Assembly (NCBI RefSeq): GCF_021390395.1
Contig: NZ_JAJUWT010000013.1
Coordinates: forward strand, 62,001 to 126,000
Length of the DNA stretch: 64,000 bases
From: Saccharothrix sp. S26
Lineage (GTDB): Bacteria; Actinomycetota; Actinomycetes; Mycobacteriales; Pseudonocardiaceae
Direction of reading: 5' to 3'
Both the position numbers and the translations under genes were made by a program. Below the pieces are notes generated by a model. The model was given only the letters and a program-made list of their open reading frames with translations. It searched no databases and was not told the DNA's origin. Each line of letters opens with the position of its first letter. Position 1 is the first letter of the stretch. Below, piece by piece: positions 1-64,000 of this stretch.

Positions 1-1301
1 AGCACGCGGTCGCCGCCGCCCAGGCCCGCCGCCGCGAGCAGCCCGGCGAACTCCTCGGGCGTGAGCGAGCCGGGGTCCAGCGCGCCGAGGAACGCGACGA
101 TCTCCGGCTCGACCCGCACCGGCCCGGCCTCCGTCGCCGCCTCCACCGACGCGCGCAGGTCGGCCAGCAGCTCCTCCTCGTGCCCCGCGTTCGCCGCCGT
201 CACGGTGAGGTGCAGGTTGGCGGGGGAGGAGCGGTGGGCGAACTGCGGCTGCACGTACCAGTTCCGCGCCTTCATCTCGTCGGCCACGGTGAACACGTCG
301 AAGTCGTCGCGCGAGGCCGTGACCGCCAGCAACGTCGCCGCGGGTGTGCCCAGCACCCGCAACCCGTCGATCTCCTCGATGCCCTCGCGCAACACCCGCG
401 TGCTCTCCAACGCCTGGAGCGCGAGCGTGCGGTAGCCCTCGTCACCGATGTGCCGCAGCACGGCCCACGCGGCAGCCAGCGGTCCACCTGATCGGGTGGA
501 CTGGGTGGTCGAGTTCAGCATCGTGTAACCAGGCCACGCGGCCGACGCGAAGTACTGGGTCCGGCGCAGGTCGGCCGACGCGTGCAGCAGCACGGACGTC
601 CCCTTCGGGCAGTACGCGTACTTGTGCAGGTCCACCGAGATGCTGGTGACACCCGGCACGGAGAAGTCGAACGGCGGCACGTCCGCGGCGTGCGGCAGCA
701 CCCACCCGCCGATGCACGCGTCGACGTGGCAGCGCACCCCGCGCGCCAGCGCGGCGGCCGCGATCTCGGCGACCGGGTCGACCACCCCGTGGGCGTACGA
801 CGGCGCGCTGGCCACCACCAACACGGTGGAGTCGTCGATCGCGGCGGCCATCGCCCGCGGATCGGCCCGGAACGTCTCCGGGTCGACCGGCACCAGGACC
901 GCCCGCACGCCGAAGTAGTGCGCGGCCTTGTGGAACGCCGCGTGCGCGGTCTCCGGCAGCACCATCGAGGGTCGCTCGACGTCCGGTCGCGAGTCCCGCG
1001 CGGCCACCACCGCGAGCAGGCACGACTCGGTGCCGCCCGAGGTCACCGAGCCGACCGTCGCGTCACCGCCGCCCAGCAACCGGGCCGCGGTCCGCACCAC
1101 GTCGTTCTCCAGCCGCAGCAGGCTGGGGAACGCGGTCGGGTCGAGCCCGTTCACCGACGACGCCAGCGCGTGCGCGGAGGCGGCCAGCTCGTCCAGCCCC
1201 GGCAGCGCGCTGTCGTAGACGTAGGCCAACGTCCGCCCGCCGTGCGTGGGCAGGTCGCCGGCCCGCAGCGCGCGCAGCTCGGCCAAGACGTCGTCGGTCA
1301 C
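1..1301 (-). CDS. PLP-dependent decarboxylase / sphingosine-1-phosphate-lyase-like enzyme (3' end outside window)
   Basis: Group II decarboxylase/S1P-lyase fold enzyme. The protein starts at a GTG (1301) and reads MTDDVLAELRALRAGDLP; about 433 residues are visible before the window edge. A SGGTES motif and the PLP-lysine block DLHKYAYCPKGTS (lysine near residue 227) are diagnostic. The family cleaves or decarboxylates amino-containing substrates such as long-chain-base phosphates or amino acids. The start overlaps the stop of the upstream MFS gene by four bases (GTGA), so the two are probably translationally coupled. A lyase acting on an amino-alcohol or amino-sugar-derived compound would fit the neighbouring amino-sugar uptake locus, but that substrate link is inference. 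The C-terminal end is not in the window. Confidence 0.85.
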   Translation of the reverse strand, partial: MTDDVLAELRALRAGDLPTHGGRTLAYVYDSALPGLDELAASAHALASSVNGLDPTAFPSLLRLENDVVRTAARLLGGGDATVGSVTSGGTESCLLAVVAARDSRPDVERPSMVLPETAHAAFHKAAHYFGVRAVLVPVDPETFRADPRAMAAAIDDSTVLVVASAPSYAHGVVDPVAEIAAAALARGVRCHVDACIGGWVLPHAADVPPFDFSVPGVTSISVDLHKYAYCPKGTSVLLHASADLRRTQYFASAAWPGYTMLNSTTQSTRSGGPLAAAWAVLRHIGDEGYRTLALQALESTRVLREGIEEIDGLRVLGTPAATLLAVTASRDDFDVFTVADEMKARNWYVQPQFAHRSSPANLHLTVTAANAGHEEELLADLRASVEAATEAGPVRVEPEIVAFLGALDPGSLTPEEFAGLLAAAGLGGGDRV

Positions 1302-2559
1302 GTGGTCTCCTCACGCAGCAGGGGCAGGGCCGCCAACGCCAGCACGGCCGGGATGACGGTGAAACCGAGCAGCGCGGCCGTCACCGCGCCGGAGGACTGC
1401 ACAGCCGACCCGTCGGTGCTCGCGGCGTACCCGCCCGCGGCCAGGACCAGCCCGTACACGCCGGGGCCGAGCGCGAGCCCCAACGTCTCGCCCGCCGTCC
1501 ACACCCCGGAGAACAGGCCGGCCCGGGTCGTGCCGGTCCGCCGTTCCTCCGCGGTGATCACGTCCGGCAGCATGGCCAGGGGGAACACCTGCATCCCCGC
1601 GTACCCGACGCCGATCACGGCCATCAGCGCGAGCACGGCCGCGACCGGCAGCACGCGTGAAGCGGTCAGCCCGGCCACCGCGACCGCGAACACCACCGAC
1701 GCGGCGACCAGCCCGACCCGCTTGCCGTGCCGCCGCCCGACGCGCTGCCACAGCGGCATCACCAGCAGCGCGGGCCCGACGAACCCGGCGAACAACGCCG
1801 TCTGCAGGCCCGGTTCGCCCAGCACCAGCCGGGCGAAGTAGTCGACGCCCGCGAGCATGGTCCCCAGCCCCACGGCCTGCACCACGAACACGGCCAGCAG
1901 CAGCCGGAACGGCCGCGACCCGCGCACCACGGCCACCAGTTCGCGCACACCGGCCGCCGACGAGACCCGCCGGGACGCCGGCGCGCCGCGCGTGCCGACG
2001 AACGTCGCCACCGCGCCCACCACCATCAGCGCCGCGACCGCCACGCCCATGCCGGGGTAGCCGACCGCGTCCCGCACCGCGGCGCGCCCGCGCCGCTGAC
2101 CAGGATGGCGAGCGCGAGGAACGCCATCCGCCACGCCATCAGCCGGGTGCGCTCGTCGTAGTCCTCGGTGATCTCGGCCGCCATCGCCACGTACGGCACC
2201 TGGAAGAACGCGTACGCCGTCGCGCACGCCAGGAACACCACCGCCACGTACACCGCCGCACCGACCCCGGTGAACGGCCCGGCGAACAGCAGCGCGAACA
2301 GCACCGCCGTCACGATGCCCCCGCGCAACAGGAACGGCCGCCGCACCCCGGCGCGGTCGCTGATGCGACCGGCCACGGGGTTGAACAGCACGTCCCACGC
2401 CTTCGGCACGAGCACCAGCAGCCCGGCCACCGCGGCGGGCACGGCCAGGCTGTCGGTCAGGTAGGGCAACAGCAGCAGTCCGGGCACGGTGCCGAACGCG
2501 CCGGTGACGAACGACCCGGTCGCGTACCCCGCCCGAGTCCCGCGAGTGATCTGCCGCAT
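1298..2559 (-). pseudogene. MFS (GPH/MelB-like) sugar transporter, interrupted by a frameshift
   Basis: The N-terminal half (start ATG at 2559, MRQITRGTRAGYATGSFVTG) contains the MFS loop signature PVAGRISDRAGVRRPFLLRG and reads well to about position 2090. The second half, from about VGYPGMGVAVAALMVV to the stop at 1298, is in another frame. Together they make a 12-helix transporter of the usual size of roughly 420 residues. The frame change lies near 2080-2095, in a GC-rich run, and is equivalent to one missing base. It could be a real mutation or a base-calling error. The gene follows the CBM3-GH16 gene after about 200 bp and is coupled to the decarboxylase gene, so an intact version would probably move a sugar or amino-sugar product. 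Confidence 0.75.
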
Positions 2560-2757
2560 AGGCGGAAGAGTTTCGCATTCGACCCGCTGCCTGGGCGAGG
2601 GCCGATCCGCCGAGCCCGGATGCCGGGACGAAAGCGTTGCTTAGACGCAACGATAGTTTCAGTGATGACCAAAAGAGACCATCTCGGGACAAAGAGCCGG
2701 ACACCCGCCTCGACGCACCGGCCCACAACGACAGACCGGTGCGTCGAGGAGCCGACG

Positions 2758-4140
2758 TCAGCCGGCCGGGACCGTGTCGACGTGACCCACGCCGGACGAG
2801 CGGTAGGCCGACACGCGGGACTGGACCTGGGCCGGGCTGAGCACCTGGTCCTTGGCGAAGTACACGTAGTCCACGTGCTGCTGGTAGGCGCGGTCACCGG
2901 GCGTCCCCACCAGGCCGCCGGAGATGAACCACAGGTTGAAGTTGATCGACATCGGCGTCTCCGGGTAGTACTTGTCGCCGTGGTCGGCCACCTGCGCGCC
3001 GTCCACGAAGTACTTCACCCGGCCGCCCGACACCTGGATCACCAGGTCGTGCCACCCCGCGTAGCTCCGCCGCTGCTCGGTGTGGACGTTGTCGGCGACC
3101 CACGGCTCGTTCTGGTAGGTCTCCCAGGTCGTCTCGTAGAGGATGTTCGCCGGCTCGCCCCACCCGCCGTTGGGCAGGTACTCGAAGTCCAGCTCGCCGT
3201 AGTTCGGGTCCATGGCGCTGTTCAGCGGCGTGATGGTGAAGAACGTCTGCACCACGTGGTCGCCGTCGGGTCCGTAGACCGGCGCGTCGGAGAACTTCAC
3301 CCGCGCCGCGTACGTGCCCTCGAAGAACTTCCGCTGGTGGTACAGCTCCGTCTGCCGCGCCGACGAGCCGTTGGTGGACGATTCCAGCCGCAGCGACTTC
3401 TGGCCGTCCACGGTCGGGAACGTCACCTGCGCCGGGTCCCACACCGCCCCCGGCACGCCCGGACCACCGCCGCCGGAGCGGACGGTCCAGCCGCGCTGCG
3501 CGATGCGCGAGTCGGCCGAGCCGGTGTAGTCGAAGTCGTCGAACAGGGCCGGACCGTTGGGGTTCGGCGGGGTGGAGGAGGTGGTGGTCGTGGTGGGGCC
3601 GGTGCCGCCGGGCGGGGTGCCCCACAGCAGGGTGGCGCCTCGGTGCACGGTCACGCGGGACCAGGCGGAGTAGGTGCTCACCGCGCGGAACGAGTAGTCG
3701 TCGGACTGGGTGATCGGGCCCCAGTTGGACCGGTAGAACCGCAGTTGCAGGTCGCCGGTGTCGGCACCGGGCCCGAGCGAGCCCGCGCCCGCGGTGAACC
3801 CGACCTCCAGGTAGCGGTCGGCGGGCCCTCCGGTCAGCACGCCGAACGTGCCGGTGACGTTGCCGCAGCCGCGCACCGCCCAGGAGCAGGCGAAGCGGTA
3901 GCCGACGTCGGGTGTTTCGCTCTTGAAGTAGTAGCGGACCTTCAACTCGCTCAGCGGCACGGTGGTGCCGCCGGTGTTGACCAGCTTGAGCCACGGCTCG
4001 ACCTGGTCGGCCGTGGCGCCGGAGGCGCTGGTGCGGTGCTGGGCGGTGACCGAGTCGGCGGCCAACGCCATCGGTGCGGCCACCAGGGCGGCGACGGACA
4101 CCGCGGCGGCTCCGATCGCGGCGATCATGCGTGCGGACAC
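2758..4140 (-). CDS. secreted CBM3 plus GH16-like glycoside hydrolase
   Basis: A 460-residue exported protein. It has a signal peptide at residues 1-28 ending ALA, then a CBM3-type carbohydrate-binding module at about 33-173 (KVRYYFKSE, CSWAVRGCGN). A Thr/Pro linker (about 176-197) leads to a GH16-like jelly-roll at about 198-447 with the catalytic signature E316-L-D318-F-E320 within GELDFEYLPNGGW. GH16 enzymes cleave beta-1,3/1,4 glucans and galactans; the CBM3 suggests targeting to crystalline cellulose or chitin. The GTG start at 4140 is chosen because GAGGAGA lies eight bases upstream. Only 18 bases separate it from the upstream hexosaminidase, so it probably belongs to the das operon. 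The exact substrate is unknown. Confidence 0.85.
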   Translation of the reverse strand: MSARMIAAIGAAAVSVAALVAAPMALAADSVTAQHRTSASGATADQVEPWLKLVNTGGTTVPLSELKVRYYFKSETPDVGYRFACSWAVRGCGNVTGTFGVLTGGPADRYLEVGFTAGAGSLGPGADTGDLQLRFYRSNWGPITQSDDYSFRAVSTYSAWSRVTVHRGATLLWGTPPGGTGPTTTTTSSTPPNPNGPALFDDFDYTGSADSRIAQRGWTVRSGGGGPGVPGAVWDPAQVTFPTVDGQKSLRLESSTNGSSARQTELYHQRKFFEGTYAARVKFSDAPVYGPDGDHVVQTFFTITPLNSAMDPNYGELDFEYLPNGGWGEPANILYETTWETYQNEPWVADNVHTEQRRSYAGWHDLVIQVSGGRVKYFVDGAQVADHGDKYYPETPMSINFNLWFISGGLVGTPGDRAYQQHVDYVYFAKDQVLSPAQVQSRVSAYRSSGVGHVDTVPAG

Positions 4141-4158
4141 TTCGGTTCTCTCCTCGAG

Positions 4159-5643
4159 TCAGCAGGGTGGGACAGGGGAGCGGGCGTCGTCCTCCTTCCG
4201 CGAGAGGGGAACGGAGAGCGCGCTCAGGCGGCCGGTGTGCGTGCGCATCCGTTCGGTGAAGTCGGTCCAGGACGGGTGTTGCGCCCAGAGGGTGTCGGCC
4301 AGGGCGGCGAGCCGGGGGTACGCGAGCCGTTCGAGGTGGTGCGCGGTCGGCACGTACTCGGTCCACAGCGCGCACTGGGCGCCGAGGACGCCGTCGGGCA
4401 GGGGCAGGTGGTAGACGTCGTGGGCGGTGACGACGAGTCCGGGCTGGCCCGGTGGTTCGGCCGGGTCGTCGGTCGGCGGGTAGTCGAGGTAGGTGGAGCG
4501 GTGCGGGGCCATCACGACGTCGTGCCCGAGGTCCAGCGCGGCTCGGGCGTCGGCCGCGTCGCGCCACGGCATCGTGACGGTTCGGGGGTCGCCGATCGGT
4601 TCCCAGGACACGGGGGTGCGCCCGCGTTCGGCCAGGTGGTCGGCCAGGGTGCGGAGGAACCAGCCGTGCAGCTCGTGGGGGCCGGCCAGCCCTTCGCGGC
4701 GGACGCGGCGCAGCGCGCTGGGGCTGGACTCCCATTCGGTGGTGGGGCATTCGTCGCCGCCGATGTGGACGTGGCGGCCGGGGAACACGTCGACGACCTC
4801 GTCCAGCACGTCGCGGCAGAACTCCAGGGTGTGGTCGTGCATGCCGAGCACGGCGTCGCTGATGCCCCACCGGGTCCACACGGGTTGTCGTCGTCGGGGG
4901 AAGTTGCCCAGGTGGGGGTAGGCGGCGAGGGCGGCGCGGGCGTGGCCGGGCAGGTCGATCTCGGGCATGACGCGCACGCCGCGTTCGTCCGCGTAGGACA
5001 CGAGGTCGGTGAGTTCGGCGCGGGTGTAGGAGCCGCCGTGGGGGATGCCGTCGCCCGTGGTCTCGGCCCGCCACGCGCCGACGGAGGTGAGCCGGGGGTG
5101 GCGGGGCACGGGCATGCGCCAGCCCTGGTCGTCGGTGAGGTGCAGGTGCAGGACGTTGAGCTTGTGCACGGCCATGAGGTCGACGAAGCGGCGCACGACG
5201 GCGATCGGGTGGAAGTGGCGTGCGACGTCGAGCAGCACGCCGCGCCAGGGCAGCCGCGGTGCGTCGCGGACGTCCACGCCGGGCAGGGTCCAGTGCGTGC
5301 CGGGTGCCGGTCGCGGGCCGAGTGCGGTGGGTGTCACGAGTTGGCGGATGGTCTGCACGCCGTGGGCCAGGCCGTGCCGGGTCGCCGCGCGCAGGACGAC
5401 GGCGTGTTCGTTCGCGGTGAGGGCGTAGCCCTCGTCGCCGAGTCCGACGAGCCGGTCGTCCAGGGCGAACACGACCCGGCCGTCGTGGTGGGTCGGCAGG
5501 GGCAGGCCGGTGGCCGGTCGCAGGAGGGTGCGCAGCAGCCGGGCCGCTGCTTCGGCTCCGGGGGTGGCCCGGATGGCGGTGTGGTGATCGAGCGTGAACC
5601 GGCCGTGGCGCCGGATCAGCCGGGTGGGTCGTGGCACGATCAC
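4159..5643 (-). CDS. dasD: beta-N-acetylhexosaminidase, GH20 (DasD-like)
   Basis: A GH20 enzyme of 494 residues that removes terminal GlcNAc from chitobiose and related oligosaccharides by substrate-assisted catalysis. The N-terminal GH20b domain occupies roughly 1-125 and the TIM barrel follows. The catalytic pair D297-E298 sits in HIGGDECPTTEW, and HLTDDQGW and MPEIDLPGH are also typical. There is no signal peptide, so it should act in the cytoplasm on imported sugar. It follows the permease gene dasC by only 16 bases, the arrangement described for dasD next to dasABC in streptomycetes. The start is GTG at 5643, with an alternative GTG two codons later. The symbol is by homology and context. 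Confidence 0.85.
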   Translation of the reverse strand: MIVPRPTRLIRRHGRFTLDHHTAIRATPGAEAAARLLRTLLRPATGLPLPTHHDGRVVFALDDRLVGLGDEGYALTANEHAVVLRAATRHGLAHGVQTIRQLVTPTALGPRPAPGTHWTLPGVDVRDAPRLPWRGVLLDVARHFHPIAVVRRFVDLMAVHKLNVLHLHLTDDQGWRMPVPRHPRLTSVGAWRAETTGDGIPHGGSYTRAELTDLVSYADERGVRVMPEIDLPGHARAALAAYPHLGNFPRRRQPVWTRWGISDAVLGMHDHTLEFCRDVLDEVVDVFPGRHVHIGGDECPTTEWESSPSALRRVRREGLAGPHELHGWFLRTLADHLAERGRTPVSWEPIGDPRTVTMPWRDAADARAALDLGHDVVMAPHRSTYLDYPPTDDPAEPPGQPGLVVTAHDVYHLPLPDGVLGAQCALWTEYVPTAHHLERLAYPRLAALADTLWAQHPSWTDFTERMRTHTGRLSALSVPLSRKEDDARSPVPPC

Positions 5644-5659
5644 GTGGTCTCCCGGGTCC

Positions 5660-6481
5660 TCAGCCTTTGACCGCGCCGCCGACGATCCCGGTGGTCACCC
5701 GGCCCTGGAGGGCGAGGAACACCAGCAGCACCGGCAGCATGAACAGGGTGGAGGCGGCCATGGTCGCGCCCCAGTCGGTGCCGAACGTGCTGCTGAACGA
5801 GGACAGCCAGACCGGGAGGGTGCGGTCGTCCTGGTCCTTGATGATCAGCACGTTGGCGAAGGCGAACTCGTTCCAGGCGGTGATGAAGCCGAACAGCGAG
5901 GTCGCCAGCAGGCCCGGTGCGAGCAGGGGGAACACCGCGCGGCGGAACGCCTGCGCGCGCGAGCAGCCGTCGACGAGCGCGGCTTCTTCGAGGTCGACGG
6001 GGATGGCGGCGAGGAACCCGCGCAGCGTCACGACGGTGAACGGCAGGGTGATCATGAAGTAGACGAGGGTGAGCATCCAGAGGGTGTCGAGCAGCCCGGT
6101 GTCGCGGGCGATGACGTAGATCGGGATGAGCAGCGCTTCCCACGGTGTCATCTGGGCGATGAACACCATGAGGATGAACCCGCGGCGTCCTTTCCAGCGC
6201 AGTCGGGCCACGGCGAACGCCGCCAGCAGTGCCACGGCGAGGGACAGCAGGACCGCGCCGCCCGCGACCAGCAGGCTGTTGCGCCAGAACGACCAGAAGC
6301 CGTGGGCGGACGTGGCGGTGGCGAAGTGCTCGAAGGTGGGTGACAGCGGCAGGAAGCTCGGCGTTCCGGCTTGGATGTCGCGGGTGGGTTTGAAGGCGGT
6401 CAGCACCATCCAGTACACCGGGAACACCGAGACCGCGAACACGACCAGGGCCGCGAGGCCGCGCAGCAGGCGGCCGGTCAC
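5660..6481 (-). CDS. dasC: ABC sugar importer permease, MalG type (DasC)
   Basis: A 273-residue inner-membrane permease with about six helices and the EAA loop DLEEAALVDGCSRAQAFRRAV that contacts the ATPase. It starts at a GTG overlapping the stop of the upstream permease gene by four bases. Together with DasB and the binding lipoprotein DasA it forms an importer for N,N'-diacetylchitobiose. No ATPase gene is present here, as in Streptomyces, where the shared ATPase MsiK energises DasABC; an msiK homologue elsewhere in the genome is expected. Confidence 0.88.
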   Translation of the reverse strand: MTGRLLRGLAALVVFAVSVFPVYWMVLTAFKPTRDIQAGTPSFLPLSPTFEHFATATSAHGFWSFWRNSLLVAGGAVLLSLAVALLAAFAVARLRWKGRRGFILMVFIAQMTPWEALLIPIYVIARDTGLLDTLWMLTLVYFMITLPFTVVTLRGFLAAIPVDLEEAALVDGCSRAQAFRRAVFPLLAPGLLATSLFGFITAWNEFAFANVLIIKDQDDRTLPVWLSSFSSTFGTDWGATMAASTLFMLPVLLVFLALQGRVTTGIVGGAVKG

Positions 6482-7431
6482 GAGACCTCCTCCTGCCGGT
6501 AGAGCCGGCGGAAGTACGCGAGCAGCGCCAGGACGAGCAGCAGCACCATGAGCATGGACACGGCCGCGCCGAGGTCGTAGCGCTGCAACGACTGCGCGAC
6601 CTGGAACGCGTAGACGGGCAGGGTGGTGGTGGCCTGGCCGGGTCCGCCCTGGGAGATCACCCAGATCTGCACGAACGCCTTGACGACCCAGATGACTTCG
6701 AGGCAGGTGACCAGGCCGAACATGGCCCGCAGCAGCGGGAACGTGATGGTGGTGAACACCCGCCAGGCGCCCGCGCCGTCCATGCGTGCGGCGTCGTACA
6801 GCTCGGCGGGGATCGTGACCATGGCCGCGTAGAGGGACAGGGCCGCGAACGGCACGGACTGCCAGACGATGAGCGCGACCAGGATGGCGAAGGTCGCGGG
6901 ACCGTCGGCGAACCAGGTGTAGTCGCGGTAGCCCTCGAAGCCCAGCCGGACCAGCGCCCAGTTGACGACGCCGAGCCGGGACTGGAACAGCCACTGGAAC
7001 ACGGTGGTGGCCGCGATCACCGGGGTGGCCCAGACGAGCACCAGGCCGGACATGACCAGCAGCCGGGTCCACCGGCCGAGCCGGACGAGCAGCAGCGCGA
7101 CGAGCGTGGACAGCAGCATGATCAGCACGACGTTGATCGCGGTGAACAGCAGCGTCCGCCGGACGACGGCCCAGAACTCGGCGTCGGTGAGCACGCGGGT
7201 GTAGTTGGCCAGGCCGACGAACCGGGCGTGGCCGCGGACCAGTTGGGGCAGGCCGAACTCCTGCGTGGAGATGATCACGTTGCGGGCCAACGGGTACAGC
7301 AGGAGGAAGGCGGTGGCCAGCAGGGTCGGCGCGATGAGCAGGTAGGGCAGCCAGGAGGTGCGGCGGCGTCGCGGCGGGGGAGGGGTCGACGGCGGGCGGT
7401 GCGGCACCGCCCGCGTCGGCGTGGTCGTCAT
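6478..7431 (-). CDS. dasB: ABC sugar importer permease, MalF type (DasB)
   Basis: A 317-residue permease with a Pro/Arg-rich cytoplasmic N-terminus (about 1-25) followed by membrane helices beginning LPYLLIAPTLLATAFLLLYP. The EAA-type loop ELYDAARMDGAGAWRVF is present. ATG start at 7431, one base after the dasA stop; its own stop overlaps dasC by four bases. It is the first transmembrane subunit of the chitobiose-type importer. No ATP-binding domain is fused to it. Confidence 0.88.
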   Translation of the reverse strand: MTTTPTRAVPHRPPSTPPPPRRRRTSWLPYLLIAPTLLATAFLLLYPLARNVIISTQEFGLPQLVRGHARFVGLANYTRVLTDAEFWAVVRRTLLFTAINVVLIMLLSTLVALLLVRLGRWTRLLVMSGLVLVWATPVIAATTVFQWLFQSRLGVVNWALVRLGFEGYRDYTWFADGPATFAILVALIVWQSVPFAALSLYAAMVTIPAELYDAARMDGAGAWRVFTTITFPLLRAMFGLVTCLEVIWVVKAFVQIWVISQGGPGQATTTLPVYAFQVAQSLQRYDLGAAVSMLMVLLLVLALLAYFRRLYRQEEVS

Positions 7432-7432
7432 C

Positions 7433-8677
7433 TCACGCGCCCGAGTTGAGCGCCTGGGTGATCACCTGGTCCGCCGTTGCCGCGGCGGTGGCCGGGTCGG
7501 TGCCGGTGAGCACGGCGGTGAGGAACTCCTTGATGGGGTTGCGCGCTTCGACGGCCGCCCAGTTGGGCGAGTTGGGGGTGGCGCGCCCGTTGACCGCGCC
7601 CGCGGCCATCGCGGCCGCGCCGGGGTCGTCGCCGACGGCACTCGCGAGGGACGTCCGGTTCGGCACGTAGTTCATCGCCTTGGCCAGTTCGACCTGCCAC
7701 TTGTCCCCGGCCAGCGCCTTGACCACCTCGTAGGCGCCGTCCTGGCGGGTGGAGGCGAGGGGGATGATGAGGTCGGAGCCGCCGGTGAACACCGCGCCGG
7801 GCGTGGCGGCGGTCTTGCCGGGGATGGGGAAGAAGCCGAGCTCGTCGGCCAGCTCGGGGTTGGCCTTGGCGACGAGCTTCGCGGCGCCGGGCACGGCGAT
7901 GAACTGCGCGACCCGGCCGCCCGCGACCACGTCGGTCTGCTGCGGCTTGGCCTCGTCGGAGTCCTTCGGCCCGTCGCCCAGCGCCTGCAACCTCCGGTAG
8001 AAGTCCGCGCCCGCCAACGCCTGCGGTGTGTTCAGCGAGCCGGTCCACTTCCCGTCGTCCTGCCGCGCGAGGTCGCCGCCCTCGTCCCAGATGAACCCGG
8101 ACAGCACGTACCAGTTCTGGCCGGGCAGGTAGATGCCCTGGGTGTCGCCCTGGTCGAGCTTCGCGGTCGCGGCCAGCCACTCGTCGCGCGTCTTCGGCGG
8201 CGTGACGCCGGCCGCCTCGAAGAGGTCTTTGCGGTAGATGACGACCCGGTTGGCCGCGTAGAACGGGATGCCGAACTGCTTGCCGCCCACCGCGCCGGGT
8301 TCGGCCAGGCCGGGGATCCAGTCCTGCCCGCCCAGCTCGGCGACCTTGGCGGACAGGTCGGTGACGCCGTCGCTGGCGGCGTACTGGGCGACCTGGGTGT
8401 TGCCGACCTCGATGACGTCGGGAGGGTCGGTGCTGGCCAGCGCGCTGGTGACCTTCTGGGTGATGCCGTTCCACTCCTGCACCTGGATCTTCAGGTCCAG
8501 CCCGGGGTGGTCGCGCTCGAACTCGGTCTCGAAGCGGCTGACGAAGTCGTCGGTGGCGGTGTCCTTCATCAGCCAGACCGTGACGTCCTGCTCGCCGCCG
8601 GAGGCGCCCGGCTCGGCGCCGCAGGCGGACAGGACCAGTAACGACGCGAGGACGAAGGTGGCGGGGCGGTTCGGCAC
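7433..8677 (-). CDS. dasA: chitobiose-type substrate-binding lipoprotein (DasA)
   Basis: A 414-residue solute-binding protein of the ABC importer. The lipobox L16-S17-A18-C19 follows a short signal peptide, so it is a membrane-anchored lipoprotein. Blocks such as VQEWNGITQKVTSAL, VIEVGNTQVAQYAA, YLPGQNWY and NPIKEFLTAVL match my recollection of Streptomyces DasA closely enough to prefer chitobiose over a generic sugar. The GTG start at 8677 is preceded by a 180-bp region with several palindromes shared with the divergent dasR-like gene. It is the first gene of the leftward operon, so those sites should control the locus. Confidence 0.9.
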   Translation of the reverse strand: MPNRPATFVLASLLVLSACGAEPGASGGEQDVTVWLMKDTATDDFVSRFETEFERDHPGLDLKIQVQEWNGITQKVTSALASTDPPDVIEVGNTQVAQYAASDGVTDLSAKVAELGGQDWIPGLAEPGAVGGKQFGIPFYAANRVVIYRKDLFEAAGVTPPKTRDEWLAATAKLDQGDTQGIYLPGQNWYVLSGFIWDEGGDLARQDDGKWTGSLNTPQALAGADFYRRLQALGDGPKDSDEAKPQQTDVVAGGRVAQFIAVPGAAKLVAKANPELADELGFFPIPGKTAATPGAVFTGGSDLIIPLASTRQDGAYEVVKALAGDKWQVELAKAMNYVPNRTSLASAVGDDPGAAAMAAGAVNGRATPNSPNWAAVEARNPIKEFLTAVLTGTDPATAAATADQVITQALNSGA

Positions 8678-8692
8678 GTCTCACCTCTCAGC

Positions 8693-8706
8693 TGACCAAT
8701 TGGTAA
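8693..8706. promoter_or_regulatory. DasR-like operator dyad 1, next to dasA
   Basis: A perfect 10-base palindrome ACCAATTGGT (8695-8704) lies 18 bases upstream of the dasA GTG. The DasR consensus (dre) is ACTGGTCTAGACCAGT; the ACCA/TGGT arms are conserved here but the centre differs. Its position between promoter and start fits repression of dasA. Confidence 0.55.
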
Positions 8707-8737
8707 ACCCAGGTGGAGCCTGTCCGAAGATGGCATA

Positions 8738-8750
8738 GACCAATGTGGTC
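8738..8750. promoter_or_regulatory. DasR-like operator dyad 2
   Basis: Arms GACCA (8738-8742) and TGGTC (8746-8750) form an inverted repeat around a three-base centre. These arms are the core of the dre element bound by DasR. The site lies mid-way between dasA and the dasR-like gene. Confidence 0.6.
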
Positions 8751-8773
8751 GTCAACACCCAGTTCACAGCCGT

Positions 8774-8785
8774 GAGAGCGCTCTC
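8774..8785. promoter_or_regulatory. LacI-type operator palindrome
   Basis: GAGAGCGCTCTC is a perfect 12-base palindrome with the GAGCGCTC core typical of LacI/GalR-family operators in actinomycetes (CebR sites, for example, read TGGGAGCGCTCCCA). It sits between DasR-like dyads 2 and 3. No LacI regulator is encoded nearby, so the cognate protein would act in trans. Confidence 0.5.
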
Positions 8786-8806
8786 GATCTTGGAGCAGCG
8801 GCACCT

Positions 8807-8830
8807 GACCACTGGTCTGCCATACTGGTC
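8807..8830. promoter_or_regulatory. DasR-like operator dyad 3 plus an extra half-site, before dasR
   Basis: GACCA (8807-8811) and TGGTC (8813-8817) form an 11-base dyad. The half-site ACTGGTC, identical to the dre half, occurs at 8811-8817 and again at 8824-8830, 13 bases apart in direct orientation. They lie 28-50 bases upstream of the dasR-like ATG, which suggests autoregulation. Confidence 0.6.
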
Positions 8831-8857
8831 CGCGACCGGCGGACGAAGCGAGGCGGC

Positions 8858-9679
8858 ATGGCCGAACCGATCCTCAAACGCGAACGGGTGCGCGACTACC
8901 TGCTCGAACTCATCGAGACCCACCCGCCCGGCGCCCCCATCCCGGCCGAGCGGGTGCTGTGCCGCCAGCTCTCGGTGTCACGGCCCACGCTGCGCTCGGC
9001 CGTGGACGAACTGGTCAACACCGGTCTGCTGGTCCGCCAGCACGGCCGGGGCACGTTCGTCGCGCCCGCCAAGATCACCCAGGAGCTGGTGTCGGCCGAC
9101 CGGGCGATGACCCTGCCGCAGGCGGGCGGGGCGTGGACCAGTCGGGTGCTGGAGCACGCCCGCATCCCGGCCGGCGCGCGCGTCGGCCGCAGGCTGCGCG
9201 TGTCCCCGGCGGCCGAGATCACCTACATCGCCCGGCTCCGGCTGGTCGACGGCGCGCCGATGGCGATCGAGCACCTGCACGTGCCGGTGGCCGTGGCGCC
9301 CGGCCTCACGGTCGAGGACATGGAGTCCGGCAACTTCTACGACCGGCTCGCCGACCACGGCGTGCACGTCAGCGACGCGGTGCAGTCCATCGAGCCCACG
9401 GTCACCAACGACGCCGAGTCGCAGCTGCTCGGCGTGCCGGTGTTCGCGCCCGCGCTGCTGTTCGAGCGCCTGACCAACGACAGCACCGGCCGTCCGGTGG
9501 AGTACGTGCACTCGCTGTACCGGGGCGACCGCTACCGGATCGTCTCCCGGCTGTCCCTCGCGCCCTCGGCCCCCGCGCCCGGCGCGCGGACCGGCCACCA
9601 CCCCGGCATCCCGCCCGGCGACCTGTCCTCCGGCCCGGTCCGCTCGGCCACCACCGGTGACGTCCAGGACGGGCCGTAG
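8858..9679 (+). CDS. dasR: GntR/HutC-family regulator, DasR-like
   Basis: A 273-residue regulator. The N-terminal winged helix-turn-helix (about 8-75) includes PAERVLCRQLSVSRPTLRSA and the wing HGRGTFVA. The C-terminal UTRA ligand domain (about 90-240) ends in VEYVHSLYRGDRYRIVSRL, very like DasR. DasR binds glucosamine-6-phosphate and releases dre sites upstream of amino-sugar uptake and use genes. Here it is divergent from dasABC, with three dre-like dyads between them. A Pro/Gly-rich tail of about 35 residues extends beyond the usual DasR end. Orthology rather than mere paralogy is not proven. Confidence 0.8.
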   Translation: MAEPILKRERVRDYLLELIETHPPGAPIPAERVLCRQLSVSRPTLRSAVDELVNTGLLVRQHGRGTFVAPAKITQELVSADRAMTLPQAGGAWTSRVLEHARIPAGARVGRRLRVSPAAEITYIARLRLVDGAPMAIEHLHVPVAVAPGLTVEDMESGNFYDRLADHGVHVSDAVQSIEPTVTNDAESQLLGVPVFAPALLFERLTNDSTGRPVEYVHSLYRGDRYRIVSRLSLAPSAPAPGARTGHHPGIPPGDLSSGPVRSATTGDVQDGP

Positions 9680-9755
9680 CCGCCGTCGTTCCCGCTGCGG
9701 GCGGTCGCGGGTGCTGCCAGGATGGGCCCGCCCGCACGACCTCGAGGAGGACACG

Positions 9756-10163
9756 GTGACCTCTCGGCTCAACCCGTACATCAGCTTCGCCGGCAACGCC
9801 CGCGAGGCGATGGAGTTCTACGAATCGGTCTTCGGCGGCACCCTGCGGCTCAACACCTTCGGCGAGTACGGTGCGGCGGACGCGCCCGAGGCCGACAAGA
9901 TCATGCACAGCCAGTTGGAGACCGACAGCGGTTACACGCTGATGGGCGCCGACACCCCGCCCGGCATGCCGCACAACCCCGGCGACAACATCACCATCAG
10001 CCTCAGCGGCGACGACGCCGACGAGCTGCGCGGCTACTTCGCCAAGCTCTCCGACGGCGGCAACGTGACCGTGCCGCTGGAGAAGCAGATGTGGGGCGAC
10101 GAGTTCGGCGCCTGCCAGGACCGGTTCGGCGTGCAGTGGATGGTCAACATCAGCGGCACGTGA
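9756..10163 (+). CDS. VOC-superfamily (PhnB/glyoxalase-like) protein
   Basis: A 135-residue single VOC fold of the PhnB-like group: YISFAGNAREAMEFYESVFGG at the N-terminus, a long middle loop, and CQDRFGVQWMVN at the end. Members include unassigned metal-binding dioxygenase, isomerase or drug-binding proteins; the substrate cannot be read here. The start is GTG at 9756, with GAGGAGG (9744-9750) at ideal distance. It is monocistronic, about 75 bp after the dasR-like gene. Confidence 0.82.
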   Translation: MTSRLNPYISFAGNAREAMEFYESVFGGTLRLNTFGEYGAADAPEADKIMHSQLETDSGYTLMGADTPPGMPHNPGDNITISLSGDDADELRGYFAKLSDGGNVTVPLEKQMWGDEFGACQDRFGVQWMVNISGT

Positions 10164-10217
10164 GCACGCCCGCCGCTCCGCCTCGTACCATCGGCACGTG
10201 ACGGGTGGAGGGTGGCG

Positions 10218-10568
10218 GTGAACGGGCTGGGCGAGCTGGAACGGGCCGCGATGGACGTCCTGTGGGACCGCGGCGAGCCGGTCGCGGTGCGCGACGTCGT
10301 GCGCGCGCTGGCCGACCGCGACCTGGCCTACACGACCGTGATGACGGTGCTGAACCGGTTGGCGAAGAAGGGATTCGTCCGCCGCGAGGCGGGTGAGGGC
10401 CGCGCCTGGTACTACGCGCCGGTGGCCAGCCGCGAGCAGTACGTGGCCCGGCTGATGCTGGACGCGCTGTCGTTGACCGGCGACCGGGAGACCGCGCTGG
10501 CCCACTTCGCGCAGTCGATGACCGCGCCCGAGGCGGAAGCGCTGAGCCAGGCGTTGGACGAGCGGTGA
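10218..10568 (+). CDS. BlaI/MecI/CopY-family transcriptional repressor
   Basis: A 116-residue winged-helix repressor (LGELERAAMDVLWDRGEPVAVRDVV, then YTTVMTVLNRLAKKGFV as the recognition region). BlaI-type repressors bind TACA/TGTA dyads and are inactivated by cleavage triggered by a membrane M56 partner. GTG at 10218 is preferred to GTG at 10212 because GGAGG at 10206-10210 is then seven bases away. The stop overlaps the M56 gene by four bases. The matching dyads are not upstream of this gene but downstream of the pair, at 11464-11492. Confidence 0.85.
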   Translation: MNGLGELERAAMDVLWDRGEPVAVRDVVRALADRDLAYTTVMTVLNRLAKKGFVRREAGEGRAWYYAPVASREQYVARLMLDALSLTGDRETALAHFAQSMTAPEAEALSQALDER

Positions 10569-11446
10569 ACGCCGCGCTGCACCTGGCGGCGACGCTGGTG
10601 CTGTGCGTGGCGGCGGCCGGTCCGCTCGCCCGCGCCCGGTGGGTGTGGCGCGCCCCGCGCACGGGGATCCTGCTGTGGCAGATGCTCGGCCTGTCGTGGG
10701 CGCTGTCCGCGGTGGGGTTGCTGCTCGCCCTGGGCCTCGCCTCCTACGACGCCCCCGTGCCGGTGGCGTTGGCGCGGTGGGCCGACGACGCGGTGCGCGG
10801 CGAGGTGACGCCGGCGGCCGTGCTGGTCGTGCTCGGCCTGCTGTCCGCGTTGGACCTGGCGATCGGTCTGCTGTGGACGTGGTGCTCGGTGCTGCGGGTG
10901 CGGCGGCGGCACCGCGACGTGCTGGCGCTGGTCGCCCGCCGCGACGACGCCGCGCCCGGCGCGTTCGTGCTGGACCACCCGCAGGTGGTCGCCTACTGCG
11001 TGCCCGGAGCGCGCTCGGCCGTCGTGCTCAGCTCCGGGGCGCTGACCGCGTTGACCCGCGACCAGGTCGACGCCGTGCTGGGGCACGAGCACGCGCACGG
11101 CCGCGAGCGGCACGACCTGGTGCTGCTGCCGTTCAGCGCGTTGTGCGCGGTGCTGCCGAAGGTCCGGTTGGCGCGCTCGGTCGCGCGGGCCGTGGCGCTG
11201 CTGGTGGAGATGCGGGCCGACGAGAGCGCGAGCCTGCGCCACGGCGCGCAGCCGCTCGCCGCGGCGCTGCGCCGGTTCGGCTCGACGCGGCCGCCGGAGG
11301 GCGCGCTCGGGGCGGCCGACGTGGCGGTCGAGGCCCGGCTGGACCGCCTGGCCGGCCTGCCGCCGCTGCCCGCCGCCCTGCGCTGGTCCGCCTTGGTCAG
11401 CGGCCTGGTGCTGGTCTCGACCCCGGTGAGCTTCCTGATCTGGTGA
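10565..11446 (+). CDS. M56-family membrane metallopeptidase (BlaR1/MecR1-like, no sensor domain)
   Basis: A 293-residue integral membrane protease with four or five helices and the zinc motif H174-E175-x-x-H178 (GHEHAHGRE). The zinc-liganding glutamate is probably in MRADESA. It is the expected partner that inactivates the overlapping BlaI-like repressor. It ends in a helix and lacks the C-terminal penicillin-binding sensor of BlaR1, so it senses something else. This short form is common in actinobacteria next to BlaI-like genes. Confidence 0.85.
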   Translation: MNAALHLAATLVLCVAAAGPLARARWVWRAPRTGILLWQMLGLSWALSAVGLLLALGLASYDAPVPVALARWADDAVRGEVTPAAVLVVLGLLSALDLAIGLLWTWCSVLRVRRRHRDVLALVARRDDAAPGAFVLDHPQVVAYCVPGARSAVVLSSGALTALTRDQVDAVLGHEHAHGRERHDLVLLPFSALCAVLPKVRLARSVARAVALLVEMRADESASLRHGAQPLAAALRRFGSTRPPEGALGAADVAVEARLDRLAGLPPLPAALRWSALVSGLVLVSTPVSFLIW

Positions 11447-11463
11447 CACCCTCCCCAAGGGCT

Positions 11464-11492
11464 ACTACAACGTGTAGTGCTACGTTGCGTAG
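11464..11492. promoter_or_regulatory. tandem BlaI-like operators
   Basis: ACTACA (11464-11469) and TGTAGT (11473-11478) form a perfect 6+3+6 inverted repeat. Immediately after, CTACG (11480-11484) and CGTAG (11488-11492) form a second 5+3+5 dyad. TACA/TGTA arms are the signature of BlaI/MecI operators. They lie 25-53 bases before the ATG of the next gene, where they would overlap its promoter. Confidence 0.65.
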
Positions 11493-11516
11493 TAGTCACT
11501 CGGAGGGGTTTGTTCG

Positions 11517-11897
11517 ATGATCCAAGTCCTGGCGACCGCGTTGACGGTCGTCGCGGTGGCCGCCGCGGTCTGGGCGCTGGTGCTCGCCGTGCTCGACCAC
11601 CCGATCACCCTGCGCACCAGGCCGACCCTCGGGCTGGCCGCCGTCGTCGTGCTGCTCGAAGCCGGTCTGCTGGTGCAGGCCGTGGTCGGGGTGGTGTCGC
11701 TGCTCGGCTCGGACCGCGTGCTCGACCGCGCCACGTTCGTCGGCTACCTGCTCGGCGTGGCGGTCGTGCTGCCGCTGGGCGCGGTGTGGTCGGTGGCCGA
11801 ACGGTCCCGGTGGGGCGCGGGCGTGCTGACCGTGACCTGCCTGAGCGTGCCGGTGATGATCCTGCGGCTCGACCAGCTGTGGGCCGGCCATGGGTGA
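11517..11897 (+). CDS. small four-helix membrane protein preceding CcsA-type gene
   Basis: A 126-residue protein that is almost entirely membrane helices (VLATALTVVAVAAAVWALVLAVL, then three more). I do not recognise the family. CGGAGGGG at 11501-11508 is a strong ribosome site for the ATG at 11517. It overlaps the cytochrome c assembly gene by eight bases and shares its presumed BlaI-controlled promoter, so a role in haem delivery or respiratory chain assembly is a reasonable inference. Confidence 0.7.
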   Translation: MIQVLATALTVVAVAAAVWALVLAVLDHPITLRTRPTLGLAAVVVLLEAGLLVQAVVGVVSLLGSDRVLDRATFVGYLLGVAVVLPLGAVWSVAERSRWGAGVLTVTCLSVPVMILRLDQLWAGHG

Positions 11898-12774
11898 CCG
11901 CCTCGCCGCGCCCGCGCTGCTGTCGGACTGGCTGTTCACCAGCGCGTTCGGCGTCTACATGCTCGCCGCCCTGCTGTGCTCGGCCGAGTACGCCCTGACC
12001 CGGCACGCCGCCGCGCCGCCCGCGTTCGCGGTGCGGCTCGGGCGCAGTGGCGTCGCGCTGACCGTCCTGGGCGGACTGCTGCACCTGGGCTCGGTGGTCC
12101 TGCGCGGTGTCGCGACCGGCCGCGTGCCGTGGGGCAACATGTACGAGTACCTGTCCGCGGTCGGCCTCGTCGCCGTCGTCGCGTGGCTGTACCTGCTGTC
12201 CCGGTACGACCTGCGGCGCATGTCGGTGTTCGTGCTGCTGCCGATCGCCTCGCTGCTGTTCCTGGGCGGCAACCGGCTCTACGCCGAGGCCGCGCCGCTC
12301 GTGCCGTCGCTGCGCTCGTACTGGATCATCGTGCACGTCGCCGCGGCGATCATGGCCAGCGGGGTGTTCCTGCTGTCCGGTGTGGTCAGTGCGCTGCACC
12401 TGGCGGGCTCCGGCGAGTTCTCCCGCAAGGGCGGGGGCGCGCCGAGCCGTCGCCTGCCGCCCCTCGACGACCTCGACAAGATCGCCTACCGCACCGGCGC
12501 GGTCGGGTTCCTCACGCTGACGTTCGCGATCATCACCGGCGCGGTGTGGGCCGAGCAGGCGTGGGGCCGGTTCTGGGGCTGGGACCCCAAGGAGACCGTC
12601 GCGTTCGTCTCCTGGGTCTGCTACGCCGCCTACCTGCACGCCCGCGCCACGGCGGGCTGGCGCGGCCGCCGCTCGGCGTGGCTCAACGTCCTCGGCATGG
12701 TCGTGGTGCTGTTCAACCTGTTCTTCGTCAACCTGGTCGCGGTCGGCCTGCACTCCTACGCGGGGGTCGACTGA
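11890..12774 (+). CDS. c-type cytochrome biogenesis protein, CcsA/CcsB (ResC) type
   Basis: A 294-residue multi-helix membrane protein that presents haem for covalent attachment to exported apocytochrome c (system II). The tryptophan-rich WWD-type motif is at W229-G-W-D-P-K-E235, and conserved-looking histidines occur at H65, H149, H250 and near H288. In actinobacteria this protein usually sits in a ResA-DsbD-ResB-ResC operon; here it stands alone behind one small membrane protein and BlaI-like operators. Its end overlaps the convergent GlxA-type gene by 19 bases. It could be a second, regulated copy. Confidence 0.85.
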   Translation: MGDRLAAPALLSDWLFTSAFGVYMLAALLCSAEYALTRHAAAPPAFAVRLGRSGVALTVLGGLLHLGSVVLRGVATGRVPWGNMYEYLSAVGLVAVVAWLYLLSRYDLRRMSVFVLLPIASLLFLGGNRLYAEAAPLVPSLRSYWIIVHVAAAIMASGVFLLSGVVSALHLAGSGEFSRKGGGAPSRRLPPLDDLDKIAYRTGAVGFLTLTFAIITGAVWAEQAWGRFWGWDPKETVAFVSWVCYAAYLHARATAGWRGRRSAWLNVLGMVVVLFNLFFVNLVAVGLHSYAGVD

Positions 12775-13718
12775 GCGGGCGCGCGGAACGCCGAGCGGTA
12801 GGCGTGGGGGTTGGTGCCGACCACCCGCTTGAACCGGTCCCGGAACGCGGTGGGCGAGCCGAAGCCGACCCGCGCCGCGATCCGGTCCACCGGGTGGTCG
12901 GTGGCCTCCAGCAGGTGCTGCGCGCGGCGGATGCGCGCGCGGTGCAGCCACTGCAACGGCGTCGTGCCGGTCTGCTCGCGGAACCGGCGGTTGAGCGTGC
13001 GGGTGCTCATGCCCGCCCGGGCGGCGATGTCCTCCAGGCCCAGGTCGTGCTCGCAGTTGTCCTCCAGCCACCGCAGCACGGGTTCGAGCACCGAGCCGCG
13101 CGGCACGGGCGGCTGCTCGTGCACGATGAACTGCGCCTGGCCGCCCTCGCGCTCCAGCGGCATCACCGACAGGCGGGCGGCGTCGGCGGCCACCGCCGAG
13201 CCGTGGTCGCGGCGGATCAGGTGCAGGCACAGGTCCAGCCCGGCGGCGGCGCCGGCCGACGTGAGCAGGTTGCCGTTGTCGACGTAGAGCACGTCCGGGT
13301 CCACCTCGACCTCCGGGTGCCGGGCGGCCAGCGCGGCGGCGGCCGCCCAGTGCGTCGTCGCACGCAGCCCGTCCAGCAACCCGGTCGCCGCCAGGACGAA
13401 CGCGCCGGAGCAGATCGACGCCAGCCGCGCGCCGCGGGCGGCCGCCGTCCGCAGGGCGTCGAGCGCCTCGTCCGGGACCGGCGCGGTGACGTCGGCGCAC
13501 CCCGGCAGGATCACCGTGTCCGCCGCCACCACGGCGTCCAACCCGTGCGGCGGCCGCAGGGTGAACGCGCCCGCGTCGACGGTCGACGTGACGCCGCAGA
13601 CCAGCACCCGGTAGGCGGGCCCGCCGTCGGGCAGCCGCGTGCGGGTGAACACCTCGATCGGCGTGGACAGGTCGAACGGGACGACCCGGTCGAGGGCGAG
13701 GACGGCCACCGTGCGCAT
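12756..13718 (-). CDS. GlxA-type transcriptional regulator (DJ-1/PfpI domain plus AraC HTH)
   Basis: A 320-residue regulator. The N-terminal class I glutamine-amidotransferase-like DJ-1/PfpI domain (about 1-170) contains LASICSGAFVLAATGLL with the nucleophile-elbow cysteine. The C-terminal AraC double helix-turn-helix includes LEDIAARAGMSTRTLNRRFREQTG and DRIAARVGFGSPTAFRDRFKR. Start ATG at 13718; the APH-like gene lies 10 bases upstream on the same strand, so they may be co-transcribed. Members regulate diverse functions including morphology and catabolism; the target here is unknown. Confidence 0.85.
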   Translation of the reverse strand: MRTVAVLALDRVVPFDLSTPIEVFTRTRLPDGGPAYRVLVCGVTSTVDAGAFTLRPPHGLDAVVAADTVILPGCADVTAPVPDEALDALRTAAARGARLASICSGAFVLAATGLLDGLRATTHWAAAAALAARHPEVEVDPDVLYVDNGNLLTSAGAAAGLDLCLHLIRRDHGSAVAADAARLSVMPLEREGGQAQFIVHEQPPVPRGSVLEPVLRWLEDNCEHDLGLEDIAARAGMSTRTLNRRFREQTGTTPLQWLHRARIRRAQHLLEATDHPVDRIAARVGFGSPTAFRDRFKRVVGTNPHAYRSAFRAPAQSTPA

Positions 13719-13728
13719 GGCCACCACG

Positions 13729-14655
13729 CTAGGCGTTCGCTCGCCGCAGCCGTTCGGCCGCCTGCTCCCGCACGGCCTCGCCGCACACCGGTGGGGTGCC
13801 GTGCAGTGCCTCCCACCGGGCGTTGTGCGCCGCCGGCCACAGGCTCGCCGCCCACGCGACCTCCAGCTCCCGCGGGGTGAACCGGCGTCCCCGCAGGTGC
13901 TGGTAGGCGTCCAGGAACGCGGCGGAGCTCTCGACCGGCGCGAGGGTCGGCGGCGAGTCGTTGCCGAACGTCCCGCTCGCCGCACCCACCAGCGCCGCCT
14001 CCGGCTGCCACGCCAGGCTGTCCCAGTCGTGCACGACCCACACCCGCCCGTCGCGCCGGCGCAGGTTCTGCGCCTCGAAGTCGGCGTGGCCCAGCACGTT
14101 CGGCAGCCCGGAGGCCGGCAGCCGCGCCCGGACCCGCGTGGCCACCGCCACGACGTGCGCGGGCACCGCGCCCTGGTCCTTCCCGTCCAGCACAGCGATC
14201 GACGGCCACAGCCCCGGGTCGGCGTGGTCCCACCGCGCCCAGCGCGGGTTCGGCAGCGGCGGCGCGATGGCCGCGTCCGCCAGGTCGTCCATCAGCCGGG
14301 CGAACACCGCCGCGTACCGCACGGCGACCTCCGGTGCGTCGCCGCCGAGGACTTCGCCGCCGGGCCGCAGCTCCTCGGCGTGCACGGCCAGCCCGCCGAC
14401 GGCGACCGCCGGCGTCAACGGACGGGCGCACGGGAACCCGCGGTCGGCCAACCGGGACTGCGCGGCCACGCACGACGCGGCCCGGCCCTCGTCCTCGCGC
14501 GCCTTCACCACCACGTCCCGCCCGTCGGCCAGCCGCAGCCCGAACGTGGTCGACATCCGTCGCGCCACGAACAGCACGGCGACGGGCTCGTCGCCCAACC
14601 GGTCCGCGCACCACCCCGGCAGCCACCCCGGCACGTCGTCCACCCGCACGTCCAC
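13729..14655 (-). CDS. aminoglycoside-phosphotransferase-fold (APH) kinase family protein
   Basis: About 308 residues from GTG 14655 (MDVRVDDVPGWLPGW). It carries the Brenner-type catalytic loop LGHADFEAQNLRR, with Asp and Asn in place, followed by VVHDWDSL as the metal-binding Asp. The lysine in VVVKAREDEG is the likely ATP contact. The family phosphorylates antibiotics, choline, homoserine or methylthioribose; nothing here identifies the substrate and resistance should not be assumed. The open frame extends upstream but would then run over the divergent ceramidase gene. Confidence 0.75.
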   Translation of the reverse strand: MDVRVDDVPGWLPGWCADRLGDEPVAVLFVARRMSTTFGLRLADGRDVVVKAREDEGRAASCVAAQSRLADRGFPCARPLTPAVAVGGLAVHAEELRPGGEVLGGDAPEVAVRYAAVFARLMDDLADAAIAPPLPNPRWARWDHADPGLWPSIAVLDGKDQGAVPAHVVAVATRVRARLPASGLPNVLGHADFEAQNLRRRDGRVWVVHDWDSLAWQPEAALVGAASGTFGNDSPPTLAPVESSAAFLDAYQHLRGRRFTPRELEVAWAASLWPAAHNARWEALHGTPPVCGEAVREQAAERLRRANA

Positions 14656-14749
14656 GACTGTGCCAGGCGAGGGCTTGCCCGAGTGGCCCCGATCACCTAC
14701 CGTCGAGTAAAAGTGAATGCATTTCGCGTATGACGGTCGGGGAGTGCGG

Positions 14750-16756
14750 ATGAAGGTCTCGCGACGGTCGTTGACGGCCACGGCGCTGGTCGGCGCGCTG
14801 GTCCTGGTCGGGCTGCCGGCGGCGGGCGCCGCGCCGCAGCCGTACCTGGTCGGGCGGGGGATCTCCGACGTCACCGGTCCCGCCGCCGAGAACGGCATGA
14901 TGGGCTACTCGTCGTTCGACCAGAAGACCACCGGCATCCACCAGCGGCAGCGCTCCCGCGCGTTCGTCGTGGTCGACCAGGCCACCGGCAAGCGCGTCGC
15001 GTACGTCAACGCCGACCTGGCGATGATCTTCCGGGCGGTGCAGGAAGCGGTGCTGGCCAGGCTCCAGACCCGCTACGGCTCGCTCTACACCCGCGAGAAC
15101 GTGCTGCTGTCGGCCACCCACACGCACGCGGGCCCCGGCGGCTACTCCCACAACCTCGCCTACAACCTGTCCGTCCTGGGCATGCAGCCGCAGACCCTGG
15201 CCGCGATCGCCGACGGCATCACCGAGTCGATCGTGCGCGCGCACGAGGACCTCAAGCCGGGCGAGCTGTCCCTGGGCCGCGGCGAGCTGACCGACGCGAG
15301 CGTGAACCGCTCCCGCGTGGCGTTCGAGCGCAACCCCGACAAGGGCCACTTCCCGCTCGGCATCGACCCGGCGATGACCGTGCTGAAGTTCCGCCAGAAC
15401 GGGACCGAGGTCGGCGCGATCAGCTGGTTCGCCACCCACAACACGTCGATGACCAACAAGAACACCCTGATCAGCCCCGACAACAAGGGGTACGCGTCCT
15501 ACCAGTGGGAGCACGACGACCGGGGCGTGCGCTACCTGGAGGACCGGCCCGGGTTCGTCGCCGCGTTCCCCAACACCAACGCGGGCGACATGTCGCCGAA
15601 CCTCAACCTGCGCCCCGGCTCCGGCCCGACCGAGGACGAGGTCGAGAACACCCGGATCATCGGCGAGCGGCAGAACCGCAAGGCCCAGCAGGTGTTCGCC
15701 GGCCCGCAGACCCCGGTCACCGGCTCGGTCGACCACCGGATGAGGTTCGTGGACATGGCCGCGGTCACCGTCGACGGCCGCTACACCACCGACGGGCGGC
15801 CCGGCACGACGTGCCCCGGCGTGGTCGGCGCGTCCACCATGGCGGGCAGCGTCGAGGACGGCCCGGCGATCCCCGGCTTCCACGAGGGCATGACCAGCCC
15901 GCTCAAGGCGCTGTTCGAGCCGCTGGACGTCGAGGTGCCGCAGTGGCTGCGGGACTGCCAGTACCCGAAGGCGTCGCTGGTGCCGACCGGGCTGGTGCAG
16001 GCCACGCCGAACGTGCTGCCGCTGCAGATCGTCAAGATCGGGCCGCTGCACCTGGTCGCCGTGCCCGGCGAGGTGACGATCGTGGCCGGCCTGCGGATCC
16101 GGCGCGCGGTGGCCGCCGAGGCGGGCGTGCCGCTGGAGAACGTGCTCGTGCAGGGCTACGCCAACGACTACAGCCAGTACATCACCACCCCGCAGGAGTA
16201 CGACCTCCAGCAGTACGAGGGCGGCTCCACGCTGTTCGGCCGCAACACCCTGCCCGCCTACCAGCAGGAGTTCGCCGCGCTCGCCGCGTCACTGCGCGCC
16301 GGCACACCGGTGGACCCCGGTCCCACGCCCGGCAAGCCGCCGTTCACCGGCATCAACCTCCAGACCGGCGTGGTGTTCGACGACAAGGCGCCGTGGCACT
16401 CGTTCGGCCAGGTCCTCACCCAGCCCGCCGCCGGCTACGCGCGCGGCCAGACCGCCACGGCCGTGTTCGTCACCGGCCACCCGAAGAACAACCTGCGCCG
16501 CAACGGCACGTTCCTCGAGGTGCAACGCCTGGTCGGCGGCACGTGGACCCGGCACGCCGACGACGGCGACTGGTCCACCCGCTACCGCTGGCAGCGCGAG
16601 GGCGTGGCGAACTCCACCGCCACCATCACGTGGACCATCCCCGCCGACACCCCGGCCGGGCAGTACCGCATCGTGCACCACGGCGACTGGAAGAGCGGCT
16701 GGACCGGCGCGATCACCCCGTTCACCGGCGCGACCACGTCGTTCACCGTCGGCTAG
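14750..16756 (+). CDS. secreted neutral/alkaline ceramidase
   Basis: A 668-residue exported enzyme that hydrolyses the N-acyl bond of ceramide. The signal peptide MKVSRRSLTATALVGALVLV ends near AAGA. Zinc-site segments typical of the family are visible: NADLAMIF, SATHTHAGPGGYS, and TNAGDMSPNLN, followed by a C-terminal Ig-like domain from about residue 530 (GKPPFTGINLQTGVVFDDKAP). ATG 14750 is chosen over 14717 because GGGAG sits six bases upstream and the signal peptide then starts properly. Its end overlaps the convergent DUF6098-like gene by four bases. It may attack sphingolipids of eukaryotic neighbours. Confidence 0.88.
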   Translation: MKVSRRSLTATALVGALVLVGLPAAGAAPQPYLVGRGISDVTGPAAENGMMGYSSFDQKTTGIHQRQRSRAFVVVDQATGKRVAYVNADLAMIFRAVQEAVLARLQTRYGSLYTRENVLLSATHTHAGPGGYSHNLAYNLSVLGMQPQTLAAIADGITESIVRAHEDLKPGELSLGRGELTDASVNRSRVAFERNPDKGHFPLGIDPAMTVLKFRQNGTEVGAISWFATHNTSMTNKNTLISPDNKGYASYQWEHDDRGVRYLEDRPGFVAAFPNTNAGDMSPNLNLRPGSGPTEDEVENTRIIGERQNRKAQQVFAGPQTPVTGSVDHRMRFVDMAAVTVDGRYTTDGRPGTTCPGVVGASTMAGSVEDGPAIPGFHEGMTSPLKALFEPLDVEVPQWLRDCQYPKASLVPTGLVQATPNVLPLQIVKIGPLHLVAVPGEVTIVAGLRIRRAVAAEAGVPLENVLVQGYANDYSQYITTPQEYDLQQYEGGSTLFGRNTLPAYQQEFAALAASLRAGTPVDPGPTPGKPPFTGINLQTGVVFDDKAPWHSFGQVLTQPAAGYARGQTATAVFVTGHPKNNLRRNGTFLEVQRLVGGTWTRHADDGDWSTRYRWQREGVANSTATITWTIPADTPAGQYRIVHHGDWKSGWTGAITPFTGATTSFTVG

Positions 16757-17193
16757 GGGCCTTCGCGGTCCAGGGAGCCCCAGGTCGTGGCGGCGTGCTC
16801 GTCGACCAGGCGCTCGCACTCGGTGAGTACGTCATCGGCGATCCACCCGATCGGGTGGTGGCACTTGACCAGGGGCTCGTTGTCCGGGCCGCGGCCGACC
16901 TCGACGCCTTCCAGGATCCACGGCCGCGTGCCCGGCCCTCGACGTTCCCGCAGGTGGCGGTAGTCGTGCAGGCGACGGGCCACCCACAGCCGCAGGGGCC
17001 GGTCGCCCCACCAGGGTTCGATCGCCAGCGAGTTGGCGGACAGGCCGGGCAACCGCACGCCGCTCAAACCGTCGCGGCTGCGCCGGTCGCTGTCCTGCTC
17101 GGGGCCCTGTGACCAACGCACGTACAACTCGCGTGCGGGTGCCCGTTCTTCGACCAACGTCACGAGGTCGGCCAGGTCGGCGAAGGTGCGCAT
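16753..17193 (-). CDS. DUF6098-like protein
   Basis: A 146-residue soluble protein without membrane segments. Recognisable stretches are [31 protein letters not shown] and [20 protein letters not shown], which I associate with the uncharacterised DUF6098 family of actinomycetes; I cannot check that here. ATG at 17193, divergent from the redox operon with only 60 bases between starts, so the promoters must overlap. Confidence 0.65.
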
Positions 17194-17219
17194 GCGCCCG
17201 GGTTACCGCGAGAACCGAG

Positions 17220-17244
17220 GTTCGAACACCGATCTCACGGGTAT
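17220..17244 (+). promoter_or_regulatory. SigB/SigF-type promoter abutting the redox operon
   Basis: GTTC at 17220-17223 and GGGTAT at 17239-17244 are separated by 15 bases, matching the actinobacterial SigB/SigF pattern (GNNT, 14-16 bases, GGGTAC/T). The ATG of the downstream gene is at 17254, nine bases after the -10 box, so the transcript would have almost no leader. Confidence 0.55.
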
Positions 17245-17253
17245 GGGCTAGAC

Positions 17254-18765
17254 ATGACGGAAGCGACCACGACCGCTCGCCACTCGCTGTGGTCCGAGGC
17301 GATCCCGCACGGCCGGTTCCCCGCGCTCACCGGCGAGACGGCGGTGGACGTGGCGGTGGTCGGCGGTGGCATCACCGGTGTCACCACGGCGTTGCTGCTC
17401 AAGCGCGCGGGCCTGCGGGTGGCACTGGTGGAGGCCGACCGGGTCGGCAGCGGCGTCAGCGGCAACAACACGGCCAAGGTCACCGCCCTCCAGTCCACCG
17501 TGTACTCCACGATCGAGCACAAGCACGACGCCGAGACCGCGGCCGCCTACGCCGACGGCAACACCGCCGCCGTGGAGCGGGTCGCCTCCCTGGTGTCCGA
17601 ACTGGGCATCGACTGCGACCTGCGCCGCATGCCCGCCTACACGTTCGCGTTCGACGAGGCCGGCCGGGCCGCCATCGAGCAGGAAGCCCAGGCCGCGGCC
17701 AGGGCCGGGCTGCCGGTGACCCGCGACCGGGGCGAGCTCATGGGCGTGCCGTTCGCGGTCGCGGACGCCGTGCGGCTGGACGACCAGCTGGCGATCCACC
17801 CGGTGAAGTACGTGCGCGGCCTGGCCGAAGTCGTCGACGGCGACGGGTCACGGGTCTACGAGGCCGGCCGGGTGCTGCGCATCGAGGACGGCAAGCCGAC
17901 CCGCGTGCACACCGACCGCGGCACGGTCGTCGCCGAACGCGTCGTCGTCGCCACGCACTACCCGATCCTGGACCGCGGCCTGTACTTCGCCCGGCTGGAG
18001 CCGGTGCGGTCCTACTGCGTCGCGGTCCGCCTCGCGTCGGGCACGCCGCCGACCGGCCTGTCCATCAGCGCGGGCAGCAGCCCGACGTGGTCGCTCGCGA
18101 GCGCCGGCGACCTGCTGATCGTCTCCGGCCAGGGCCACGCGACCGGTTCCGCGCCCGGCGAGCCGTACGAGGAGCTGACCAAGTTCGCCGCCGAGCACTG
18201 GGACATCGCCGAGGTCACCCACCGCTGGTCCGCGCAGGATCCGACCTCCTACGACAACCTGCCGATGATCGGCCCCTACACGCCCGGCTCGACCACCCTG
18301 TACGGCGCGACCGGGTTCATGAAGTGGGGCCTGAGCAACGGCACCATGGCGGCCGAGGTGCTCACCGACCTGATCGTGGGTCGGGACAACCCGCTGGCCG
18401 CGCGGTTCAGCCCGCACCGGCTGACGTTGGGCTCGACGCCCAAGCTCGCGAAGCTCAACGCCAAGGTCGCCGCGGACCTGGTCGGCGACCGGCTGAAGTC
18501 GGCCGAGGTGGACTCCGTCGCGGACGTCCCCGTGGGCGAGGCGCGCGTGGTGCGTGACGGCAGCGGCAAGGCCGGCGTGTACCGCGACGAGGCAGGCGGC
18601 GTGCACGGCGTGTCGTTGCGCTGCACCCACCTGGGCTGCCTGGTGCGGTTCAACCCCGCCGAGCGCAGCTGGGACTGCCCGTGCCACGGGTCGCGGTTCG
18701 ACGTCGACGGCGCGGTGCTCGAAGGGCCCGCGACCAAGCCGCTGCCCCGGCGCGACCCTTCATGA
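17254..18765 (+). CDS. FAD-dependent oxidoreductase (DAO type) with C-terminal Rieske domain
   Basis: A 503-residue two-domain protein. The N-terminal DAO-fold FAD domain starts with [23 protein letters not shown] (dinucleotide motif near residue 33). The C-terminal Rieske [2Fe-2S] domain has C457-T-H459-L-G-C462 and C475-P-C477-H478. The architecture resembles YhfW-type proteins of unknown substrate. It is cytoplasmic, with no Tat signal visible. Its stop overlaps the next gene by four bases. A SigB-type promoter directly upstream suggests stress induction. Confidence 0.87.
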
Positions 18766-19835
18766 CGGTGGGCGTGGAGGAGGAGTTCCTCCTCGTGGAT
18801 CCGCGGACGCGTCGACCGGTCGCGCGTGCGGCCGACGTGCTGGCCGGTGTGCGCGACCTGCCGCCGGGCGCGCAGGTCCACCGCGAGCTGAGCGGCGCGC
18901 AGGTGGAGTTCGCCAGCGGCGTCTGCGCGACGCTGGACGAGCTGCGCGAGCACCTGGCGGCCGGGCGGCGGGCGTTGGCCGAGGCCGCGCACGCCGAAGG
19001 GCTGTGGCTGGTCGCCTCGGGCACACCGCCGCTGGCCGACCCGCGACCGGCGTTGAGCGCGGGGGAGAGGTTCGAGCGGATCGAGGCGGTCTACCGGGGT
19101 CAGGTGGACGGCTACCAGTGCTGCGGCTGCCATGTGCACGTCGGCGTGCCCGACCGGGAGACCGCCGTGCACGTGGTCAACCACCTGCGGCGGTGGCTGC
19201 CGACGCTGCTGGCGCTGGGCGGCAACTCGCCGTTCGACCGCGACCGGGACACCGGGTACGCGAGCTGGCGGATGATGGACCAGGCGCGGTTCCCCGGCTC
19301 GGGCGTGCCGCCGTTCTGCCGCACCGCCGCCGAGCACGCCGACCGCGTCGACCGATTGGTGGACAGCGGCGCGATCGTGGACGCCAACCAGACGTTCTGG
19401 CTGGCCAGGCCCTCGCCGCGGTACCCGACCGTCGAGGTCAGGGTCGCCGACACCGCCGCCGCGGTGGACGACGCCGTGCTCCAGGCGGGCCTGACCAGGG
19501 CCCTGGTCGACACCGCCCGCACGGCCGGGGCCGCCCCCGAGCTGGACGACCAGGTGCTGGCCGCCGCGGTGTGGTCGGCGGCACGCTACGGGATGTCCGG
19601 TCCGGGCGTCGACCCGCTCACCGCGCGCCGGGTGCCCGCCGCGGAGCTGGTCGAGGCGCTGCTGGAACACGTGTCCGACGCGCTCGGCGACGACCGCGAG
19701 CCGATCCACGCCCTCGTGCGCGACGTGCTGGCGAAGGGCACGGGCGCGCAGCGGCAACTGAGGGCGGGATCACCCGAGGCCGCCGTCGACCTGCTCGCGT
19801 GCACACCCACCGGAACGGGTAGTCCACGGCCATGA
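18762..19835 (+). CDS. glutamate-cysteine ligase family 2 / YbdK-type carboxylate-amine ligase
   Basis: A 357-residue ATP-dependent ligase of the GCS2 fold: [16 protein letters not shown] at the N-terminus, [17 protein letters not shown] in the centre and [20 protein letters not shown] downstream. YbdK homologues show weak gamma-glutamylcysteine synthesis, and actinobacterial relatives include EgtA of ergothioneine synthesis; no egtB-E genes are nearby, so I do not assign EgtA. ATG at 18762 overlaps the Rieske gene stop, and the end overlaps the next start by four bases. Confidence 0.83.
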
Positions 19836-20830
19836 CCACAGTGGACCACGCCGTCGACCGCGCCGTGCTGCCCGCGCCGCGCGGCCCCTTGTCCGCCGCC
19901 GTCGTGGACGCCCTGCGCGGTGACCCGCCGGCCGCCGGGCTCCCCGAGCCCGGGTCGGCCGACCCGTACGGCGAAGACCTGCAACTGGCCCTGCACGTGT
20001 GCTACGAGCTGCACTACCAGGGCTTCGCGGGCGTGTCGGACGACTGGGAGTGGGATCCGGCGCTGCTGGCGTTCCGCTCCGGGCTCGAACGGGTGTTCCT
20101 CGACGCCCTGCGCGCCGACGTGCCCGGCGGCGCGGACCTCGAGGGCGTGCTGGACGAACTGCTGGTCGAACCCGTCGACGGCGTCGGCGTGAGCCACTTC
20201 CTCAAGGACGAGGGGGAGTGGTGGCACGTGCGGGAGTACTTCGCGTTGCGCTCGATCTACCACCACAAGGAAGCCGACCCGCACGCGTGGGTCATCCCCA
20301 GGTTGCGCGGCACGGCCAAGGCGGCGCTGGTGGCCGTCGAGTTCGACGAGTTCGGCGGCGGGCGCGGCGACCGCATGCACTCCCGGCTGTTCGCCGACCT
20401 GCTCGTCGGCGCGGGGCTGGACGACGGCTACCTGCGCTACCTCGACCACGCGCCGGCCGTGATGCTGGCGACGGTCAACCTGATGTCGTTGTGCGGGCTG
20501 CACCGCTCGTTGCGCGGGTCGCTCGTCGGGCACTTCGCCGCCGCCGAGATCACCACCGCCCCGAGCGCCACCCGGATGGCCAAAGCGCTGGAACGGCTCG
20601 ACGCGCACCCCGACTGCGTGGAGTTCTTCACCGAGCACATCGAAGCCGACGCCGTGCACGAACAGGTGATGCGGCGGGACGTGATCGGCGACCTGCTCGC
20701 CCGTGAACCGGAGCTGACCGAGTCCGTCGTGTTCGGCGTGCAAGCCACCGAACTGCTCGAACAACGCCTCGGCGACCACCTGCTCACCGCGTGGCGAGAG
20801 GGGCAGACGGCGTTGCGCCTGCCCCTCTGA
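19832..20830 (+). CDS. iron-containing redox enzyme, haem-oxygenase-like (HDO) fold
   Basis: A 332-residue all-helical protein of the haem-oxygenase-like di-iron group. Probable metal-ligand segments are VEFDEFGGGRGDRMHSRLFADLL and EHIEADAVHEQVM, with Glu/His spacing typical of HDOs. Family members catalyse N-oxygenation, C-C cleavage or desaturation reactions; several actinomycete representatives remain unassigned. It closes the three-gene redox operon (four-base overlap upstream) and faces the CDGSH gene across ten bases, a neighbourhood I recall from other actinomycetes. Confidence 0.78.
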   Translation: MTTVDHAVDRAVLPAPRGPLSAAVVDALRGDPPAAGLPEPGSADPYGEDLQLALHVCYELHYQGFAGVSDDWEWDPALLAFRSGLERVFLDALRADVPGGADLEGVLDELLVEPVDGVGVSHFLKDEGEWWHVREYFALRSIYHHKEADPHAWVIPRLRGTAKAALVAVEFDEFGGGRGDRMHSRLFADLLVGAGLDDGYLRYLDHAPAVMLATVNLMSLCGLHRSLRGSLVGHFAAAEITTAPSATRMAKALERLDAHPDCVEFFTEHIEADAVHEQVMRRDVIGDLLAREPELTESVVFGVQATELLEQRLGDHLLTAWREGQTALRLPL

Positions 20831-20840
20831 AGCACTTCCC

Positions 20841-21032
20841 CTACCGTCGTTTGCGGTGGCTCGTGTCGCACAGCGGGTAGCGCTTGCTGCGGCGGCACGC
20901 GCACACCGCGACGACGAACCGGTCCGAGCGCACCACCGTCCCGTCGTCCAACCGCACCTCGACGGGCCCCTCCACCAGGACGGGCCCACCGGGCACCACC
21001 GTCACCACCCTGGCTTCACGCGGCGTCGGCAC
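20841..21032 (-). CDS. small CDGSH-type iron-sulfur protein
   Basis: 63 residues from GTG 21032. The C-terminal motif CACRRSKRYPLCDTSHRKR has the three-Cys, one-His spacing (C-x-C, then C and H) of CDGSH [2Fe-2S] clusters. It overlaps the end of the upstream methyltransferase gene by 17 bases. It may serve as an electron or cluster donor for the neighbouring iron enzymes; that is inference from position. Confidence 0.83.
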   Translation of the reverse strand: MPTPREARVVTVVPGGPVLVEGPVEVRLDDGTVVRSDRFVVAVCACRRSKRYPLCDTSHRKRR

Positions 21033-21663
21033 GGATCACCACCAGCTCCTCGTGCTCCTGGCCCTCGTTGATGAGACCGCGGCGCGACAACCACTCCGCG
21101 CGGCCGCGCATGACCGGTCCGAACGGGATCGTGCGGCGGGCCACGACCGATGCCTTCAACCCGCCGCCGCGCAGTTGGCGCAGGGTGACGTCGGGATCGG
21201 ACAACGTCGAGTGCACGACCAGGCCCATGCCCTTGTCGGCCAACAGCAACGGCATCACCGCGCACAGCCGGTCGAGCACCGAGCGCCCGTCCACGCCGCC
21301 GTCCCACGCCCGCGCGGGCCCGCGCCGCGGCACCGCCACGCTGGGCACGTACGGCGGGTTGGCCGTGACGACGTCGAACTCGGCGCTGCCGACCAGGTCG
21401 CCGAAATCACCGTGCCGCACCTTCACGGCCAGCCCGCGCAACCGGGCGTTCACCCAGGCCGCGACGAGAGCGCGCCTGCTCAGGTCGACCGCCGTGACCT
21501 CACTCGCGCCCGCCAGTCCCGAGGCGACCGCCAACGCTCCGGTGCCGGTGCACACGTCGAGCACCCGGCTGCCACGCGGCATCCCGGCCTCCTCGAGCGC
21601 CTCGGCCATCAGCCACGTGTCTTCTTGGGGCCGGTACACGCCCGGCGGCCTCCACAACCACAT
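21016..21663 (-). CDS. HemK2/MTQ2-like class I methyltransferase
   Basis: A 215-residue SAM-dependent methyltransferase: VYRPQEDTWLMAEAL, the SAM loop LDVCTGTGALAV and the catalytic tetrad NPPY (VTANPPYVPSV). NPPY with this architecture marks HemK-like N5-glutamine methyltransferases. The usual release factor PrmC has an N-terminal helical domain that is missing here, as in HemK2/MTQ2. The target protein is unknown. Transcribed together with the CDGSH gene. Confidence 0.8.
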   Translation of the reverse strand: MWLWRPPGVYRPQEDTWLMAEALEEAGMPRGSRVLDVCTGTGALAVASGLAGASEVTAVDLSRRALVAAWVNARLRGLAVKVRHGDFGDLVGSAEFDVVTANPPYVPSVAVPRRGPARAWDGGVDGRSVLDRLCAVMPLLLADKGMGLVVHSTLSDPDVTLRQLRGGGLKASVVARRTIPFGPVMRGRAEWLSRRGLINEGQEHEELVVIRADAA

Positions 21664-21755
21664 AGGACAGTGGTTCCCGGCGCGCCCGACCGCAAACGAC
21701 AGGAATGGATGGCCACGAATGGGGAACCCCCATGGTCCCAGAACAGGGAGGTCGG

Positions 21756-22562
21756 ATGGGCGTGGTGGAGGCGACCCGTGCGGTGGCCCGCGAACACGTG
21801 CTGGTGGCGATGCTCGGCAACATCCCCCGGTTGGTGTCGGACCCGGTCTGGCGCGCGGACGACCCGGACGAGGGACGCGGTCTGGGCGTGCTGCTGGTTC
21901 CCGGTTTCGGCTTCGGTGACTGGAGCCTGCAACTGGCCAGGACCTGGCTGCGCAAACGCGGCTACGCCCCCATCAGGGCGCGCATCGGCATGAACGTCGG
22001 CTGCACGTCCGAGCTGGTCGACCGCCTCGAACGCCGGCTGGAGCAGCACGCGGAGGCCACCGGCGGCCGGGTCGTGCTGTTCGGGCAGAGCCGGGGCGGC
22101 GGCCTGGCCAGGCTGGTGTCCGTGCGCCGGCCGGACCTCGTGCGCGGCTTGGTGATGCTCGCCAGCCCGGTGCTGGACCAGCTCGGCGCGCACCCCAGCG
22201 TGGTGCGCGTGGCGCGGACCCTGGCCCGGCTCTCCCGGGCCGGTGTCCCGGGGCTGCTCGACGAGGACTGCTTCGCCGGCCCGTGCTACGACACCAACTC
22301 CACGGCCATGGCGGAGCCGTTGCAGGTGCCGGCCATCGCGGTGTTCTCCCGCAACGACCTCATCGCGCCGTGGGAGCTGTGCGCGGACCCGTGCGCGGAC
22401 TGCGTCGAGGTGGGCAGCACGCACACCGGCATGGGTCTGGACCCCGAGGTGTACCGGCTCCTGGCCCCGCGACTGGCCGCGTGGGCACGAGACCGGGAAC
22501 CGGTCACGACCTCCGCCGCGGAGCGGCCGATGGCAGAGGCCGCCGCGGCGACCACGGGCTGA
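21756..22562 (+). CDS. alpha/beta-hydrolase family protein
   Basis: A 268-residue cytoplasmic alpha/beta hydrolase. The nucleophile elbow is FGQSRGGGLARL, the acid is probably in VFSRNDLIAPWE, and the histidine in GSTHTGMGL. LLVPGFGFGDWSL carries the oxyanion-hole region. It looks like the triacylglycerol-lipase-like hydrolases often annotated in mycobacteria and actinomycetes; the substrate is open. ATG 21756 follows GGGAGGTCGG at the right distance. Divergent from the HemK2-like gene. Confidence 0.8.
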   Translation: MGVVEATRAVAREHVLVAMLGNIPRLVSDPVWRADDPDEGRGLGVLLVPGFGFGDWSLQLARTWLRKRGYAPIRARIGMNVGCTSELVDRLERRLEQHAEATGGRVVLFGQSRGGGLARLVSVRRPDLVRGLVMLASPVLDQLGAHPSVVRVARTLARLSRAGVPGLLDEDCFAGPCYDTNSTAMAEPLQVPAIAVFSRNDLIAPWELCADPCADCVEVGSTHTGMGLDPEVYRLLAPRLAAWARDREPVTTSAAERPMAEAAAATTG

Positions 22563-22653
22563 CCCGGCGCCGCTCCCCGGTGCGCTGACCTGCCGCTCGA
22601 TTGATGGTGGGCCGACCCAACGCCTTTCGGCGGCGAGCCGACCTGCTGCGTCG

Positions 22654-22728
22654 GCGGGCTGATCCAGCGCCTGCGGACGACGGGCTGACCTGCCGCCAAC
22701 CTCCGCGGGCTGGTCCAGCGCCCTGCGG
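22654..22728. repeat. degenerate 24-base direct repeat in a convergent spacer
   Basis: Copies at 22654-22676 and 22705-22728 share GCGGGCTG, TCCAGCGCC and TGCGG with one substitution and one gap; shorter GGCTGACCTGCCGC-like pieces flank them. They fill the 178-base spacer between two convergent genes. No strong terminator hairpin with a T-run is visible. Confidence 0.4.
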
Positions 22729-22740
22729 CGGCGGGCCGGC

Positions 22741-24090
22741 CTACCGCCTCGGCGGCACGTGCAGGCGGGAGCCGGTTGCCTCCGTGCTCGGCCACCACGC
22801 GCCGTCCTCGGCCACGTAGAACATCCGCGGCCCGATCTCGCTGATCGTGCGCACCGCGTCCACCAACCGGTCGACGTGGTCCACCCCGATGCCCAAACCC
22901 AGGCTCGCCCGCACGGCGGGCCGCTCGCCGGACAGGTGCCGTGCCAGCGGTCGGGCGCAGAAGTCGCCGTGCCGCACGCCGATGCCGTACTCCACCGACA
23001 GGGCGGTCGTCAGCAGCGCCGAGTCCACCCCGTCCACGGTGAACGCGACCATCGCGACCCGTTCGCTGGCCGGGCCGAACAACGACACCTCGGCCACCTC
23101 GGGTATCTCGGCCAGTCCCGTGCGCAACCGGGTCAGCAGCACCGACTCGTACGGCATCACCGAGTTCCAGGTGGTCCGCAACGTCTGGCAGGCCGCCGCC
23201 AGCGCCACCGCGCCCACCACGTTCGCCCCGCCCGCCTCGTGCCGCGCCGCGCCCGACGCCCACGTCACCGTGCCGTCGCCGACGTGCACGGTGGCACCGC
23301 AGCCCGCCAGGTGCGGCCGTGCCGCCTCCAGCCAGTCGGGCCGCCCCGCCAGCACCCCGATCCCGAACGGCGCGTACATCTTGTGCCCGCTGAACGCCAC
23401 GTAGTCCACGTCCAGCGCGGCGAGGTCGATGGGCTGGTGGGCGGCCAACTGCGCCGCGTCCACCGCGATCCGCGCGCCGTGCCGCCGGCACAGCGCGACC
23501 ACGTCCTCCAACGGCATCAGCTCGCCGGTCACGTTCAACACGGCGCTCACGGCCACCAGCACGTCGCCGCCCAACGCCCGCAGCGCCTCGTCCAGCGACC
23601 CCAGCATCTCCTCGACCGACGCCGGGATCGGCAACCGGTGCACGTCCCGCCACGGCAACAGCAACGCGTGGTGCTCGCTGGAGAACACCACCACCGTCGT
23701 CCCCTCCGGCACGGCCATCGCGAGCAGCTTCAGCGCGTCGGTCGTGTTGCGCGTGAACACGAGGTAGTCCTCGTCGCGGCAGCCGACGAACGCCCGCACC
23801 ACCCGCCGCGCCTCTTCGAACCGGGCCGTGGCCATCGCGGCCAACGTGCCCGAACCCTCGTGCGAGCTGGCGTACCACGGCAGGAACGCCTGCGCCGCCT
23901 CGGCGACGGCGACCATGCACGGCGCCGTGGCCGCGTGGTCGAAGTTCGCGAACGACGCCGTGGCCCCGGAACCCAGCGGCACCTGGAGGTCCGCGCCGAG
24001 CACGGCGGGCAGCACCGACCGCGAGCCGTCCGTCGGCCGCGGCTGCGCGAACGGCCGCACGGTCCGGTCCGGGTCGAGGAACAGGGTCAC
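22741..24090 (-). CDS. class V aminotransferase-fold enzyme (cysteine-desulfurase/lyase-like)
   Basis: A 449-residue PLP enzyme of fold type I. The PLP lysine is K237 in AFSGHKMYAPFG, with D211 and Q214 (VDAAQLAAHQP) stacking and binding the cofactor. Relatives are cysteine desulfurases, isopenicillin-N-epimerase-like proteins and EgtE-type C-S lyases; the active-site cysteine loop of desulfurases is not evident. GTG 24090 overlaps the preceding cysteine-synthase-like gene by four bases. It is the last gene of the four-gene operon and may break or rearrange the amino acid made upstream. Confidence 0.82.
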   Translation of the reverse strand: MTLFLDPDRTVRPFAQPRPTDGSRSVLPAVLGADLQVPLGSGATASFANFDHAATAPCMVAVAEAAQAFLPWYASSHEGSGTLAAMATARFEEARRVVRAFVGCRDEDYLVFTRNTTDALKLLAMAVPEGTTVVVFSSEHHALLLPWRDVHRLPIPASVEEMLGSLDEALRALGGDVLVAVSAVLNVTGELMPLEDVVALCRRHGARIAVDAAQLAAHQPIDLAALDVDYVAFSGHKMYAPFGIGVLAGRPDWLEAARPHLAGCGATVHVGDGTVTWASGAARHEAGGANVVGAVALAAACQTLRTTWNSVMPYESVLLTRLRTGLAEIPEVAEVSLFGPASERVAMVAFTVDGVDSALLTTALSVEYGIGVRHGDFCARPLARHLSGERPAVRASLGLGIGVDHVDRLVDAVRTISEIGPRMFYVAEDGAWWPSTEATGSRLHVPPRR

Positions 24091-25058
24091 CGCGCTTCCC
24101 CGGCGAGCGAGCCCTCGGCGAACGCGACGTCCTCGTCGGGCAGCGCGTCGAGGTAGTCGTGCACGCCGTCGTAGGCGAACGTCAGCACCCGCGACCCGGC
24201 GGGCAGCGACCGCGCCACCCGGCAGGCCGCGACCAGGTTCGCCGCCGACGAGATGCCGACCGCGAGACCCTCGGTCCGCATCACCCGCCGCATCATCTGC
24301 CGCGCGTCCTCGAACGACACCTGCTCCTCGTCCGACACCAGGTCCAAGTCGAGCACCGCGGGGACCAGCCCGACCGCCAGCCCCTGGATCGAGTGCGTCA
24401 CGAATTTGTTGTCGCGCAACGAACAACCCTCCGGCTGCACGGCCACGACCCGCATCGACGGCCGGTGCTCCAGCAGCACCCGACCCACCCCGGTGATGTG
24501 CCCGCCCGTGCCGACGCCCGCGACCAGCGCGTCCGGCAGCCGCGGCCCGAGCGCGTCCATGATCTCCACCGCCGTGGTCCGCTCGTGGATCGCAGGGTTC
24601 GCCGGGTTGGCCTGCTGGTTGAGCATCACCCAGTCCGGGTTGTCGAACAGCAGCCCCAACGCCATCTCGGCGTGCGAGTTGTTGCCCAGCGTGTGGTCGG
24701 AGAGCCGCACCTCGGCGCCGTAGCTGCGCAGCAGCCGCTGCTTGGCCGGGCTGTAGTTGTCCGGGATCACCAGCACCAACCGGTAGCCCAGGATGGCCGC
24801 CGCCATGGCCAGCCCGATGCCGGTGTTGCCGCCGGTGGACTCGATGATCGTCTGCCCGCTGCCGCGGACCAGCTCGCCGTCCTTCTCCGCCTCCAGGATC
24901 ATGTTCAACGCGATGCGCACCTTGTGGCTGCCGCCGGGGTTGAGCAGCTCCAGCTTCACCAGCAGCTCGCGGTCCAGGTCCGGTTCCAGCCGCGACAGCC
25001 GCACGACCGGCGTGTCGCCGATCGCGTCCAAGACCGAGTCGGCGATGCCCTTGCCCAT
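24087..25058 (-). CDS. cysteine-synthase-family PLP enzyme with unusual SHK motif
   Basis: A 323-residue fold type II PLP enzyme. The Schiff-base lysine is K46 in NPGGSHKVRIAL, where classical O-acetylserine sulfhydrylases read NPxxSxKDR. The substrate loop reads STGGNTG (about 74-80) instead of TSGNTG, and VGTGGHITGVG binds the phosphate. Such changes occur in SbnA-like 2,3-diaminopropionate synthases and CysM-like enzymes that use other donors. The start ATG 25058 is two bases after the EamA-JAMM stop. Substrate: probably O-acetylserine or O-phosphoserine plus an unknown nucleophile. Confidence 0.82.
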   Translation of the reverse strand: MGKGIADSVLDAIGDTPVVRLSRLEPDLDRELLVKLELLNPGGSHKVRIALNMILEAEKDGELVRGSGQTIIESTGGNTGIGLAMAAAILGYRLVLVIPDNYSPAKQRLLRSYGAEVRLSDHTLGNNSHAEMALGLLFDNPDWVMLNQQANPANPAIHERTTAVEIMDALGPRLPDALVAGVGTGGHITGVGRVLLEHRPSMRVVAVQPEGCSLRDNKFVTHSIQGLAVGLVPAVLDLDLVSDEEQVSFEDARQMMRRVMRTEGLAVGISSAANLVAACRVARSLPAGSRVLTFAYDGVHDYLDALPDEDVAFAEGSLAGEAR

Positions 25059-25060
25059 GC

Positions 25061-26512
25061 TCACTCCTGCGTCACGTGCGGGGGGACGGTTTTCTCGCGC
25101 GGCGCGCCGAAGGTCGCGATCGCGGTGTAGCGGCCCAGCCCCGCGTCGAAGTCGAACAGCCGCGAGCCGAGCACCTCCTCGCGCGAGGTGTCCACGACGA
25201 GGTGGCGCACCGGGTACACCGGCGTGCCCTCGTAGACGGCGAACCGGTGGTCCTCGTCGCTGAAGTACGCGCCCGCGTCGGGGTGCGAGTGGTAGATCAC
25301 GCGGACCGGGTCGTCGCCGTCGAACGAGTCCTCCAGCTCGCGCAGGTCGTCCACGCCGAACGCGTACCCGGTCCGGCTCTCCCGGTCGTACACCCCGGGC
25401 CGGTCCTCGATCACGTTGACGCAGTCCTTCACGCCACTGGCCCGGATGAACCCGCACGCCTCCGCCGGGTAGCGGGCCAGCACGTGCCGGTAGACCTCGG
25501 CCAGCGCCGCCTCGGTCGGCCGCCCGTCGTCGTCGACCGCGGGCACCGGGGCCGGTGTCGCGGGCGGCGGCAGCACCTTGCGCTGGTTCCACTGCGTCAC
25601 GCCGAACGCGCCCAGGATCACCAACGTCAGCAGCAGGTCCACCCAGCCGAACGACGCGCCCTCGATCACCACGGCGAGGAACTGCGCGATGATCGGGAAC
25701 AGCACGAACGCGAACGACACGATCACCGTGTCCATCCGCTGGAGCAGCCAGAAGTACACCGCGAACCCGATGGCGGACGCGACCACGCCCAGGTAGATCG
25801 TCGCGCCGACGCTGCGCGCGGTGAACGCGTCCGCGCCGGGCCGTTCGACCAGCAGGCCCAGACCCGTGAGCAGCACGCCGCCCACGGCCATCGGCAGGGT
25901 GTTCAGCGTCAGCGCGGGCATCCGGCCGCCGTGCTTCTTGATCATGATGTAGGCCAGCGCGTGGATCACCGCCGCGCCGAGCAGGGCCGCCACGCCGATC
26001 ACGTTGGTGACCGCGACGCCCTGCGAGTGCACGATCAGCGTGCCCAGCGCGGCGAACGCGACCAGCACGGCCGCGGCCTGCGTGGTGGTGATCCGCGTGC
26101 GCAGGATCGGCACGCTGAACACGATCATCAGGATCGACACCGACGACACGCAGATCGACGCCAGGCCCGACGACACATACAGCTCGCCGTAGTTGAACAG
26201 GAAGAACGGCACGGTGAAGTAGCAGCCCACCATGAAGGCGAAGAACCAGCCCATGCCGCTCGGGTAGCGCAGCGGCTTGCGCAGCGCGAGGCAGGCCGCG
26301 ATGAACGCCGGCCCGGCGACGACGAAGCGCAGGCCCGACGCGGTGAGCGGCGGCATGTCGGTGATCGCGAGCTTGATCGCGATCCAAGTCGAACCCCAGA
26401 TCAGCACGACCGCAGCGAAGCTGACCGCGACCAACGCCTTCCGCTGTCGGGGAGGACCGGACGTCGAGGCGGCGGCAGCGGGCCGTGGCGCCTCGATCTC
26501 GGGAGCGGACAT
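25061..26512 (-). CDS. EamA/DMT exporter fused to a C-terminal JAMM/MPN metalloprotease domain
   Basis: 483 residues in two parts. Residues about 25-310 are a ten-helix EamA-type exporter (WGSTWIAIKLAI at the start of helix 1). After a Pro-rich linker (315-325), residues about 335-470 form a JAMM/MPN domain with a complete zinc site: E351 (EACGF), H408-S-H410, S418 and D421 in YHSHPDAGAYFSDED. EamA (YdeD) exports O-acetylserine and cysteine; the JAMM protein Mec of mycobacteria cleaves cysteine from its carrier CysO. ATG 26512 is preferred over an upstream TTG because GGAG precedes it. I know of no described protein with this fusion. Confidence 0.82.
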   Translation of the reverse strand: MSAPEIEAPRPAAAASTSGPPRQRKALVAVSFAAVVLIWGSTWIAIKLAITDMPPLTASGLRFVVAGPAFIAACLALRKPLRYPSGMGWFFAFMVGCYFTVPFFLFNYGELYVSSGLASICVSSVSILMIVFSVPILRTRITTTQAAAVLVAFAALGTLIVHSQGVAVTNVIGVAALLGAAVIHALAYIMIKKHGGRMPALTLNTLPMAVGGVLLTGLGLLVERPGADAFTARSVGATIYLGVVASAIGFAVYFWLLQRMDTVIVSFAFVLFPIIAQFLAVVIEGASFGWVDLLLTLVILGAFGVTQWNQRKVLPPPATPAPVPAVDDDGRPTEAALAEVYRHVLARYPAEACGFIRASGVKDCVNVIEDRPGVYDRESRTGYAFGVDDLRELEDSFDGDDPVRVIYHSHPDAGAYFSDEDHRFAVYEGTPVYPVRHLVVDTSREEVLGSRLFDFDAGLGRYTAIATFGAPREKTVPPHVTQE

Positions 26513-26611
26513 GGAGCGGGATCTCCAGACTGGGTTCAAGGGTGTGCTGTTCGGGCGACGACGGCGAGCCGGCGGCAGCGGATCGTGGCGGACGGGGTGG
26601 GTCGGTCGCGT

Positions 26612-27616
26612 TCAGCCGGCGGCGCGGGGGAGCGAGGCCACTCGCGACTTGCGGGCCAGCGGGATGCCCACCGTGACCTCCGACCCGCCGTGGCGGACCC
26701 GGATGTGCGCCACCGACCGCAGCCCGCGCGCCCGCGGCGAGATCTGGAACGTGAGGCACTTGGCGTTGTTCTGCAGCACCGACCAGTCGCCGGCGGCCAG
26801 CGGCAGCTGGGTCGGCCCCAGCAACTGCACCTCCAGCCCCGGCCGGTCGAGGTCGTTGCCGTGCAACCGGAAGCGGTACTCGCCGAGCCCTTCGACACCG
26901 TAGACGGTGATCGGCCGCGGCCCGGCGACCATCTGGTACTGGTGCAGCACGGCCACCTGCGCGCCGGCCGGCACGTCCGCGCGCACCAGCGCGTGGCTGC
27001 CGATCATGACGTCGTCGCCGACCGTGATCGGCCCGAGCACGCGGGCGAAACCACCGACCTGCACCCGGTCGCCGAGCGTCGGGTGCCGCCTGCCCCCGGG
27101 GTTGTCCGCGATGCCCAGCGCGCCCAGCACCACCCCTTGCAGGATGTAGCAGTCCGCGCCGATCGTGGCGTCCTCGCCGATCACCGTGCCCATGCCGTGG
27201 TCGATGATGAACCGGGGGCCGATCGTCGCGCCGGGGTGGATCTCCACGCCCGTGCGGACCTTGGCCAGTTCGGAGATCTTGCGCGCCAGCACGCGCTGCC
27301 GCCACGGGTCGCCGCACGGCGCGGTCAGCACCTCGTGCGCGACGCGGTAGGACAGCACCGCCTGGAAGCACGCGTACGCCTCCAGCACGTACTGCCACGA
27401 GCCCAGGCTCGCCGGATCCCGCCGCGCGAGCGCCAGCAGGTCGCCCACCGCGAGGTCGGCGGCGCGGCGGGCCGCGGCGGCGGAATCGAGGCCGAGGGCG
27501 GCCGAATCGGACACGTGCGGCGCGAGCACATTCTCCGCCGCGCGCACAATTTCCGGGTAAGCGGCGTCCGGTTCCCGGTCCACGGGACAGGCGGACTCCT
27601 CTCGAACGACAGACAC
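26612..27616 (-). CDS. serine-acetyltransferase-like hexapeptide protein with C-terminal extension
   Basis: 334 residues. The N-terminal helical region and left-handed beta-helix match CysE: ISELAKVRTGVEIHPGATIG, IDHGMGTVIGEDATIG, and VLGPITVGDDVMIG. CysE makes O-acetylserine from serine and acetyl-CoA. Beyond about residue 235 there is an extra domain of about 100 residues, beta-rich by eye (YGVEGLGEYRFRLHG onward), that I do not recognise. It is the first gene of the operon, 99 bases ahead of the EamA-JAMM gene. Confidence 0.78.
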   Translation of the reverse strand: MSVVREESACPVDREPDAAYPEIVRAAENVLAPHVSDSAALGLDSAAAARRAADLAVGDLLALARRDPASLGSWQYVLEAYACFQAVLSYRVAHEVLTAPCGDPWRQRVLARKISELAKVRTGVEIHPGATIGPRFIIDHGMGTVIGEDATIGADCYILQGVVLGALGIADNPGGRRHPTLGDRVQVGGFARVLGPITVGDDVMIGSHALVRADVPAGAQVAVLHQYQMVAGPRPITVYGVEGLGEYRFRLHGNDLDRPGLEVQLLGPTQLPLAAGDWSVLQNNAKCLTFQISPRARGLRSVAHIRVRHGGSEVTVGIPLARKSRVASLPRAAG

Positions 27617-28010
27617 CGGTTCCCCCTAGTCAACAGATGATGTCGCGGTCGGGGACATTACCTCGGTCTCCGCAGTTCGGCGACCGCAGTTTTGCGGCTC
27701 GATCAGCCGAACGGACCGCTTGATGCGCCGATCGGTCGCACTTCGTTACGCCGTCGTCGGGCAGGTTCACTGCATTGGACCAGTGGTTGGGATCGTGATT
27801 AACGCAGATTAATAAATCCGAAACACCTCGCAGTGCGATACTTCACCCGGTTGTCCCAACGACGTCCATGCGTCGGCTATATGACCAGGTCAGGCGCTAT
27901 GAAGCGGTCCGAGGTCGCTCCTGCGGGGTGGGCTACCATCCCGTCGGCGCACCCGTGGCCACCTGATCGACCGGTGGCCGCAATGGTCGTGCGGGTACTG
28001 GGGAGGCAGC
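27617..28010. promoter_or_regulatory. 394-base divergent intergenic region, unusually AT-rich in the middle
   Basis: It separates the cysE-like operon from the divergent methyltransferase. The stretch 27770-27830 is clearly less GC-rich than its surroundings and contains GATTAA twice, at 27797-27802 and 27807-27812, exactly ten bases apart, as expected for a tandem regulator site. No gene or RNA structure is recognisable. Promoters for both flanking genes must lie here. Confidence 0.45.
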
Positions 28011-28838
28011 TTGTCCGGGGGTTTGTCGCAGGATGCCGTGGATTTCCACGCGTTCGAGTTGGCGCGCTGGCAACGCGTGGTGGACAGATATCACCGGTCT
28101 TGGGGTGAGTTGACCGGTTCGGCCGGTTCGGGCTTGCTCGACGCGATCGGCGTCGAACCGGGAACGCGGTTGCTCGACATCGCGACCGGACCGGGATATG
28201 TGGCCGGTGCGGCTTCCCGAAGAGGGGCCCGCGCGGTCGGCGTGGACTTCTCCGCGCAGATGATCGCGAAAGCGCGGGCGCTGTTCCCGGCGGTCGAGTT
28301 CCACGAGGGCGACGCGCTGGACCTGCCGTTCCCCGACGGCGCGTTCGACCGGGTCGTGATGAACTTCGGGTTGCTGCACCTGAGCGACCCGCGGCGCGCG
28401 ATCGAGGAGGCGTTCCGGGTGCTGTCGCCCGGCGGGGCGTTCGGCTTCACGGTGTGGGCCTCGCCCGACGAGGCGGTGGGGTTCTCGCTGCTCTCCGACG
28501 CGATCATGGAGTTCGGCGAGCCCGTCGCACTGCCCGAGGGCCCCGACTTCTACCACTACAGCGAGCCGGACAACTGCCGCGCGGCGCTGGTCGACGCGGG
28601 GTTCGCCGACACCGGCGCGCGGGTGCTGCACCTGGACTGGCGGCTGGCGAGCGTGGACGAGCTGTTCCCGGCGTACCGGCAGGCGACCGTGCGCACCGGG
28701 GCGCTCCTCGACGGCCAGAGCGACGCCGACCGCGAGAAGATCGAGCAGCGGGTGCGGGAGACGGCGGCGCGGTTCGCCGACGGCGACGGCGGGTTGGTGA
28801 TCCCGATGCCCGCGATCGCGGTCTGGGGCCGCAGGTGA
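28011..28838 (+). CDS. class I SAM-dependent methyltransferase (UbiE-like)
   Basis: A 275-residue methyltransferase: SAM motif I LLDIATGPGYVAGAA, acidic motif AVGVDFSAQMIAKA, and post-motif FDRVVMNFGLLHL. It methylates a small molecule that the sequence does not reveal. The start is TTG at 28011, with GGGAGG at 28001-28006 directly before. It is alone on this strand and divergent from the cysE-like operon, so co-regulation is possible. Confidence 0.78.
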   Translation: MSGGLSQDAVDFHAFELARWQRVVDRYHRSWGELTGSAGSGLLDAIGVEPGTRLLDIATGPGYVAGAASRRGARAVGVDFSAQMIAKARALFPAVEFHEGDALDLPFPDGAFDRVVMNFGLLHLSDPRRAIEEAFRVLSPGGAFGFTVWASPDEAVGFSLLSDAIMEFGEPVALPEGPDFYHYSEPDNCRAALVDAGFADTGARVLHLDWRLASVDELFPAYRQATVRTGALLDGQSDADREKIEQRVRETAARFADGDGGLVIPMPAIAVWGRR

Positions 28839-28979
28839 GCACGTCGGTGTTAAGTGAAGAACCGCCCGCGCTCGGTGACGAATGTTCGGTGATCATTCAC
28901 TCTGAAGCGTGATCTTTCGTGCGATCCTGCCTGCGTGCGGCCACCCTGCGCCGCCGCACCCGGGAGGAGACACCCCATC

Positions 28980-30164
28980 GTGCGACTACGACCCCTGCTG
29001 CACCCCCTTGCCGTCGTCGTGTCCGCCCTCGCCGTCGCCGCGGCCCTGCTGGTGCCCACCGCGGCCGCCGGCGCGACCCCGATCACCGTCGCCGAGGCCA
29101 TCGGCCGGCAGAGCGGCGCTTCCGCCACCGTGCGCGGCTACGTCGTCGGGCAGCCCACCGCGACCAACACCGTGGTGCGGTCCGGCTTCCCGTCCGACTA
29201 CGCGCTGGCGCTGGCCGACTCGCCGAGCTCGACCAACACCGGCCAGATGCTGTACGTGCAGGTCACGTCGGCGTTCCGGGCGCAGTGGGGCCTGCGGACC
29301 AACCCGGGCCTGCTCGGCAGGCTGATCGACGTCACCGGCCCGCTGAACGCCTACTTCTCGCACCCCGGCCTCACGTCGCCGACCGCGTTCGCCTTCGCCA
29401 CCACGTCACCCACGTCCACCACCACGACCACGACGACCGCCGGGCCGACCGTCACCACGACCCCCGGCGGCGACTACGACGACACGTACTACCGCACCGC
29501 GCTCGGCAAGACCGGCGCGTCGCTGAAGACGGCGTTGAACGGGATCATCCGCACCAACACCAAGCTGTCCTACGACCAGGTGTGGGAGGCGTTGAAGGTC
29601 ACCGACCAGGACCCGGACAACAGCGCCAACGTCATCCTGCTCTACACCGGGCGCTCGCAGAGCAAGACCACCAACGGCGGCGACCCCGACGACTGGAACC
29701 GCGAGCACGTCTGGGCCAAGTCGCACGGCGACTTCGGCACCGCGACCGGCCCGGGCACCGACATCCACCACCTGCGGCCGACCGACGTGTCGGTGAACGC
29801 GGAGCGGGGCAACAAGGACTTCGACCTCGGCGGCTCGCCGGTGGGCGAGGCACCCGGCAACTACACCGACGCCGACTCGTGGGAGCCGCGCAACGCGGTG
29901 AAGGGCGACGTGGCGCGGATGCTCTTCTACATGGCGGTGCGGTACGAGGGCGGCGACGGCTACCCCGACCTGGAGCTGAACGACAACGTCAACAACGGCA
30001 CCGCGCCGTACCACGGCAGGCTCTCGGTGCTGCTGCGGTGGAACGCCCAAGACCCGCCGGACGCCTTCGAGAAGCGGCGCAACCAGGTGATCTACGACCG
30101 GTACCAGCGCAACCGGAACCCGTTCATCGACCACCCGGAGTGGGTCGCGGCGATCTGGGGCTGA
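28980..30164 (+). CDS. secreted endonuclease I (EndA/NucM type) with N-terminal OB-fold-like domain
   Basis: 394 residues. The signal peptide spans about 1-31. A DUF6359/OB-like domain (about 33-140, TVAEAIGRQSGASATVRGYVVG) and a Thr-rich linker (142-161) precede the endonuclease I domain. The nuclease core has NREHVWAKSHG (240-250) and DIHHLRPTD (261-269), the beta-beta-alpha metal motif. It degrades extracellular DNA and RNA nonspecifically. GTG 28980 is chosen because CGGGAGGAG lies upstream and the signal peptide starts there. A strong hairpin follows the stop. Confidence 0.87.
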   Translation: MRLRPLLHPLAVVVSALAVAAALLVPTAAAGATPITVAEAIGRQSGASATVRGYVVGQPTATNTVVRSGFPSDYALALADSPSSTNTGQMLYVQVTSAFRAQWGLRTNPGLLGRLIDVTGPLNAYFSHPGLTSPTAFAFATTSPTSTTTTTTTAGPTVTTTPGGDYDDTYYRTALGKTGASLKTALNGIIRTNTKLSYDQVWEALKVTDQDPDNSANVILLYTGRSQSKTTNGGDPDDWNREHVWAKSHGDFGTATGPGTDIHHLRPTDVSVNAERGNKDFDLGGSPVGEAPGNYTDADSWEPRNAVKGDVARMLFYMAVRYEGGDGYPDLELNDNVNNGTAPYHGRLSVLLRWNAQDPPDAFEKRRNQVIYDRYQRNRNPFIDHPEWVAAIWG

Positions 30165-30175
30165 GCACGCGCGGC

Positions 30176-30219
30176 GAACGCCCGCCTTCGGTCCCCACTG
30201 GGGTCCGGGGCGGGCGTTC
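30176..30219 (+). terminator. intrinsic-type hairpin after endonuclease gene
   Basis: GAACGCCCGCC (30176-30186) pairs perfectly with GGCGGGCGTTC (30209-30219), an 11-base stem; an inner CCCC/GGGG stem lies in the loop. It starts 12 bases after the stop codon. There is no long T-run, as usual for high-GC actinomycete terminators. Confidence 0.75.
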
Positions 30220-30275
30220 GTGCGTCCTCGGCGAGCCGATCGCCCGATTCGGTGTTGACCGTTCACGATCACCCT

Positions 30276-30287
30276 GTTCAACTGAAC
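30276..30287. promoter_or_regulatory. 12-base palindrome upstream of the LLM gene
   Basis: GTTCA and TGAAC flank AC, 29 bases before the ATG at 30316. A TTGACC box at 30255-30260 could be the -35 element of the same promoter. Operator-like; the regulator is unknown. Confidence 0.4.
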
Positions 30288-30315
30288 GTACGACGTGTTC
30301 GAACTAGGGGGAGTC

Positions 30316-31209
30316 ATGCGGGCGGGCATCACCATCCTTCCGGAGTACCGCTGGGCCGAGGCCAAGCCGCGGTGGCAGGCGGCGGAGTCGTACGGGTTCG
30401 CCCACGCCTGGACGTTCGACCACCTCGGCTGGGGCCCGCTGGTCGACCACCGCTGGTACGGCTCGGTGCCCACGTTGACCGCCGCGTCGCTGGTGACGTC
30501 GCGGATCGAGCTGGGGTTCATGGTCGCCTCGCCGAACTTCCGCCACCCGCTGCCGTTCGCGCGCGACGTGCTGGCGCTGGACGACGTCTCGGACGGTCGG
30601 ATCTCCGTGGGCATCGGCGCGGGCGGGCTCGGCGGCTACGACGCGACGGTGTTCGGCGGCGCGGGCGTGGCCAGTCCGGCGCGGCGGTACCGGGAGTTCG
30701 TCGAGCTGCTGGACGCCCTGCTGACCCGCGAGCGGGTCGACTACTCCGGCGAGTACTACTCGGCGGTGGCCGCGCGCACCGCGCCCGGCTGCGTGCAACG
30801 TCCCCGCACGCCGTTCATCCTGGCCGCGAACGGCCCGCGCGGGATGGCCCTGGCCGCCCGGCACGGTCAGGGTTGGGTCACCCTGGGCACCGCGCGCGAT
30901 TCGCTGGAGTCCTGGTGGAAGTCCCTGGCCGAGCTGTCGTCCCGCTTCGACGACGTGCTCGCCGCCGCGTCGCGCGACCGCGCCGAGGTCCGCCGGTTCC
31001 TGCAGACCGACGCCGCCCCGGTGTTCTCCCTGTCCAGCGTCGAGTGCTACCGCGACTTCCTGGGCCGGGCCGACGAGCTGGGCTTCACCGACGTCCTGGC
31101 CCCGTGGCCGAGGCAGGACGGCCCGTTCGCCGGCGACGAGTCCATCCTCGACACCGTGGCCGCCGACGTGCTGCCGACGCTGTCGACCGGTCGTCGTCAC
31201 AATGAGTAA
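30316..31209 (+). CDS. LLM-class (luciferase-like, F420/FMN-dependent) oxidoreductase
   Basis: A 297-residue TIM-barrel of the luciferase-like monooxygenase group: MRAGITILPEYRWAEAKPRW, LDDVSDGRISVGIGAGG (the conserved SxGRxxxGxGxG type region) and ILAANGPRGMALAARHGQGW. Many actinomycete members use F420. ATG 30316, with GGGGGAG just upstream. Convergent with the remains of an Ldh gene whose 3' part is gone, so this side of the junction may be one end of an old deletion. Confidence 0.83.
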   Translation: MRAGITILPEYRWAEAKPRWQAAESYGFAHAWTFDHLGWGPLVDHRWYGSVPTLTAASLVTSRIELGFMVASPNFRHPLPFARDVLALDDVSDGRISVGIGAGGLGGYDATVFGGAGVASPARRYREFVELLDALLTRERVDYSGEYYSAVAARTAPGCVQRPRTPFILAANGPRGMALAARHGQGWVTLGTARDSLESWWKSLAELSSRFDDVLAAASRDRAEVRRFLQTDAAPVFSLSSVECYRDFLGRADELGFTDVLAPWPRQDGPFAGDESILDTVAADVLPTLSTGRRHNE

Positions 31210-31567
31210 GTCCATTGTGGACGATTCGCGTGGTACCCGGCGCACCCGATGTGTGGGGCTCCGCACAGCGCCACCACCCCGATCCCGTACCGCGCCGCCC
31301 GCAGCGAGGCCGGCTCCACCGCCTGCGACGCCGACCACAACCCCCGCGCACGCCGAGCGTCGGCCAGCACCGAAGCACGCGGCCCGAGTCGAACAGCGGC
31401 AGGTACAGCCGGGTCAGGTCCACCAGGCCGTGCGTGCTCATCCCGGTCAGGTCGCCGTGGCGCAGCGCCTCCGCCGCGACCGCCGCCCGGTCCGGCGGCA
31501 CACCCCGCTCCCGGAACACACCGGTGACGGTGTCCAGCAGGATCGGGTAGGGCACCAGGACGGTCAT
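31203..31567 (-). pseudogene. malate/L-lactate dehydrogenase (Ldh2 family) remnant
   Basis: From ATG 31567 the frame gives MTVLVPYPILLDTVTGVFRE and EALRHGDLTGMSTHGLVDLTRLYLP, typical of the Ldh2/MdcC N-terminus. After GRVL the reading continues in another frame as SASQAVEPASLRAARYGIGVV and PHIGCAGYHA, the next conserved block, and then stops. The remaining two-thirds, with the catalytic centre, are missing. The ATG overlaps the upstream M20 gene stop by four bases, so it was once the last gene of this operon. Confidence 0.75.
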
Positions 31568-32799
31568 GCTCCTCCGTTCCGCGCGAACCGCACGACGATG
31601 TCGCGGACCACGTCGGCGAACCGGTCGAGGTCGGCGACGTCGGCGTGCTCACCGCGCGCGTGGGCGTTGTTGGCCTCCAGCGATCCGGGGCCGAGGACGG
31701 CGGTGCGCGCGCCCGGCACGTCGGCCAGCCAGATCGCATCGCAGGTGAATGCGGGCTCGTGCGCGGGCCAGCGCGGGGCCACGGCGTCCAGCAGCGGCAC
31801 GTCCTGCGGCGGCAGGGCGGGCAGCCCGCGCTTGCGCCACACCAGCCGGGTGATGGCGGCGGCGTCGACGGCGGTGCGGTGGAACGGCGGCACGTCGCGG
31901 AAGCGGGCGGTGAACTCGGCCAGCCCTTCGCGCAACGCCGCGTCCAGCGCCACGGCCAGCACCCGCGCGGACGCCGTGCTGCCGTAGGAGAGGTTCAGCA
32001 GCAGCTCCCCGCTGCCGTACACGCGGTTGTGCATCCGGCCCGTGTGCAGCCCGGCGACGCAGACCCGGCCGTCCGGCACGCGCCCGGCCAACGCACCCGC
32101 CAGGTGCTGGGCGAGGAACCCGAGCAGCACCGACGCGTTGTGCCCGGCCTGCGGTTGGTCGTCGATCGCGTCCTCGCCCCGCACCTGCACGCACGCCGTC
32201 ATCGCGGCCGTCGAGCGGGGCAGGTAGCGCAGGCCGGTCGGCTCGCAGAAGATGTTCAGGCTGCCGTGGTAGCCGGCCTCGACCAGCGGACGGGTGCCGA
32301 ATACGCCCATCGCGCCGCCCTCCTCACCCGACACCGCCTGGATGAGCACGCTGACGTCCCGGCCCACCGCCGGGTCGGTCATGGCGGCGCGGACACCGGC
32401 CAGCAACGCCACCGCGGGCCCCTTGGCGTCGATCGCGCCGCGGCCGTGGAACCGGACCCCGTCGAACCCGGCGGGCTCGAACGGCGCGACCGTGTCCAGG
32501 TGCACGTTGAACATCACCACCGGCTCGGCGTGGCCGACGCGCAGCACCAGGTTCGGCTGCTTGGCCAGGAAGTCCGGGTCCTCGGCGATCGCCTCCCGCA
32601 CCACCGCGGGCACGTCGTGCCGCAGCACGTCGGCCTCCCGCGCCGGACCCAGGTGCACCGTGCGCAGCCCGAAGCGCTCGGCCGCCTCCGAGTACGCGTG
32701 CACGGCCTCCCACAGGCAGACCTCGTCGGTCGTCTCCAGCGGTCCGGCGGTCGGCAGCGCGAGCAGCTCCAGCAGCAGGTCGCGGTCCTCGCCGATCAC
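31564..32799 (-). CDS. M20-family metallopeptidase / deacylase
   Basis: A 411-residue zinc hydrolase of the ArgE/DapE/carboxypeptidase G2 clan: FNVHLDTVAPFEPA (first metal ligand), FHGRGAIDAKGPAVAL (bridging Asp) and AVSGEEGGAMGVFG (catalytic Glu). It removes N-acyl groups or cleaves amide-linked amino acids; the substrate cannot be inferred. GTG 32799 lies inside a short tandem repeat. In the operon it stands between a sugar-isomerase-like gene and the broken Ldh gene. Confidence 0.83.
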   Translation of the reverse strand: MIGEDRDLLLELLALPTAGPLETTDEVCLWEAVHAYSEAAERFGLRTVHLGPAREADVLRHDVPAVVREAIAEDPDFLAKQPNLVLRVGHAEPVVMFNVHLDTVAPFEPAGFDGVRFHGRGAIDAKGPAVALLAGVRAAMTDPAVGRDVSVLIQAVSGEEGGAMGVFGTRPLVEAGYHGSLNIFCEPTGLRYLPRSTAAMTACVQVRGEDAIDDQPQAGHNASVLLGFLAQHLAGALAGRVPDGRVCVAGLHTGRMHNRVYGSGELLLNLSYGSTASARVLAVALDAALREGLAEFTARFRDVPPFHRTAVDAAAITRLVWRKRGLPALPPQDVPLLDAVAPRWPAHEPAFTCDAIWLADVPGARTAVLGPGSLEANNAHARGEHADVADLDRFADVVRDIVVRFARNGGA

Positions 32800-32837
32800 C
32801 GCGCCGACCCGATCACCGCGCCGACCCGATCACCGCA
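32794..32837. repeat. 17-base tandem repeat across a start/stop junction
   Basis: Two full copies of GATCACCGCGCCGACCC (32794-32810 and 32811-32827) and the first nine bases of a third (GATCACCGC). On the minus strand every copy contains GTGATC, so the repeat holds both the stop of the isomerase-like gene (TGA) and the GTG start of the M20 gene. Confidence 0.85.
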
Positions 32838-33654
32838 CGAGTCCGGCCATCGCCCGGCCAGCCGCGACGAACGCGGTCGCCGCGTCCGGGGCGAGCGCGC
32901 CCGACTCGTGCGGGCGCGACGACACGTGCGGCTCCAGCGACCAGGCACCCCGGTAGCCGTGGGCGCGCAGCAGCGCCACGCAGTCCGCCACCCGCGCGTC
33001 ACCCGATCCGGGCGGCACGAACCGGTCGCCCGTCGCGTCCTTCACGTGCACGTGCTCGACGTGATCGACCACCTCGCGCAGCAACGCGTACCCGTCGTAG
33101 CCGTGCGCGACGCCGTTGCCGGTGTCGAACAGCAGCTTCAGCGCCGGGTTGTCCACCGCGTCGAGCAGGTCCAACGCGCGCTCGGCGCTGGTGCCCGCCC
33201 AGCCCGAGCAGTTCTCGTGCAGCAGCACGACCCCGGCCGCCTCGGCCAGCTCCGCCAGCATCGAGACCCGGGTGACCACCCGGTCGCGCCACCGCCGCTC
33301 CGACAGGCCCGCGTTCGGGTACGACATGATCCGCACGAACCGGGTGCCCAGCGCGGCGCACCGGCGCAGCAGCACGTCCAGCTCGGCCAGGTCGTCCTCG
33401 AACGGCGTGCTGATCGGCCGGGCCCAGCCGCCGATCCGCGACGCCAGGCACACCGCCCGGACACCGCGTGCCGCGAGCTCCTTCGCCACCACCGCGAACT
33501 CGTCGTCGTCCAGGTCCGCGACCGCCCGCCCGTCCACCGTGCGCAGCTCCACGTGCGACCAGCCCAGCTCGGCCAGCACCGCGAGCTGCCCCGCCAGGTC
33601 CGGCGCGGCCTCGTCGGTGATGCCGGCCAGCACCGGCTGCCGTCTACCGGACAT
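32830..33654 (-). CDS. sugar-phosphate isomerase/epimerase-like TIM barrel
   Basis: A 274-residue xylose-isomerase-like (AP endonuclease 2) TIM barrel. Metal-site segments visible: LLHENCSGWAGTS, LLFDTGNGVAHGYDGY, HVHVKDATGDRF and WSLEPHVSSRP. The group isomerises or epimerises sugars, inositols and hydroxy-ketones. The start overlaps the Gfo/Idh gene end by 11 bases; such pairs often act in sequence on one sugar or cyclitol. Confidence 0.82.
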   Translation of the reverse strand: MSGRRQPVLAGITDEAAPDLAGQLAVLAELGWSHVELRTVDGRAVADLDDDEFAVVAKELAARGVRAVCLASRIGGWARPISTPFEDDLAELDVLLRRCAALGTRFVRIMSYPNAGLSERRWRDRVVTRVSMLAELAEAAGVVLLHENCSGWAGTSAERALDLLDAVDNPALKLLFDTGNGVAHGYDGYALLREVVDHVEHVHVKDATGDRFVPPGSGDARVADCVALLRAHGYRGAWSLEPHVSSRPHESGALAPDAATAFVAAGRAMAGLVR

Positions 33655-34681
33655 GCGCGGCCACCGGGCCGGGCGACGTCTCGCCGCGCGCCGTCGGTAT
33701 CACCGGCTCGGCGCAGATGTTCTTGGCCACCGACAGCAGCTGCACCACGTCCGTGGCGAACGCGAACCCGCGCGCGTGCTGGTCGCCGGCGGCGTGGAAC
33801 AGGCGGTAGGCCCGCAGCACCCACTCCGTGAGCGAGTCGTCCCGCAGCACCTCGTGCTCGCGCCGCCCGTTGACCGTGACGGTGAGCTGCGAGTGGTCGT
33901 CGTCGTCGCTGACCGCGAAGTGGCCGACCGCGCTGCCCCTCTCGAACTCCACCGTGATCCGGCGCTCCCGCACCGGCGAGGTGAGGTCCGAGCTGATCTC
34001 CGTGCGCACGCCGCTGTTGTGCCGCAGCCCTATCCGCGCGCCGCCCATCCGCGGCACGACCACGTCGCCGACGGCCAGGTCGTAGCCCGCCGCGTGCGTG
34101 ACCCGCGCGCTTCCCGCGAGCCGCAACGCCAGGGCCACGCCGTGCGGCAGCTCCACGTCGAACGCGGTCTGGTGGCTGGGCCTGGTCAGCGACCGGCGGA
34201 AGCACGGCTTGTTCTGCACGATCGTGATCGACTTCGGCTCGCCGAGCGTGCCGCGGCGGACCAGTTCCATCAGCCGCACGGTGAGCGAGCTGGTCAGCCA
34301 CGGTTCCACCACCGCGATCCGCAGCCCGTGCTTGCGGCGCAGCCGGATCACCCTGGCCAGGTCGTCGGTGTCGACGGCCAGCGGCTTCTCCGCGATCACG
34401 TTGCGGAAGCCGCGCTCGGCGAGCTCGGCCATCACCTCGGCGCGCGCGGACGGCGGCGTGCACACGTGCGCGACCGTATCGGCGGGGTCGAGCAGCGTGG
34501 CGGCCTCGGCGAGGCTGCCCACCATCGCCAGGCCCGGTCGTTCCGCGGGCAGCCGACGTGGGTCGCACGCCACGATCGGCCGGTCGTCGAACAGCTGTCG
34601 GACCGAGGTCCGCGCCCTGGCCAGCACCGGCAGGTGCAGATCCGCCCCGGCTCGGCCCAGTCCCACGACAAGTGTGCGCAC
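33644..34681 (-). CDS. Gfo/Idh/MocA-family NAD(P)-dependent oxidoreductase
   Basis: 345 residues. The N-terminal Rossmann fold starts MRTLVVGLGRAGADLHLPVL (GxGxxG), with the conserved IAEKPLAVD block (EKP) near residue 120 and a C-terminal alpha/beta domain. It oxidises or reduces sugars, inositols or amino-sugar intermediates. It heads the leftward operon, divergent from the truncated DegT aminotransferase; oxidoreductase-aminotransferase pairs make amino sugars or aminocyclitols. That role is inference and the partner is now broken. Confidence 0.85.
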   Translation of the reverse strand: MRTLVVGLGRAGADLHLPVLARARTSVRQLFDDRPIVACDPRRLPAERPGLAMVGSLAEAATLLDPADTVAHVCTPPSARAEVMAELAERGFRNVIAEKPLAVDTDDLARVIRLRRKHGLRIAVVEPWLTSSLTVRLMELVRRGTLGEPKSITIVQNKPCFRRSLTRPSHQTAFDVELPHGVALALRLAGSARVTHAAGYDLAVGDVVVPRMGGARIGLRHNSGVRTEISSDLTSPVRERRITVEFERGSAVGHFAVSDDDDHSQLTVTVNGRREHEVLRDDSLTEWVLRAYRLFHAAGDQHARGFAFATDVVQLLSVAKNICAEPVIPTARGETSPGPVAAHVR

Positions 34682-34863
34682 TAGTGAGCCCCGTCTTGTC
34701 TCTCGTCCGGTCTCGAAGGCATCGGGAATGAGTGATGTCAGTTCTCAATTGATGGCCCCGACGTTGTCCCAATCGCGAACGTCTGTCAACTCCGCGCGGG
34801 CGAGTTGACCAGGAAGAGTGAACTGCCCGGTGGTCGGCCGCAGGCACGGTGACCTGCCATACG

Positions 34864-34896
34864 CTCACCTCCGGAAGCGGTGACCGCGGAGGTGAG
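34864..34896. promoter_or_regulatory. inverted repeat overlapping the ribosome site of the DegT remnant
   Basis: CTCACCTCCG (34864-34873) and CGGAGGTGAG (34887-34896) are perfectly complementary over ten bases with a 13-base loop. The right arm contains the strong Shine-Dalgarno-like GGAGGTGAG, so the hairpin would mask it. It may equally be a DNA operator between the divergent genes. Confidence 0.5.
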
Positions 34897-35210
34897 TGCG
34901 CTGACCGTGCCATTCTTCACGCAATCGGCGACATTTTCGGGATTGTGGCCGATAACGCGACGGAACATTGTCGAAGTGATCGAGAACGGCAAGTACTCGC
35001 ACGGGCGGAAAGTCCTCGAATTGGAACGCGCGCTGGCCGCCTACACCGGCGCCGCGCACGTCGTCGGCGTGAACAGCGGCACGGACGCGCTCGTGCTCCT
35101 GCTGCGGGCGTGCGGCCTGCGGCCGGGTGACGAGGTGGTCGTGCCCGCGTTCTCGTTCATCGCGTCGGCGTCCTCGGTGGTGCCGGCGGGCGGGCGGCCG
35201 GTGTTCGCCG
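34880..35210 (+). pseudogene. DegT/DnrJ/EryC1 aminotransferase, 5' fragment
   Basis: The frame reads VPFFTQSATFSGLWPITRRN, ELERALAAYTGAAHVVGVNSG, TDALVLLLRACGLRPGDEVV and VPAFSFIASASSVVPAGGRPVFAD, the N-terminal third of a sugar aminotransferase. It ends near 35210, before the PLP lysine, and the frame then runs through unrelated sequence. The continuing DNA codes, in another frame, for a UbiA protein. The true start is uncertain (GTG 34880, 34892 or 34907). Confidence 0.8.
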
Positions 35211-35864
35211 ACGAAGCTCAACCGCAAACCGCTGGTCGCGGGCACGCTCACCGAACCGCAGGTGCTGCGGTTCGCGCTGGTCACCGCCGCGGCGGCGTGG
35301 CTCGGTGCGCCGGCGCTCGCGCCGCACCGTCCCGTGTGGACGGTCGTACTGGTGGCTATCACCTGCTTCTTCGCCGTGCAGTACTCGTGGGGCGTGAAGC
35401 TGAGCTACCACGGCTTCCAGGAGTTCTTCCTGGCCGCGCTGGGCTGGGCGCTGGTGCTCGCCTCGCACGGCCTGGCCGCCGGTCGCGTCGACGGCGTGGT
35501 GGTCGTGCAGGCGCTGATCTTCGGCCTCGGGCCGCTGCTGTTCGGCGTCTACTCCAACACCAACGACGTCGAGGGCGACCGGAAGGTCGGCCGGCCGACC
35601 GTGGCGGCCCGGACCTCGCCGCGCGGCAACAGGCGGTTCGTCCGCGCCGTGTCCGCGTGCGAGTTCCTGCTGATCCTCTCCTTGCCGTTGGTCGGTGGGC
35701 CGTGGTGGTTCCCGCTCGCGCTCCTGCCCACCGTCGTGCTGCGGCTCAAGCAGCTGCGCGTCGGTTTCGGCCAGGGCGACATCCTGAGGGCCCGGCGGAT
35801 CGGCATCGACGTGCACCGTGTGACCGTGGCGACGCTCGTCGTGGTGAACCTGGTGGTGCGGTGA
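35211..35864 (+). pseudogene. UbiA-family prenyltransferase, 3' fragment
   Basis: Begins abruptly at KLNRKPLVAGTLTEPQVLRF and continues through about seven membrane helices. The second Asp-rich motif is present as NTNDVEGDRKVGRPT. The first motif (NDxxD type) and helices 1-2 are gone, so it cannot bind the prenyl diphosphate normally, and no start codon precedes it. It is joined directly to the DegT fragment. Its stop overlaps the next start by one base. Confidence 0.8.
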
Positions 35865-37119
35865 TGGACCTCGACGTGGCCGTGATCGGCGCGGGGATCG
35901 CCGGGTTGGCCGCCGCGCACGAGCTCGCGCGGTCCGGGCGCGAGGTGCGGGTGTTCGAGGCGGCCGACCACGTCGGCGGCCGGATGGCCACCCGGCACGT
36001 GTCCGGGTTCGTGGTCGACACCGGCGCGGAGCAGATCTCCACCCGCGGCTACCCGCACACGTGGGAGCTGCTGCGGCGGCTGGGGCTCGACGACGTGCCG
36101 AAGATCGGGCGGCGGCGCGGGGCTGGGTGCGCGGGCCCGGCTGGACTTCGCGCGCGCCACCCGGGGCCTGGCCCGGGGCGGCGCGCTCGACACCGGGCGG
36201 CCCGAGGCGTCACGGGTGGGCACGGCCACCGTCGCCGAGTTCTGCGCGCCCTACCACCGCGACGTGCCGGAGTACCTGTGCCAGCCGGTGGTGTCGGGGT
36301 TCTTCGGGTGGCGGCCCGAGCGCTCGGCCGCCGCGCCGTTCCTGGCCCTGCTGGGCGCGATCGGCCCGTCCACGGCCTGGCGCGCCTACGACGGCGGGAT
36401 GGACGTGGCGGCACGGGCGCTGGCCTCCCGGCTCGACGTCGTCACGTCGTCGCCGGTGCGGGAGGTGCTGTCCGGTCCGGGGTACGCGCGGATCACCGGG
36501 CCCGGGCGGGGAGGTCCGGGCCCGTTCGGTGGTGCCGGCCGTGCCCGCGCCCGTCGCCCGCGGGCTCTACGTCAACCCGCCGGAGCACGAACGGCTGTTC
36601 CTGGACGCCTGCGGGTTCACCCCGATGGTGAAGGCGCACCTGATGCTGGACCACCGGCCCGAGTCGGACGTGTACCTGCCGGCCGTGCCACGGTCGGAGA
36701 GCCGGTCGGTGTCCGTGGTGCTGTTCGACCACCTCAAGCACCCCGACCGCGCGCCCGAGGGGTGCGGCCTGGTCACCGTGATCGCGAGCCCCGCGGTCGC
36801 GCCGGCGATGCTGGACGCCCCGGACGACGAGGTGGTGTCCGCGCTCGCCGCCGAGGCCGAGCGCTTCGTGCCCGGCCTGCGCGCCGCGGTGACCGGCTCG
36901 GTGGTCCACCGGTTCCGCCACGGCCTGCCCGAGGCCACACCGCGCGCCCTGGCGTTGCGCCGCGAGTTCGCGTCCCGGCTGGGCGGTCCCGTGGACTACG
37001 CGGGCGACTGGGTGAGCTTGAGCCCGTACAGCGAAGCCGCCGTGCGCAACGGCCGCCGTGCCGCCGCACGGGTCCACGGCGTGTCCACGAACACCGGCAC
37101 GAGGAGGCAACCCGCATGA
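35864..37119 (+). pseudogene. FAD-dependent amine-oxidase-like oxidoreductase, frameshifted twice
   Basis: From ATG 35864: MDLDVAVIGAGIAGLAAAHE with the FAD GxGxxG motif, and VFEAADHVGGRMATRH. After about 36113 the homologous reading moves to another frame (RLDFARATRGLARGGALDTG, VAEFCAPYHRDVPEYLCQPV). Near 36505, in a G-rich run, it moves again (GGEVRARSVVPAVPAPVARG, then to VSLSPYSEAAVRNGRRAA). Overall about 415 residues, near the length of protoporphyrinogen-oxidase-like enzymes, with perhaps about 30 residues missing at the first break. The stop overlaps the AMP-ligase start. Confidence 0.75.
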
Positions 37120-38669
37120 GGCCGCACGACATGGGCACGCTGTTCGACGAGGTCGCCGCCCGCGGCACGCACACCACCGTGCACCTCGACCGGCCGTTCG
37201 ACATACTCCCGGCCGGCCACGGCCCGGGTGTCGACTACACCGTGCCGCAGTTGGCCGGGCTGGTCCGCGAGGCCGCCGGCTGGCTGTACGAGGCGGGCGC
37301 GCGGCGCGGCGACCGGGTGGCGGTGGTCAAGCGCAACCACTACGACTACGACCTGCTCGCGTGCGCGGCGGTGCGGATCGGGGCGGTGCCCGCGCTGCTG
37401 TCCGGGCACCTGACCGACGACGTGCTGGAGGTCCTGCTCAAGCGGCTGGACCCGGCGGTGCTGGTCACCGACCGCGTGCCGCCCGCAGGCGTCGCGCGCC
37501 GCGTGCTGTCGCTGGGCCCGTTCGTGCCGGGGGCGCTGACGTTGGACGACGTGCGCGGCGCACGGGTGCCCGCGCCCCGGCGGCGGCACGACGACGAGCC
37601 GCTGGTGGTCAACCACACCTCCGGCACGACCGGTGTGCCCAAGCTCGTCGTGCACACCACCCGCACGATCGTGCACCGGCCGGCCCGGTTCGAGGCGGTG
37701 CGCTGGCCGGTGATCGGCGTGCGGCGCGACGACGTGGTGGCCAACGCGAGCTCCTACGCCCACGGCCGCACGTTCTGCTGGACGGCCGGCGTGTTCTGCC
37801 TCGCCCCGCGCAAGGTCGTGCTGCTCAGCGACCCCGACTCGGCCGCCTCCGTGCTGGCCCGGCACCAGCCGACGACGGTGGAGGCGCTGCCCTCGGCCTA
37901 CGTGCGGTGGCAGGCGCTCGCGGCGCGACCGGACAACCCGTTCCGGGGCGTGCGGGTGTTCGTCAGCACCTACGACGCCATGCACCCGCCGGCCATGCGC
38001 GCGATGATGCACGCCTCGCGCCGCAGGCGTCCGCTGTGGATGCAGGGCTGGGGGCAGACCGAGACGGGACCGCTGACGTTCCGGTTCCTCACCCGGCGCG
38101 CGCTGGACCGGTCGCCCGACGCCCGCGACCTGGGCCGCCCCGTGCCCGGCCGGACCCGGCTGCGCGTGGTGGACCCGGTGACCCTCACGCCCGTACCGCG
38201 CGGGCACAGCGGGCTGGTGCTGGCCCGCACGGCGGCCCGCTGCGTCGGCTACGTCGGCGAGCAGGACCGGTGGCACGCCAAGACCAGCGGACCGTGGTGG
38301 AACACCGGCGACCTCGGCGTGCTCACCCGCGGCGGTGCGGTGCGGCTGCTCGACCGCGAGGTGGACTCCGTGCCGGGGCTGAGCTGCCTGCGGGTGGAGG
38401 ACCTGGTCGAGGACCGGCTGCCGGAGGTGGTGGAGTGCGTGGTGCTCGGCACGCCGGGCCGACCGCCGATCCCGGTGCTGGTCACGTCCGCGCCGCTGGA
38501 CCCGGCGGCGTGGCGGCGCGCGGTGGCCGACCTGCCGCCGATGGCCGATCCGCGGGTGCTGGCGTGGGACGACGTGCCGCGCACGGCCACCGGGAAGGTC
38601 CGCTGGCTCGACCTGCTCACCCGGCTGGTCGGCGCCGCCGAACCCTGTGGCAGCGGGCGGTGGACGTGA
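37116..38669 (+). CDS. AMP-dependent acyl/aryl synthetase (ANL superfamily)
   Basis: 517 residues. The phosphate loop VNHTSGTTGVPKLVVHTT (A3), the A5-like GWGQTETGPLTF, WWNTGDLGVL (A7) and the lysine motif PRTATGKVRWLDLL (A10) are all present, so the enzyme looks complete. It should activate a carboxylic acid as acyl-AMP for CoA or carrier transfer. ATG 37116 with GAGGAGG at 37101-37107, inside the stop of the broken FAD gene. Followed by methyltransferase and CaiB-like genes with four-base overlaps. Confidence 0.86.
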   Translation: MRPHDMGTLFDEVAARGTHTTVHLDRPFDILPAGHGPGVDYTVPQLAGLVREAAGWLYEAGARRGDRVAVVKRNHYDYDLLACAAVRIGAVPALLSGHLTDDVLEVLLKRLDPAVLVTDRVPPAGVARRVLSLGPFVPGALTLDDVRGARVPAPRRRHDDEPLVVNHTSGTTGVPKLVVHTTRTIVHRPARFEAVRWPVIGVRRDDVVANASSYAHGRTFCWTAGVFCLAPRKVVLLSDPDSAASVLARHQPTTVEALPSAYVRWQALAARPDNPFRGVRVFVSTYDAMHPPAMRAMMHASRRRRPLWMQGWGQTETGPLTFRFLTRRALDRSPDARDLGRPVPGRTRLRVVDPVTLTPVPRGHSGLVLARTAARCVGYVGEQDRWHAKTSGPWWNTGDLGVLTRGGAVRLLDREVDSVPGLSCLRVEDLVEDRLPEVVECVVLGTPGRPPIPVLVTSAPLDPAAWRRAVADLPPMADPRVLAWDDVPRTATGKVRWLDLLTRLVGAAEPCGSGRWT

Positions 38670-39433
38670 CGACCTACGTGTTCGACCAGTCGCACGTCGC
38701 CGAGCAGCACCGCTGCCTGGCCGCCGCCTACGACCCGGTCACCTTCGCCCGGCTCGCGCAGACCGGCGTCCGGGCCGGCTGGCGCTGCCTGGACGTCGGC
38801 GCGGGCGGCGGCAGCGTGGCCCACTGGCTGACCGCGCGCGGCGCGACGGTGCTCGCCACCGACGTGCGGCCCGACCACGTGCCGCCCGCGCCCCGGCTCA
38901 CCGTGCTGCGGCACGACGTGGTGTGCGACCCGCTGCCCGACGCCGCGTTCGACCTGGTCCACGTGCGGCTGGTGCTGCGGCACCTGCCCGAGCGGGACGC
39001 GGTGCTGCGCAAGCTGGTCGCCGCGGTGAAGCCGGGCGGGTGGTTGCAGGTCGACGAGTTCGACAACTCCTACAGCCCCGTGCTGCTCGCGCCGGACCGG
39101 GAGTCGGCCGAGCTGTACGAGACGTTCCTGGCGGTCAAGGAGGGCGTGTTCGACGCCTACGGCGTGGACGGCGCGTGGGGGCGCAAGGCGGCGGGGGCGA
39201 TGGCCGCGGCCGGGTTGGTCGACGTGGACCCGCGGGTGGTCGTGCACCCCTGGCGGGCCGGGTCGCCGGGCGTGCGACTGCTCGCGCACAGCACCCACAT
39301 GTTGCGGGACAAGCTGGTCGCGGCGGGCCTGAGCGACGGGCAGTTGGCGGCCGTGCGCGCGTTGCTGGCTAACGAGCGGTTCCTGGCCACGTCCCCGGTC
39401 GTCTACTCGGTGCACGGGCGGCGGCCGGCATGA
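38666..39433 (+). CDS. class I SAM-dependent methyltransferase
   Basis: 255 residues from GTG 38666, overlapping the ligase stop. SAM loop LDVGAGGGSVAHWL, ATDVRPDHV, then FDLVHVRLVLRHLPERDAVL and LVAAVKPGGWLQVDEFD. UbiE/small-molecule type. It probably decorates the product of this cluster. Its stop overlaps the CaiB-like ATG by four bases. Confidence 0.83.
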   Translation: MTTYVFDQSHVAEQHRCLAAAYDPVTFARLAQTGVRAGWRCLDVGAGGGSVAHWLTARGATVLATDVRPDHVPPAPRLTVLRHDVVCDPLPDAAFDLVHVRLVLRHLPERDAVLRKLVAAVKPGGWLQVDEFDNSYSPVLLAPDRESAELYETFLAVKEGVFDAYGVDGAWGRKAAGAMAAAGLVDVDPRVVVHPWRAGSPGVRLLAHSTHMLRDKLVAAGLSDGQLAAVRALLANERFLATSPVVYSVHGRRPA

Positions 39434-40821
39434 CCTCGACGTTGACGGCGGTGCCGTGGGCGGGGCCGGTCGACCTGCCGTTGGGCGGCGAGCTGGACGT
39501 CCAGGCGGCGTGCGGGATCATGCACGTGCACGGCAGGCGGTTCGGCCGGCCGACGGCGCTCGGGCTCGACTACGCCTCGATCGTGGCCGCCGAGCTGGAC
39601 GCGATCGGCGCGTCGGCGCTGGAGGTGGCCCGGCTGCGCGGGATCCCGCTGCGGTCGGTGTCCACGTCGGTGGCGCAGGCGGCGTTGCTGGCGGTGTCGC
39701 AGTACCTGGCGGCGGCCACCGCCGACGAGCCGGACCCGACGCCGACGGGCGTGGGCGGGCCGCCGTTCCTGTCCGCCGACGGGGCGGCGTTCGAGGTCGA
39801 GGCGTTGGACGCCGAGGTGTGGCGGCGGTTCTGGGCGGCGCTGGACGCCGACGCGTGCGCGGTGGCGTCGGCGTGGCGGCCGTTCCAGCACCGGTTCGCC
39901 ACGGCGACGTGCCCGCTGCCGCCGGAGCTGACCGGGTTGACCGCGCGGCTGCCGATCGTGCGGCTGGAACGGGTCGCCGCGGCGACCGGGATGACGCTGG
40001 TGCGGGTGGCGCACCGGGCCGTGGACGACGTGCCGCCGTACGCGGTGCGGCCGCTGGGTTCCGACGCGGGACCTGTCGGGTCCGGGCCGCCGGGGTCGTT
40101 GCCGCTGGCCGGGCTGGTGGTGCTGGAGTCGTGCCGCCGGGTGCAGGGACCGCTGGCCGGGCACCTGCTGTGGCAGCTCGGCGCGTCCGTGGTGCGGGTC
40201 GAGCCGCCGGATGGCGACCCGCTGCGGGGCGTGCCGCCGGTGGCGGGCGAGGTGTCCGCCCGGTTCCACGCGGTCAACCGCGGCAAGCGGGTCGTGACGG
40301 TCGACCTGCGGACCGTGGCCGGGCGGCGCGAGCTGCTGGAGCTGGCGTCGGGCGCCGACGTGTTCCTGCAGAACTGGGCGCCGGGCAAGGACTCCGCCTG
40401 GTCGCTGCGGGCCCGGGACCTGGCCCGCGTGCGGCCGGGGATCGTGTACGCGCACGCGTCCGGGTGGGGCGACGCGCTGGGGCCGCGGCCGCCGCTGGGC
40501 ACGGACTTCGTGGTGCAGGCGCACGCCGGCGTGCCGTCGTCGCTGATGACGATCGTGGACGTGTTCGGCGGGGTGGTGTGCGCACGCGGTGTCGTGGACG
40601 CCCTCGCGCAACGGATCCGGTCGGGCACGGGGCAGGCGGTGGCGTCGTCGCTGCTGTCGGCCGCCGCGCGGCTCAACGCGCGGGCGACCCGGCGGTGCAC
40701 CGCGCCGCTGGGCGTGCCGGTGTGCACGGACCTGGCCGCGTTGGCGCGCGATCCCCGGTTCGCGCGGGCGTTGGTGACGGACGGGTGCGTGGTGCCCCGG
40801 TCGGCTTGGGAGTTCGGATGA
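39430..40821 (+). CDS. CaiB/BaiF family III CoA-transferase-like protein, two-part
   Basis: 463 residues. The C-terminal half (about 225-445) is a recognisable CaiB domain: LGASVVRVEPPDGDPLRG, NRGKRVVTVDLRTVAGRREL, GADVFLQNWAPG and PPLGTDFVVQAHAG, which holds the likely catalytic Asp. The N-terminal 200 residues (AACGIMHVHGRRFGRPTALG) resemble the C-terminal part of a second CaiB unit, so the protein looks like two incomplete units fused. It probably moves CoA to or from an acid activated by the neighbouring AMP ligases. Confidence 0.75.
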   Translation: MTSTLTAVPWAGPVDLPLGGELDVQAACGIMHVHGRRFGRPTALGLDYASIVAAELDAIGASALEVARLRGIPLRSVSTSVAQAALLAVSQYLAAATADEPDPTPTGVGGPPFLSADGAAFEVEALDAEVWRRFWAALDADACAVASAWRPFQHRFATATCPLPPELTGLTARLPIVRLERVAAATGMTLVRVAHRAVDDVPPYAVRPLGSDAGPVGSGPPGSLPLAGLVVLESCRRVQGPLAGHLLWQLGASVVRVEPPDGDPLRGVPPVAGEVSARFHAVNRGKRVVTVDLRTVAGRRELLELASGADVFLQNWAPGKDSAWSLRARDLARVRPGIVYAHASGWGDALGPRPPLGTDFVVQAHAGVPSSLMTIVDVFGGVVCARGVVDALAQRIRSGTGQAVASSLLSAAARLNARATRRCTAPLGVPVCTDLAALARDPRFARALVTDGCVVPRSAWEFG

Positions 40822-41692
40822 CGTGGACGTCCTCTACCGGCGTCGTGCTGCGCGACCTCGTGCCCGCCGAGCTGCGCCGGTCGTGGGTCGCGGCGGGGCA
40901 CTGCCCGGACCGGGACCTGTACTCGCTGTTGCGGGAGCGGGTGGCCGCGCACCCGCGGCGGGTCGCGGTGATCGACTCGTCCGGGTCGCTGGACTACGCG
41001 TCGCTGGACCGGGCCGTGAGGTGGCAGGCGAAGTCCCTGCGCGACCTCGGTGTCGGTCCCTCGGACATCGTCGGCATCGACGTGCCCAACGGTCGGGAAG
41101 GCGTGGTGGCCGAGCTGGCGGTGGCGGCGGTCGGCGGGGTGGCGGTGCACCTGCCCGACGGCGGTTCCCCGGTGACGAGCACGATGATCACCGACGTGTC
41201 GCGGGCCCTGGAAGCGGCTGCCGACCCGCGTTGTGACGTGCCGTGGTCGCCGGTAACGGTCGACCCGGAGGCGCCGGCCAAGATCCTGGTGTCGTCGGGC
41301 ACTGAGGCCGCGCCGAAGCTCGTCGCGTACTCGCACAACGCCTTCGCCGGTGGGCGGGGCAACTACGTGCGGGCCGTGCACGGCGACACCGCCGTGCCGC
41401 GCGACCTGGTCCCGGTGCCGCCGGCGTCGGCGTTCGGGTCGTTCGGCGCGGCGATCACGTTGTGCCGGTGGTGCTGATGCGGCGGTTCGACGTGGCCGAG
41501 GCGGTGCGCGTGGTGGCCGAGCACCGGCCGCCGTCGCTGGACCAGCCGGCCGCGTTCCTGCGCGACCGCGGCCTGAGCCGCCGCAAGCTGCCGGAACGCC
41601 TCGTGGTGCTGCCGGAACTGCCCTTGGGCCACACCGGCAAGGTCTGCCTGCCCACGGTGACGCGGTCGGCGGCCATGGCCGGTGAGGCGTGA
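40818..41692 (+). pseudogene. second AMP-dependent synthetase, core deleted and frameshifted
   Basis: The N-terminal part (MTWTSSTGVVLRDLVPAELR, YSLLRERVAAHPRRVAVIDS, KILVSSGTEAAPKLVAYSHN) reads to a stop at 41477. From about 41470 the homology continues in another frame: VLMRRFDVAEAVRVVAEHRP, then directly FLRDRGLSRRKLPERLVVLP and LPLGHTGKV, the C-terminal lysine motif. About 130 residues between these blocks, including the A5 and A7 motifs, are absent. Non-functional as it stands. Confidence 0.8.
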
Positions 41693-41722
41693 CCGGGTCG
41701 CGAGGAACGTCGACAGGAGGTC

Positions 41723-42139
41723 GTGGTGGTGCTGAGGTTGGACCCGTTCGCCGGGCCCGGGTTCGCGTCGTTGGAGGCGTTGGCGAAGGCCGTGGACGAC
41801 GTCGACCTGCCGCGAGGGCTCGTCGAGCTGGTGCGGTTGCGGTGCTCGCAGCTCAACGGCTGCACCTATTGCACCCGCCTGCACCGTGACGCGGCCGTGG
41901 CGGCGGGGGAGACGCGTGACGTCACCGCCTGGCGGACCGACCCCGCGTTCACGGACCGCGAGCGGGCCGTGCTGGCGTTGGCCGAGGCGGTGACCCTGGT
42001 GCACGACGGGCGCGTGCCGGACGCGGTCCTCGACGCGGCGATCCGCGCGGTGGGCGAGGTCCGGGTGCAGCAGGTGGTGTGGGTGGTGACCGTGGTCAAC
42101 GCCTACAACCGGTTGGCGATCAGCGCCCGGCTCACCTGA
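41723..42139 (+). CDS. carboxymuconolactone decarboxylase / AhpD-like protein
   Basis: About 138 residues with the AhpD CxxC-His motif in LNGCTYCTRLHRDAAVAAGE and the helical WVVTVVNAYNRLAI end. AhpD-like proteins are peroxidase adaptors; others are lactone decarboxylases. AGGAGG at 41715-41720 favours GTG 41726 or 41729 over 41723 as the true start. It follows the broken ligase by about 30 bases and converges on the beta-propeller gene with an eight-base overlap. Confidence 0.82.
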   Translation: MVVLRLDPFAGPGFASLEALAKAVDDVDLPRGLVELVRLRCSQLNGCTYCTRLHRDAAVAAGETRDVTAWRTDPAFTDRERAVLALAEAVTLVHDGRVPDAVLDAAIRAVGEVRVQQVVWVVTVVNAYNRLAISARLT

Positions 42140-43811
42140 GGCCGACCACCGGCGCGGGCGTGCCGCCGGACGCCACCCGGGCGATCACGAGCGCGCCGGG
42201 CGCGGCCACCAGGCGGACGTCCGTCCGGGCGGGCGAGCCCGAGCCGTCCAGGCGGACCGGGGTGGACTCGGGCGGTGAGCCGTCCAAGGGCTGCGTCACC
42301 ACGGTCAGCTCACGGCCGTTGTCGGCGCACGCGCGGACGTAGGTGGTGGACGTGGTGAGGTCCGCCGTGGGTCGCGGGCAGTCCTCGAGCGGCATCCGCG
42401 TGGTCGCGCCGGTGGCGGGGTCGAGCGCGAACAGGTCGGTGACCCGGCCGCCTTCGTCCTGCTCCACCAGCGGCGTGACGCCGACGTCCGTGCGCACGGT
42501 CCAGGGCCGCTCCGGCCGGGTCAGCACCCGACCGGTCTCGGCGTCGAGCAGCCCGTCCGGCACGGCGTCCGGCGTGGCCCGCGCGCCGAACACCTGGAGC
42601 AGGACGGTCGACCCGTCCGGCGTGGCGTGCAACCGGACGTCCTGCCGCTCGCCGTTCGCCTCGTCACGCCGGACCTCGTGCCGCCAGCGCTCCCGGCCGG
42701 TCGCCTCATCCAAGGCCATGACGCCCAACGTGTCCGCGCACACGACGGGCAGCAGGACGCTCGTGCGGCCCCATGCCACCTGGCCGGACCACGACTCGCA
42801 CCCGGCCGGCGGCGACCACCGCCACCGCGGCTCGCCGGTGACCACGTCGTACCCGCTGATCACCTCGCCGTCGCGCACGGTCACCGCCCGCGCGCCCGGC
42901 ATCACCTGACCCGTCTCCACCAACACCGACCGGAGCACCACCTCGAACCGGGGCGCCCCGGTGTCCGCGTCCAGCACGACCACCGACTGCGCCCGCGTGT
43001 CGTGCAGCGACCGGTAGGACACCACCACGGTCCGCCGGTCCGTCGACGCCAGCACCACGCCGACCGGGGCACCGGGCCGCGCGTACCGCCACTCCACCCG
43101 CCCGTCGGACCCGTTCAGGGCCACCACGGCCCCGTCCCGGGTGGCCACGGCCACCCCGTGCAGGACCGGCACGACGTCCACCACGTCGGCGGGCGGCTGC
43201 CACGCCCACTGCCGCCCACCGGGCCGTTCCACCACGGGCTCCGGCGGGAAGCCCCGCGCCTCCCGGGTCTGCGACCGCACGATCACCGCCTCCGCCGCGA
43301 GCGGCGCGAACCCCGCCGCCACCGCCACCACGACGACCGCCACCACGCCACCGACCCCGACCCGCCGGCGACCGCGCCCCACCGTTCCGGCCGCCGCGAC
43401 CGCCGGCTCGGGGTCCGCCTCTGCCGTGACCTGCGGCGTGTCCCCGGACGGCCGTGCCCGACCCGCGGCCACCGAGGCCCGGCCGTCCGCCGGACGCCGT
43501 GCCGCCAACGCGACCGCGCCCACCGCCACGGCGAGCGACCCCACGGCCAGCACCGGCAGGTCGTCGCCGGTCAGGCCCACCACCAGGTCCGACACCAGCA
43601 GCCACCACGCGGCCGCCGTCGAGCCCGTGGCCGCGACCGCCGCGAACACCCGCGCCACCCGCCCCCCGACCGCGGCCGGCACCGCCACCAGCACGACGCC
43701 CACCGCCAGGCCGATCACCGCGGCGTCCGGCCCCGGTCGGGGCACCCCACCCGACAGGAACGGCGCGACCGCGGCGCACAGGGCACCAACCACCGTCATG
43801 TACCGCAGCAT
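42132..43811 (-). CDS. membrane-anchored PQQ-like beta-propeller protein
   Basis: 559 residues from ATG 43811 (ribosome site GGGGAGG eight bases away). Four helices at about 1-100, a Pro/Ala-rich loop, a fifth helix near 150-175, then an extracytoplasmic PQQ/WD-like propeller with repeated WRYARPGAPVG, GEPRWRWSPPAG and GRERWRHEV blades. Such proteins act as surface scaffolds or sensors in actinomycetes; there are no catalytic residues to assign. Divergent from the alditol oxidase gene. Confidence 0.75.
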   Translation of the reverse strand: MLRYMTVVGALCAAVAPFLSGGVPRPGPDAAVIGLAVGVVLVAVPAAVGGRVARVFAAVAATGSTAAAWWLLVSDLVVGLTGDDLPVLAVGSLAVAVGAVALAARRPADGRASVAAGRARPSGDTPQVTAEADPEPAVAAAGTVGRGRRRVGVGGVVAVVVVAVAAGFAPLAAEAVIVRSQTREARGFPPEPVVERPGGRQWAWQPPADVVDVVPVLHGVAVATRDGAVVALNGSDGRVEWRYARPGAPVGVVLASTDRRTVVVSYRSLHDTRAQSVVVLDADTGAPRFEVVLRSVLVETGQVMPGARAVTVRDGEVISGYDVVTGEPRWRWSPPAGCESWSGQVAWGRTSVLLPVVCADTLGVMALDEATGRERWRHEVRRDEANGERQDVRLHATPDGSTVLLQVFGARATPDAVPDGLLDAETGRVLTRPERPWTVRTDVGVTPLVEQDEGGRVTDLFALDPATGATTRMPLEDCPRPTADLTTSTTYVRACADNGRELTVVTQPLDGSPPESTPVRLDGSGSPARTDVRLVAAPGALVIARVASGGTPAPVVGLR

Positions 43812-43911
43812 CACCGGCACCTCCCCGCGTGGGACGGACCGCACCGGTGATCCGTTCCACCGGCCCGCGACCGGGCGGGCGGTCGACCGGCGATGGGGCA
43901 GAATCGGCCTG

Positions 43912-45135
43912 GTGAGCACCAACTGGGCAGGCAACTTCACCTTCTCCGCCGCGCGCGCCGCGCACCCGGCGTCCGTCGAAGAGTTGCAGGACGTCGTCCG
44001 CACGGCCGACTCGGCGCGCGTGGTCGGCGCGGGGCACTCGTTCAGCACGATCGCCGACACCGGCGGCACGCTGATCAGCCTCGACCGGATGCCCGAGGTG
44101 TTCGAGGTCGGGGACGGCTCCGTGCGGGTGAGCGCCGGGACGCGGCTCGCCCGGCTCGCCGAACGGCTGCACGCCGCCGGCCTCGCGCTGCCGGCCATGC
44201 CGTCGCTGCCGCACATCACGATCATCGGCGCGTGCGCCACCGCCACCCACGGTTCGGGCAACGCCATCCCGTCGCTCGCGAGCCTGGTCCGCTCCCTCGA
44301 CCTCGTCACGGCCGACGGCGGCGTCACCACCCTCACCCGCGGTGACGAGCGCTTCGACGGCGCCGTGGTGGCGTTCGGCTCGCTGGGCGTGGTGGTGGCC
44401 GTCGAGCTGGACGTGGTGCCGGCCTTCGAGGTGGAGCAGCGGGTCTACCAGGACATGCCGTTCGACGCCCTGGTCGAGGACGTGGACGCGGTGTTCGCGA
44501 GCGCCTACAGCGTCAGCGCCTTCACCACCTGGCAGGGCGTGGCGCACGTGTTCGCCAAGCACCGCACCACCGACACCCGGCACGACCTGTCCTGGACGGG
44601 CGCGACGCCGGCGACCGAGCCGGTGCACCCGGTGCCCGGCCAGCCCGCCCTGCACTGCACCGCCCAGCTCGGCGTGCCCGGCCCGTGGCACGAGCGGTTG
44701 CCGCACTTCCGCGCCGACTTCACCCCGAGCGTCGGCCGCGAGCTCCAGTCGGAGTACTTCGTGGCCCGCGAGCACGCCGCCGACGCGCTGCGCGCGCTCA
44801 ACGACCTGTCCGCCGAGATCACGCCGGTGCTGCTGACCTCCGAGGTCCGCACCGTCGCGGCGGACGCTCAGTGGCTCAGCCCGGTGCACGACCGGCCGAG
44901 CACCGCCTTCCACTTCACCTGGCAGCCCGACGACGCGGCCGTGCGCGCGGTGCTCCGCAAGATCGAGGCGGCGCTGAGCCCGTGGCGGCCCCGCGCGCAC
45001 TGGGGCAAGCTGTTCGAGCTGGCCGACCCCGGCGAGCGGTACCCGCACTGGGCCCGGTTCGCCGAGCTGCGCGACGAGCTGGACCCCACCCGGACCTTCC
45101 GCAACCCCCTGGTCGACGGGTGGTTCACCGGCTGA
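43912..45135 (+). CDS. aldO: alditol oxidase (FAD-linked, VAO family)
   Basis: 407 residues from GTG 43912. The FAD domain has RVVGAGHSFSTIADTGGTL, whose histidine (H42) corresponds to the covalent flavin-linking His of Streptomyces AldO. LPHITIIGACATATHGSG, GVPGPWHERLPHFRADFTPS and EVRTVAADAQWLSPVHDRPS match AldO as I recall it. AldO oxidises xylitol and sorbitol to aldoses with hydrogen peroxide release. No signal peptide. It converges on the CRP-type regulator gene. Confidence 0.87.
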   Translation: MSTNWAGNFTFSAARAAHPASVEELQDVVRTADSARVVGAGHSFSTIADTGGTLISLDRMPEVFEVGDGSVRVSAGTRLARLAERLHAAGLALPAMPSLPHITIIGACATATHGSGNAIPSLASLVRSLDLVTADGGVTTLTRGDERFDGAVVAFGSLGVVVAVELDVVPAFEVEQRVYQDMPFDALVEDVDAVFASAYSVSAFTTWQGVAHVFAKHRTTDTRHDLSWTGATPATEPVHPVPGQPALHCTAQLGVPGPWHERLPHFRADFTPSVGRELQSEYFVAREHAADALRALNDLSAEITPVLLTSEVRTVAADAQWLSPVHDRPSTAFHFTWQPDDAAVRAVLRKIEAALSPWRPRAHWGKLFELADPGERYPHWARFAELRDELDPTRTFRNPLVDGWFTG

Positions 45136-45141
45136 GCGCGA

Positions 45142-46941
45142 TCACATCCGCGCGAACCGCCGCAACCCCTCCAGGTCGGGCACGACCACGTCGCGCCGCA
45201 GGTGGCTGACGACCACACCGGCCTTGCGCAGGTCGGCGAACGCCTTCTCCGCGGTGCGCGGCTTCATCCCCGCGATCGAGGCCAGCTCGACCTTGGTCAA
45301 CGGGATGCCGAGCACCCACCCGCCGACCTCCTGCCTGCCGTGCGCGCCGACCAGCTCGGCCAGCACCCGCGCCACCCGCTCGGCGGCGGTGTGGGACAGG
45401 AAGTCACGCCGCCGCCGGTTGGCCCACCGCAGCTGGTCGTCGATGACGCCGATCAGCTCGACGAAGCCGTCGTTGCGGCGGTGCAGGAAGCCGTGCAGCT
45501 CGGCGCTGGTGATGGGCTTCGCCGTGACGTCACCGCAGGTGATGACGGTCGCCGAGCGGGGCTTGTGGTCCAGCGCGGCCAGCTCGCCGACCAGGTCGCC
45601 CGCGACCCGCACGGTGAGCACCGCGGTGTCCCCGCCCTCGTCGTTGACCAGCACCTTCACCACGCCTTCGAGCAGCAGGAACACGTGCGTGTCGGTGGCG
45701 TCCTGCACGATGATCTCGCGGTCGGCGCCGTAGCGGACCGTGGTGCCCAGCGACATCAGCTCCTGGCGGCTGCTGTCGCGCAGCCGGGCCAGCAGCGTGC
45801 CCGGCGGCCACTCCGAGGCCGACACGCCCTGCCGCACCGAGGGCGCGCCCGGCTTGGCCGTGGCCAGCGAGCGGCCCGCGTCGGCGAACGACGCGTAACC
45901 CCGCTCGAACGACGGGTCCGGACCCACCCCGGACAGCAACGCCTCGCACGCCCGCCGCTGCTCGTCCAGCGCCGCCACGGCCGGGTGCTCCGCGCCCAGC
46001 GCCGACACCGCCCGCATCGCCGCGTCACGCACCACGTCCAGCAGCCGCTGCGCCTGGCCGCGCGCGCCGTCGAGGTGCGCCAGCTCCAGCTCGGCCGACG
46101 CCAGGTTCGCCGTGGCGATCACCGCGTGCGGGTGGTCCGTGCCCAGCCGGGTCGCGGTCCGGTCGGCCGCCGAGCGCAGGCTGGGCAGCGCGAGCCGGGC
46201 CCGTTCGGCGGAACGGCGCACCCTGGCCAGCTCGAACTCCGCCGAGGCCAGGTTCGCCTGGGCCACCAGCGCCCGCGGGTGGTGCGTGCCCAGCGCGTTG
46301 AGCGCGCGGTCGGTCGCGTCGCGCAGGTCGGTCAACGACTCGGCGACCTCCTCGGCGTCACCGTGGTCGCGGGCGATCCGGAACCGCGCGCACATCAGGT
46401 TCAGCCGCAGCACGCACGTCTGCGGGTGGTTGGACCCGAGCACCGCCGCGTTGCGCTGTAACGCCAGTTCCAGCGCGCCCGTCTCGCTCGGTTTCGCCTG
46501 CTCCACGACCGCGACGGAGCCGACCGCGACGGGGTCGGGCACCTGCACGGGGTCCAGGAAGTCTCCGACCACCTGGCGCAACGGCGTGCCGCGGCCGAAC
46601 GCGGTGCTCGGCGGCCTGCGCCGGACCTGGCGGGGCGGGGCCGCCCCCGGGTCGCGCCGACCGCGCGCCACCGAGGCCAACGCCTGCTGGTCGCGCACCC
46701 GCGACGCCTCCGGCCCGGTCGGGTCGACCAGCGCCAGCATGGCGATCAGCAGCGCGTCCGCCGCGTCGGCCGAGCCGATCCGGGTCAGCCCGGAGGCGCA
46801 GCGCAGCAGGCGGTCGACGTCGCGGCGCGCGCTGAGCGCGTCCAGCGAGCGCGCCAGGTCCACCGCGAGCCGGCGGGCCGCCTGCCGGTCCGGCGCGGAC
46901 CTGGACAGGACTGCTTCGAGTTCGACCATTCGGCTGTTCAT
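45142..46941 (-). CDS. CRP/FNR-type regulator with N-terminal 49-residue TPR-like repeats
   Basis: 599 residues from ATG 46941. The middle part carries three exact 49-residue repeats plus a partial fourth, each beginning LGxxHP (LGSNHPQTCV, LGTHHPRALV, LGTDHPHAVI, LGAEHPAVAA) with NLASAEFELA-type helices, like TPRs of the kinesin-light-chain kind. A cyclic-nucleotide-binding-like domain (about 370-480) and a Crp HTH (PLTKVELASIAGMKPRTAEK) follow. The long open frame upstream is antisense to the SARP gene and is not coding. The repeats suggest a protein partner rather than a simple ligand. Confidence 0.78.
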   Translation of the reverse strand: MNSRMVELEAVLSRSAPDRQAARRLAVDLARSLDALSARRDVDRLLRCASGLTRIGSADAADALLIAMLALVDPTGPEASRVRDQQALASVARGRRDPGAAPPRQVRRRPPSTAFGRGTPLRQVVGDFLDPVQVPDPVAVGSVAVVEQAKPSETGALELALQRNAAVLGSNHPQTCVLRLNLMCARFRIARDHGDAEEVAESLTDLRDATDRALNALGTHHPRALVAQANLASAEFELARVRRSAERARLALPSLRSAADRTATRLGTDHPHAVIATANLASAELELAHLDGARGQAQRLLDVVRDAAMRAVSALGAEHPAVAALDEQRRACEALLSGVGPDPSFERGYASFADAGRSLATAKPGAPSVRQGVSASEWPPGTLLARLRDSSRQELMSLGTTVRYGADREIIVQDATDTHVFLLLEGVVKVLVNDEGGDTAVLTVRVAGDLVGELAALDHKPRSATVITCGDVTAKPITSAELHGFLHRRNDGFVELIGVIDDQLRWANRRRRDFLSHTAAERVARVLAELVGAHGRQEVGGWVLGIPLTKVELASIAGMKPRTAEKAFADLRKAGVVVSHLRRDVVVPDLEGLRRFARM

Positions 46942-47304
46942 CCGGCACCCCAGGTGGTTGCTCGGTCCGCGACGGCGCGGCTGCGGCGATCGGACGCCGT
47001 GTTCCGGCGTTCGGGCGCGGGGAGTCGCACCGCCGGAGTGGAATCCTCGTCCATAGCGGCGATATCGGTTGCTCCGGGCATTCGTTAGCCCATCCCTGAC
47101 ATTGTTACGTTCCGAATGGTCGGATGTCCGAACGTTATCCGCACTATTGCGGAAAAGTGTGCGAGCTTTTTGTCGTAGTGAACATCTTGCCCCGGGTGCT
47201 TGGCGAGATCGGGGTGCCGGAAGGGACGAACGCTCGGATTCCGCCTCGCCGTCACGCCGGTGGGCCGCACCGCCCCGGTCCGGTGGCCGTGGCACAGTGA
47301 CCGC
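46942..47304. promoter_or_regulatory. 363-base divergent promoter region with stacked dyads
   Basis: The section 47090-47190 is distinctly AT-richer than its flanks. It holds TCCGA/TCGGA (47111-47124), overlapping TCGGA/TCCGA (47120-47131), and TCCGCA/TGCGGA around CTAT (47138-47153), the last extendable to nine-base arms with one mismatch. Promoters of the CRP-type and SARP genes must both lie here, so autoregulation by either is plausible. No small gene is evident. Confidence 0.5.
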
Positions 47305-50300
47305 ATGCGGGTGGGGGTGTTGGGGCCGCTGGAGGTCACGGCGGGTGGCACGGCGATCGAGGTCGGCGGGGCCAGGGTGCGGGTGCTGCTGGTCCGGTTG
47401 GCGGTGGCCGCGGGCCGGGTCGTGACCACGGAGGAGCTGGCTGACGCCCTGTGGCCGGAGGACCGGCCCGCCGACGAGGTGGCCGCGGTGCGGTCGCTGG
47501 TGTCGCGGCTGCGCCGGGCCCTGCCCGCCGACGTGCTGCGCTCCGGCCACGGCGGCTACCGGCTGGACCTGCCCGCCGACGCGGTCGACGCGCTGCTGTT
47601 CGACCGGCTCGCCCGTGAGGCCAGGGCCGCGCTCACCGCGGGCGACCCGGTCGCCGCTCGGCGGCTGGCGGCGCAAGCGCTGGGGTTGTGGCGCGGGCCG
47701 GCGTTGGCCGACGCGTCCGGCGCGCCGTTCACGGTCGGTTACGTCGCCGGCCTGGACGAGACCCGGCTGGCCGTCGTGGAGGACGGCGCGGCGGCCGACC
47801 TCGCGTGCGGCCGGGCCGAGCACCTCGTCGCCGACCTCACCGACCTGGCCGCGCGCCACCCGTTGCGGGAACGGCTCCAGTCCCTGCGGCTGCGCGCCCT
47901 CGTCGCGACCGGCCGCGCGGCCGAGGCGCTGGCCGCCTACGAGGAGATCCGCCGCCGGTTCGCCGACGAGCTGGGCGCCGACCCCGGCCCGGAGCTGCGC
48001 GAGACGCACCAGGAGATCCTGCGCGCCGAACCCGCCGGACAGCCGCGCGCCGGCAACCTGCGCGCCCCGCTGACGAGCCTGGTCGGCCGGTCGGCCGAGG
48101 TGGAGCGGATCGCCGGTCAGCTCGCGGACCACCGGCTGGTCACCCTGGTCGGTCCGGGCGGGGCGGGCAAGACCCGGCTGGCCACCACGGTCGCGGCCCG
48201 GCTGCCCGGCGGCGCGTGGCTGGTGGAGCTGGCACCCGTGACCGACCCGGACGACGTCGCGCCCGCCGTGCTCGGCGCGCTCGGCCTGCGCGACCAGCGG
48301 CCGGTCGACCGTCCCGTGGCGTCGGTCGACCCGATGACCCGGCTGGTGGACGTGCTGTCGCGCACCGAGGCCGTCATCGTGCTGGACAACTGCGAGCACC
48401 TGGTCGACGCGGCGGCCCGGTTCCTCGACGAGCTGCTCGGGCGCTGCCCCCGGCTGCGGGTGCTGGCCACCAGCCGGGAACCGCTGGGCGTGTACGGGGA
48501 GGTGGTCAGCCCGGTGCCGCCGCTGGACGGCGACGCGGCCGTGCGGCTGCTCGCCGAACGCGCGGCGGCCGTGCGGCCCGGGTTCGCCGTGACGCCCGAC
48601 AACGCCGACCTGGTCGCGGAGGTGTGCCGCCGGCTCGACGGCCTGCCGCTGGCCATCGAACTGGCCGCGGCGCGGCTGCGGGCGCTGTCGGTCGAGCAGT
48701 TGGCCGCCCGCCTGGACGACCGGTTCCGCCTGCTCACCGGCGGCAGCCGCACCGCCATGCCCCGGCACCAGACGTTGCGCGCGGTGGTGGCGTGGAGCTG
48801 GGACCTGCTGGCCCCGCCGGAACGGGACTTCGCCGAGCGGCTGGCGGTGTTCCCGGCGGGGTTCGACCTGGAGGCCGCCGAGCGGCTGGCGGGCGACGCC
48901 GCGTTCGACCTGCTCGCCGCCCTGGTCGACAAGTCGCTGGTGCAGGTCGTGGCGGGTGGCCGCTACCGGATGCTGGAGACGATCCGCGAGTACTGCCTGG
49001 AACGGCTCGCCGAGGGCGGCCGGGTCGCCGCCGCGCGGGCCGAGCACGCCGAGTACTTCCGCGACCTGGCCGAGACCGCCGAGCCGCACCTGCGCGGCAA
49101 GGAGCAGCTGACCTGGATCGCGCGGCTGGAGGCCGAGCGGGACAACCTGGTCGCCGCGCTGCACTTCGCCGCCGACAACGGGGACGCGGACACGGCCGTG
49201 CGGCTGGCCGCCGCGATGGGCATGTTCTGGACCATGCGCGGCAACCGGGCCGAGTCGGTGCCGTGGCTGCGCCTCGCGCTGGCCGTGCCGGGGGACGCGC
49301 CCGCCACGGCACGGCAGGTCGTGTCGGCGTTCCTGCTGGTCAACAACGCGGTCACGGGCGGGTTCCGGAACCTGGACGACCACATCGCCCGGCTCGCCGA
49401 GCTGGCCGCCGAGTCCACCGAGGAGCACCCGGTGCTCGTGCTGCTGGAGCCGATGCTGGGGCTGTTCCTCGACGACGCGGAGCGGGCGCTGGCGGCGGTG
49501 GACCGGCGGCTGGACGTGCCGGACCCGTGGACGCGGGCCGCGTTGTGGATGGTGCGCGGCGCGGTGCGGGAGAACGAGGGGGATCTGCTGGGCGCGCGTG
49601 ACGACGTCGCCACCGCGGTCGAGGGGCTGCGCGAGGTGGGTGACCGGTTCGCGCTGGCGCAGGCGCTGACCGGCGCGGCCGAGGCGCACCTGGCGTTCGG
49701 CGAACCGGAGGAGGCGACGTCCGCGCTGGAGGAGTCGATCCGGCTGCTCGCCGAACTGGACCCCGACGACGATGCCGCGCACGAACGCATCCTGCTCGCC
49801 ACCGCGCGCGTGCAGTTGGGTCACATCGACCGCGCCCGCGCCGACTGCCGGGCGCTGACCGAGCCGACGGCGCGGCCGCGGTCGGCGCGCGGGGTCGCGT
49901 TCGCGCGGCTCGTGCTGGGCGACCTGGCCCGGTACGAGGGTGACCTGGCCGAGGCGGGACGGCAGTACGAGGCGGCCCGGGAGGCACTCGTGCGCGAGCC
50001 GCTGGTGGTGCCCCAGTTCCACGCGCTGATCCTCGCGTCGTGGGCGCACCTGGCCGTGGCGCGGGGTGAGCGCGAGGCGGCCGCGGAGGCGATCGGCACG
50101 GCCGTCGAGCACGCGATGTCGGCCAAGGACATGCCGGTGTTGGCGCGGATCGCGGTCGCGGTGGCGGCCGCGCACGCGTGCTTCGGCAACCCGGCCGACG
50201 CGGCCAGGGTGCTGGGCGCGGCCGAGCAACTGCGCGGCGCTCCCGACGCCCGCAACCCCGAGGTGGCCCGCCTCGCCGACCGCCTGCGCACCGACATCGG

Positions 50301-50385
50301 CGACGCCGCGTACGACCTCGCCTACGCCACCGGCGTGGCCCTGGACCGCGCCGACGCGATCGCCCTGGTCCGCGCCGCCTGCTGA
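47305..50385 (+). CDS. AfsR/SARP-family regulator with NB-ARC and TPR domains
   Basis: 1026 residues. OmpR-like DNA-binding domain (about 1-90, MRVGVLGPLEVTAGGTAIEV), BTAD (about 95-240, ending FADELGADPGPELRETHQEI), then NB-ARC ATPase with Walker A LVGPGGAGKTRL and GLPLAIELAAARLRAL, and a helical TPR-like C-terminus. Such SARP-STAND regulators activate secondary metabolism from tandem repeats. ATG 47305. It could act on the adjacent LuxCE or broken clusters. Divergent from the CRP-type gene. Confidence 0.87.
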   Translation: MRVGVLGPLEVTAGGTAIEVGGARVRVLLVRLAVAAGRVVTTEELADALWPEDRPADEVAAVRSLVSRLRRALPADVLRSGHGGYRLDLPADAVDALLFDRLAREARAALTAGDPVAARRLAAQALGLWRGPALADASGAPFTVGYVAGLDETRLAVVEDGAAADLACGRAEHLVADLTDLAARHPLRERLQSLRLRALVATGRAAEALAAYEEIRRRFADELGADPGPELRETHQEILRAEPAGQPRAGNLRAPLTSLVGRSAEVERIAGQLADHRLVTLVGPGGAGKTRLATTVAARLPGGAWLVELAPVTDPDDVAPAVLGALGLRDQRPVDRPVASVDPMTRLVDVLSRTEAVIVLDNCEHLVDAAARFLDELLGRCPRLRVLATSREPLGVYGEVVSPVPPLDGDAAVRLLAERAAAVRPGFAVTPDNADLVAEVCRRLDGLPLAIELAAARLRALSVEQLAARLDDRFRLLTGGSRTAMPRHQTLRAVVAWSWDLLAPPERDFAERLAVFPAGFDLEAAERLAGDAAFDLLAALVDKSLVQVVAGGRYRMLETIREYCLERLAEGGRVAAARAEHAEYFRDLAETAEPHLRGKEQLTWIARLEAERDNLVAALHFAADNGDADTAVRLAAAMGMFWTMRGNRAESVPWLRLALAVPGDAPATARQVVSAFLLVNNAVTGGFRNLDDHIARLAELAAESTEEHPVLVLLEPMLGLFLDDAERALAAVDRRLDVPDPWTRAALWMVRGAVRENEGDLLGARDDVATAVEGLREVGDRFALAQALTGAAEAHLAFGEPEEATSALEESIRLLAELDPDDDAAHERILLATARVQLGHIDRARADCRALTEPTARPRSARGVAFARLVLGDLARYEGDLAEAGRQYEAAREALVREPLVVPQFHALILASWAHLAVARGEREAAAEAIGTAVEHAMSAKDMPVLARIAVAVAAAHACFGNPADAARVLGAAEQLRGAPDARNPEVARLADRLRTDIGDAAYDLAYATGVALDRADAIALVRAAC

Positions 50386-50590
50386 AACCGGCCCACGCTG
50401 CGGGCGGCGACCGCCTCACCGCCTTGAGACCGCACCCCGCCTTGCGACCGGTCCGCGCTCCCCGCTCGGCCGGCCCTCGCCGGACCGCTGGAACCGGTCC
50501 GCGGTGCCGGCCCAGACCAGCTCGCGCCGCCCGCCGAGACCAGTCACACTGCACCGCTCACCGACCCGCAGCGCCGAATGTTCCCGACCG

Positions 50591-50639
50591 TTGACGCAAC
50601 TCCTCGGTTGCCATAGTGTAGCAACCAATCGGTTGCTAC
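50591..50639 (+). promoter_or_regulatory. promoter with ArsR-type operator
   Basis: TTGACG (50591-50596) and TAGTGT (50614-50619) are spaced by 17 bases. GTAGCAACC (50618-50626) and GGTTGCTAC (50631-50639) form a perfect 9+4+9 inverted repeat overlapping the -10 and start site. It lies just before GAGGAGG and the ATG at 50655. The operon includes an ArsR repressor, so this is its likely operator. Confidence 0.7.
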
Positions 50640-50654
50640 TCAGAGGAGGACGGC

Positions 50655-51086
50655 ATGGGGTTCCCGGATCGGATCGAACGGGTCGTGGAGATCGCGCAGC
50701 CGCCGGGCGTGGTGTGGGCCGCGATCACGACGGCCGAGGGCTTGGGCGCGTGGTTCGGCGACGAGGCGTCGATCGACCTGCGGCCCGGCGGCACGGCGCG
50801 GATGAGCTGGAACGACGGCCCGACGGTCGAGCTGCGGGTGGAACGAGTGGAGGAGCCGACCGTCTTCGGCTTCACGTGGCCGGTGTTCGGGCTGCCCGAC
50901 GACGACCCGCGCCGCACGTACGTCGAGTTCACCCTGGAGCCGGTCGGCTCGGGCACGCGGCTGACCGTGGCCGAGACCGGCTTCGCCCAGCTGCCCGAGG
51001 ACGCCCACGGCAAGGCCTACGACGCCCACAGCGAGGGCTGGACGAGCGAGCTGGGTGAGCTCGTCGACCACGTCCATGGCGCCTGA
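50655..51086 (+). CDS. SRPBCC (AHSA1-like) domain protein 1
   Basis: 143 residues, a START/AHSA1 helix-grip fold: RIERVVEIAQPPGVVWAAIT, GLGAWFGDEASIDLRPGGTA and a C-terminal amphipathic helix DAHSEGWTSELGELVDHV. Such proteins bind hydrophobic ligands and are often encoded with ArsR repressors. It overlaps the ArsR gene by 11 bases. Confidence 0.83.
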   Translation: MGFPDRIERVVEIAQPPGVVWAAITTAEGLGAWFGDEASIDLRPGGTARMSWNDGPTVELRVERVEEPTVFGFTWPVFGLPDDDPRRTYVEFTLEPVGSGTRLTVAETGFAQLPEDAHGKAYDAHSEGWTSELGELVDHVHGA

Positions 51087-51450
51087 CGCCGAGGCCGTCG
51101 CCGAACAGGTCTTCACCGCCCTGGCCGACCCGACCCGGCGCGCCGTCCTGGCCGCGCTGGCCTCCGGCGGCCCGGCCACGGCTACGGACCTGGCGGATCG
51201 CCTGCCCATCACCCGGCAGGCGATCGCCAAGCACCTCGCCCTCCTGGCCGACGTGGGCCTGGTGACGGCGGAACCGGGGGAGCGGCGGCGCGTGCGGTAC
51301 CGGCTGCGGTCCGCGCCCATGCGGGTCGCGCAGCAGTTCCTGGCCGCGCTGGCCCGCGACTGGGACGGCCCCCTCGGCGCCCTGAAAGACCACCTCGACC
51401 GCGGCGGGGCCGCGGCCGACCCGAAACCACCACGAGGACACCATGACTGA
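51076..51450 (+). CDS. ArsR-family repressor
   Basis: 124 residues from ATG 51076. Winged helix: VFTALADPTRRAVLAALASG, LPITRQAIAKHLALLADVGL and GERRRVRYRL. No metal-binding cysteines (no CxC) are seen, so it belongs to the non-metal group that pairs with SRPBCC proteins. Overlaps both neighbours. It probably binds the inverted repeat at 50618-50639. Confidence 0.83.
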   Translation: MAPDAEAVAEQVFTALADPTRRAVLAALASGGPATATDLADRLPITRQAIAKHLALLADVGLVTAEPGERRRVRYRLRSAPMRVAQQFLAALARDWDGPLGALKDHLDRGGAAADPKPPRGHHD

Positions 51451-51919
51451 CCAGGGGTTCACCGCTGGCTTCACCGTCGACAAGTCGGCGACCGAGGTCT
51501 TCCACGCGATCCTGGACGTGCGGGGCTGGTGGTCGGAGGAGGTCGAAGGGCCCACCGGTCGGCCCGGCGACGAGTTCGACTACCACTTCCGAGACGTGCA
51601 CCGCTGCCGGATCCGGGTGACCGAGGCCGTGCCCGGCCGGACGGTGTCCTGGCTCGTGCTGGAGAACCACTTCGACTTCATCGCCGACCAGTCCGAGTGG
51701 GTCGGCACGACCGTCACGTTCGACATCACCGAGCGCGACGGCCGCACCGAGGTCCGCTTCACCCACCACGGCCTGGTGCCCGACCACGAGTGCTTCGACG
51801 TCTGCGCCAACGCGTGGACCTTCTACGTCACCACCAGCCTGCCGAGCCTGATCACCACCGGCGAGGGGCAGCCGAACAGCGACGGCCACGCCCGCGTCCC
51901 CGAGGAGTCCACCTACTAG
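51443..51919 (+). CDS. SRPBCC (AHSA1-like) domain protein 2
   Basis: 158 residues with FTVDKSATEVFHAILDVRGW, DYHFRDVHRCRIRVTEAVPG and VRFTHHGLVPDHECFDVCAN. The same fold as the protein two genes upstream but only distantly similar, so not a recent duplicate. The YxYHFRDVHRC type is common in actinomycetes; the ligand is unknown. Ends at a palindromic repeat. Confidence 0.82.
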   Translation: MTDQGFTAGFTVDKSATEVFHAILDVRGWWSEEVEGPTGRPGDEFDYHFRDVHRCRIRVTEAVPGRTVSWLVLENHFDFIADQSEWVGTTVTFDITERDGRTEVRFTHHGLVPDHECFDVCANAWTFYVTTSLPSLITTGEGQPNSDGHARVPEESTY

Positions 51920-51962
51920 GACACGCGCGTGTCCTACGTCCGGAACGCGCGTGTCCTACGTC
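51919..51962. repeat. palindrome plus 18-base direct repeat between convergent genes
   Basis: GGACACGCGCGTGTCC (51919-51934) is a perfect 16-base palindrome that starts on the last base of the SRPBCC stop. ACGCGCGTGTCCTACGTC occurs at 51923-51940 and again at 51945-51962, with 22-base period. It may work as a bidirectional terminator; I recall similar elements in intergenic spacers of related genomes but cannot check. Confidence 0.7.
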
Positions 51963-51983
51963 GGGAACACCCGAGTTGAACGC

Positions 51984-52796
51984 TCAGGCGCGACGGCGGT
52001 AGGCGTGCACGGCCAGCGGCGCGAACACCGCCACGAACAGCGCCGACCAAGCCAACGTCCACGCCACCGGGCCGGCCACCGGACCGCCGACCATCAGCCC
52101 GCGTGACGCGTCCATCACGTGCGTCACCGCGTTGACCTCGACCCACGACCGCAGCCACCCCGGCAACGTCTCGGCGGGCGCGATCATGCTCGTGCCGAAC
52201 GTCAGCGGGAACAGGGCCAGGAACCCGATGCCCTGCACCGCGCCCGGCTGCCGCGCCAACATCCCCACCAGCACGAACGCCCAGCTCAGGCTGAACGCGA
52301 ACAGGATCACCAGCAGGCACGCCGCCAGCGCGGGCAGCACACCGGTCTCCACCCGGAACCCCATGAGCGTGCCGAACAGCAGCAGCGACACGACCGCCAC
52401 GACGTACCGGATCAGGTCGCCGAGCACCGAGCCGACCAACGGCGCGGACCGGCCGATCGGCAGGCTCCGGAACCGGTCGAACACGCCCTTGCCGATGTCG
52501 GTGTTCAGGTTCACCCCGGTCGCCATCCCGCCGAACATGGTCGTCTGCACCATGATCGCGGGCAGCAGCAGTTGCAGGTACTCGTGCGTCGACCCGGCCA
52601 CCGCGCCACCCAGGAGGTACACGAACAGCACCACGAAGATCACCGGTTGCAGCGTCACGTCCAGCAGCTGCTCCGGCGACCGCATCGTCTTGATCAGGCT
52701 GCGCCGGGCCAGCGCCAGGCTGTGCCGGGCTAGGGCGAACGGTCGCCGGTCCGCCTCCTGGCGCACCGCCACCGGTGCGGTCGCCACCGTCGTCAT
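51984..52796 (-). CDS. ABC-2 type exporter permease (DrrB-like)
   Basis: 270 residues with six helices and the ABC-2 signature region FGTSMIAPAETLPGWLRSWVEVNAVTHVMDA. It pairs with the DrrA-like ATPase, whose gene overlaps it by four bases, to export drugs or lipids. DrrAB pairs commonly give self-resistance or export beside natural-product clusters; the LuxE/LuxC cluster lies directly on the other side. Confidence 0.86.
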   Translation of the reverse strand: MTTVATAPVAVRQEADRRPFALARHSLALARRSLIKTMRSPEQLLDVTLQPVIFVVLFVYLLGGAVAGSTHEYLQLLLPAIMVQTTMFGGMATGVNLNTDIGKGVFDRFRSLPIGRSAPLVGSVLGDLIRYVVAVVSLLLFGTLMGFRVETGVLPALAACLLVILFAFSLSWAFVLVGMLARQPGAVQGIGFLALFPLTFGTSMIAPAETLPGWLRSWVEVNAVTHVMDASRGLMVGGPVAGPVAWTLAWSALFVAVFAPLAVHAYRRRA

Positions 52797-53737
52797 GCCG
52801 CCACCTCCGTGTGCTTGCCGGTCAGCGTGAAGAACACCTCGTCCAGGCTGGGCAGCCGCAGCGACAGCTCGGTCACCGCGATCCGCCGCTGGTCCAGCCG
52901 CCGCACCACCTCGGTGAACGCCGCGTCACCGTCCACCGGCACGGTCACCACGCCCCGCCCGGTCGACTCCGGCCGGTGCCCGGACACCTCGGCCAGCACC
53001 GCGGCGGCCTCCGCCAGCCGGGCCGGGTCCGCAGGCCGCACCAGCACGGTCTGCCCGCCGACGATCCGCTTGAGCGACGCCGGCGTGCCGTGCGCGATCA
53101 CGCGCCCGTGGTCGATGACCGAGATCTCGTCGGCCAACGCGTCCGCCTCCTCCAGGTACTGCGTGGTCAGCAGCACGGTCGCGCCGTCGGCCACGAGTGC
53201 GCGCACCACGTTCCAGATGTCGTCCCGCTTGGCCGGGTCCAGCCCGGTGGTCGGCTCGTCCAGGTAGATCACGTCCGGTCGGCCGACCAGGCTCGCCGCC
53301 AGGTCCAGCCGACGGCGCATGCCGCCGGAGTAGGTCTTGACCTGCCGCCCGCCCGCCTCGGTGAGCTCGAAGTCGCGCAGCAGCTCCGCGGCCCGCGCCT
53401 TGGCCTGCGCCGTGCGCAGGTTGAGCAACTGCCCGATGAGCACGAGGTTCTGCGTGCCGGTCAGGTCCTCGTCCACCGAGGCGTACTGCCCGGTCAGCCC
53501 GATCAGCCGACGCACCCGCGCCGCGTCGGACACCACGTCGAGCCCGCCGACGGCGGCACGTCCGGCGTCCGGCCGCAGCAGCGTGGCCAGGATGCGCACC
53601 GCGGTGGTCTTGCCCGCGCCGTTCGGGCCGAGCACCCCCAGCACGGTGCCCGGTCGCGCGGCGAGGTCGACGCCGGCCAGCGCGGTCGTCTTGCCGTACC
53701 GCTTGACCAGGCCCTCCGCCTCGAAGGCGTACTCCAT
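52793..53737 (-). CDS. ABC exporter ATPase (DrrA-like)
   Basis: 314 residues. Walker A GPNGAGKTTAV (residues 37-47), signature TYSGGMRRRLDLAASLVGRP, Walker B VIYLDEPTTGLDP and the DrrA-type C-terminal extension of about 80 residues. ATG 53737. It drives the DrrB-like permease. A 361-base spacer separates it from the divergent luxE-like gene. Confidence 0.88.
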   Translation of the reverse strand: MEYAFEAEGLVKRYGKTTALAGVDLAARPGTVLGVLGPNGAGKTTAVRILATLLRPDAGRAAVGGLDVVSDAARVRRLIGLTGQYASVDEDLTGTQNLVLIGQLLNLRTAQAKARAAELLRDFELTEAGGRQVKTYSGGMRRRLDLAASLVGRPDVIYLDEPTTGLDPAKRDDIWNVVRALVADGATVLLTTQYLEEADALADEISVIDHGRVIAHGTPASLKRIVGGQTVLVRPADPARLAEAAAVLAEVSGHRPESTGRGVVTVPVDGDAAFTEVVRRLDQRRIAVTELSLRLPSLDEVFFTLTGKHTEVAA

Positions 53738-54098
53738 GTCCGTTCCCCTTCCTGTGTTCGGGGCGGACAGTCCCGGATGGACATGTCATCGGGCGCGCAG
53801 ATCCGTGTCAGGCCGCGTGTCGAGACCCGTGCCGATGACATGCCGAGGTGTTCACAGACGTTCGCAGGCGTTCCGGGCCGTTCCGGGCTCAACCCGCCGG
53901 CACCCGCCGGACCGTTCGACGTTCCGCTTCCCGAAGCGGAACGCGCGCGTTCGGTTCTGCGCAACGCTTCGCTGAGTCATCCTGAGCCCCTCCGCACCCC
54001 CGGTCAGCGGTGCCCCGTTCCGGGGACGGACCTTGTCCGACGCGTCCGCCCGCTGCTGACCTTGCCGGGGTCCGACGTCACCCCAGGAGGAACTCTCG
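53738..54098. promoter_or_regulatory. 361-base divergent spacer rich in repeats
   Basis: It lies between drrA-like and luxE-like genes. CATGTCATCGG (53782-53792) is repeated inverted at 53832-53842. Next come four consecutive ten-base units starting TTC (53851-53890; the last two read TTCCGGGCCG and TTCCGGGCTC). Then a perfect 10+2+10 inverted repeat with arms GTTCCGCTTC and GAAGCGGAAC (53921-53942). No gene is recognisable. Such density suggests several regulators acting on the exporter and biosynthetic genes. Confidence 0.55.
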
Positions 54099-55169
54099 AT
54101 GACCGTTGCCCACGACGATCCCCACGTCGCGCGGCTGTTCGACCACCTGGCACGGCTCGTCTGCGACGGCGTCGGCGACCCGCTCGACCTGCACGGGCAA
54201 CTGCTCGAGCTGGCCATGGAGAACTCGCCGGACGTGGCCCGCTACTGGAAGCAGGTCGGGGTGGGCGTCGGCGTCCCCGACTCCGCCTACAAGGACGGGG
54301 GTCCGCACCTGTTCCCGGACGCGCCACCGGTGCGGGTGTTCCGCACCAGCGGAACGACCGGCAGCGTCCGCGGCACCGTGCGCTACTCCCGGCTCGGGCT
54401 GGAGCTCAAGCGCCTGGCCATCACGGCCAACGCGAAGCGGCACCTGCGGCCCGACGACGGGGTGCGGCCCGTGGTGCTGCCGTTCGCGCCCTCCGAGGAG
54501 GCCGCACCGGAGATGGCGATCGCGTTCGACATGGCGCGCGTCGCCGAGTCGTGCGGCGACCCGGAGCTGAGCACGGCCGTCGTGGGCGCGGACGGGGTGG
54601 ACTTCGACCTGCTGGCGCAGCGCCTGGACGCCGCCGTGGCGGAGGGCCTGCCGGTGGTGCTCGTCGGCGCGACCTTCGCGTTCGTCAACATCTGCGACGC
54701 CTTGGAGGCGCGGGGCCGCAGCTGGGAGCTGCCGCCCGGCTCGCGGATGTACGACGGCGGCGGCTTCAAGGGCCGATCCCGGGTCATGCGCGTGGACGAC
54801 CTGCGCGCGGCCGTGCGCCGGGTCTTCGGCATCGAGCACCACGGCAACATCTTCGGGATGACCGAGCTGGCCAACATGCTCTACGACGCCGCCGACACCC
54901 CGGTCGGGCCGTTGGGCGAGCGGCCCAAGGGCAGCCACCCGGCGGGCGGGCCCAAGGTCCGCGACCCGCGCACGCGGGAGCACCTGACCGAGGGGCAGGG
55001 GCTGCTGGAGGTCACCGACCTGTCGCTGCTGGACCGGCCGCACGTGCTGCTCACCGGCGACCTCGGCATCGCCGGGCCGGACGGCGTGGCGATCGCGGGC
55101 CGCATCGCGGGCAGCACCAGCCGCGGCTGCTCGCTGACCCTGGACGAGATGACGGCAGGTGCGGCATGA
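54099..55169 (+). CDS. LuxE/GriD-like acyl-protein synthetase
   Basis: 356 residues. ANL-type P-loop FRTSGTTGSVRG (82-91), YDGGGFKGRSRV and FGIEHHGNIFGMTELANMLY (A5-like). LuxE activates a carboxylic acid as acyl-AMP and hands it to LuxC. Here it is followed by luxC with a four-base overlap and no luciferase. The GriD/GriC pair of grixazone synthesis has the same composition and reduces an aryl acid. GGAGGAA precedes ATG 54099. Confidence 0.85.
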   Translation: MTVAHDDPHVARLFDHLARLVCDGVGDPLDLHGQLLELAMENSPDVARYWKQVGVGVGVPDSAYKDGGPHLFPDAPPVRVFRTSGTTGSVRGTVRYSRLGLELKRLAITANAKRHLRPDDGVRPVVLPFAPSEEAAPEMAIAFDMARVAESCGDPELSTAVVGADGVDFDLLAQRLDAAVAEGLPVVLVGATFAFVNICDALEARGRSWELPPGSRMYDGGGFKGRSRVMRVDDLRAAVRRVFGIEHHGNIFGMTELANMLYDAADTPVGPLGERPKGSHPAGGPKVRDPRTREHLTEGQGLLEVTDLSLLDRPHVLLTGDLGIAGPDGVAIAGRIAGSTSRGCSLTLDEMTAGAA

Positions 55170-56542
55170 CGGTGTCGTGGACCCCTGGCCGGCTGACGGC
55201 CGACGGCGTGCCGTTCACCCTGAAATCCGGCGCGCACGAGTGGCGCGGCGTGCGACCCGCCGACTGGGCCGCGGTCGGCGACGGCCTGCGGGCCGCGCAC
55301 GAGGACCTGCGCCGGCTGCCCGTGCGCCGGATCGTCGACGCCGTCGACGCGGTCGTCGACCTGTGGTCCAAGCGGGACTTCACCGCCCGCCGCGCGGCCG
55401 TGCGCAACGCCGCGCTGGTCACCGGCATGTCGGAGGAGACGATCGACCGCGCGCTCGACGCCGAGCTGGGCAACCTGCGCGCCGAGCCGCTGCTGGCGGC
55501 GTTGACCCGGGAGCTGGGCGACCCGGAGGTGCTCGACGGCTTCCGCGGCGGCACCACGGCCGTCGGTCCGCGCACCGTGCTGGCGGTGTTCTCCGGCAAC
55601 GTGCCCGGCCTGCCCGCGCGGTCGCTGGTGCGGGCGCTGCTGGTGAAGGCGTCCGTGATCGCCAAGATCCCGGCCCGCGAGCCGCACTTCACGGCCGCGT
55701 TCCTGCGCACCCTGCACGACGTGGAGCCGGTGCTGGCCGACGCCGTCGTGGCCACCTACTGGGACCGCGACGACGAGGCCGTGCTGGAGGCGGCGCTGGG
55801 CCAGGCCGACGCCGTGATCGCCTACGGCGGCGACCAGGCGTGCGCGGCGATCCGCGCCAAGGTCGGGCCGCACCAGCTCTACGAGGAGCACGGGCACAAG
55901 CTCTCGTTCGGCATCGTCAGCGCCGAGTACGCGGTACTGCACGGTCCCGCCGAGGTGGCGCGGCGGATCGCCGCCGACTGCAGCGAGTTCGACCAGCACG
56001 CGTGCCTGTCGCCGCAGGTCTACCTGGTGCAGCGGGAGCACGCCCGCGCGATCGCCGAGCACCTGGCCGCCGCGATGCGGCGCGAGGCGCGGGACAGCCC
56101 GCCCGGGACGATCGACGCGCAGGACGCCACCGTGCTGCAACACCGCCGGCTCGTGGCGGAGTGGCGTGCGGCGACGTCGGACTACAGCGAGGTCTGGGCG
56201 TCCGGCGGTCTGGAGTGGACCGTGGTGCTGGACGACGCGCTCATGCCGCTCAGCGGTGCGGGCAACCGGGTCGCGCGCATCGTGGCCGTGCCGGACGTGG
56301 ACGCCGCGGTCGACGCGATGCGGCCGTTCGCCAGGCACCTGCAGAACGTCGGCCTCGGCGCGGTCGGCGAGCAGTTCCGGCGCACCGCCCGGGAGCTGGC
56401 CGTGCTCGGCGCGAGCCGCGTGTGCGCGCCCGGCGCGATGACCAAGCCGTCCATGGTGTGGCGGCACGACGGGCAGCCGCGCATCGCCGGCCTCGTGCGC
56501 TGGTGCGACATCGAGCTCCACCCGGAGCTCGGCAGACCCTAG
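55166..56542 (+). CDS. LuxC/GriC-like acyl-CoA/aryl-acid reductase
   Basis: 458 residues, an aldehyde-dehydrogenase-fold reductase. The nucleophile is C280 in EFDQHACLSPQVYLV, and VFSGNVPGLPARSLVRALLV is the family NADPH/CoA-region motif. With LuxE it converts a carboxylic acid to an aldehyde at the expense of ATP and NADPH. Full length for LuxC. The neighbouring O-methyltransferase suggests an aromatic substrate, which is inference. Confidence 0.87.
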   Translation: MTVSWTPGRLTADGVPFTLKSGAHEWRGVRPADWAAVGDGLRAAHEDLRRLPVRRIVDAVDAVVDLWSKRDFTARRAAVRNAALVTGMSEETIDRALDAELGNLRAEPLLAALTRELGDPEVLDGFRGGTTAVGPRTVLAVFSGNVPGLPARSLVRALLVKASVIAKIPAREPHFTAAFLRTLHDVEPVLADAVVATYWDRDDEAVLEAALGQADAVIAYGGDQACAAIRAKVGPHQLYEEHGHKLSFGIVSAEYAVLHGPAEVARRIAADCSEFDQHACLSPQVYLVQREHARAIAEHLAAAMRREARDSPPGTIDAQDATVLQHRRLVAEWRAATSDYSEVWASGGLEWTVVLDDALMPLSGAGNRVARIVAVPDVDAAVDAMRPFARHLQNVGLGAVGEQFRRTARELAVLGASRVCAPGAMTKPSMVWRHDGQPRIAGLVRWCDIELHPELGRP

Positions 56543-56619
56543 CCCCGCCCGGGGCGACGACTGGCGCCGTGCGCCGCCCGTGCGGGTGGGGCACGGCCAT
56601 CCTCTGGGGAGGATCAGCA

Positions 56620-58206
56620 ATGTCCGTAACGGGGATCGGCGCGCCCGGCGCGCCGGCGGAGACAGACCGCCGCCGAGTGGTGGAAGCCGTGGCCTTCGTG
56701 CGGGACCGGGGCACCGGCGACGCGTTGGCCGCCGTGGTGGGTGACGGGCCGGCCGCGTCCCTGTCGGGGCACCTGGAGTTGGCGCACGCCGCGGTGCTCG
56801 TCGACGCCGCACGGCCGGTGGACGTGATCAGGGCGTTGGCCGACCTGGGCGTGGTAGCGAGCGAGCCGTGCCCGAGCGGGGTCGTGCGTGGTCGGGCCGG
56901 GCAGGAGTTCGACGTGCGGGTCGTGTGCGGCGCGGTCGGCGCGCGTGAGGTGCGCCTGCTGGTGCCGCGTGACGGCTCGGCGTTGTCCGAGGCCGACCGG
57001 GAGGCCGGGTCGCACGTGGCGTTCCGCGTCACCGGTGACGACGTGGTGCTGCGCGGGGTGTGCGAGACGTTGCGGGAGGCGGGCCTCGCCGCGGACGGCG
57101 GCGACCACGACGGGCAGGCGGCCACGTTCTACTTCCGCGGCGCGAGCCGGTTGGCGGTGCGGGCCGACGGTCACCACGCCGAGCTGCTGGAACGCCACGT
57201 CGGACGCCCCGACCAGCCGCGGCGCACGATGCTGGACCTGATGACCGGCGCCTGGCGGACCCGGGCCGTGGCGGCGGCGGCCGAGCTGGGGATCGCGGAC
57301 CTGCTCGCCGACGGCCCCCGCGACACCGCCGACCTGGCCGCGCGCACCGGCACGCGCCCGGACAAGCTGCGCCGCGTGCTCGCCTACCTGGCCGGGCTGG
57401 GCGTGCTCCGGCGCGACGGCGAGCGGTGGGCGTTGACCGAGGCGGGCACGATGCTGCGCGGTGACGTGGCCGGGTCGCAGCGCGACCTCGCGCGCATCTA
57501 CGGCGGCCTGTTCTACCGGTCGTTCAGCGGGCTGGAACACGCCCTGCGCACCGGCGAGAGCGGGTTCCGCCACGTCTACGGCGCGCAGCCGTTCGAGCAC
57601 TTCGCCGCCCACCCGGCCGACGCGCGGCTGTTCGAGGGCGCGATGGCGGCGGGCACGGCGTTCCTCGAACTGGTGCCCGGCCTGCTGGACCTGCCCGCCT
57701 CCGGCACGGTGATCGACGTGGGCGGCGGCGACGGGCGGCTGCTCGACCTCGTGCTCACGGCCGCGCCGGGCCTGCGCGGGGTGCTGTTCGACCGGCCGCA
57801 CGTGGCTGGCGCGGCGACCGAGGTGCTGGCGGCCCACGGTGCGCGGGCGTCTGTGGTCGCGGGCGACTTCTTCCACGACCCCGTGCCCCGGGGCGGCGAC
57901 CTCTACCTGCTGTCGCGGATCATGCACGACTGGGACGACGAGCGGTGCTCGACGATCCTGCGCAACGTGCGCGCGGCGATGGCCGAGGGCGCGACGCTGG
58001 CCGTGGTCGAGCGCCCGATCCAGGACGACCCGCGCACGTTGCTGCCGTTGGCGTTCAACGTCCACATGATGGTCAACACGGTGCAGGGCGGCGAGCGGAC
58101 CACCGAGGAGCACCGGAGGTTGTTGGCGGCCAACGGCTTCGCTCTGGAGGATCTCCGCGAGCTGCCGCTGGACATGGCGGTGCTGGTGGCGCGGGCCACG
58201 GTGTGA
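56620..58206 (+). CDS. O-methyltransferase with long N-terminal extension
   Basis: 528 residues, much longer than usual O-methyltransferases (about 340). The C-terminal part (about 200-528) has the dimerisation and wHTH domain, then SAM motif VIDVGGGDGRLLDLVL, and LSRIMHDWDDERCSTILRNV with the catalytic His. The first 200 residues are a separate region; SHVAFRVTGDDVVLRGVCET followed by FYFRGASRLAVRADGHHAEL looks faintly like a VOC domain. ATG 56620 after GGGGAGGA. It probably methylates a phenol, perhaps of the LuxE/LuxC product. Confidence 0.8.
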   Translation: MSVTGIGAPGAPAETDRRRVVEAVAFVRDRGTGDALAAVVGDGPAASLSGHLELAHAAVLVDAARPVDVIRALADLGVVASEPCPSGVVRGRAGQEFDVRVVCGAVGAREVRLLVPRDGSALSEADREAGSHVAFRVTGDDVVLRGVCETLREAGLAADGGDHDGQAATFYFRGASRLAVRADGHHAELLERHVGRPDQPRRTMLDLMTGAWRTRAVAAAAELGIADLLADGPRDTADLAARTGTRPDKLRRVLAYLAGLGVLRRDGERWALTEAGTMLRGDVAGSQRDLARIYGGLFYRSFSGLEHALRTGESGFRHVYGAQPFEHFAAHPADARLFEGAMAAGTAFLELVPGLLDLPASGTVIDVGGGDGRLLDLVLTAAPGLRGVLFDRPHVAGAATEVLAAHGARASVVAGDFFHDPVPRGGDLYLLSRIMHDWDDERCSTILRNVRAAMAEGATLAVVERPIQDDPRTLLPLAFNVHMMVNTVQGGERTTEEHRRLLAANGFALEDLRELPLDMAVLVARATV

Positions 58207-58216
58207 GCGCTCTCAC
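58203..58216. promoter_or_regulatory. 14-base dyad at the end of the methyltransferase gene
   Basis: GTGAG (58203-58207) and CTCAC (58212-58216) flank CGCT; the left arm contains the stop codon. It lies 60 bases before the MFS GTG start. It may be an operator for the exporter, or chance. Confidence 0.3.
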
Positions 58217-58275
58217 CGGTCCGGATGCTGGAAATCGGCTTCCTCGTCGTCCACCCGGCCGACGAGGATCGCCGC

Positions 58276-59460
58276 GTGCCCGTCTTGAGCGAAACCCCTG
58301 CCACACCCCGCTCCCACTCCTTCGTCCCGCTCGTGTCGATGAGCCTGCTGACCGGTGTCGGGTACGCGTTGGCGGGCCCGTTCCTGTCGCTGTTCCTGAT
58401 CAAGGAGGTCGGCGCCGGCCCGGTCGCGGTCGGCGCGTTCCTGCTGATCAGCGCCCTGGCGTCGATGCTGGTGAGCACGCTGGTCGGGCGGTTGTCCGAC
58501 GCGCGGGCGATCCGCCGCACGCTGCTCGTGGTCGCCGGGGTGTCCGGCGCGGTGGGGTGGGTGCTGTTCTCGGCGTTGCGGAACTACTGGCTGCTGCTGG
58601 TGGTCGCGGTCACGTTCTGGGCGGTCTCGTCCTCGCAGATCCCGCAGATGTACGCCTACGCGCGGCAACTGCTGGAGCGCAGCGGTTCGGCGAGGGCGCC
58701 GCTGGCGATGAGCGGCCTGCGGATGACGATGTCGATCGCCTGGGTGGGCGGTCCTCCGCTGGGCGCGCTGCTGATCGGGGGCGGCGGGTTCACCTGGCTG
58801 TTCGGCGTGAGCGCGGCCATCTACGTGGTGGCGGTCGTGGTGGCGCTGACGTGGCTGCCCGAGCTGGGGCCGGCCGCACCGCCGGTGCACGAGGTGGCGC
58901 GGCGGTCCGGGCTGCGGCGGGAGGTGGTGCTCGCGGCGCTGGCGTTCGTGCTGCTGCAAGGCGCGACGACGGTCGGCGTGACGGCGATGCCGTTGTTCGT
59001 GACCGAGAGCCTGGGTGGCACGACCGGTGACGCGGGCCTGGTGCTGGGGTTGTGCGCGGCGCTGGAGATCCCGCTGATGCTGGCCTTCGGCGCGTTGGCG
59101 CTGCGGGTCAACCACCGGGTGCTGGTGCTGTCGGGTGGTGCGGTCGCGCTGGTGTACTACTCGGTCATGCTGCTCACCCAGGCGACGTGGCAGGTCATGG
59201 CGGCGCAGGTGCTGCACGCCGTGGTCATCTCGGCGGTGATGGGCGTCGGCATCTCCTACTTCCAGGACCTGGCGCCCGACCGGCCCGGGTACGCCAGCAC
59301 GCTGTTCACCAACACCTACAAGACCAGCGCGATGCTCACCGGGCCGTTGGTGGGCCTGGCGCAGCACTTCGGCTACCGCACCGCGTACGGGATGGGCCTG
59401 GCGATGTCGGCGGTGGGCGTGGCCCTGCTGCTGGCCGCACGTCGGAAGGTGGCCGCGTGA
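58276..59460 (+). CDS. MFS exporter, sugar-efflux (SetA) type
   Basis: 394 residues from GTG 58276 (GAGG eight bases before); an ATG at 58225 is possible but lacks a ribosome site. Twelve helices with SMSLLTGVGYALAGPFLSLF and VGRLSDARAIRRTLLVV, and NTYKTSAMLTGPLVGLAQHF in helix 11. SetA relatives export sugars and their analogues, so the product may carry a sugar. Overlaps the nucleotidyltransferase gene by four bases. Confidence 0.82.
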   Translation: MPVLSETPATPRSHSFVPLVSMSLLTGVGYALAGPFLSLFLIKEVGAGPVAVGAFLLISALASMLVSTLVGRLSDARAIRRTLLVVAGVSGAVGWVLFSALRNYWLLLVVAVTFWAVSSSQIPQMYAYARQLLERSGSARAPLAMSGLRMTMSIAWVGGPPLGALLIGGGGFTWLFGVSAAIYVVAVVVALTWLPELGPAAPPVHEVARRSGLRREVVLAALAFVLLQGATTVGVTAMPLFVTESLGGTTGDAGLVLGLCAALEIPLMLAFGALALRVNHRVLVLSGGAVALVYYSVMLLTQATWQVMAAQVLHAVVISAVMGVGISYFQDLAPDRPGYASTLFTNTYKTSAMLTGPLVGLAQHFGYRTAYGMGLAMSAVGVALLLAARRKVAA

Positions 59461-60023
59461 TCGAAGAGCTGCGGCGGCGGCAAGCCGAGTTGCAGGCGGG
59501 CGCGGACGCGGTGGTGGCGGACCTCGGACTGGCTGAGCCGCTGTCGGCGCTGGGCGAGCCGGTGCGGACGGGCAGCTCGGCGTTGGGCCTGATGGTGGTG
59601 CCCGACATCGACATCACGGTGGTGTGCCGGTCGTTGGACGTGGCCGCCGTGGTGGAGCTGGCCGCCCGGCTCGGGCGGCACGAGCGGGTGCGCGCGGTGC
59701 GGTTCCGCAAGGACCACGGCCGCTGGAACGCCGAGCCGGACGCGTACCCGGACGGGCTCTACCTGGGCCTGAAGTACCGCGACGGCGACGGGCCGGAGTG
59801 GAACGCCGACATCTGGTTCGTGGACGAGCCCGACCGCCAACCCGACCTCGGGCACGTGCGCGCGTTGCCGGGCCGGCTCACGCCCGAGGCGCGGGCGGCG
59901 ATCCTGCTGATCAAGCACGCGCGGCCGGACTACCGCAGCTTCGACGTCTACCGGTCGGTGCTGGACGACGGCGTTCGGACACCCGAGGACTACGACGCGT
60001 GGCGCACTACGCACGGTCAATGA
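59457..60023 (+). CDS. nucleotidyltransferase-fold protein
   Basis: 188 residues from GTG 59457. The Pol-beta-type motif GSSALGLMVVPDIDITVVC gives GS followed by D-x-D, and NADIWFV may carry the third Asp. Such small enzymes transfer AMP to antibiotics, sugars or proteins; no aminoglycoside adenylyltransferase assignment is justified. Coupled to the MFS exporter gene, it could modify the exported compound for self-protection. Confidence 0.72.
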   Translation: MIEELRRRQAELQAGADAVVADLGLAEPLSALGEPVRTGSSALGLMVVPDIDITVVCRSLDVAAVVELAARLGRHERVRAVRFRKDHGRWNAEPDAYPDGLYLGLKYRDGDGPEWNADIWFVDEPDRQPDLGHVRALPGRLTPEARAAILLIKHARPDYRSFDVYRSVLDDGVRTPEDYDAWRTTHGQ

Positions 60024-60123
60024 ACCGACCGTCCGGTTTGCGCTCATCGAGCGGTTCTCCGCGAAATTCGGGTCTCGGGGCCGGTGGCGTTGCTAGACCT
60101 TCCTGCAGGGGGAGGAGGTCACG

Positions 60124-60795
60124 GTGCCCAAGGGTTTCTACACCGACGACCGGGGCCGCGTGCGGGTGCGGTCGGCCGCCGGCGGGGGAAGGCGCAGCAG
60201 GTCGGCGCTGATGGCCGGGCTGATCGCGTTGAGCGCGGTGGGGTACGGGGGAGCGGTCGGGCTCAGCGCGGGCGGTGCCGCCGGTGGCGGCGGTCCGGGG
60301 CTCGGCGTCGAGCAGCGCAAGGAGGAGAGCGGCGAGCTCGCGCGGCTGGGTGACGCCGACGCGGCGTGGCGGCGGATGGGGCTGCGCGGGCTGAAGCGGA
60401 CGGAGAAGCAGCACGCGGCGTGTGAGGACGCGTCGTTCGGCGGTGTGCGGGAGTTCCTGCGGCGGCACGGGTGCGCGTCGGTGGACCGGGTGCTGTTCAT
60501 CGTCGGGGACGACGTGGGCAACTCGGCGGTGATCGCGGTGGCGTGGGTCGGGTTCGGCTCGCGCGGCGACGCGCGCGCGTTCCAGGATCTGGTGGACGCG
60601 GCCGGCACCGGTGACGTCAAGGCGTTGGGCGCGGCCCAGGTGGGGCTGCCCGACGTCGCGTTCACCGGGGCCAACTACGGCTCGGAGCGGGACCGGACCA
60701 CGGTCGCCGTCGCCGAGGCCGAGGTGGCGACCGGGTACGTCACGCCGGAGGTGCTCGACGCGTTGGCGGAGGTGGCGGCGCGGCTGCCCCGGTGA
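60124..60795 (+). CDS. hypothetical membrane-anchored protein
   Basis: 223 residues from GTG 60124, preceded by GGGGGAGGAGG. A basic N-terminus (KGFYTDDRGRVRVRSAAGGG), one helix (about 29-50, Gly/Ala-rich), then a soluble domain with HAACEDASFGGVREFLRRHG and VGDDVGNSAVIAVAWVGFGS. I do not recognise the family; similar single-pass proteins are frequent in Pseudonocardiales. The end overlaps the convergent ECF gene by 56 bases. Confidence 0.65.
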   Translation: MPKGFYTDDRGRVRVRSAAGGGRRSRSALMAGLIALSAVGYGGAVGLSAGGAAGGGGPGLGVEQRKEESGELARLGDADAAWRRMGLRGLKRTEKQHAACEDASFGGVREFLRRHGCASVDRVLFIVGDDVGNSAVIAVAWVGFGSRGDARAFQDLVDAAGTGDVKALGAAQVGLPDVAFTGANYGSERDRTTVAVAEAEVATGYVTPEVLDALAEVAARLPR

Positions 60796-61582
60796 ACACC
60801 GGGTCGCCGAACGACGCCCGGCGGGCGGCCCGGCGCAACGTGCGCAGCAGCACCGGGCCGGTCACCAGGACCAGGACCGTGGTGGTGATCGCGCGGCCGA
60901 CGTCCCAGCCCAACGACGTGGCCAGGCTGAACAACACCACGCGCACCAGGTTGTCCAGGATCGGCGCGCCCGGCTGGAACGACAGCGTGGTGCTGCCCGC
61001 GCCCAGCGCGAACGGCCAGAACGACAGGTTCAGCAGCAGCCCGTAGACCAGGGACGCGGCGGCGCTGTACGCGGCGAGCAGGGCGAGTTCGGCCCGGCCC
61101 CGCCACGACGGCAGCAGGCCCGCGCCCAGCGCCACCCAGGCCGCGCCGAGCATCTGGTACGGCAACCACGGCCCGACCCCGCCCGTGAGCAGGGCGGACG
61201 CGAACAGCATCGTGTTGCCGAGCACGAACCCGAAGCCGGGCCCGAACACCCGACCGCCGAGGACCAGCAGGAAGAACACCGTCTCGACCCCGGCCGTGCC
61301 CGCGCCGAGGGGCCGGATCGCCGCGCCCAACGCCGACAGCACGCCCAGCATCGCCACGGCCTTGGCGTCCAGCCCACCCTCGCTGATCTCGGCCAGCACG
61401 ACGGCCAGCACGAGCGGCAGGAGCAGCGCGAACGTCCACGGCGCGGTCGCACCCCGTGCGATCACGGCGTCCGGGGAGACGAGCAACGGCCACCCGAACG
61501 CGACCACGCTGATCCCCGCCGCCACGACGAGCGCCAGGGTGGCCCGCGGCCGGATGCGAACCGCCCGGTTCGCCGGCCTCAT
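60740..61582 (-). CDS. ECF transporter S component (substrate-binding membrane subunit)
   Basis: 280 residues with six or so helices: FALLLPLVLAVVLAEISEGG, FGFVLGNTMLFASALLTGGV and GPWLPYQMLGAAWVALGAGL. The last motif is typical of the CbrT/QueT-like S components of actinomycetes. It binds a vitamin or related micronutrient; which one is not readable. ATG 61582 overlaps the ATPase gene stop by four bases. A Pro-rich tail ends the protein. Confidence 0.8.
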   Translation of the reverse strand: MRPANRAVRIRPRATLALVVAAGISVVAFGWPLLVSPDAVIARGATAPWTFALLLPLVLAVVLAEISEGGLDAKAVAMLGVLSALGAAIRPLGAGTAGVETVFFLLVLGGRVFGPGFGFVLGNTMLFASALLTGGVGPWLPYQMLGAAWVALGAGLLPSWRGRAELALLAAYSAAASLVYGLLLNLSFWPFALGAGSTTLSFQPGAPILDNLVRVVLFSLATSLGWDVGRAITTTVLVLVTGPVLLRTLRRAARRASFGDPVFTGAAAPPPPPTRRAPPA

Positions 61583-63180
61583 CGGGCCGCCAGGGCCGTG
61601 CGCACGTCGGCCACCGTCAACCAGGGCTCCGGGGCCAGCACCTTGGCCACCTGCGGCGAGAAGATCGGCGACGCGGTGACCACCTCTGCGGTCGGGCCGT
61701 CCGCCACCACCTCGCCCTCCGCCAGCACCACCACGCGGGTCGCGTACTCGGCGACGAACTCCACGTCGTGCGTCGCCAGCACGATCGCGTGACCCCGGTC
61801 GGCCAGCTCCCGCAACGCCGCCGCCAGCCGGGTCTTGGCCGGGTAGTCCAGCCCCCGCGTCGGCTCGTCCAGCAGCACCGCCCGCGGTGACGGGGTGAGC
61901 GACACGGCCAGCACGAGCGCGAGCCGCTGCCCCTCCGACAGGTCGCGCGGGTGCCGGTCGTCCGGGATGCCGGGCGCGAGCCGGTCCACCAGCGCGCGGC
62001 ACGTGCCCGAGGGCCGGCCCGACTCGCGGTCGGCCTGCGCGCACTCGCCGCCGACCGTGTGCAGGTACAACAGGTCACCGGGCTGCTGGGGCACGAGCCC
62101 GATCGCCTCACGGCGCGGACCGGGCTTGAGCGCCGCGGGGTCGACACCGTCCACCGCCACCTCGCCGCCGGACCGCTTGCCCGTGCCCTGCACCGCCCAC
62201 AGCAGGCTCGACTTGCCCGACCCGTTGCGCCCCATCACGGCCACCCGCTCGCCCGCGCCGACGCTCAACGACACGCCCCGCACCGCGTCCACAGTGGAGT
62301 ACCGCACCCGCAGGTCGCGCACCCGCACCACCTCCGCCGACCCCGGTGACGTCACCTCGGGCGGCGACGCGAGACGGTCGCGCAACGGACCGGCCAGCCG
62401 CCGGGCGTCGCGGATGGACACCGGCACCGGCTCCCACCCGGCCAGTTGGCCCAGCCGCACCACCGGCGGCGCGACCGGCGCGTCGGCCAGCACCGAGCCG
62501 GGCTCGCCCGCGACCGGCGGCTGCCCGCCGCCGGGCAGCCACACCACGCGGTCCGCGTACTGCGCGACCCGTTCCAGCCGGTGCTCGGCGATCACCACGG
62601 TCATGCCGAGGTCGTGCACCAGGCGGTGCAGCGCGGCCAGCACGTCCTCCGCCGCGCCGGGGTCCAACGCCGACGTCGGCTCGTCCAGCACCAGCACCGG
62701 CGGGTGGGCGGTGAGGGCCGCGCCGACGGCCACCCGCTGCTGCTGGCCGCCCGACAACGTCGCCAGCGGCCGGTGCCGCAGCTCGGCTAGGCCCAGCAGG
62801 TCCAACGTCTCCTCGACCCGCTTGCGCATCACCGGGTTCGGCAGCGCCAGCGACTCCATCGAGTACGCCAGCTCCTCCTCGACGGAGTCCGTGACGAACC
62901 CGGCCTGCGGGTCCTGCCCCACCATGCCGACGACGTCGGCCAGCTCGCGCGGCGGGTGCGTGCGGGTGTCCCGGCCGGCGACCAGCACGCGGCCGGTGAG
63001 CGTGCCGCCGGTGAAGTGCGGCACGAGGCCGTTGACCGCGCGCAGCAACGTCGACTTGCCCGAGCCGGTGCGCCCGACCACCAGGCACAGCTCGCCCTCG
63101 GGCACGTGCAGGTCCACCCCGGCCAACGCGGGCGCGGCGGCGTCGCGGTAGGTGACGGAGACGTTCTCGAACCGGATCAC
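61579..63180 (-). CDS. ECF transporter A component, two ATPase domains fused
   Basis: 533 residues. Domain 1: Walker A VVGRTGSGKSTLLRAVN (lysine 42), signature LSGGQQQRVAVGAALTAHPP. Domain 2 from about 300: GRNGSGKSSLLWAV, DLSEGQRLALVLAVS and VLLDEPTRGLDYPAK. Fusion of EcfA and EcfA' in one chain is known in actinobacteria. GTG 63180 overlaps the T component stop by four bases. It powers the adjacent S and T subunits. Confidence 0.87.
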   Translation of the reverse strand: MIRFENVSVTYRDAAAPALAGVDLHVPEGELCLVVGRTGSGKSTLLRAVNGLVPHFTGGTLTGRVLVAGRDTRTHPPRELADVVGMVGQDPQAGFVTDSVEEELAYSMESLALPNPVMRKRVEETLDLLGLAELRHRPLATLSGGQQQRVAVGAALTAHPPVLVLDEPTSALDPGAAEDVLAALHRLVHDLGMTVVIAEHRLERVAQYADRVVWLPGGGQPPVAGEPGSVLADAPVAPPVVRLGQLAGWEPVPVSIRDARRLAGPLRDRLASPPEVTSPGSAEVVRVRDLRVRYSTVDAVRGVSLSVGAGERVAVMGRNGSGKSSLLWAVQGTGKRSGGEVAVDGVDPAALKPGPRREAIGLVPQQPGDLLYLHTVGGECAQADRESGRPSGTCRALVDRLAPGIPDDRHPRDLSEGQRLALVLAVSLTPSPRAVLLDEPTRGLDYPAKTRLAAALRELADRGHAIVLATHDVEFVAEYATRVVVLAEGEVVADGPTAEVVTASPIFSPQVAKVLAPEPWLTVADVRTALAAR

Positions 63181-64000
63181 GTGTTCACCCTGTTCCTGGC
63201 GATGACGACGGGCGCGAGCGCGCACAGCAGGCCGATCGCGGGCAGCAACGGCAGTTCGGGCACGGTCAGCGGCACGGTGCTCGGCGTCAGCGCCGAACCG
63301 CCCCAGCCCCGGGGCGCGAGGAACGTCGCCAGCGCCGCGACCACCCCGGACGCGACGATCAGCAGCTCGCGGGAACCCCACCGGTCCGGCCGGTACCGGC
63401 TGCGCCGCACCCGACGCGACCCCGTCCACAACCCGGCGACGGCCGCCACCGCGCCCGCGACCAGCATCTCGATCGCGGGCGTGCCGCCGCCGAGCAGCCC
63501 GTACGCGCCGACGCACAGCCCCAGCAACCCGCCCAGCACCAGCGCCCCGGTGAGCACCCTGGCCCGCTTCGGCAGCCCCGCCGTCCGGCCGTACCCGCGC
63601 GAGTCCATCGCCGCGGCCAGCACCAGCGACCGTTCGAACGCGTCCTCCAGCACCGGCACCATGAGCAGCCGCATCGCCTTCACGCCACGCACCACGTCAC
63701 CCCGCAACGCGCGGGCCCGCCGCACCGACCGCGCGCTGGCCACGAGCTGGGGCGCGACCGTCAGCGCCACCACCACGGCCACGCTGACCTCGTACAAAGC
63801 GGCGGGCAACGACCGCAGCAGCCGCTTGGCGTTGGCCAACGCGTTCGCCGCGCCCACGCAGCACAGCAGCGTCGCGAGCTGAAGCCCTTGGTACACCGCG
63901 AAAGCCAGACCCTCGGCGCTGACCGGCCCACCCAGCCGGATGCCCTTGGCCCACTCGGGCAACGGGATCTCGGGCAACGTCACCAGCACCGTCGGGCCGC
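63177..64000 (-). CDS. ECF transporter T component (EcfT/CbiQ-like), 5' end outside window
   Basis: At least 270 residues with several helices and the coupling motifs SARSVRRARALRGDV and AAAMDSRGYGRTAG (the ARG-type signature of EcfT). The N-terminal part is probably beyond the window edge, since full proteins start with a helical segment not seen here. It links S and A subunits of the importer. First gene of the leftward ecfT-A-S operon as far as visible. Confidence 0.83.
   Translation of the reverse strand, partial: GPTVLVTLPEIPLPEWAKGIRLGGPVSAEGLAFAVYQGLQLATLLCCVGAANALANAKRLLRSLPAALYEVSVAVVVALTVAPQLVASARSVRRARALRGDVVRGVKAMRLLMVPVLEDAFERSLVLAAAMDSRGYGRTAGLPKRARVLTGALVLGGLLGLCVGAYGLLGGGTPAIEMLVAGAVAAVAGLWTGSRRVRRSRYRPDRWGSRELLIVASGVVAALATFLAPRGWGGSALTPSTVPLTVPELPLLPAIGLLCALAPVVIARNRVNT

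Follow-up and report, generated by a model that had tools for sequence, protein, structure and literature searches.

Genes at the locus and extent of the insert

The window (the whole 64-kb stretch of DNA analysed here) carries at 22741–27616 an operon of four minus-strand genes. Their products are an acyltransferase of the CysE kind, a fusion of an EamA transporter with a JAMM domain, a CysK-like enzyme and a class V PLP enzyme resembling SufS. The features of the locus are as follows.

26612..27616, minus strand: SAT-like protein (CysE-like), 334 aa, hexapeptide repeats followed by a C-terminal extension
25061..26512, minus strand: EamA transporter carrying a JAMM metalloprotease domain at its C-terminus, 483 aa, start codon ATG at 26512, last base of the stop codon at 25061
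25061..25546, minus strand: JAMM domain of the fusion, with E351, H408, H410, S418 and D421 (protein numbering)
24087..25058, minus strand: CysK-like PLP enzyme, 323 aa, altered active-site loops GSHKVR, STGGNTG, NQQANP and GTGGH
22741..24090, minus strand: SufS-like class V PLP enzyme, 449 aa, with the lysine of GHK and the cysteine of RHGDFCARPL
28011..28838, plus strand: class I SAM methyltransferase, divergently oriented, the fifth gene of the module, 275 aa, Pfam Methyltransf_11 at 85.4 bits
22550..28844, no strand: insert, approximate extent, missing from six non-carrier Saccharothrix genomes

The coordinates that the first-pass annotation gave for the four minus-strand genes are all correct, including the 2-base gap at 25059–25060 and the 4-base overlap of the CysK-like and SufS-like genes at 24087–24090; the SAT-like gene is separated from the fusion gene by 99 bases. 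All four genes are under purifying selection, with dN/dS of 0.08–0.21 in 12 whole-gene comparisons. The four-gene operon is real, but the unit is bigger than had been described, the divergent methyltransferase gene having been overlooked. This gene is present in the same four of 25 genomes of the genus as the operon, and in Actinocrispum it is also divergent from the SAT-like gene. Nucleotide similarity to the six non-carriers ends at 22486–22548 and restarts at 28844–28884, except for two short matches of 70–76% identity at 28675–28845, and in these genomes the flanking genes lie 161–744 bases apart, leaving an empty site. Because the methyltransferase gene co-occurs with the operon and the six non-carriers have this empty site, the module is taken to be an insert of five genes and about 6.3 kb. 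The intergenic region between the SAT-like and methyltransferase genes is conserved among the four Saccharothrix loci and little conserved in Actinocrispum, and a comparison of these five loci identified no regulator in it. No RNA element scored above its gathering threshold within the window. The neighbouring genes at 17254–20830, which read as an FAD enzyme, a YbdK-type ligase and, by Pfam, Haem_oxygenas_2, were rejected as part of the module since they occupy the same position in all six non-carriers examined.

The EamA–JAMM fusion is intact in 6 of 297 genomes of the host family, where only the best first-look candidates (at most 12 per genome) were scored, and in 1 of 394 genomes of the class (at most nine per genome). 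The clade of the CysK-like enzyme was found only in the same six family genomes in a search of at most seven candidates per genome; absences in all these searches, including one further search with at most five, are only as good as the first-look selection. In all six carriers, the window and five other loci, the SAT-like, fusion and CysK-like genes adjoin one another. The SufS-like gene is not universal, an AlaX-like gene standing in its place in Actinokineospora enzanensis. The JAMM domain gave no tblastn match in the plasmid collection that was searched for signs of plasmid spread. Gene content, conservation, co-occurrence, the insert boundaries and the intact JAMM site described below are direct observations. 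The gene block looks real and new, and its rare distribution is the pattern of accessory metabolism.

The EamA–JAMM fusion protein

A single open frame contains both Pfam EamA (PF00892; 112.4 bits, cut-off 28.2, in two stretches, so that two repeats of the family lie above the cut-off) and Prok-JAB (PF14464; 43.3 bits, cut-off 25). It had been feared that the fusion might be a gene-join artefact, or that homologues might lack the partner genes and a conserved JAMM site. The search of other genomes proposed at that time speaks against both, as fusion, adjoining SAT-like and CysK-like partners and site are all kept in the six carriers. The fusion is not a join artefact because it is present in other assemblies, with 93–95% identity within the genus and 67–69% in two other genera. 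The five residues of the JAMM site had been named exactly; they are invariant in all six aligned fusions and likewise in the 14 rows (five fusions and nine other proteins) of a second alignment. The model of the JAMM region has a pLDDT of 88.5 and its best PDB match is 5ld9 (TM 0.57/0.71), the Pyrococcus furiosus deubiquitinase homologue JAMM1. By its score, its E...HxH...S..D site and its fold match to PfJAMM1, the domain belongs to the JAMM/Prok-JAB family and is predicted to be a zinc-binding (iso)peptidase. The dN/dS is 0.15–0.21 for the whole fusion and 0.17–0.29 for the JAMM part (three pairs each). By the topology of the EamA family, the C-terminus of the exporter half, and the JAMM domain there, would lie in the cytoplasm. 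No published description of an EamA–JAMM (JAB/MPN/Mov34) fusion was found in the open-licence literature.

The transporter half had been read as a YdeD-like exporter of O-acetylserine and cysteine. Its EamA membership stands, but it falls far below the cut-off of the exporter model NF008523 (36.8 against 472 bits) and is closer to YedA (80.6 bits, cut-off 270), and its cargo therefore cannot be read from YdeD.

The putative biosynthetic enzymes and the sulfur-carrier comparison

The SAT-like protein matches Pfam Hexapep at 61.2 bits and reaches 149.7 bits with the NCBIfam cysE model (TIGR01172, cut-off 210.65); it is 67–95% identical to four aligned relatives. Its C-terminal extension of about 100 aa has no Pfam match, and the structure model is too poor (pLDDT 57.3) for the extension to be read. 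All five aligned SAT-like proteins have such an extension and none of them ends in isoleucine, the tail residue by which CysE binds CysK. The SufS-like protein, which had been put forward as a possible C-S lyase or desulfurase, scores 246.6 bits with Pfam Aminotran_5. The SufS likeness holds, in that an alignment with 6mri (GHK with GHK, RHGDFC with RTGHHC) places the PLP lysine and the acceptor cysteine, and both residues are kept in five of five aligned copies, the cysteine within RHGxFCA(R/Q)PL; the score against the NCBIfam sufS model (TIGR01979) is nevertheless only 241.3 bits against a cut-off of 475.1. The CysK-like enzyme scores 248.9 bits with Pfam PALP and 278.1 bits with the cysteine synthase CysK model TIGR01139 (cut-off 350.95). 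Because all three enzymes stay below the NCBIfam cut-offs, the reactions assigned to them are guesses.

Pocket residues H45, V47, G76, Q149 and V229 of the CysK-like enzyme occur in all six members of its clade and in none of 40 relatives (29 chosen by similarity to the query, 11 from six loci), while H187 occurs in all six and in one of the same 40. In the tree, the clade joins 29 OASS and five deltaproteobacterial CysK-type sequences (99/94), apart from 11 actinobacterial and five deltaproteobacterial CysM-type sequences, and thus falls outside the CysM group; here long-branch attraction may have drawn the two CysM groups together, the CysM-type copy of the deltaproteobacteria was recognised by its position beside the JAMM gene, and the actinobacterial rows are the genome's own CysM and ten others taken in BLAST order from 24 loci (L039–L062). 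The earlier assignment as O-acetylserine-sulfhydrylase-like survives as regards the OASS/CysK side of the tree, but the score lies below the CysK cut-off and the pocket is remodelled. Given this placement and the altered pocket, neither the use of CysO nor a cysteine product follows, and plain cysteine synthesis appears doubtful from the sequence.

These results bear on a reading of the operon as ordinary overflow, in which SAT and OASS would make surplus cysteine, EamA would export cysteine or O-acetylserine, SufS would use cysteine and the JAMM domain would be a regulatory or recycling add-on. The best NCBIfam scores of the three enzymes are indeed those of the cysE, cysteine synthase and sufS models, and the genome's CysM is 43% identical to the CysK-like enzyme over 265 residues, as close as the OASS relatives are. 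We nonetheless consider this reading unlikely, since the active-site changes are kept across the clade, the module is rare in the family and the class, and the EamA part misfits the O-acetylserine/cysteine exporter model.

It had also been noted that no CysO or ThiS gene was visible, and a search for such a carrier and its E1 elsewhere in the genome had been suggested. This search found five ThiS-family and four ThiF-family matches, three of the latter over the cut-off, all on other contigs. None lies on the window's contig, but a complete Mec–CysO–CysM locus (L001) exists on another one, and a contig-wise scan of the genome found no dedicated ThiS/CysO carrier or ThiF/MoeZ E1 with the operon. 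One mycobacterial study (PMC3227635) states that Mec hydrolyses the CysO–cysteine adduct and that MoeZ and CysO are encoded apart. Mycobacterial CysM takes O-phosphoserine. By analogy with MoeZ, which acts in trans, an E1 encoded elsewhere could serve the operon.

A CysO-type route would have the CysK-like enzyme join a thiocarboxylated ThiS/CysO to O-acetylserine, the JAMM domain cut the carrier–cysteine bond, as Mec does in mycobacteria, and EamA export the cysteine. Relatives of the JAMM domain that are not fused to EamA have two genes of the cysteine synthase family beside them at 5 of 10 loci and are found in apparent sulfur-carrier operons of deltaproteobacteria. A ThiS-like carrier is read in L072, ThiF-like E1 genes in L074 and L075, and in L081 a relative carries a fused ThiS-like domain whose last residues are AVGGG; the scan of named genomes behind these loci used two peptide patterns, which diverged fusions would escape. 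In the JAMM tree, whose rows come from that scan and whose long branches meet, the fused domain lies on the side of nine such non-EamA rows, apart from the resident Mec. On the other hand, the genome already owns a Mec–CysO–CysM locus, the window's contig has no carrier or E1 match (which weighs less if MoeZ and CysO are apart in mycobacteria as well), the CysK-like enzyme stands beside CysK and away from both CysM groups, and the operon has a SAT-like gene, yet mycobacterial CysM takes O-phosphoserine. The CysO-type route is accordingly judged improbable.

Proposed route and known systems

We tentatively favour, at slightly less than even odds, a rare module of specialised metabolism, present in some genomes and absent from others, by which an amino acid derived from O-acetylserine would be made, released and exported; we infer every catalytic step, the export cargo and the JAMM substrate. 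The SAT-like enzyme would activate L-serine to O-acetylserine or a near analogue, and the CysK-like enzyme would exchange the leaving group for a nucleophile. The product would probably be a beta-substituted alanine rather than plain cysteine, because the pocket is remodelled relative to ordinary sulfhydrylases. An amide bond might tie product or precursor to a carrier or protecting group; the JAMM domain at the EamA C-terminus would hydrolyse this bond, and the fused pump would export the freed amino acid. Where present, the SufS-like enzyme may supply sulfane sulfur or have C-S lyase activity, and tailoring of the product may fall to the methyltransferase. Of the membrane-bound machine envisaged in the first-pass annotation, which would free a carrier-held amino acid derived from O-acetylserine, the gene unit and the JAMM site persist, whereas the EamA cargo, the carrier and the link to CysM are weakened.

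A more specific version, which we regard as rather unlikely, is export-coupled deprotection: the amino acid would be built and stay harmless while an amide bond joins it to its carrier, a protein or a peptide, and the JAMM isopeptidase borne by the exporter would free it only at the pump. If so, this JAMM enzyme would serve to release a small molecule and protect its producer, and not to recycle ubiquitin-like proteins or sulfur carriers.

The neighbourhood in A. enzanensis raises a related alternative. There the gene of the AlaX-like tRNA-editing protein begins 2 bases beyond the core, provided that its TTG start is correct, and an Asp/Glu-type racemase and two ATP-grasp ligases of the PGM1/BesA kind are encoded nearby; against the BesA propargylglycine–glutamate ligase model the ligases score 294.5 and 105.9 bits, below the cut-off of 750. 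Such company would suit an amino-acid or short-peptide antimetabolite, although it may not carry over, because it is a single case and this cluster has neither the SufS-like gene nor the methyltransferase gene. An MNIO (MbnB/TglH-like) gene of A. enzanensis was set aside as a general partner; the window's genome has three MNIO-family genes, none on the window's contig. A toxic amino acid could thus be kept as a gamma-glutamyl or short-peptide conjugate, and at the pump the JAMM isopeptidase would strip off the residue that protects it. The BesA-like ligases and the AlaX-like protein would fit this, as would the proteins that match the JAMM domain best in structure, which are JAMM isopeptidases. 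The Saccharothrix unit, however, has no such ligase: the only BesA match in the window's genome is weak, below the cut-off and on another contig, and the gene at 18681–19835 that reads as a YbdK-type ligase is ruled out as a module member by its presence at the same place in six of six non-carriers. Moreover, gamma-glutamyl dipeptides are not, to our knowledge, a substrate of any JAMM enzyme, and protection of this kind seems distinctly improbable.

If the favoured reading of a specialised-metabolism module is right, a JAMM peptidase is linked directly to an exporter, and the locus offers a compact test case for the biosynthesis of carrier-bound or protected amino acids. The product and the JAMM substrate are open to direct experiment, because the module is small, one genus provides natural carriers and empty sites, and the pocket changes of the CysK-like enzyme are defined. 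Among open-licence papers, none was found on a gene cluster combining O-acetylserine with JAMM or on a link to O-ureidoserine.

Among known systems, CysE–CysK synthesis with YdeD/EamA export resembles the module in that SAT-like, OASS-like and EamA-superfamily genes share one operon, but here all lie below the NCBIfam cut-offs, a JAMM domain is added, and the five aligned SAT-like proteins carry the extension and do not end in isoleucine. The beta-ethynylserine (Bes) pathway, whose ligase is BesA, shows a likeness in the BesA-like ligases beside the core in A. enzanensis; such ligases are absent from the Saccharothrix unit, and both A. enzanensis scores miss the BesA cut-off. DcsD, the O-ureido-L-serine synthase of the D-cycloserine type, is an OASS-family enzyme that makes a non-cysteine product from O-acetylserine, and its structure 3x43 ranks within the top five PDB matches of the CysK-like enzyme, although the alignment shows differences in the substrate loop and in the loops around the PLP lysine. 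The mycobacterial CysO–CysM–Mec system likewise brings a Mec-kind JAMM enzyme together with a cysteine-synthase-family PLP enzyme; its counterpart here has no carrier or E1 in the unit, in a genome that keeps a separate complete CysO locus, and differs in that the PLP enzyme is of the CysK side with an altered pocket and the JAMM domain forms one protein with an exporter.

The operon and its five-gene unit

The first-pass annotation described four genes on one strand, and checking of their coordinates, gaps and overlap confirmed this arrangement.

Genes of the operon, in gene order
27616..26612, minus strand, serine acetyltransferase (SAT)-like gene (Pfam hexapeptide repeats)
26512..25061, minus strand, EamA-JAMM fusion gene (Pfam EamA and Prok-JAB in a single frame)
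25058..24087, minus strand, CysK-like gene (Pfam PALP)
24090..22741, minus strand, SufS-like gene (Pfam Aminotran_5)

The successive junctions are a 99-base gap, a 2-base gap and a 4-base overlap. Judged by NCBIfam scores, each of the four proteins is distant from the standard families: the SAT-like, CysK-like and SufS-like proteins fall below the cut-offs of cysE (149.7 against 210.65 bits), cysK (278.1 against 350.95) and sufS (241.3 against 475.1), and the fusion below those of the O-acetylserine/cysteine exporter (36.8 against 472) and YedA (80.6 against 270). The dN/dS ratio is 0.08 to 0.21 for the whole genes (12 comparisons) and 0.17 to 0.29 for the JAMM part alone (three comparisons).

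The unit consists of five genes, the fifth being a divergent methyltransferase gene (28011-28838). The SAT-like, fusion and CysK-like genes adjoin one another in each of the five relatives' loci; in four of these the SufS-like gene comes next and the methyltransferase is present, while Actinokineospora enzanensis lacks both. At E <= 1e-68 the CysK-like clade was found in the identical six of 297 family genomes as the fusion, and among 42 matches at E <= 1e-60 in 396 phylum genomes none exceeds 47% identity, the window's own excepted. The methyltransferase is found in 4/25 Saccharothrix genomes, the operon carriers, and the next outward gene (28935-30164) in 24/25. Six of the genus sample's 21 non-carriers were fetched. 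Each of the six has 161-744 bases between the flanking genes at 21705 and 28935, and its similarity to the window at the nucleotide level ends at 22486-22548 and picks up again at 28844-28884, except for two short matches (70-76% identity) at 28675-28845. It follows that the module is a discrete block of ~6.3 kb, present in some genomes and absent from others.

A small gene (~150 aa) that reads like a hemerythrin-type protein lies between the flanks in the three non-carriers whose gap was read; it is present in S. carnea and shortened in genome G014, the gaps of two other non-carriers are too short for it, and none was seen in the window at 28839-28934. Elsewhere in the window, a plus-strand run at 36529-41477 is a possible biosynthetic cluster in its own right, with genes for an amine-oxidase-family protein, two AMP-binding proteins (517 and 210 aa), a methyltransferase and a CoA-transferase III protein.

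The EamA-JAMM fusion and its relatives

The EamA-JAMM fusion is real. A JAMM-domain search matched 110 of 297 family genomes at E <= 0.001, six strongly (E <= 4.5e-62) and 104 weakly (E >= 8.8e-6); the resident Mec, the JAMM protein of the CysO-CysM cysteine route, is 64-79% identical to 24 loci fetched from the weak set (L039-L062). The six fusion carriers are the window's genome, three other Saccharothrix, A. enzanensis and Actinocrispum wychmicini. At class level, only the window's own genome matched at E <= 1e-12 (1/394). E351, H408, H410, S418 and D421 are kept in all six aligned fusions, and the recurrence of the intact fusion across these assemblies rules out a gene-join artefact. The JAMM structure model is of good quality (pLDDT 88.5) and has Pyrococcus furiosus JAMM1 as its top PDB match (TM 0.57/0.71). 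The literature searches turned up no paper on a fusion of EamA with JAMM.

A named-genome scan matched 14 loci. Four are fusions, and in the other ten the ORF read has no EamA part; eight of the ten are titled deltaproteobacterial, myxococcal or Sandaracinus-type, and in five of the ten the JAMM gene is directly preceded by two cysteine-synthase-family genes. By reading of three loci, a ThiS-like carrier with an AIAGG end was named in L072 and ThiF-like E1 genes in L074 and L075. In a Nitrospinota locus (L073:2-1642), the JAMM gene comes after one for a putative sulfite reductase whose C-terminal part resembles TusA, and a deltaproteobacterial ORF (L081:2480-3178), in which a ThiS/MoaD-like domain with an AVGGG end is fused in frame to JAMM, reads as a carrier and its presumed protease on a single chain. 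In a 39-row JAMM tree the five fused rows group together (100/99) and are separated from 25 resident actinobacterial Mec rows, but the exact place of this clade is unsure owing to the long branches that meet there. The fused domain is 31% identical to the genome's own Mec over 89 residues. The fused domain thus resembles the JAMM branch that cuts carriers, but probably did not derive from the resident Mec.

The proposed product and its release

The first-pass annotation proposed membrane-bound synthesis of an O-acetylserine-derived amino acid, its release from a carrier by JAMM and its export by EamA. The fusion and the conserved unit support this proposal in part, while the CysO route and plain cysteine are doubtful. 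Our preferred reading, tentative and somewhat short of probable, is that the module makes and exports such an amino acid, which the JAMM domain would free from a carrier or protecting group held by an amide bond.

Ordinary cysteine overflow is an unlikely alternative, against which stand active-site changes uniform in the CysK-like clade. Six positions are the same in all six members and differ from 40 related enzymes, near relatives rather than the whole superfamily (29 picked for similarity to the query, ten making up the deltaproteobacterial pairs and one being the genome's own CysM): H45, V47, G76, Q149 and V229 occur in none of the 40 and H187 in one, position 76 being S and position 149 F or Y in all 40. 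H45 precedes and V47 follows the PLP lysine, G76 lies in the substrate loop and Q149 comes after the loop glutamine, the roles of these positions being those in ordinary sulfhydrylases. CysE docks to CysK by its C-terminal isoleucine, whereas the five SAT-like proteins aligned are all extended at the C terminus, and none has isoleucine as its last residue. Plain cysteine thus appears doubtful as the product.

In A. enzanensis, an AlaX-like gene (NF040865, 125.7 bits, cut-off 300) begins two bases after the CysK-like stop if its TTG start is right, and is followed by a PGM1/BesA-like ligase gene (105.9 bits). On the opposite side of the core, within ~12 kb of the SAT-like gene, are genes for a second BesA-like ligase (294.5 bits, cut-off 750), an Asp/Glu-type racemase above the asp_race cut-off, an MNIO enzyme and a B12-radical-SAM protein. 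In this single genome, such company would be in keeping with an antimetabolite, either an amino acid or a small peptide, against which tRNA editing protects the producer. The cluster (L066:480-13851 and L126:3715-5913) also encodes a 696-aa protein with a weak LanB N-terminal match. Release from a gamma-glutamyl or peptide protecting group is quite improbable as the specific route; it and the CysO-type route are special cases of a single release idea.

The CysO route and known systems

Use of a CysO-type carrier, close to what was first proposed, is doubtful for this operon and we consider it unlikely. The genome-wide search that the annotation suggested, for a ThiS/CysO homologue and its E1, gave five ThiS-family and four ThiF-family matches, none of them on the window's contig, and a complete Mec-CysO-CysM locus (L001) lies on another contig. 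One ThiS-family match (L122, G000:C1:271617-271886) adjoins a gene read as a BNR/sialidase-type repeat protein; no thiamine, molybdopterin or CysO gene was recognised beside it in the 3.3 kb read. Also against this route, the CysK-like clade joins CysK-side enzymes (99/94) on a long stem, separate from 11 actinobacterial and five deltaproteobacterial CysM-type rows, two CysM groups that may meet through attraction of their long branches. The CysK-like enzyme is 43% identical to the genome's CysM over 265 residues (BLAST), so its CysK-side placement comes from the tree and not from raw identity. According to two reports (PMC3227635, PMC11361707), mycobacterial CysM works with O-phosphoserine and CysO, and Mec frees cysteine.
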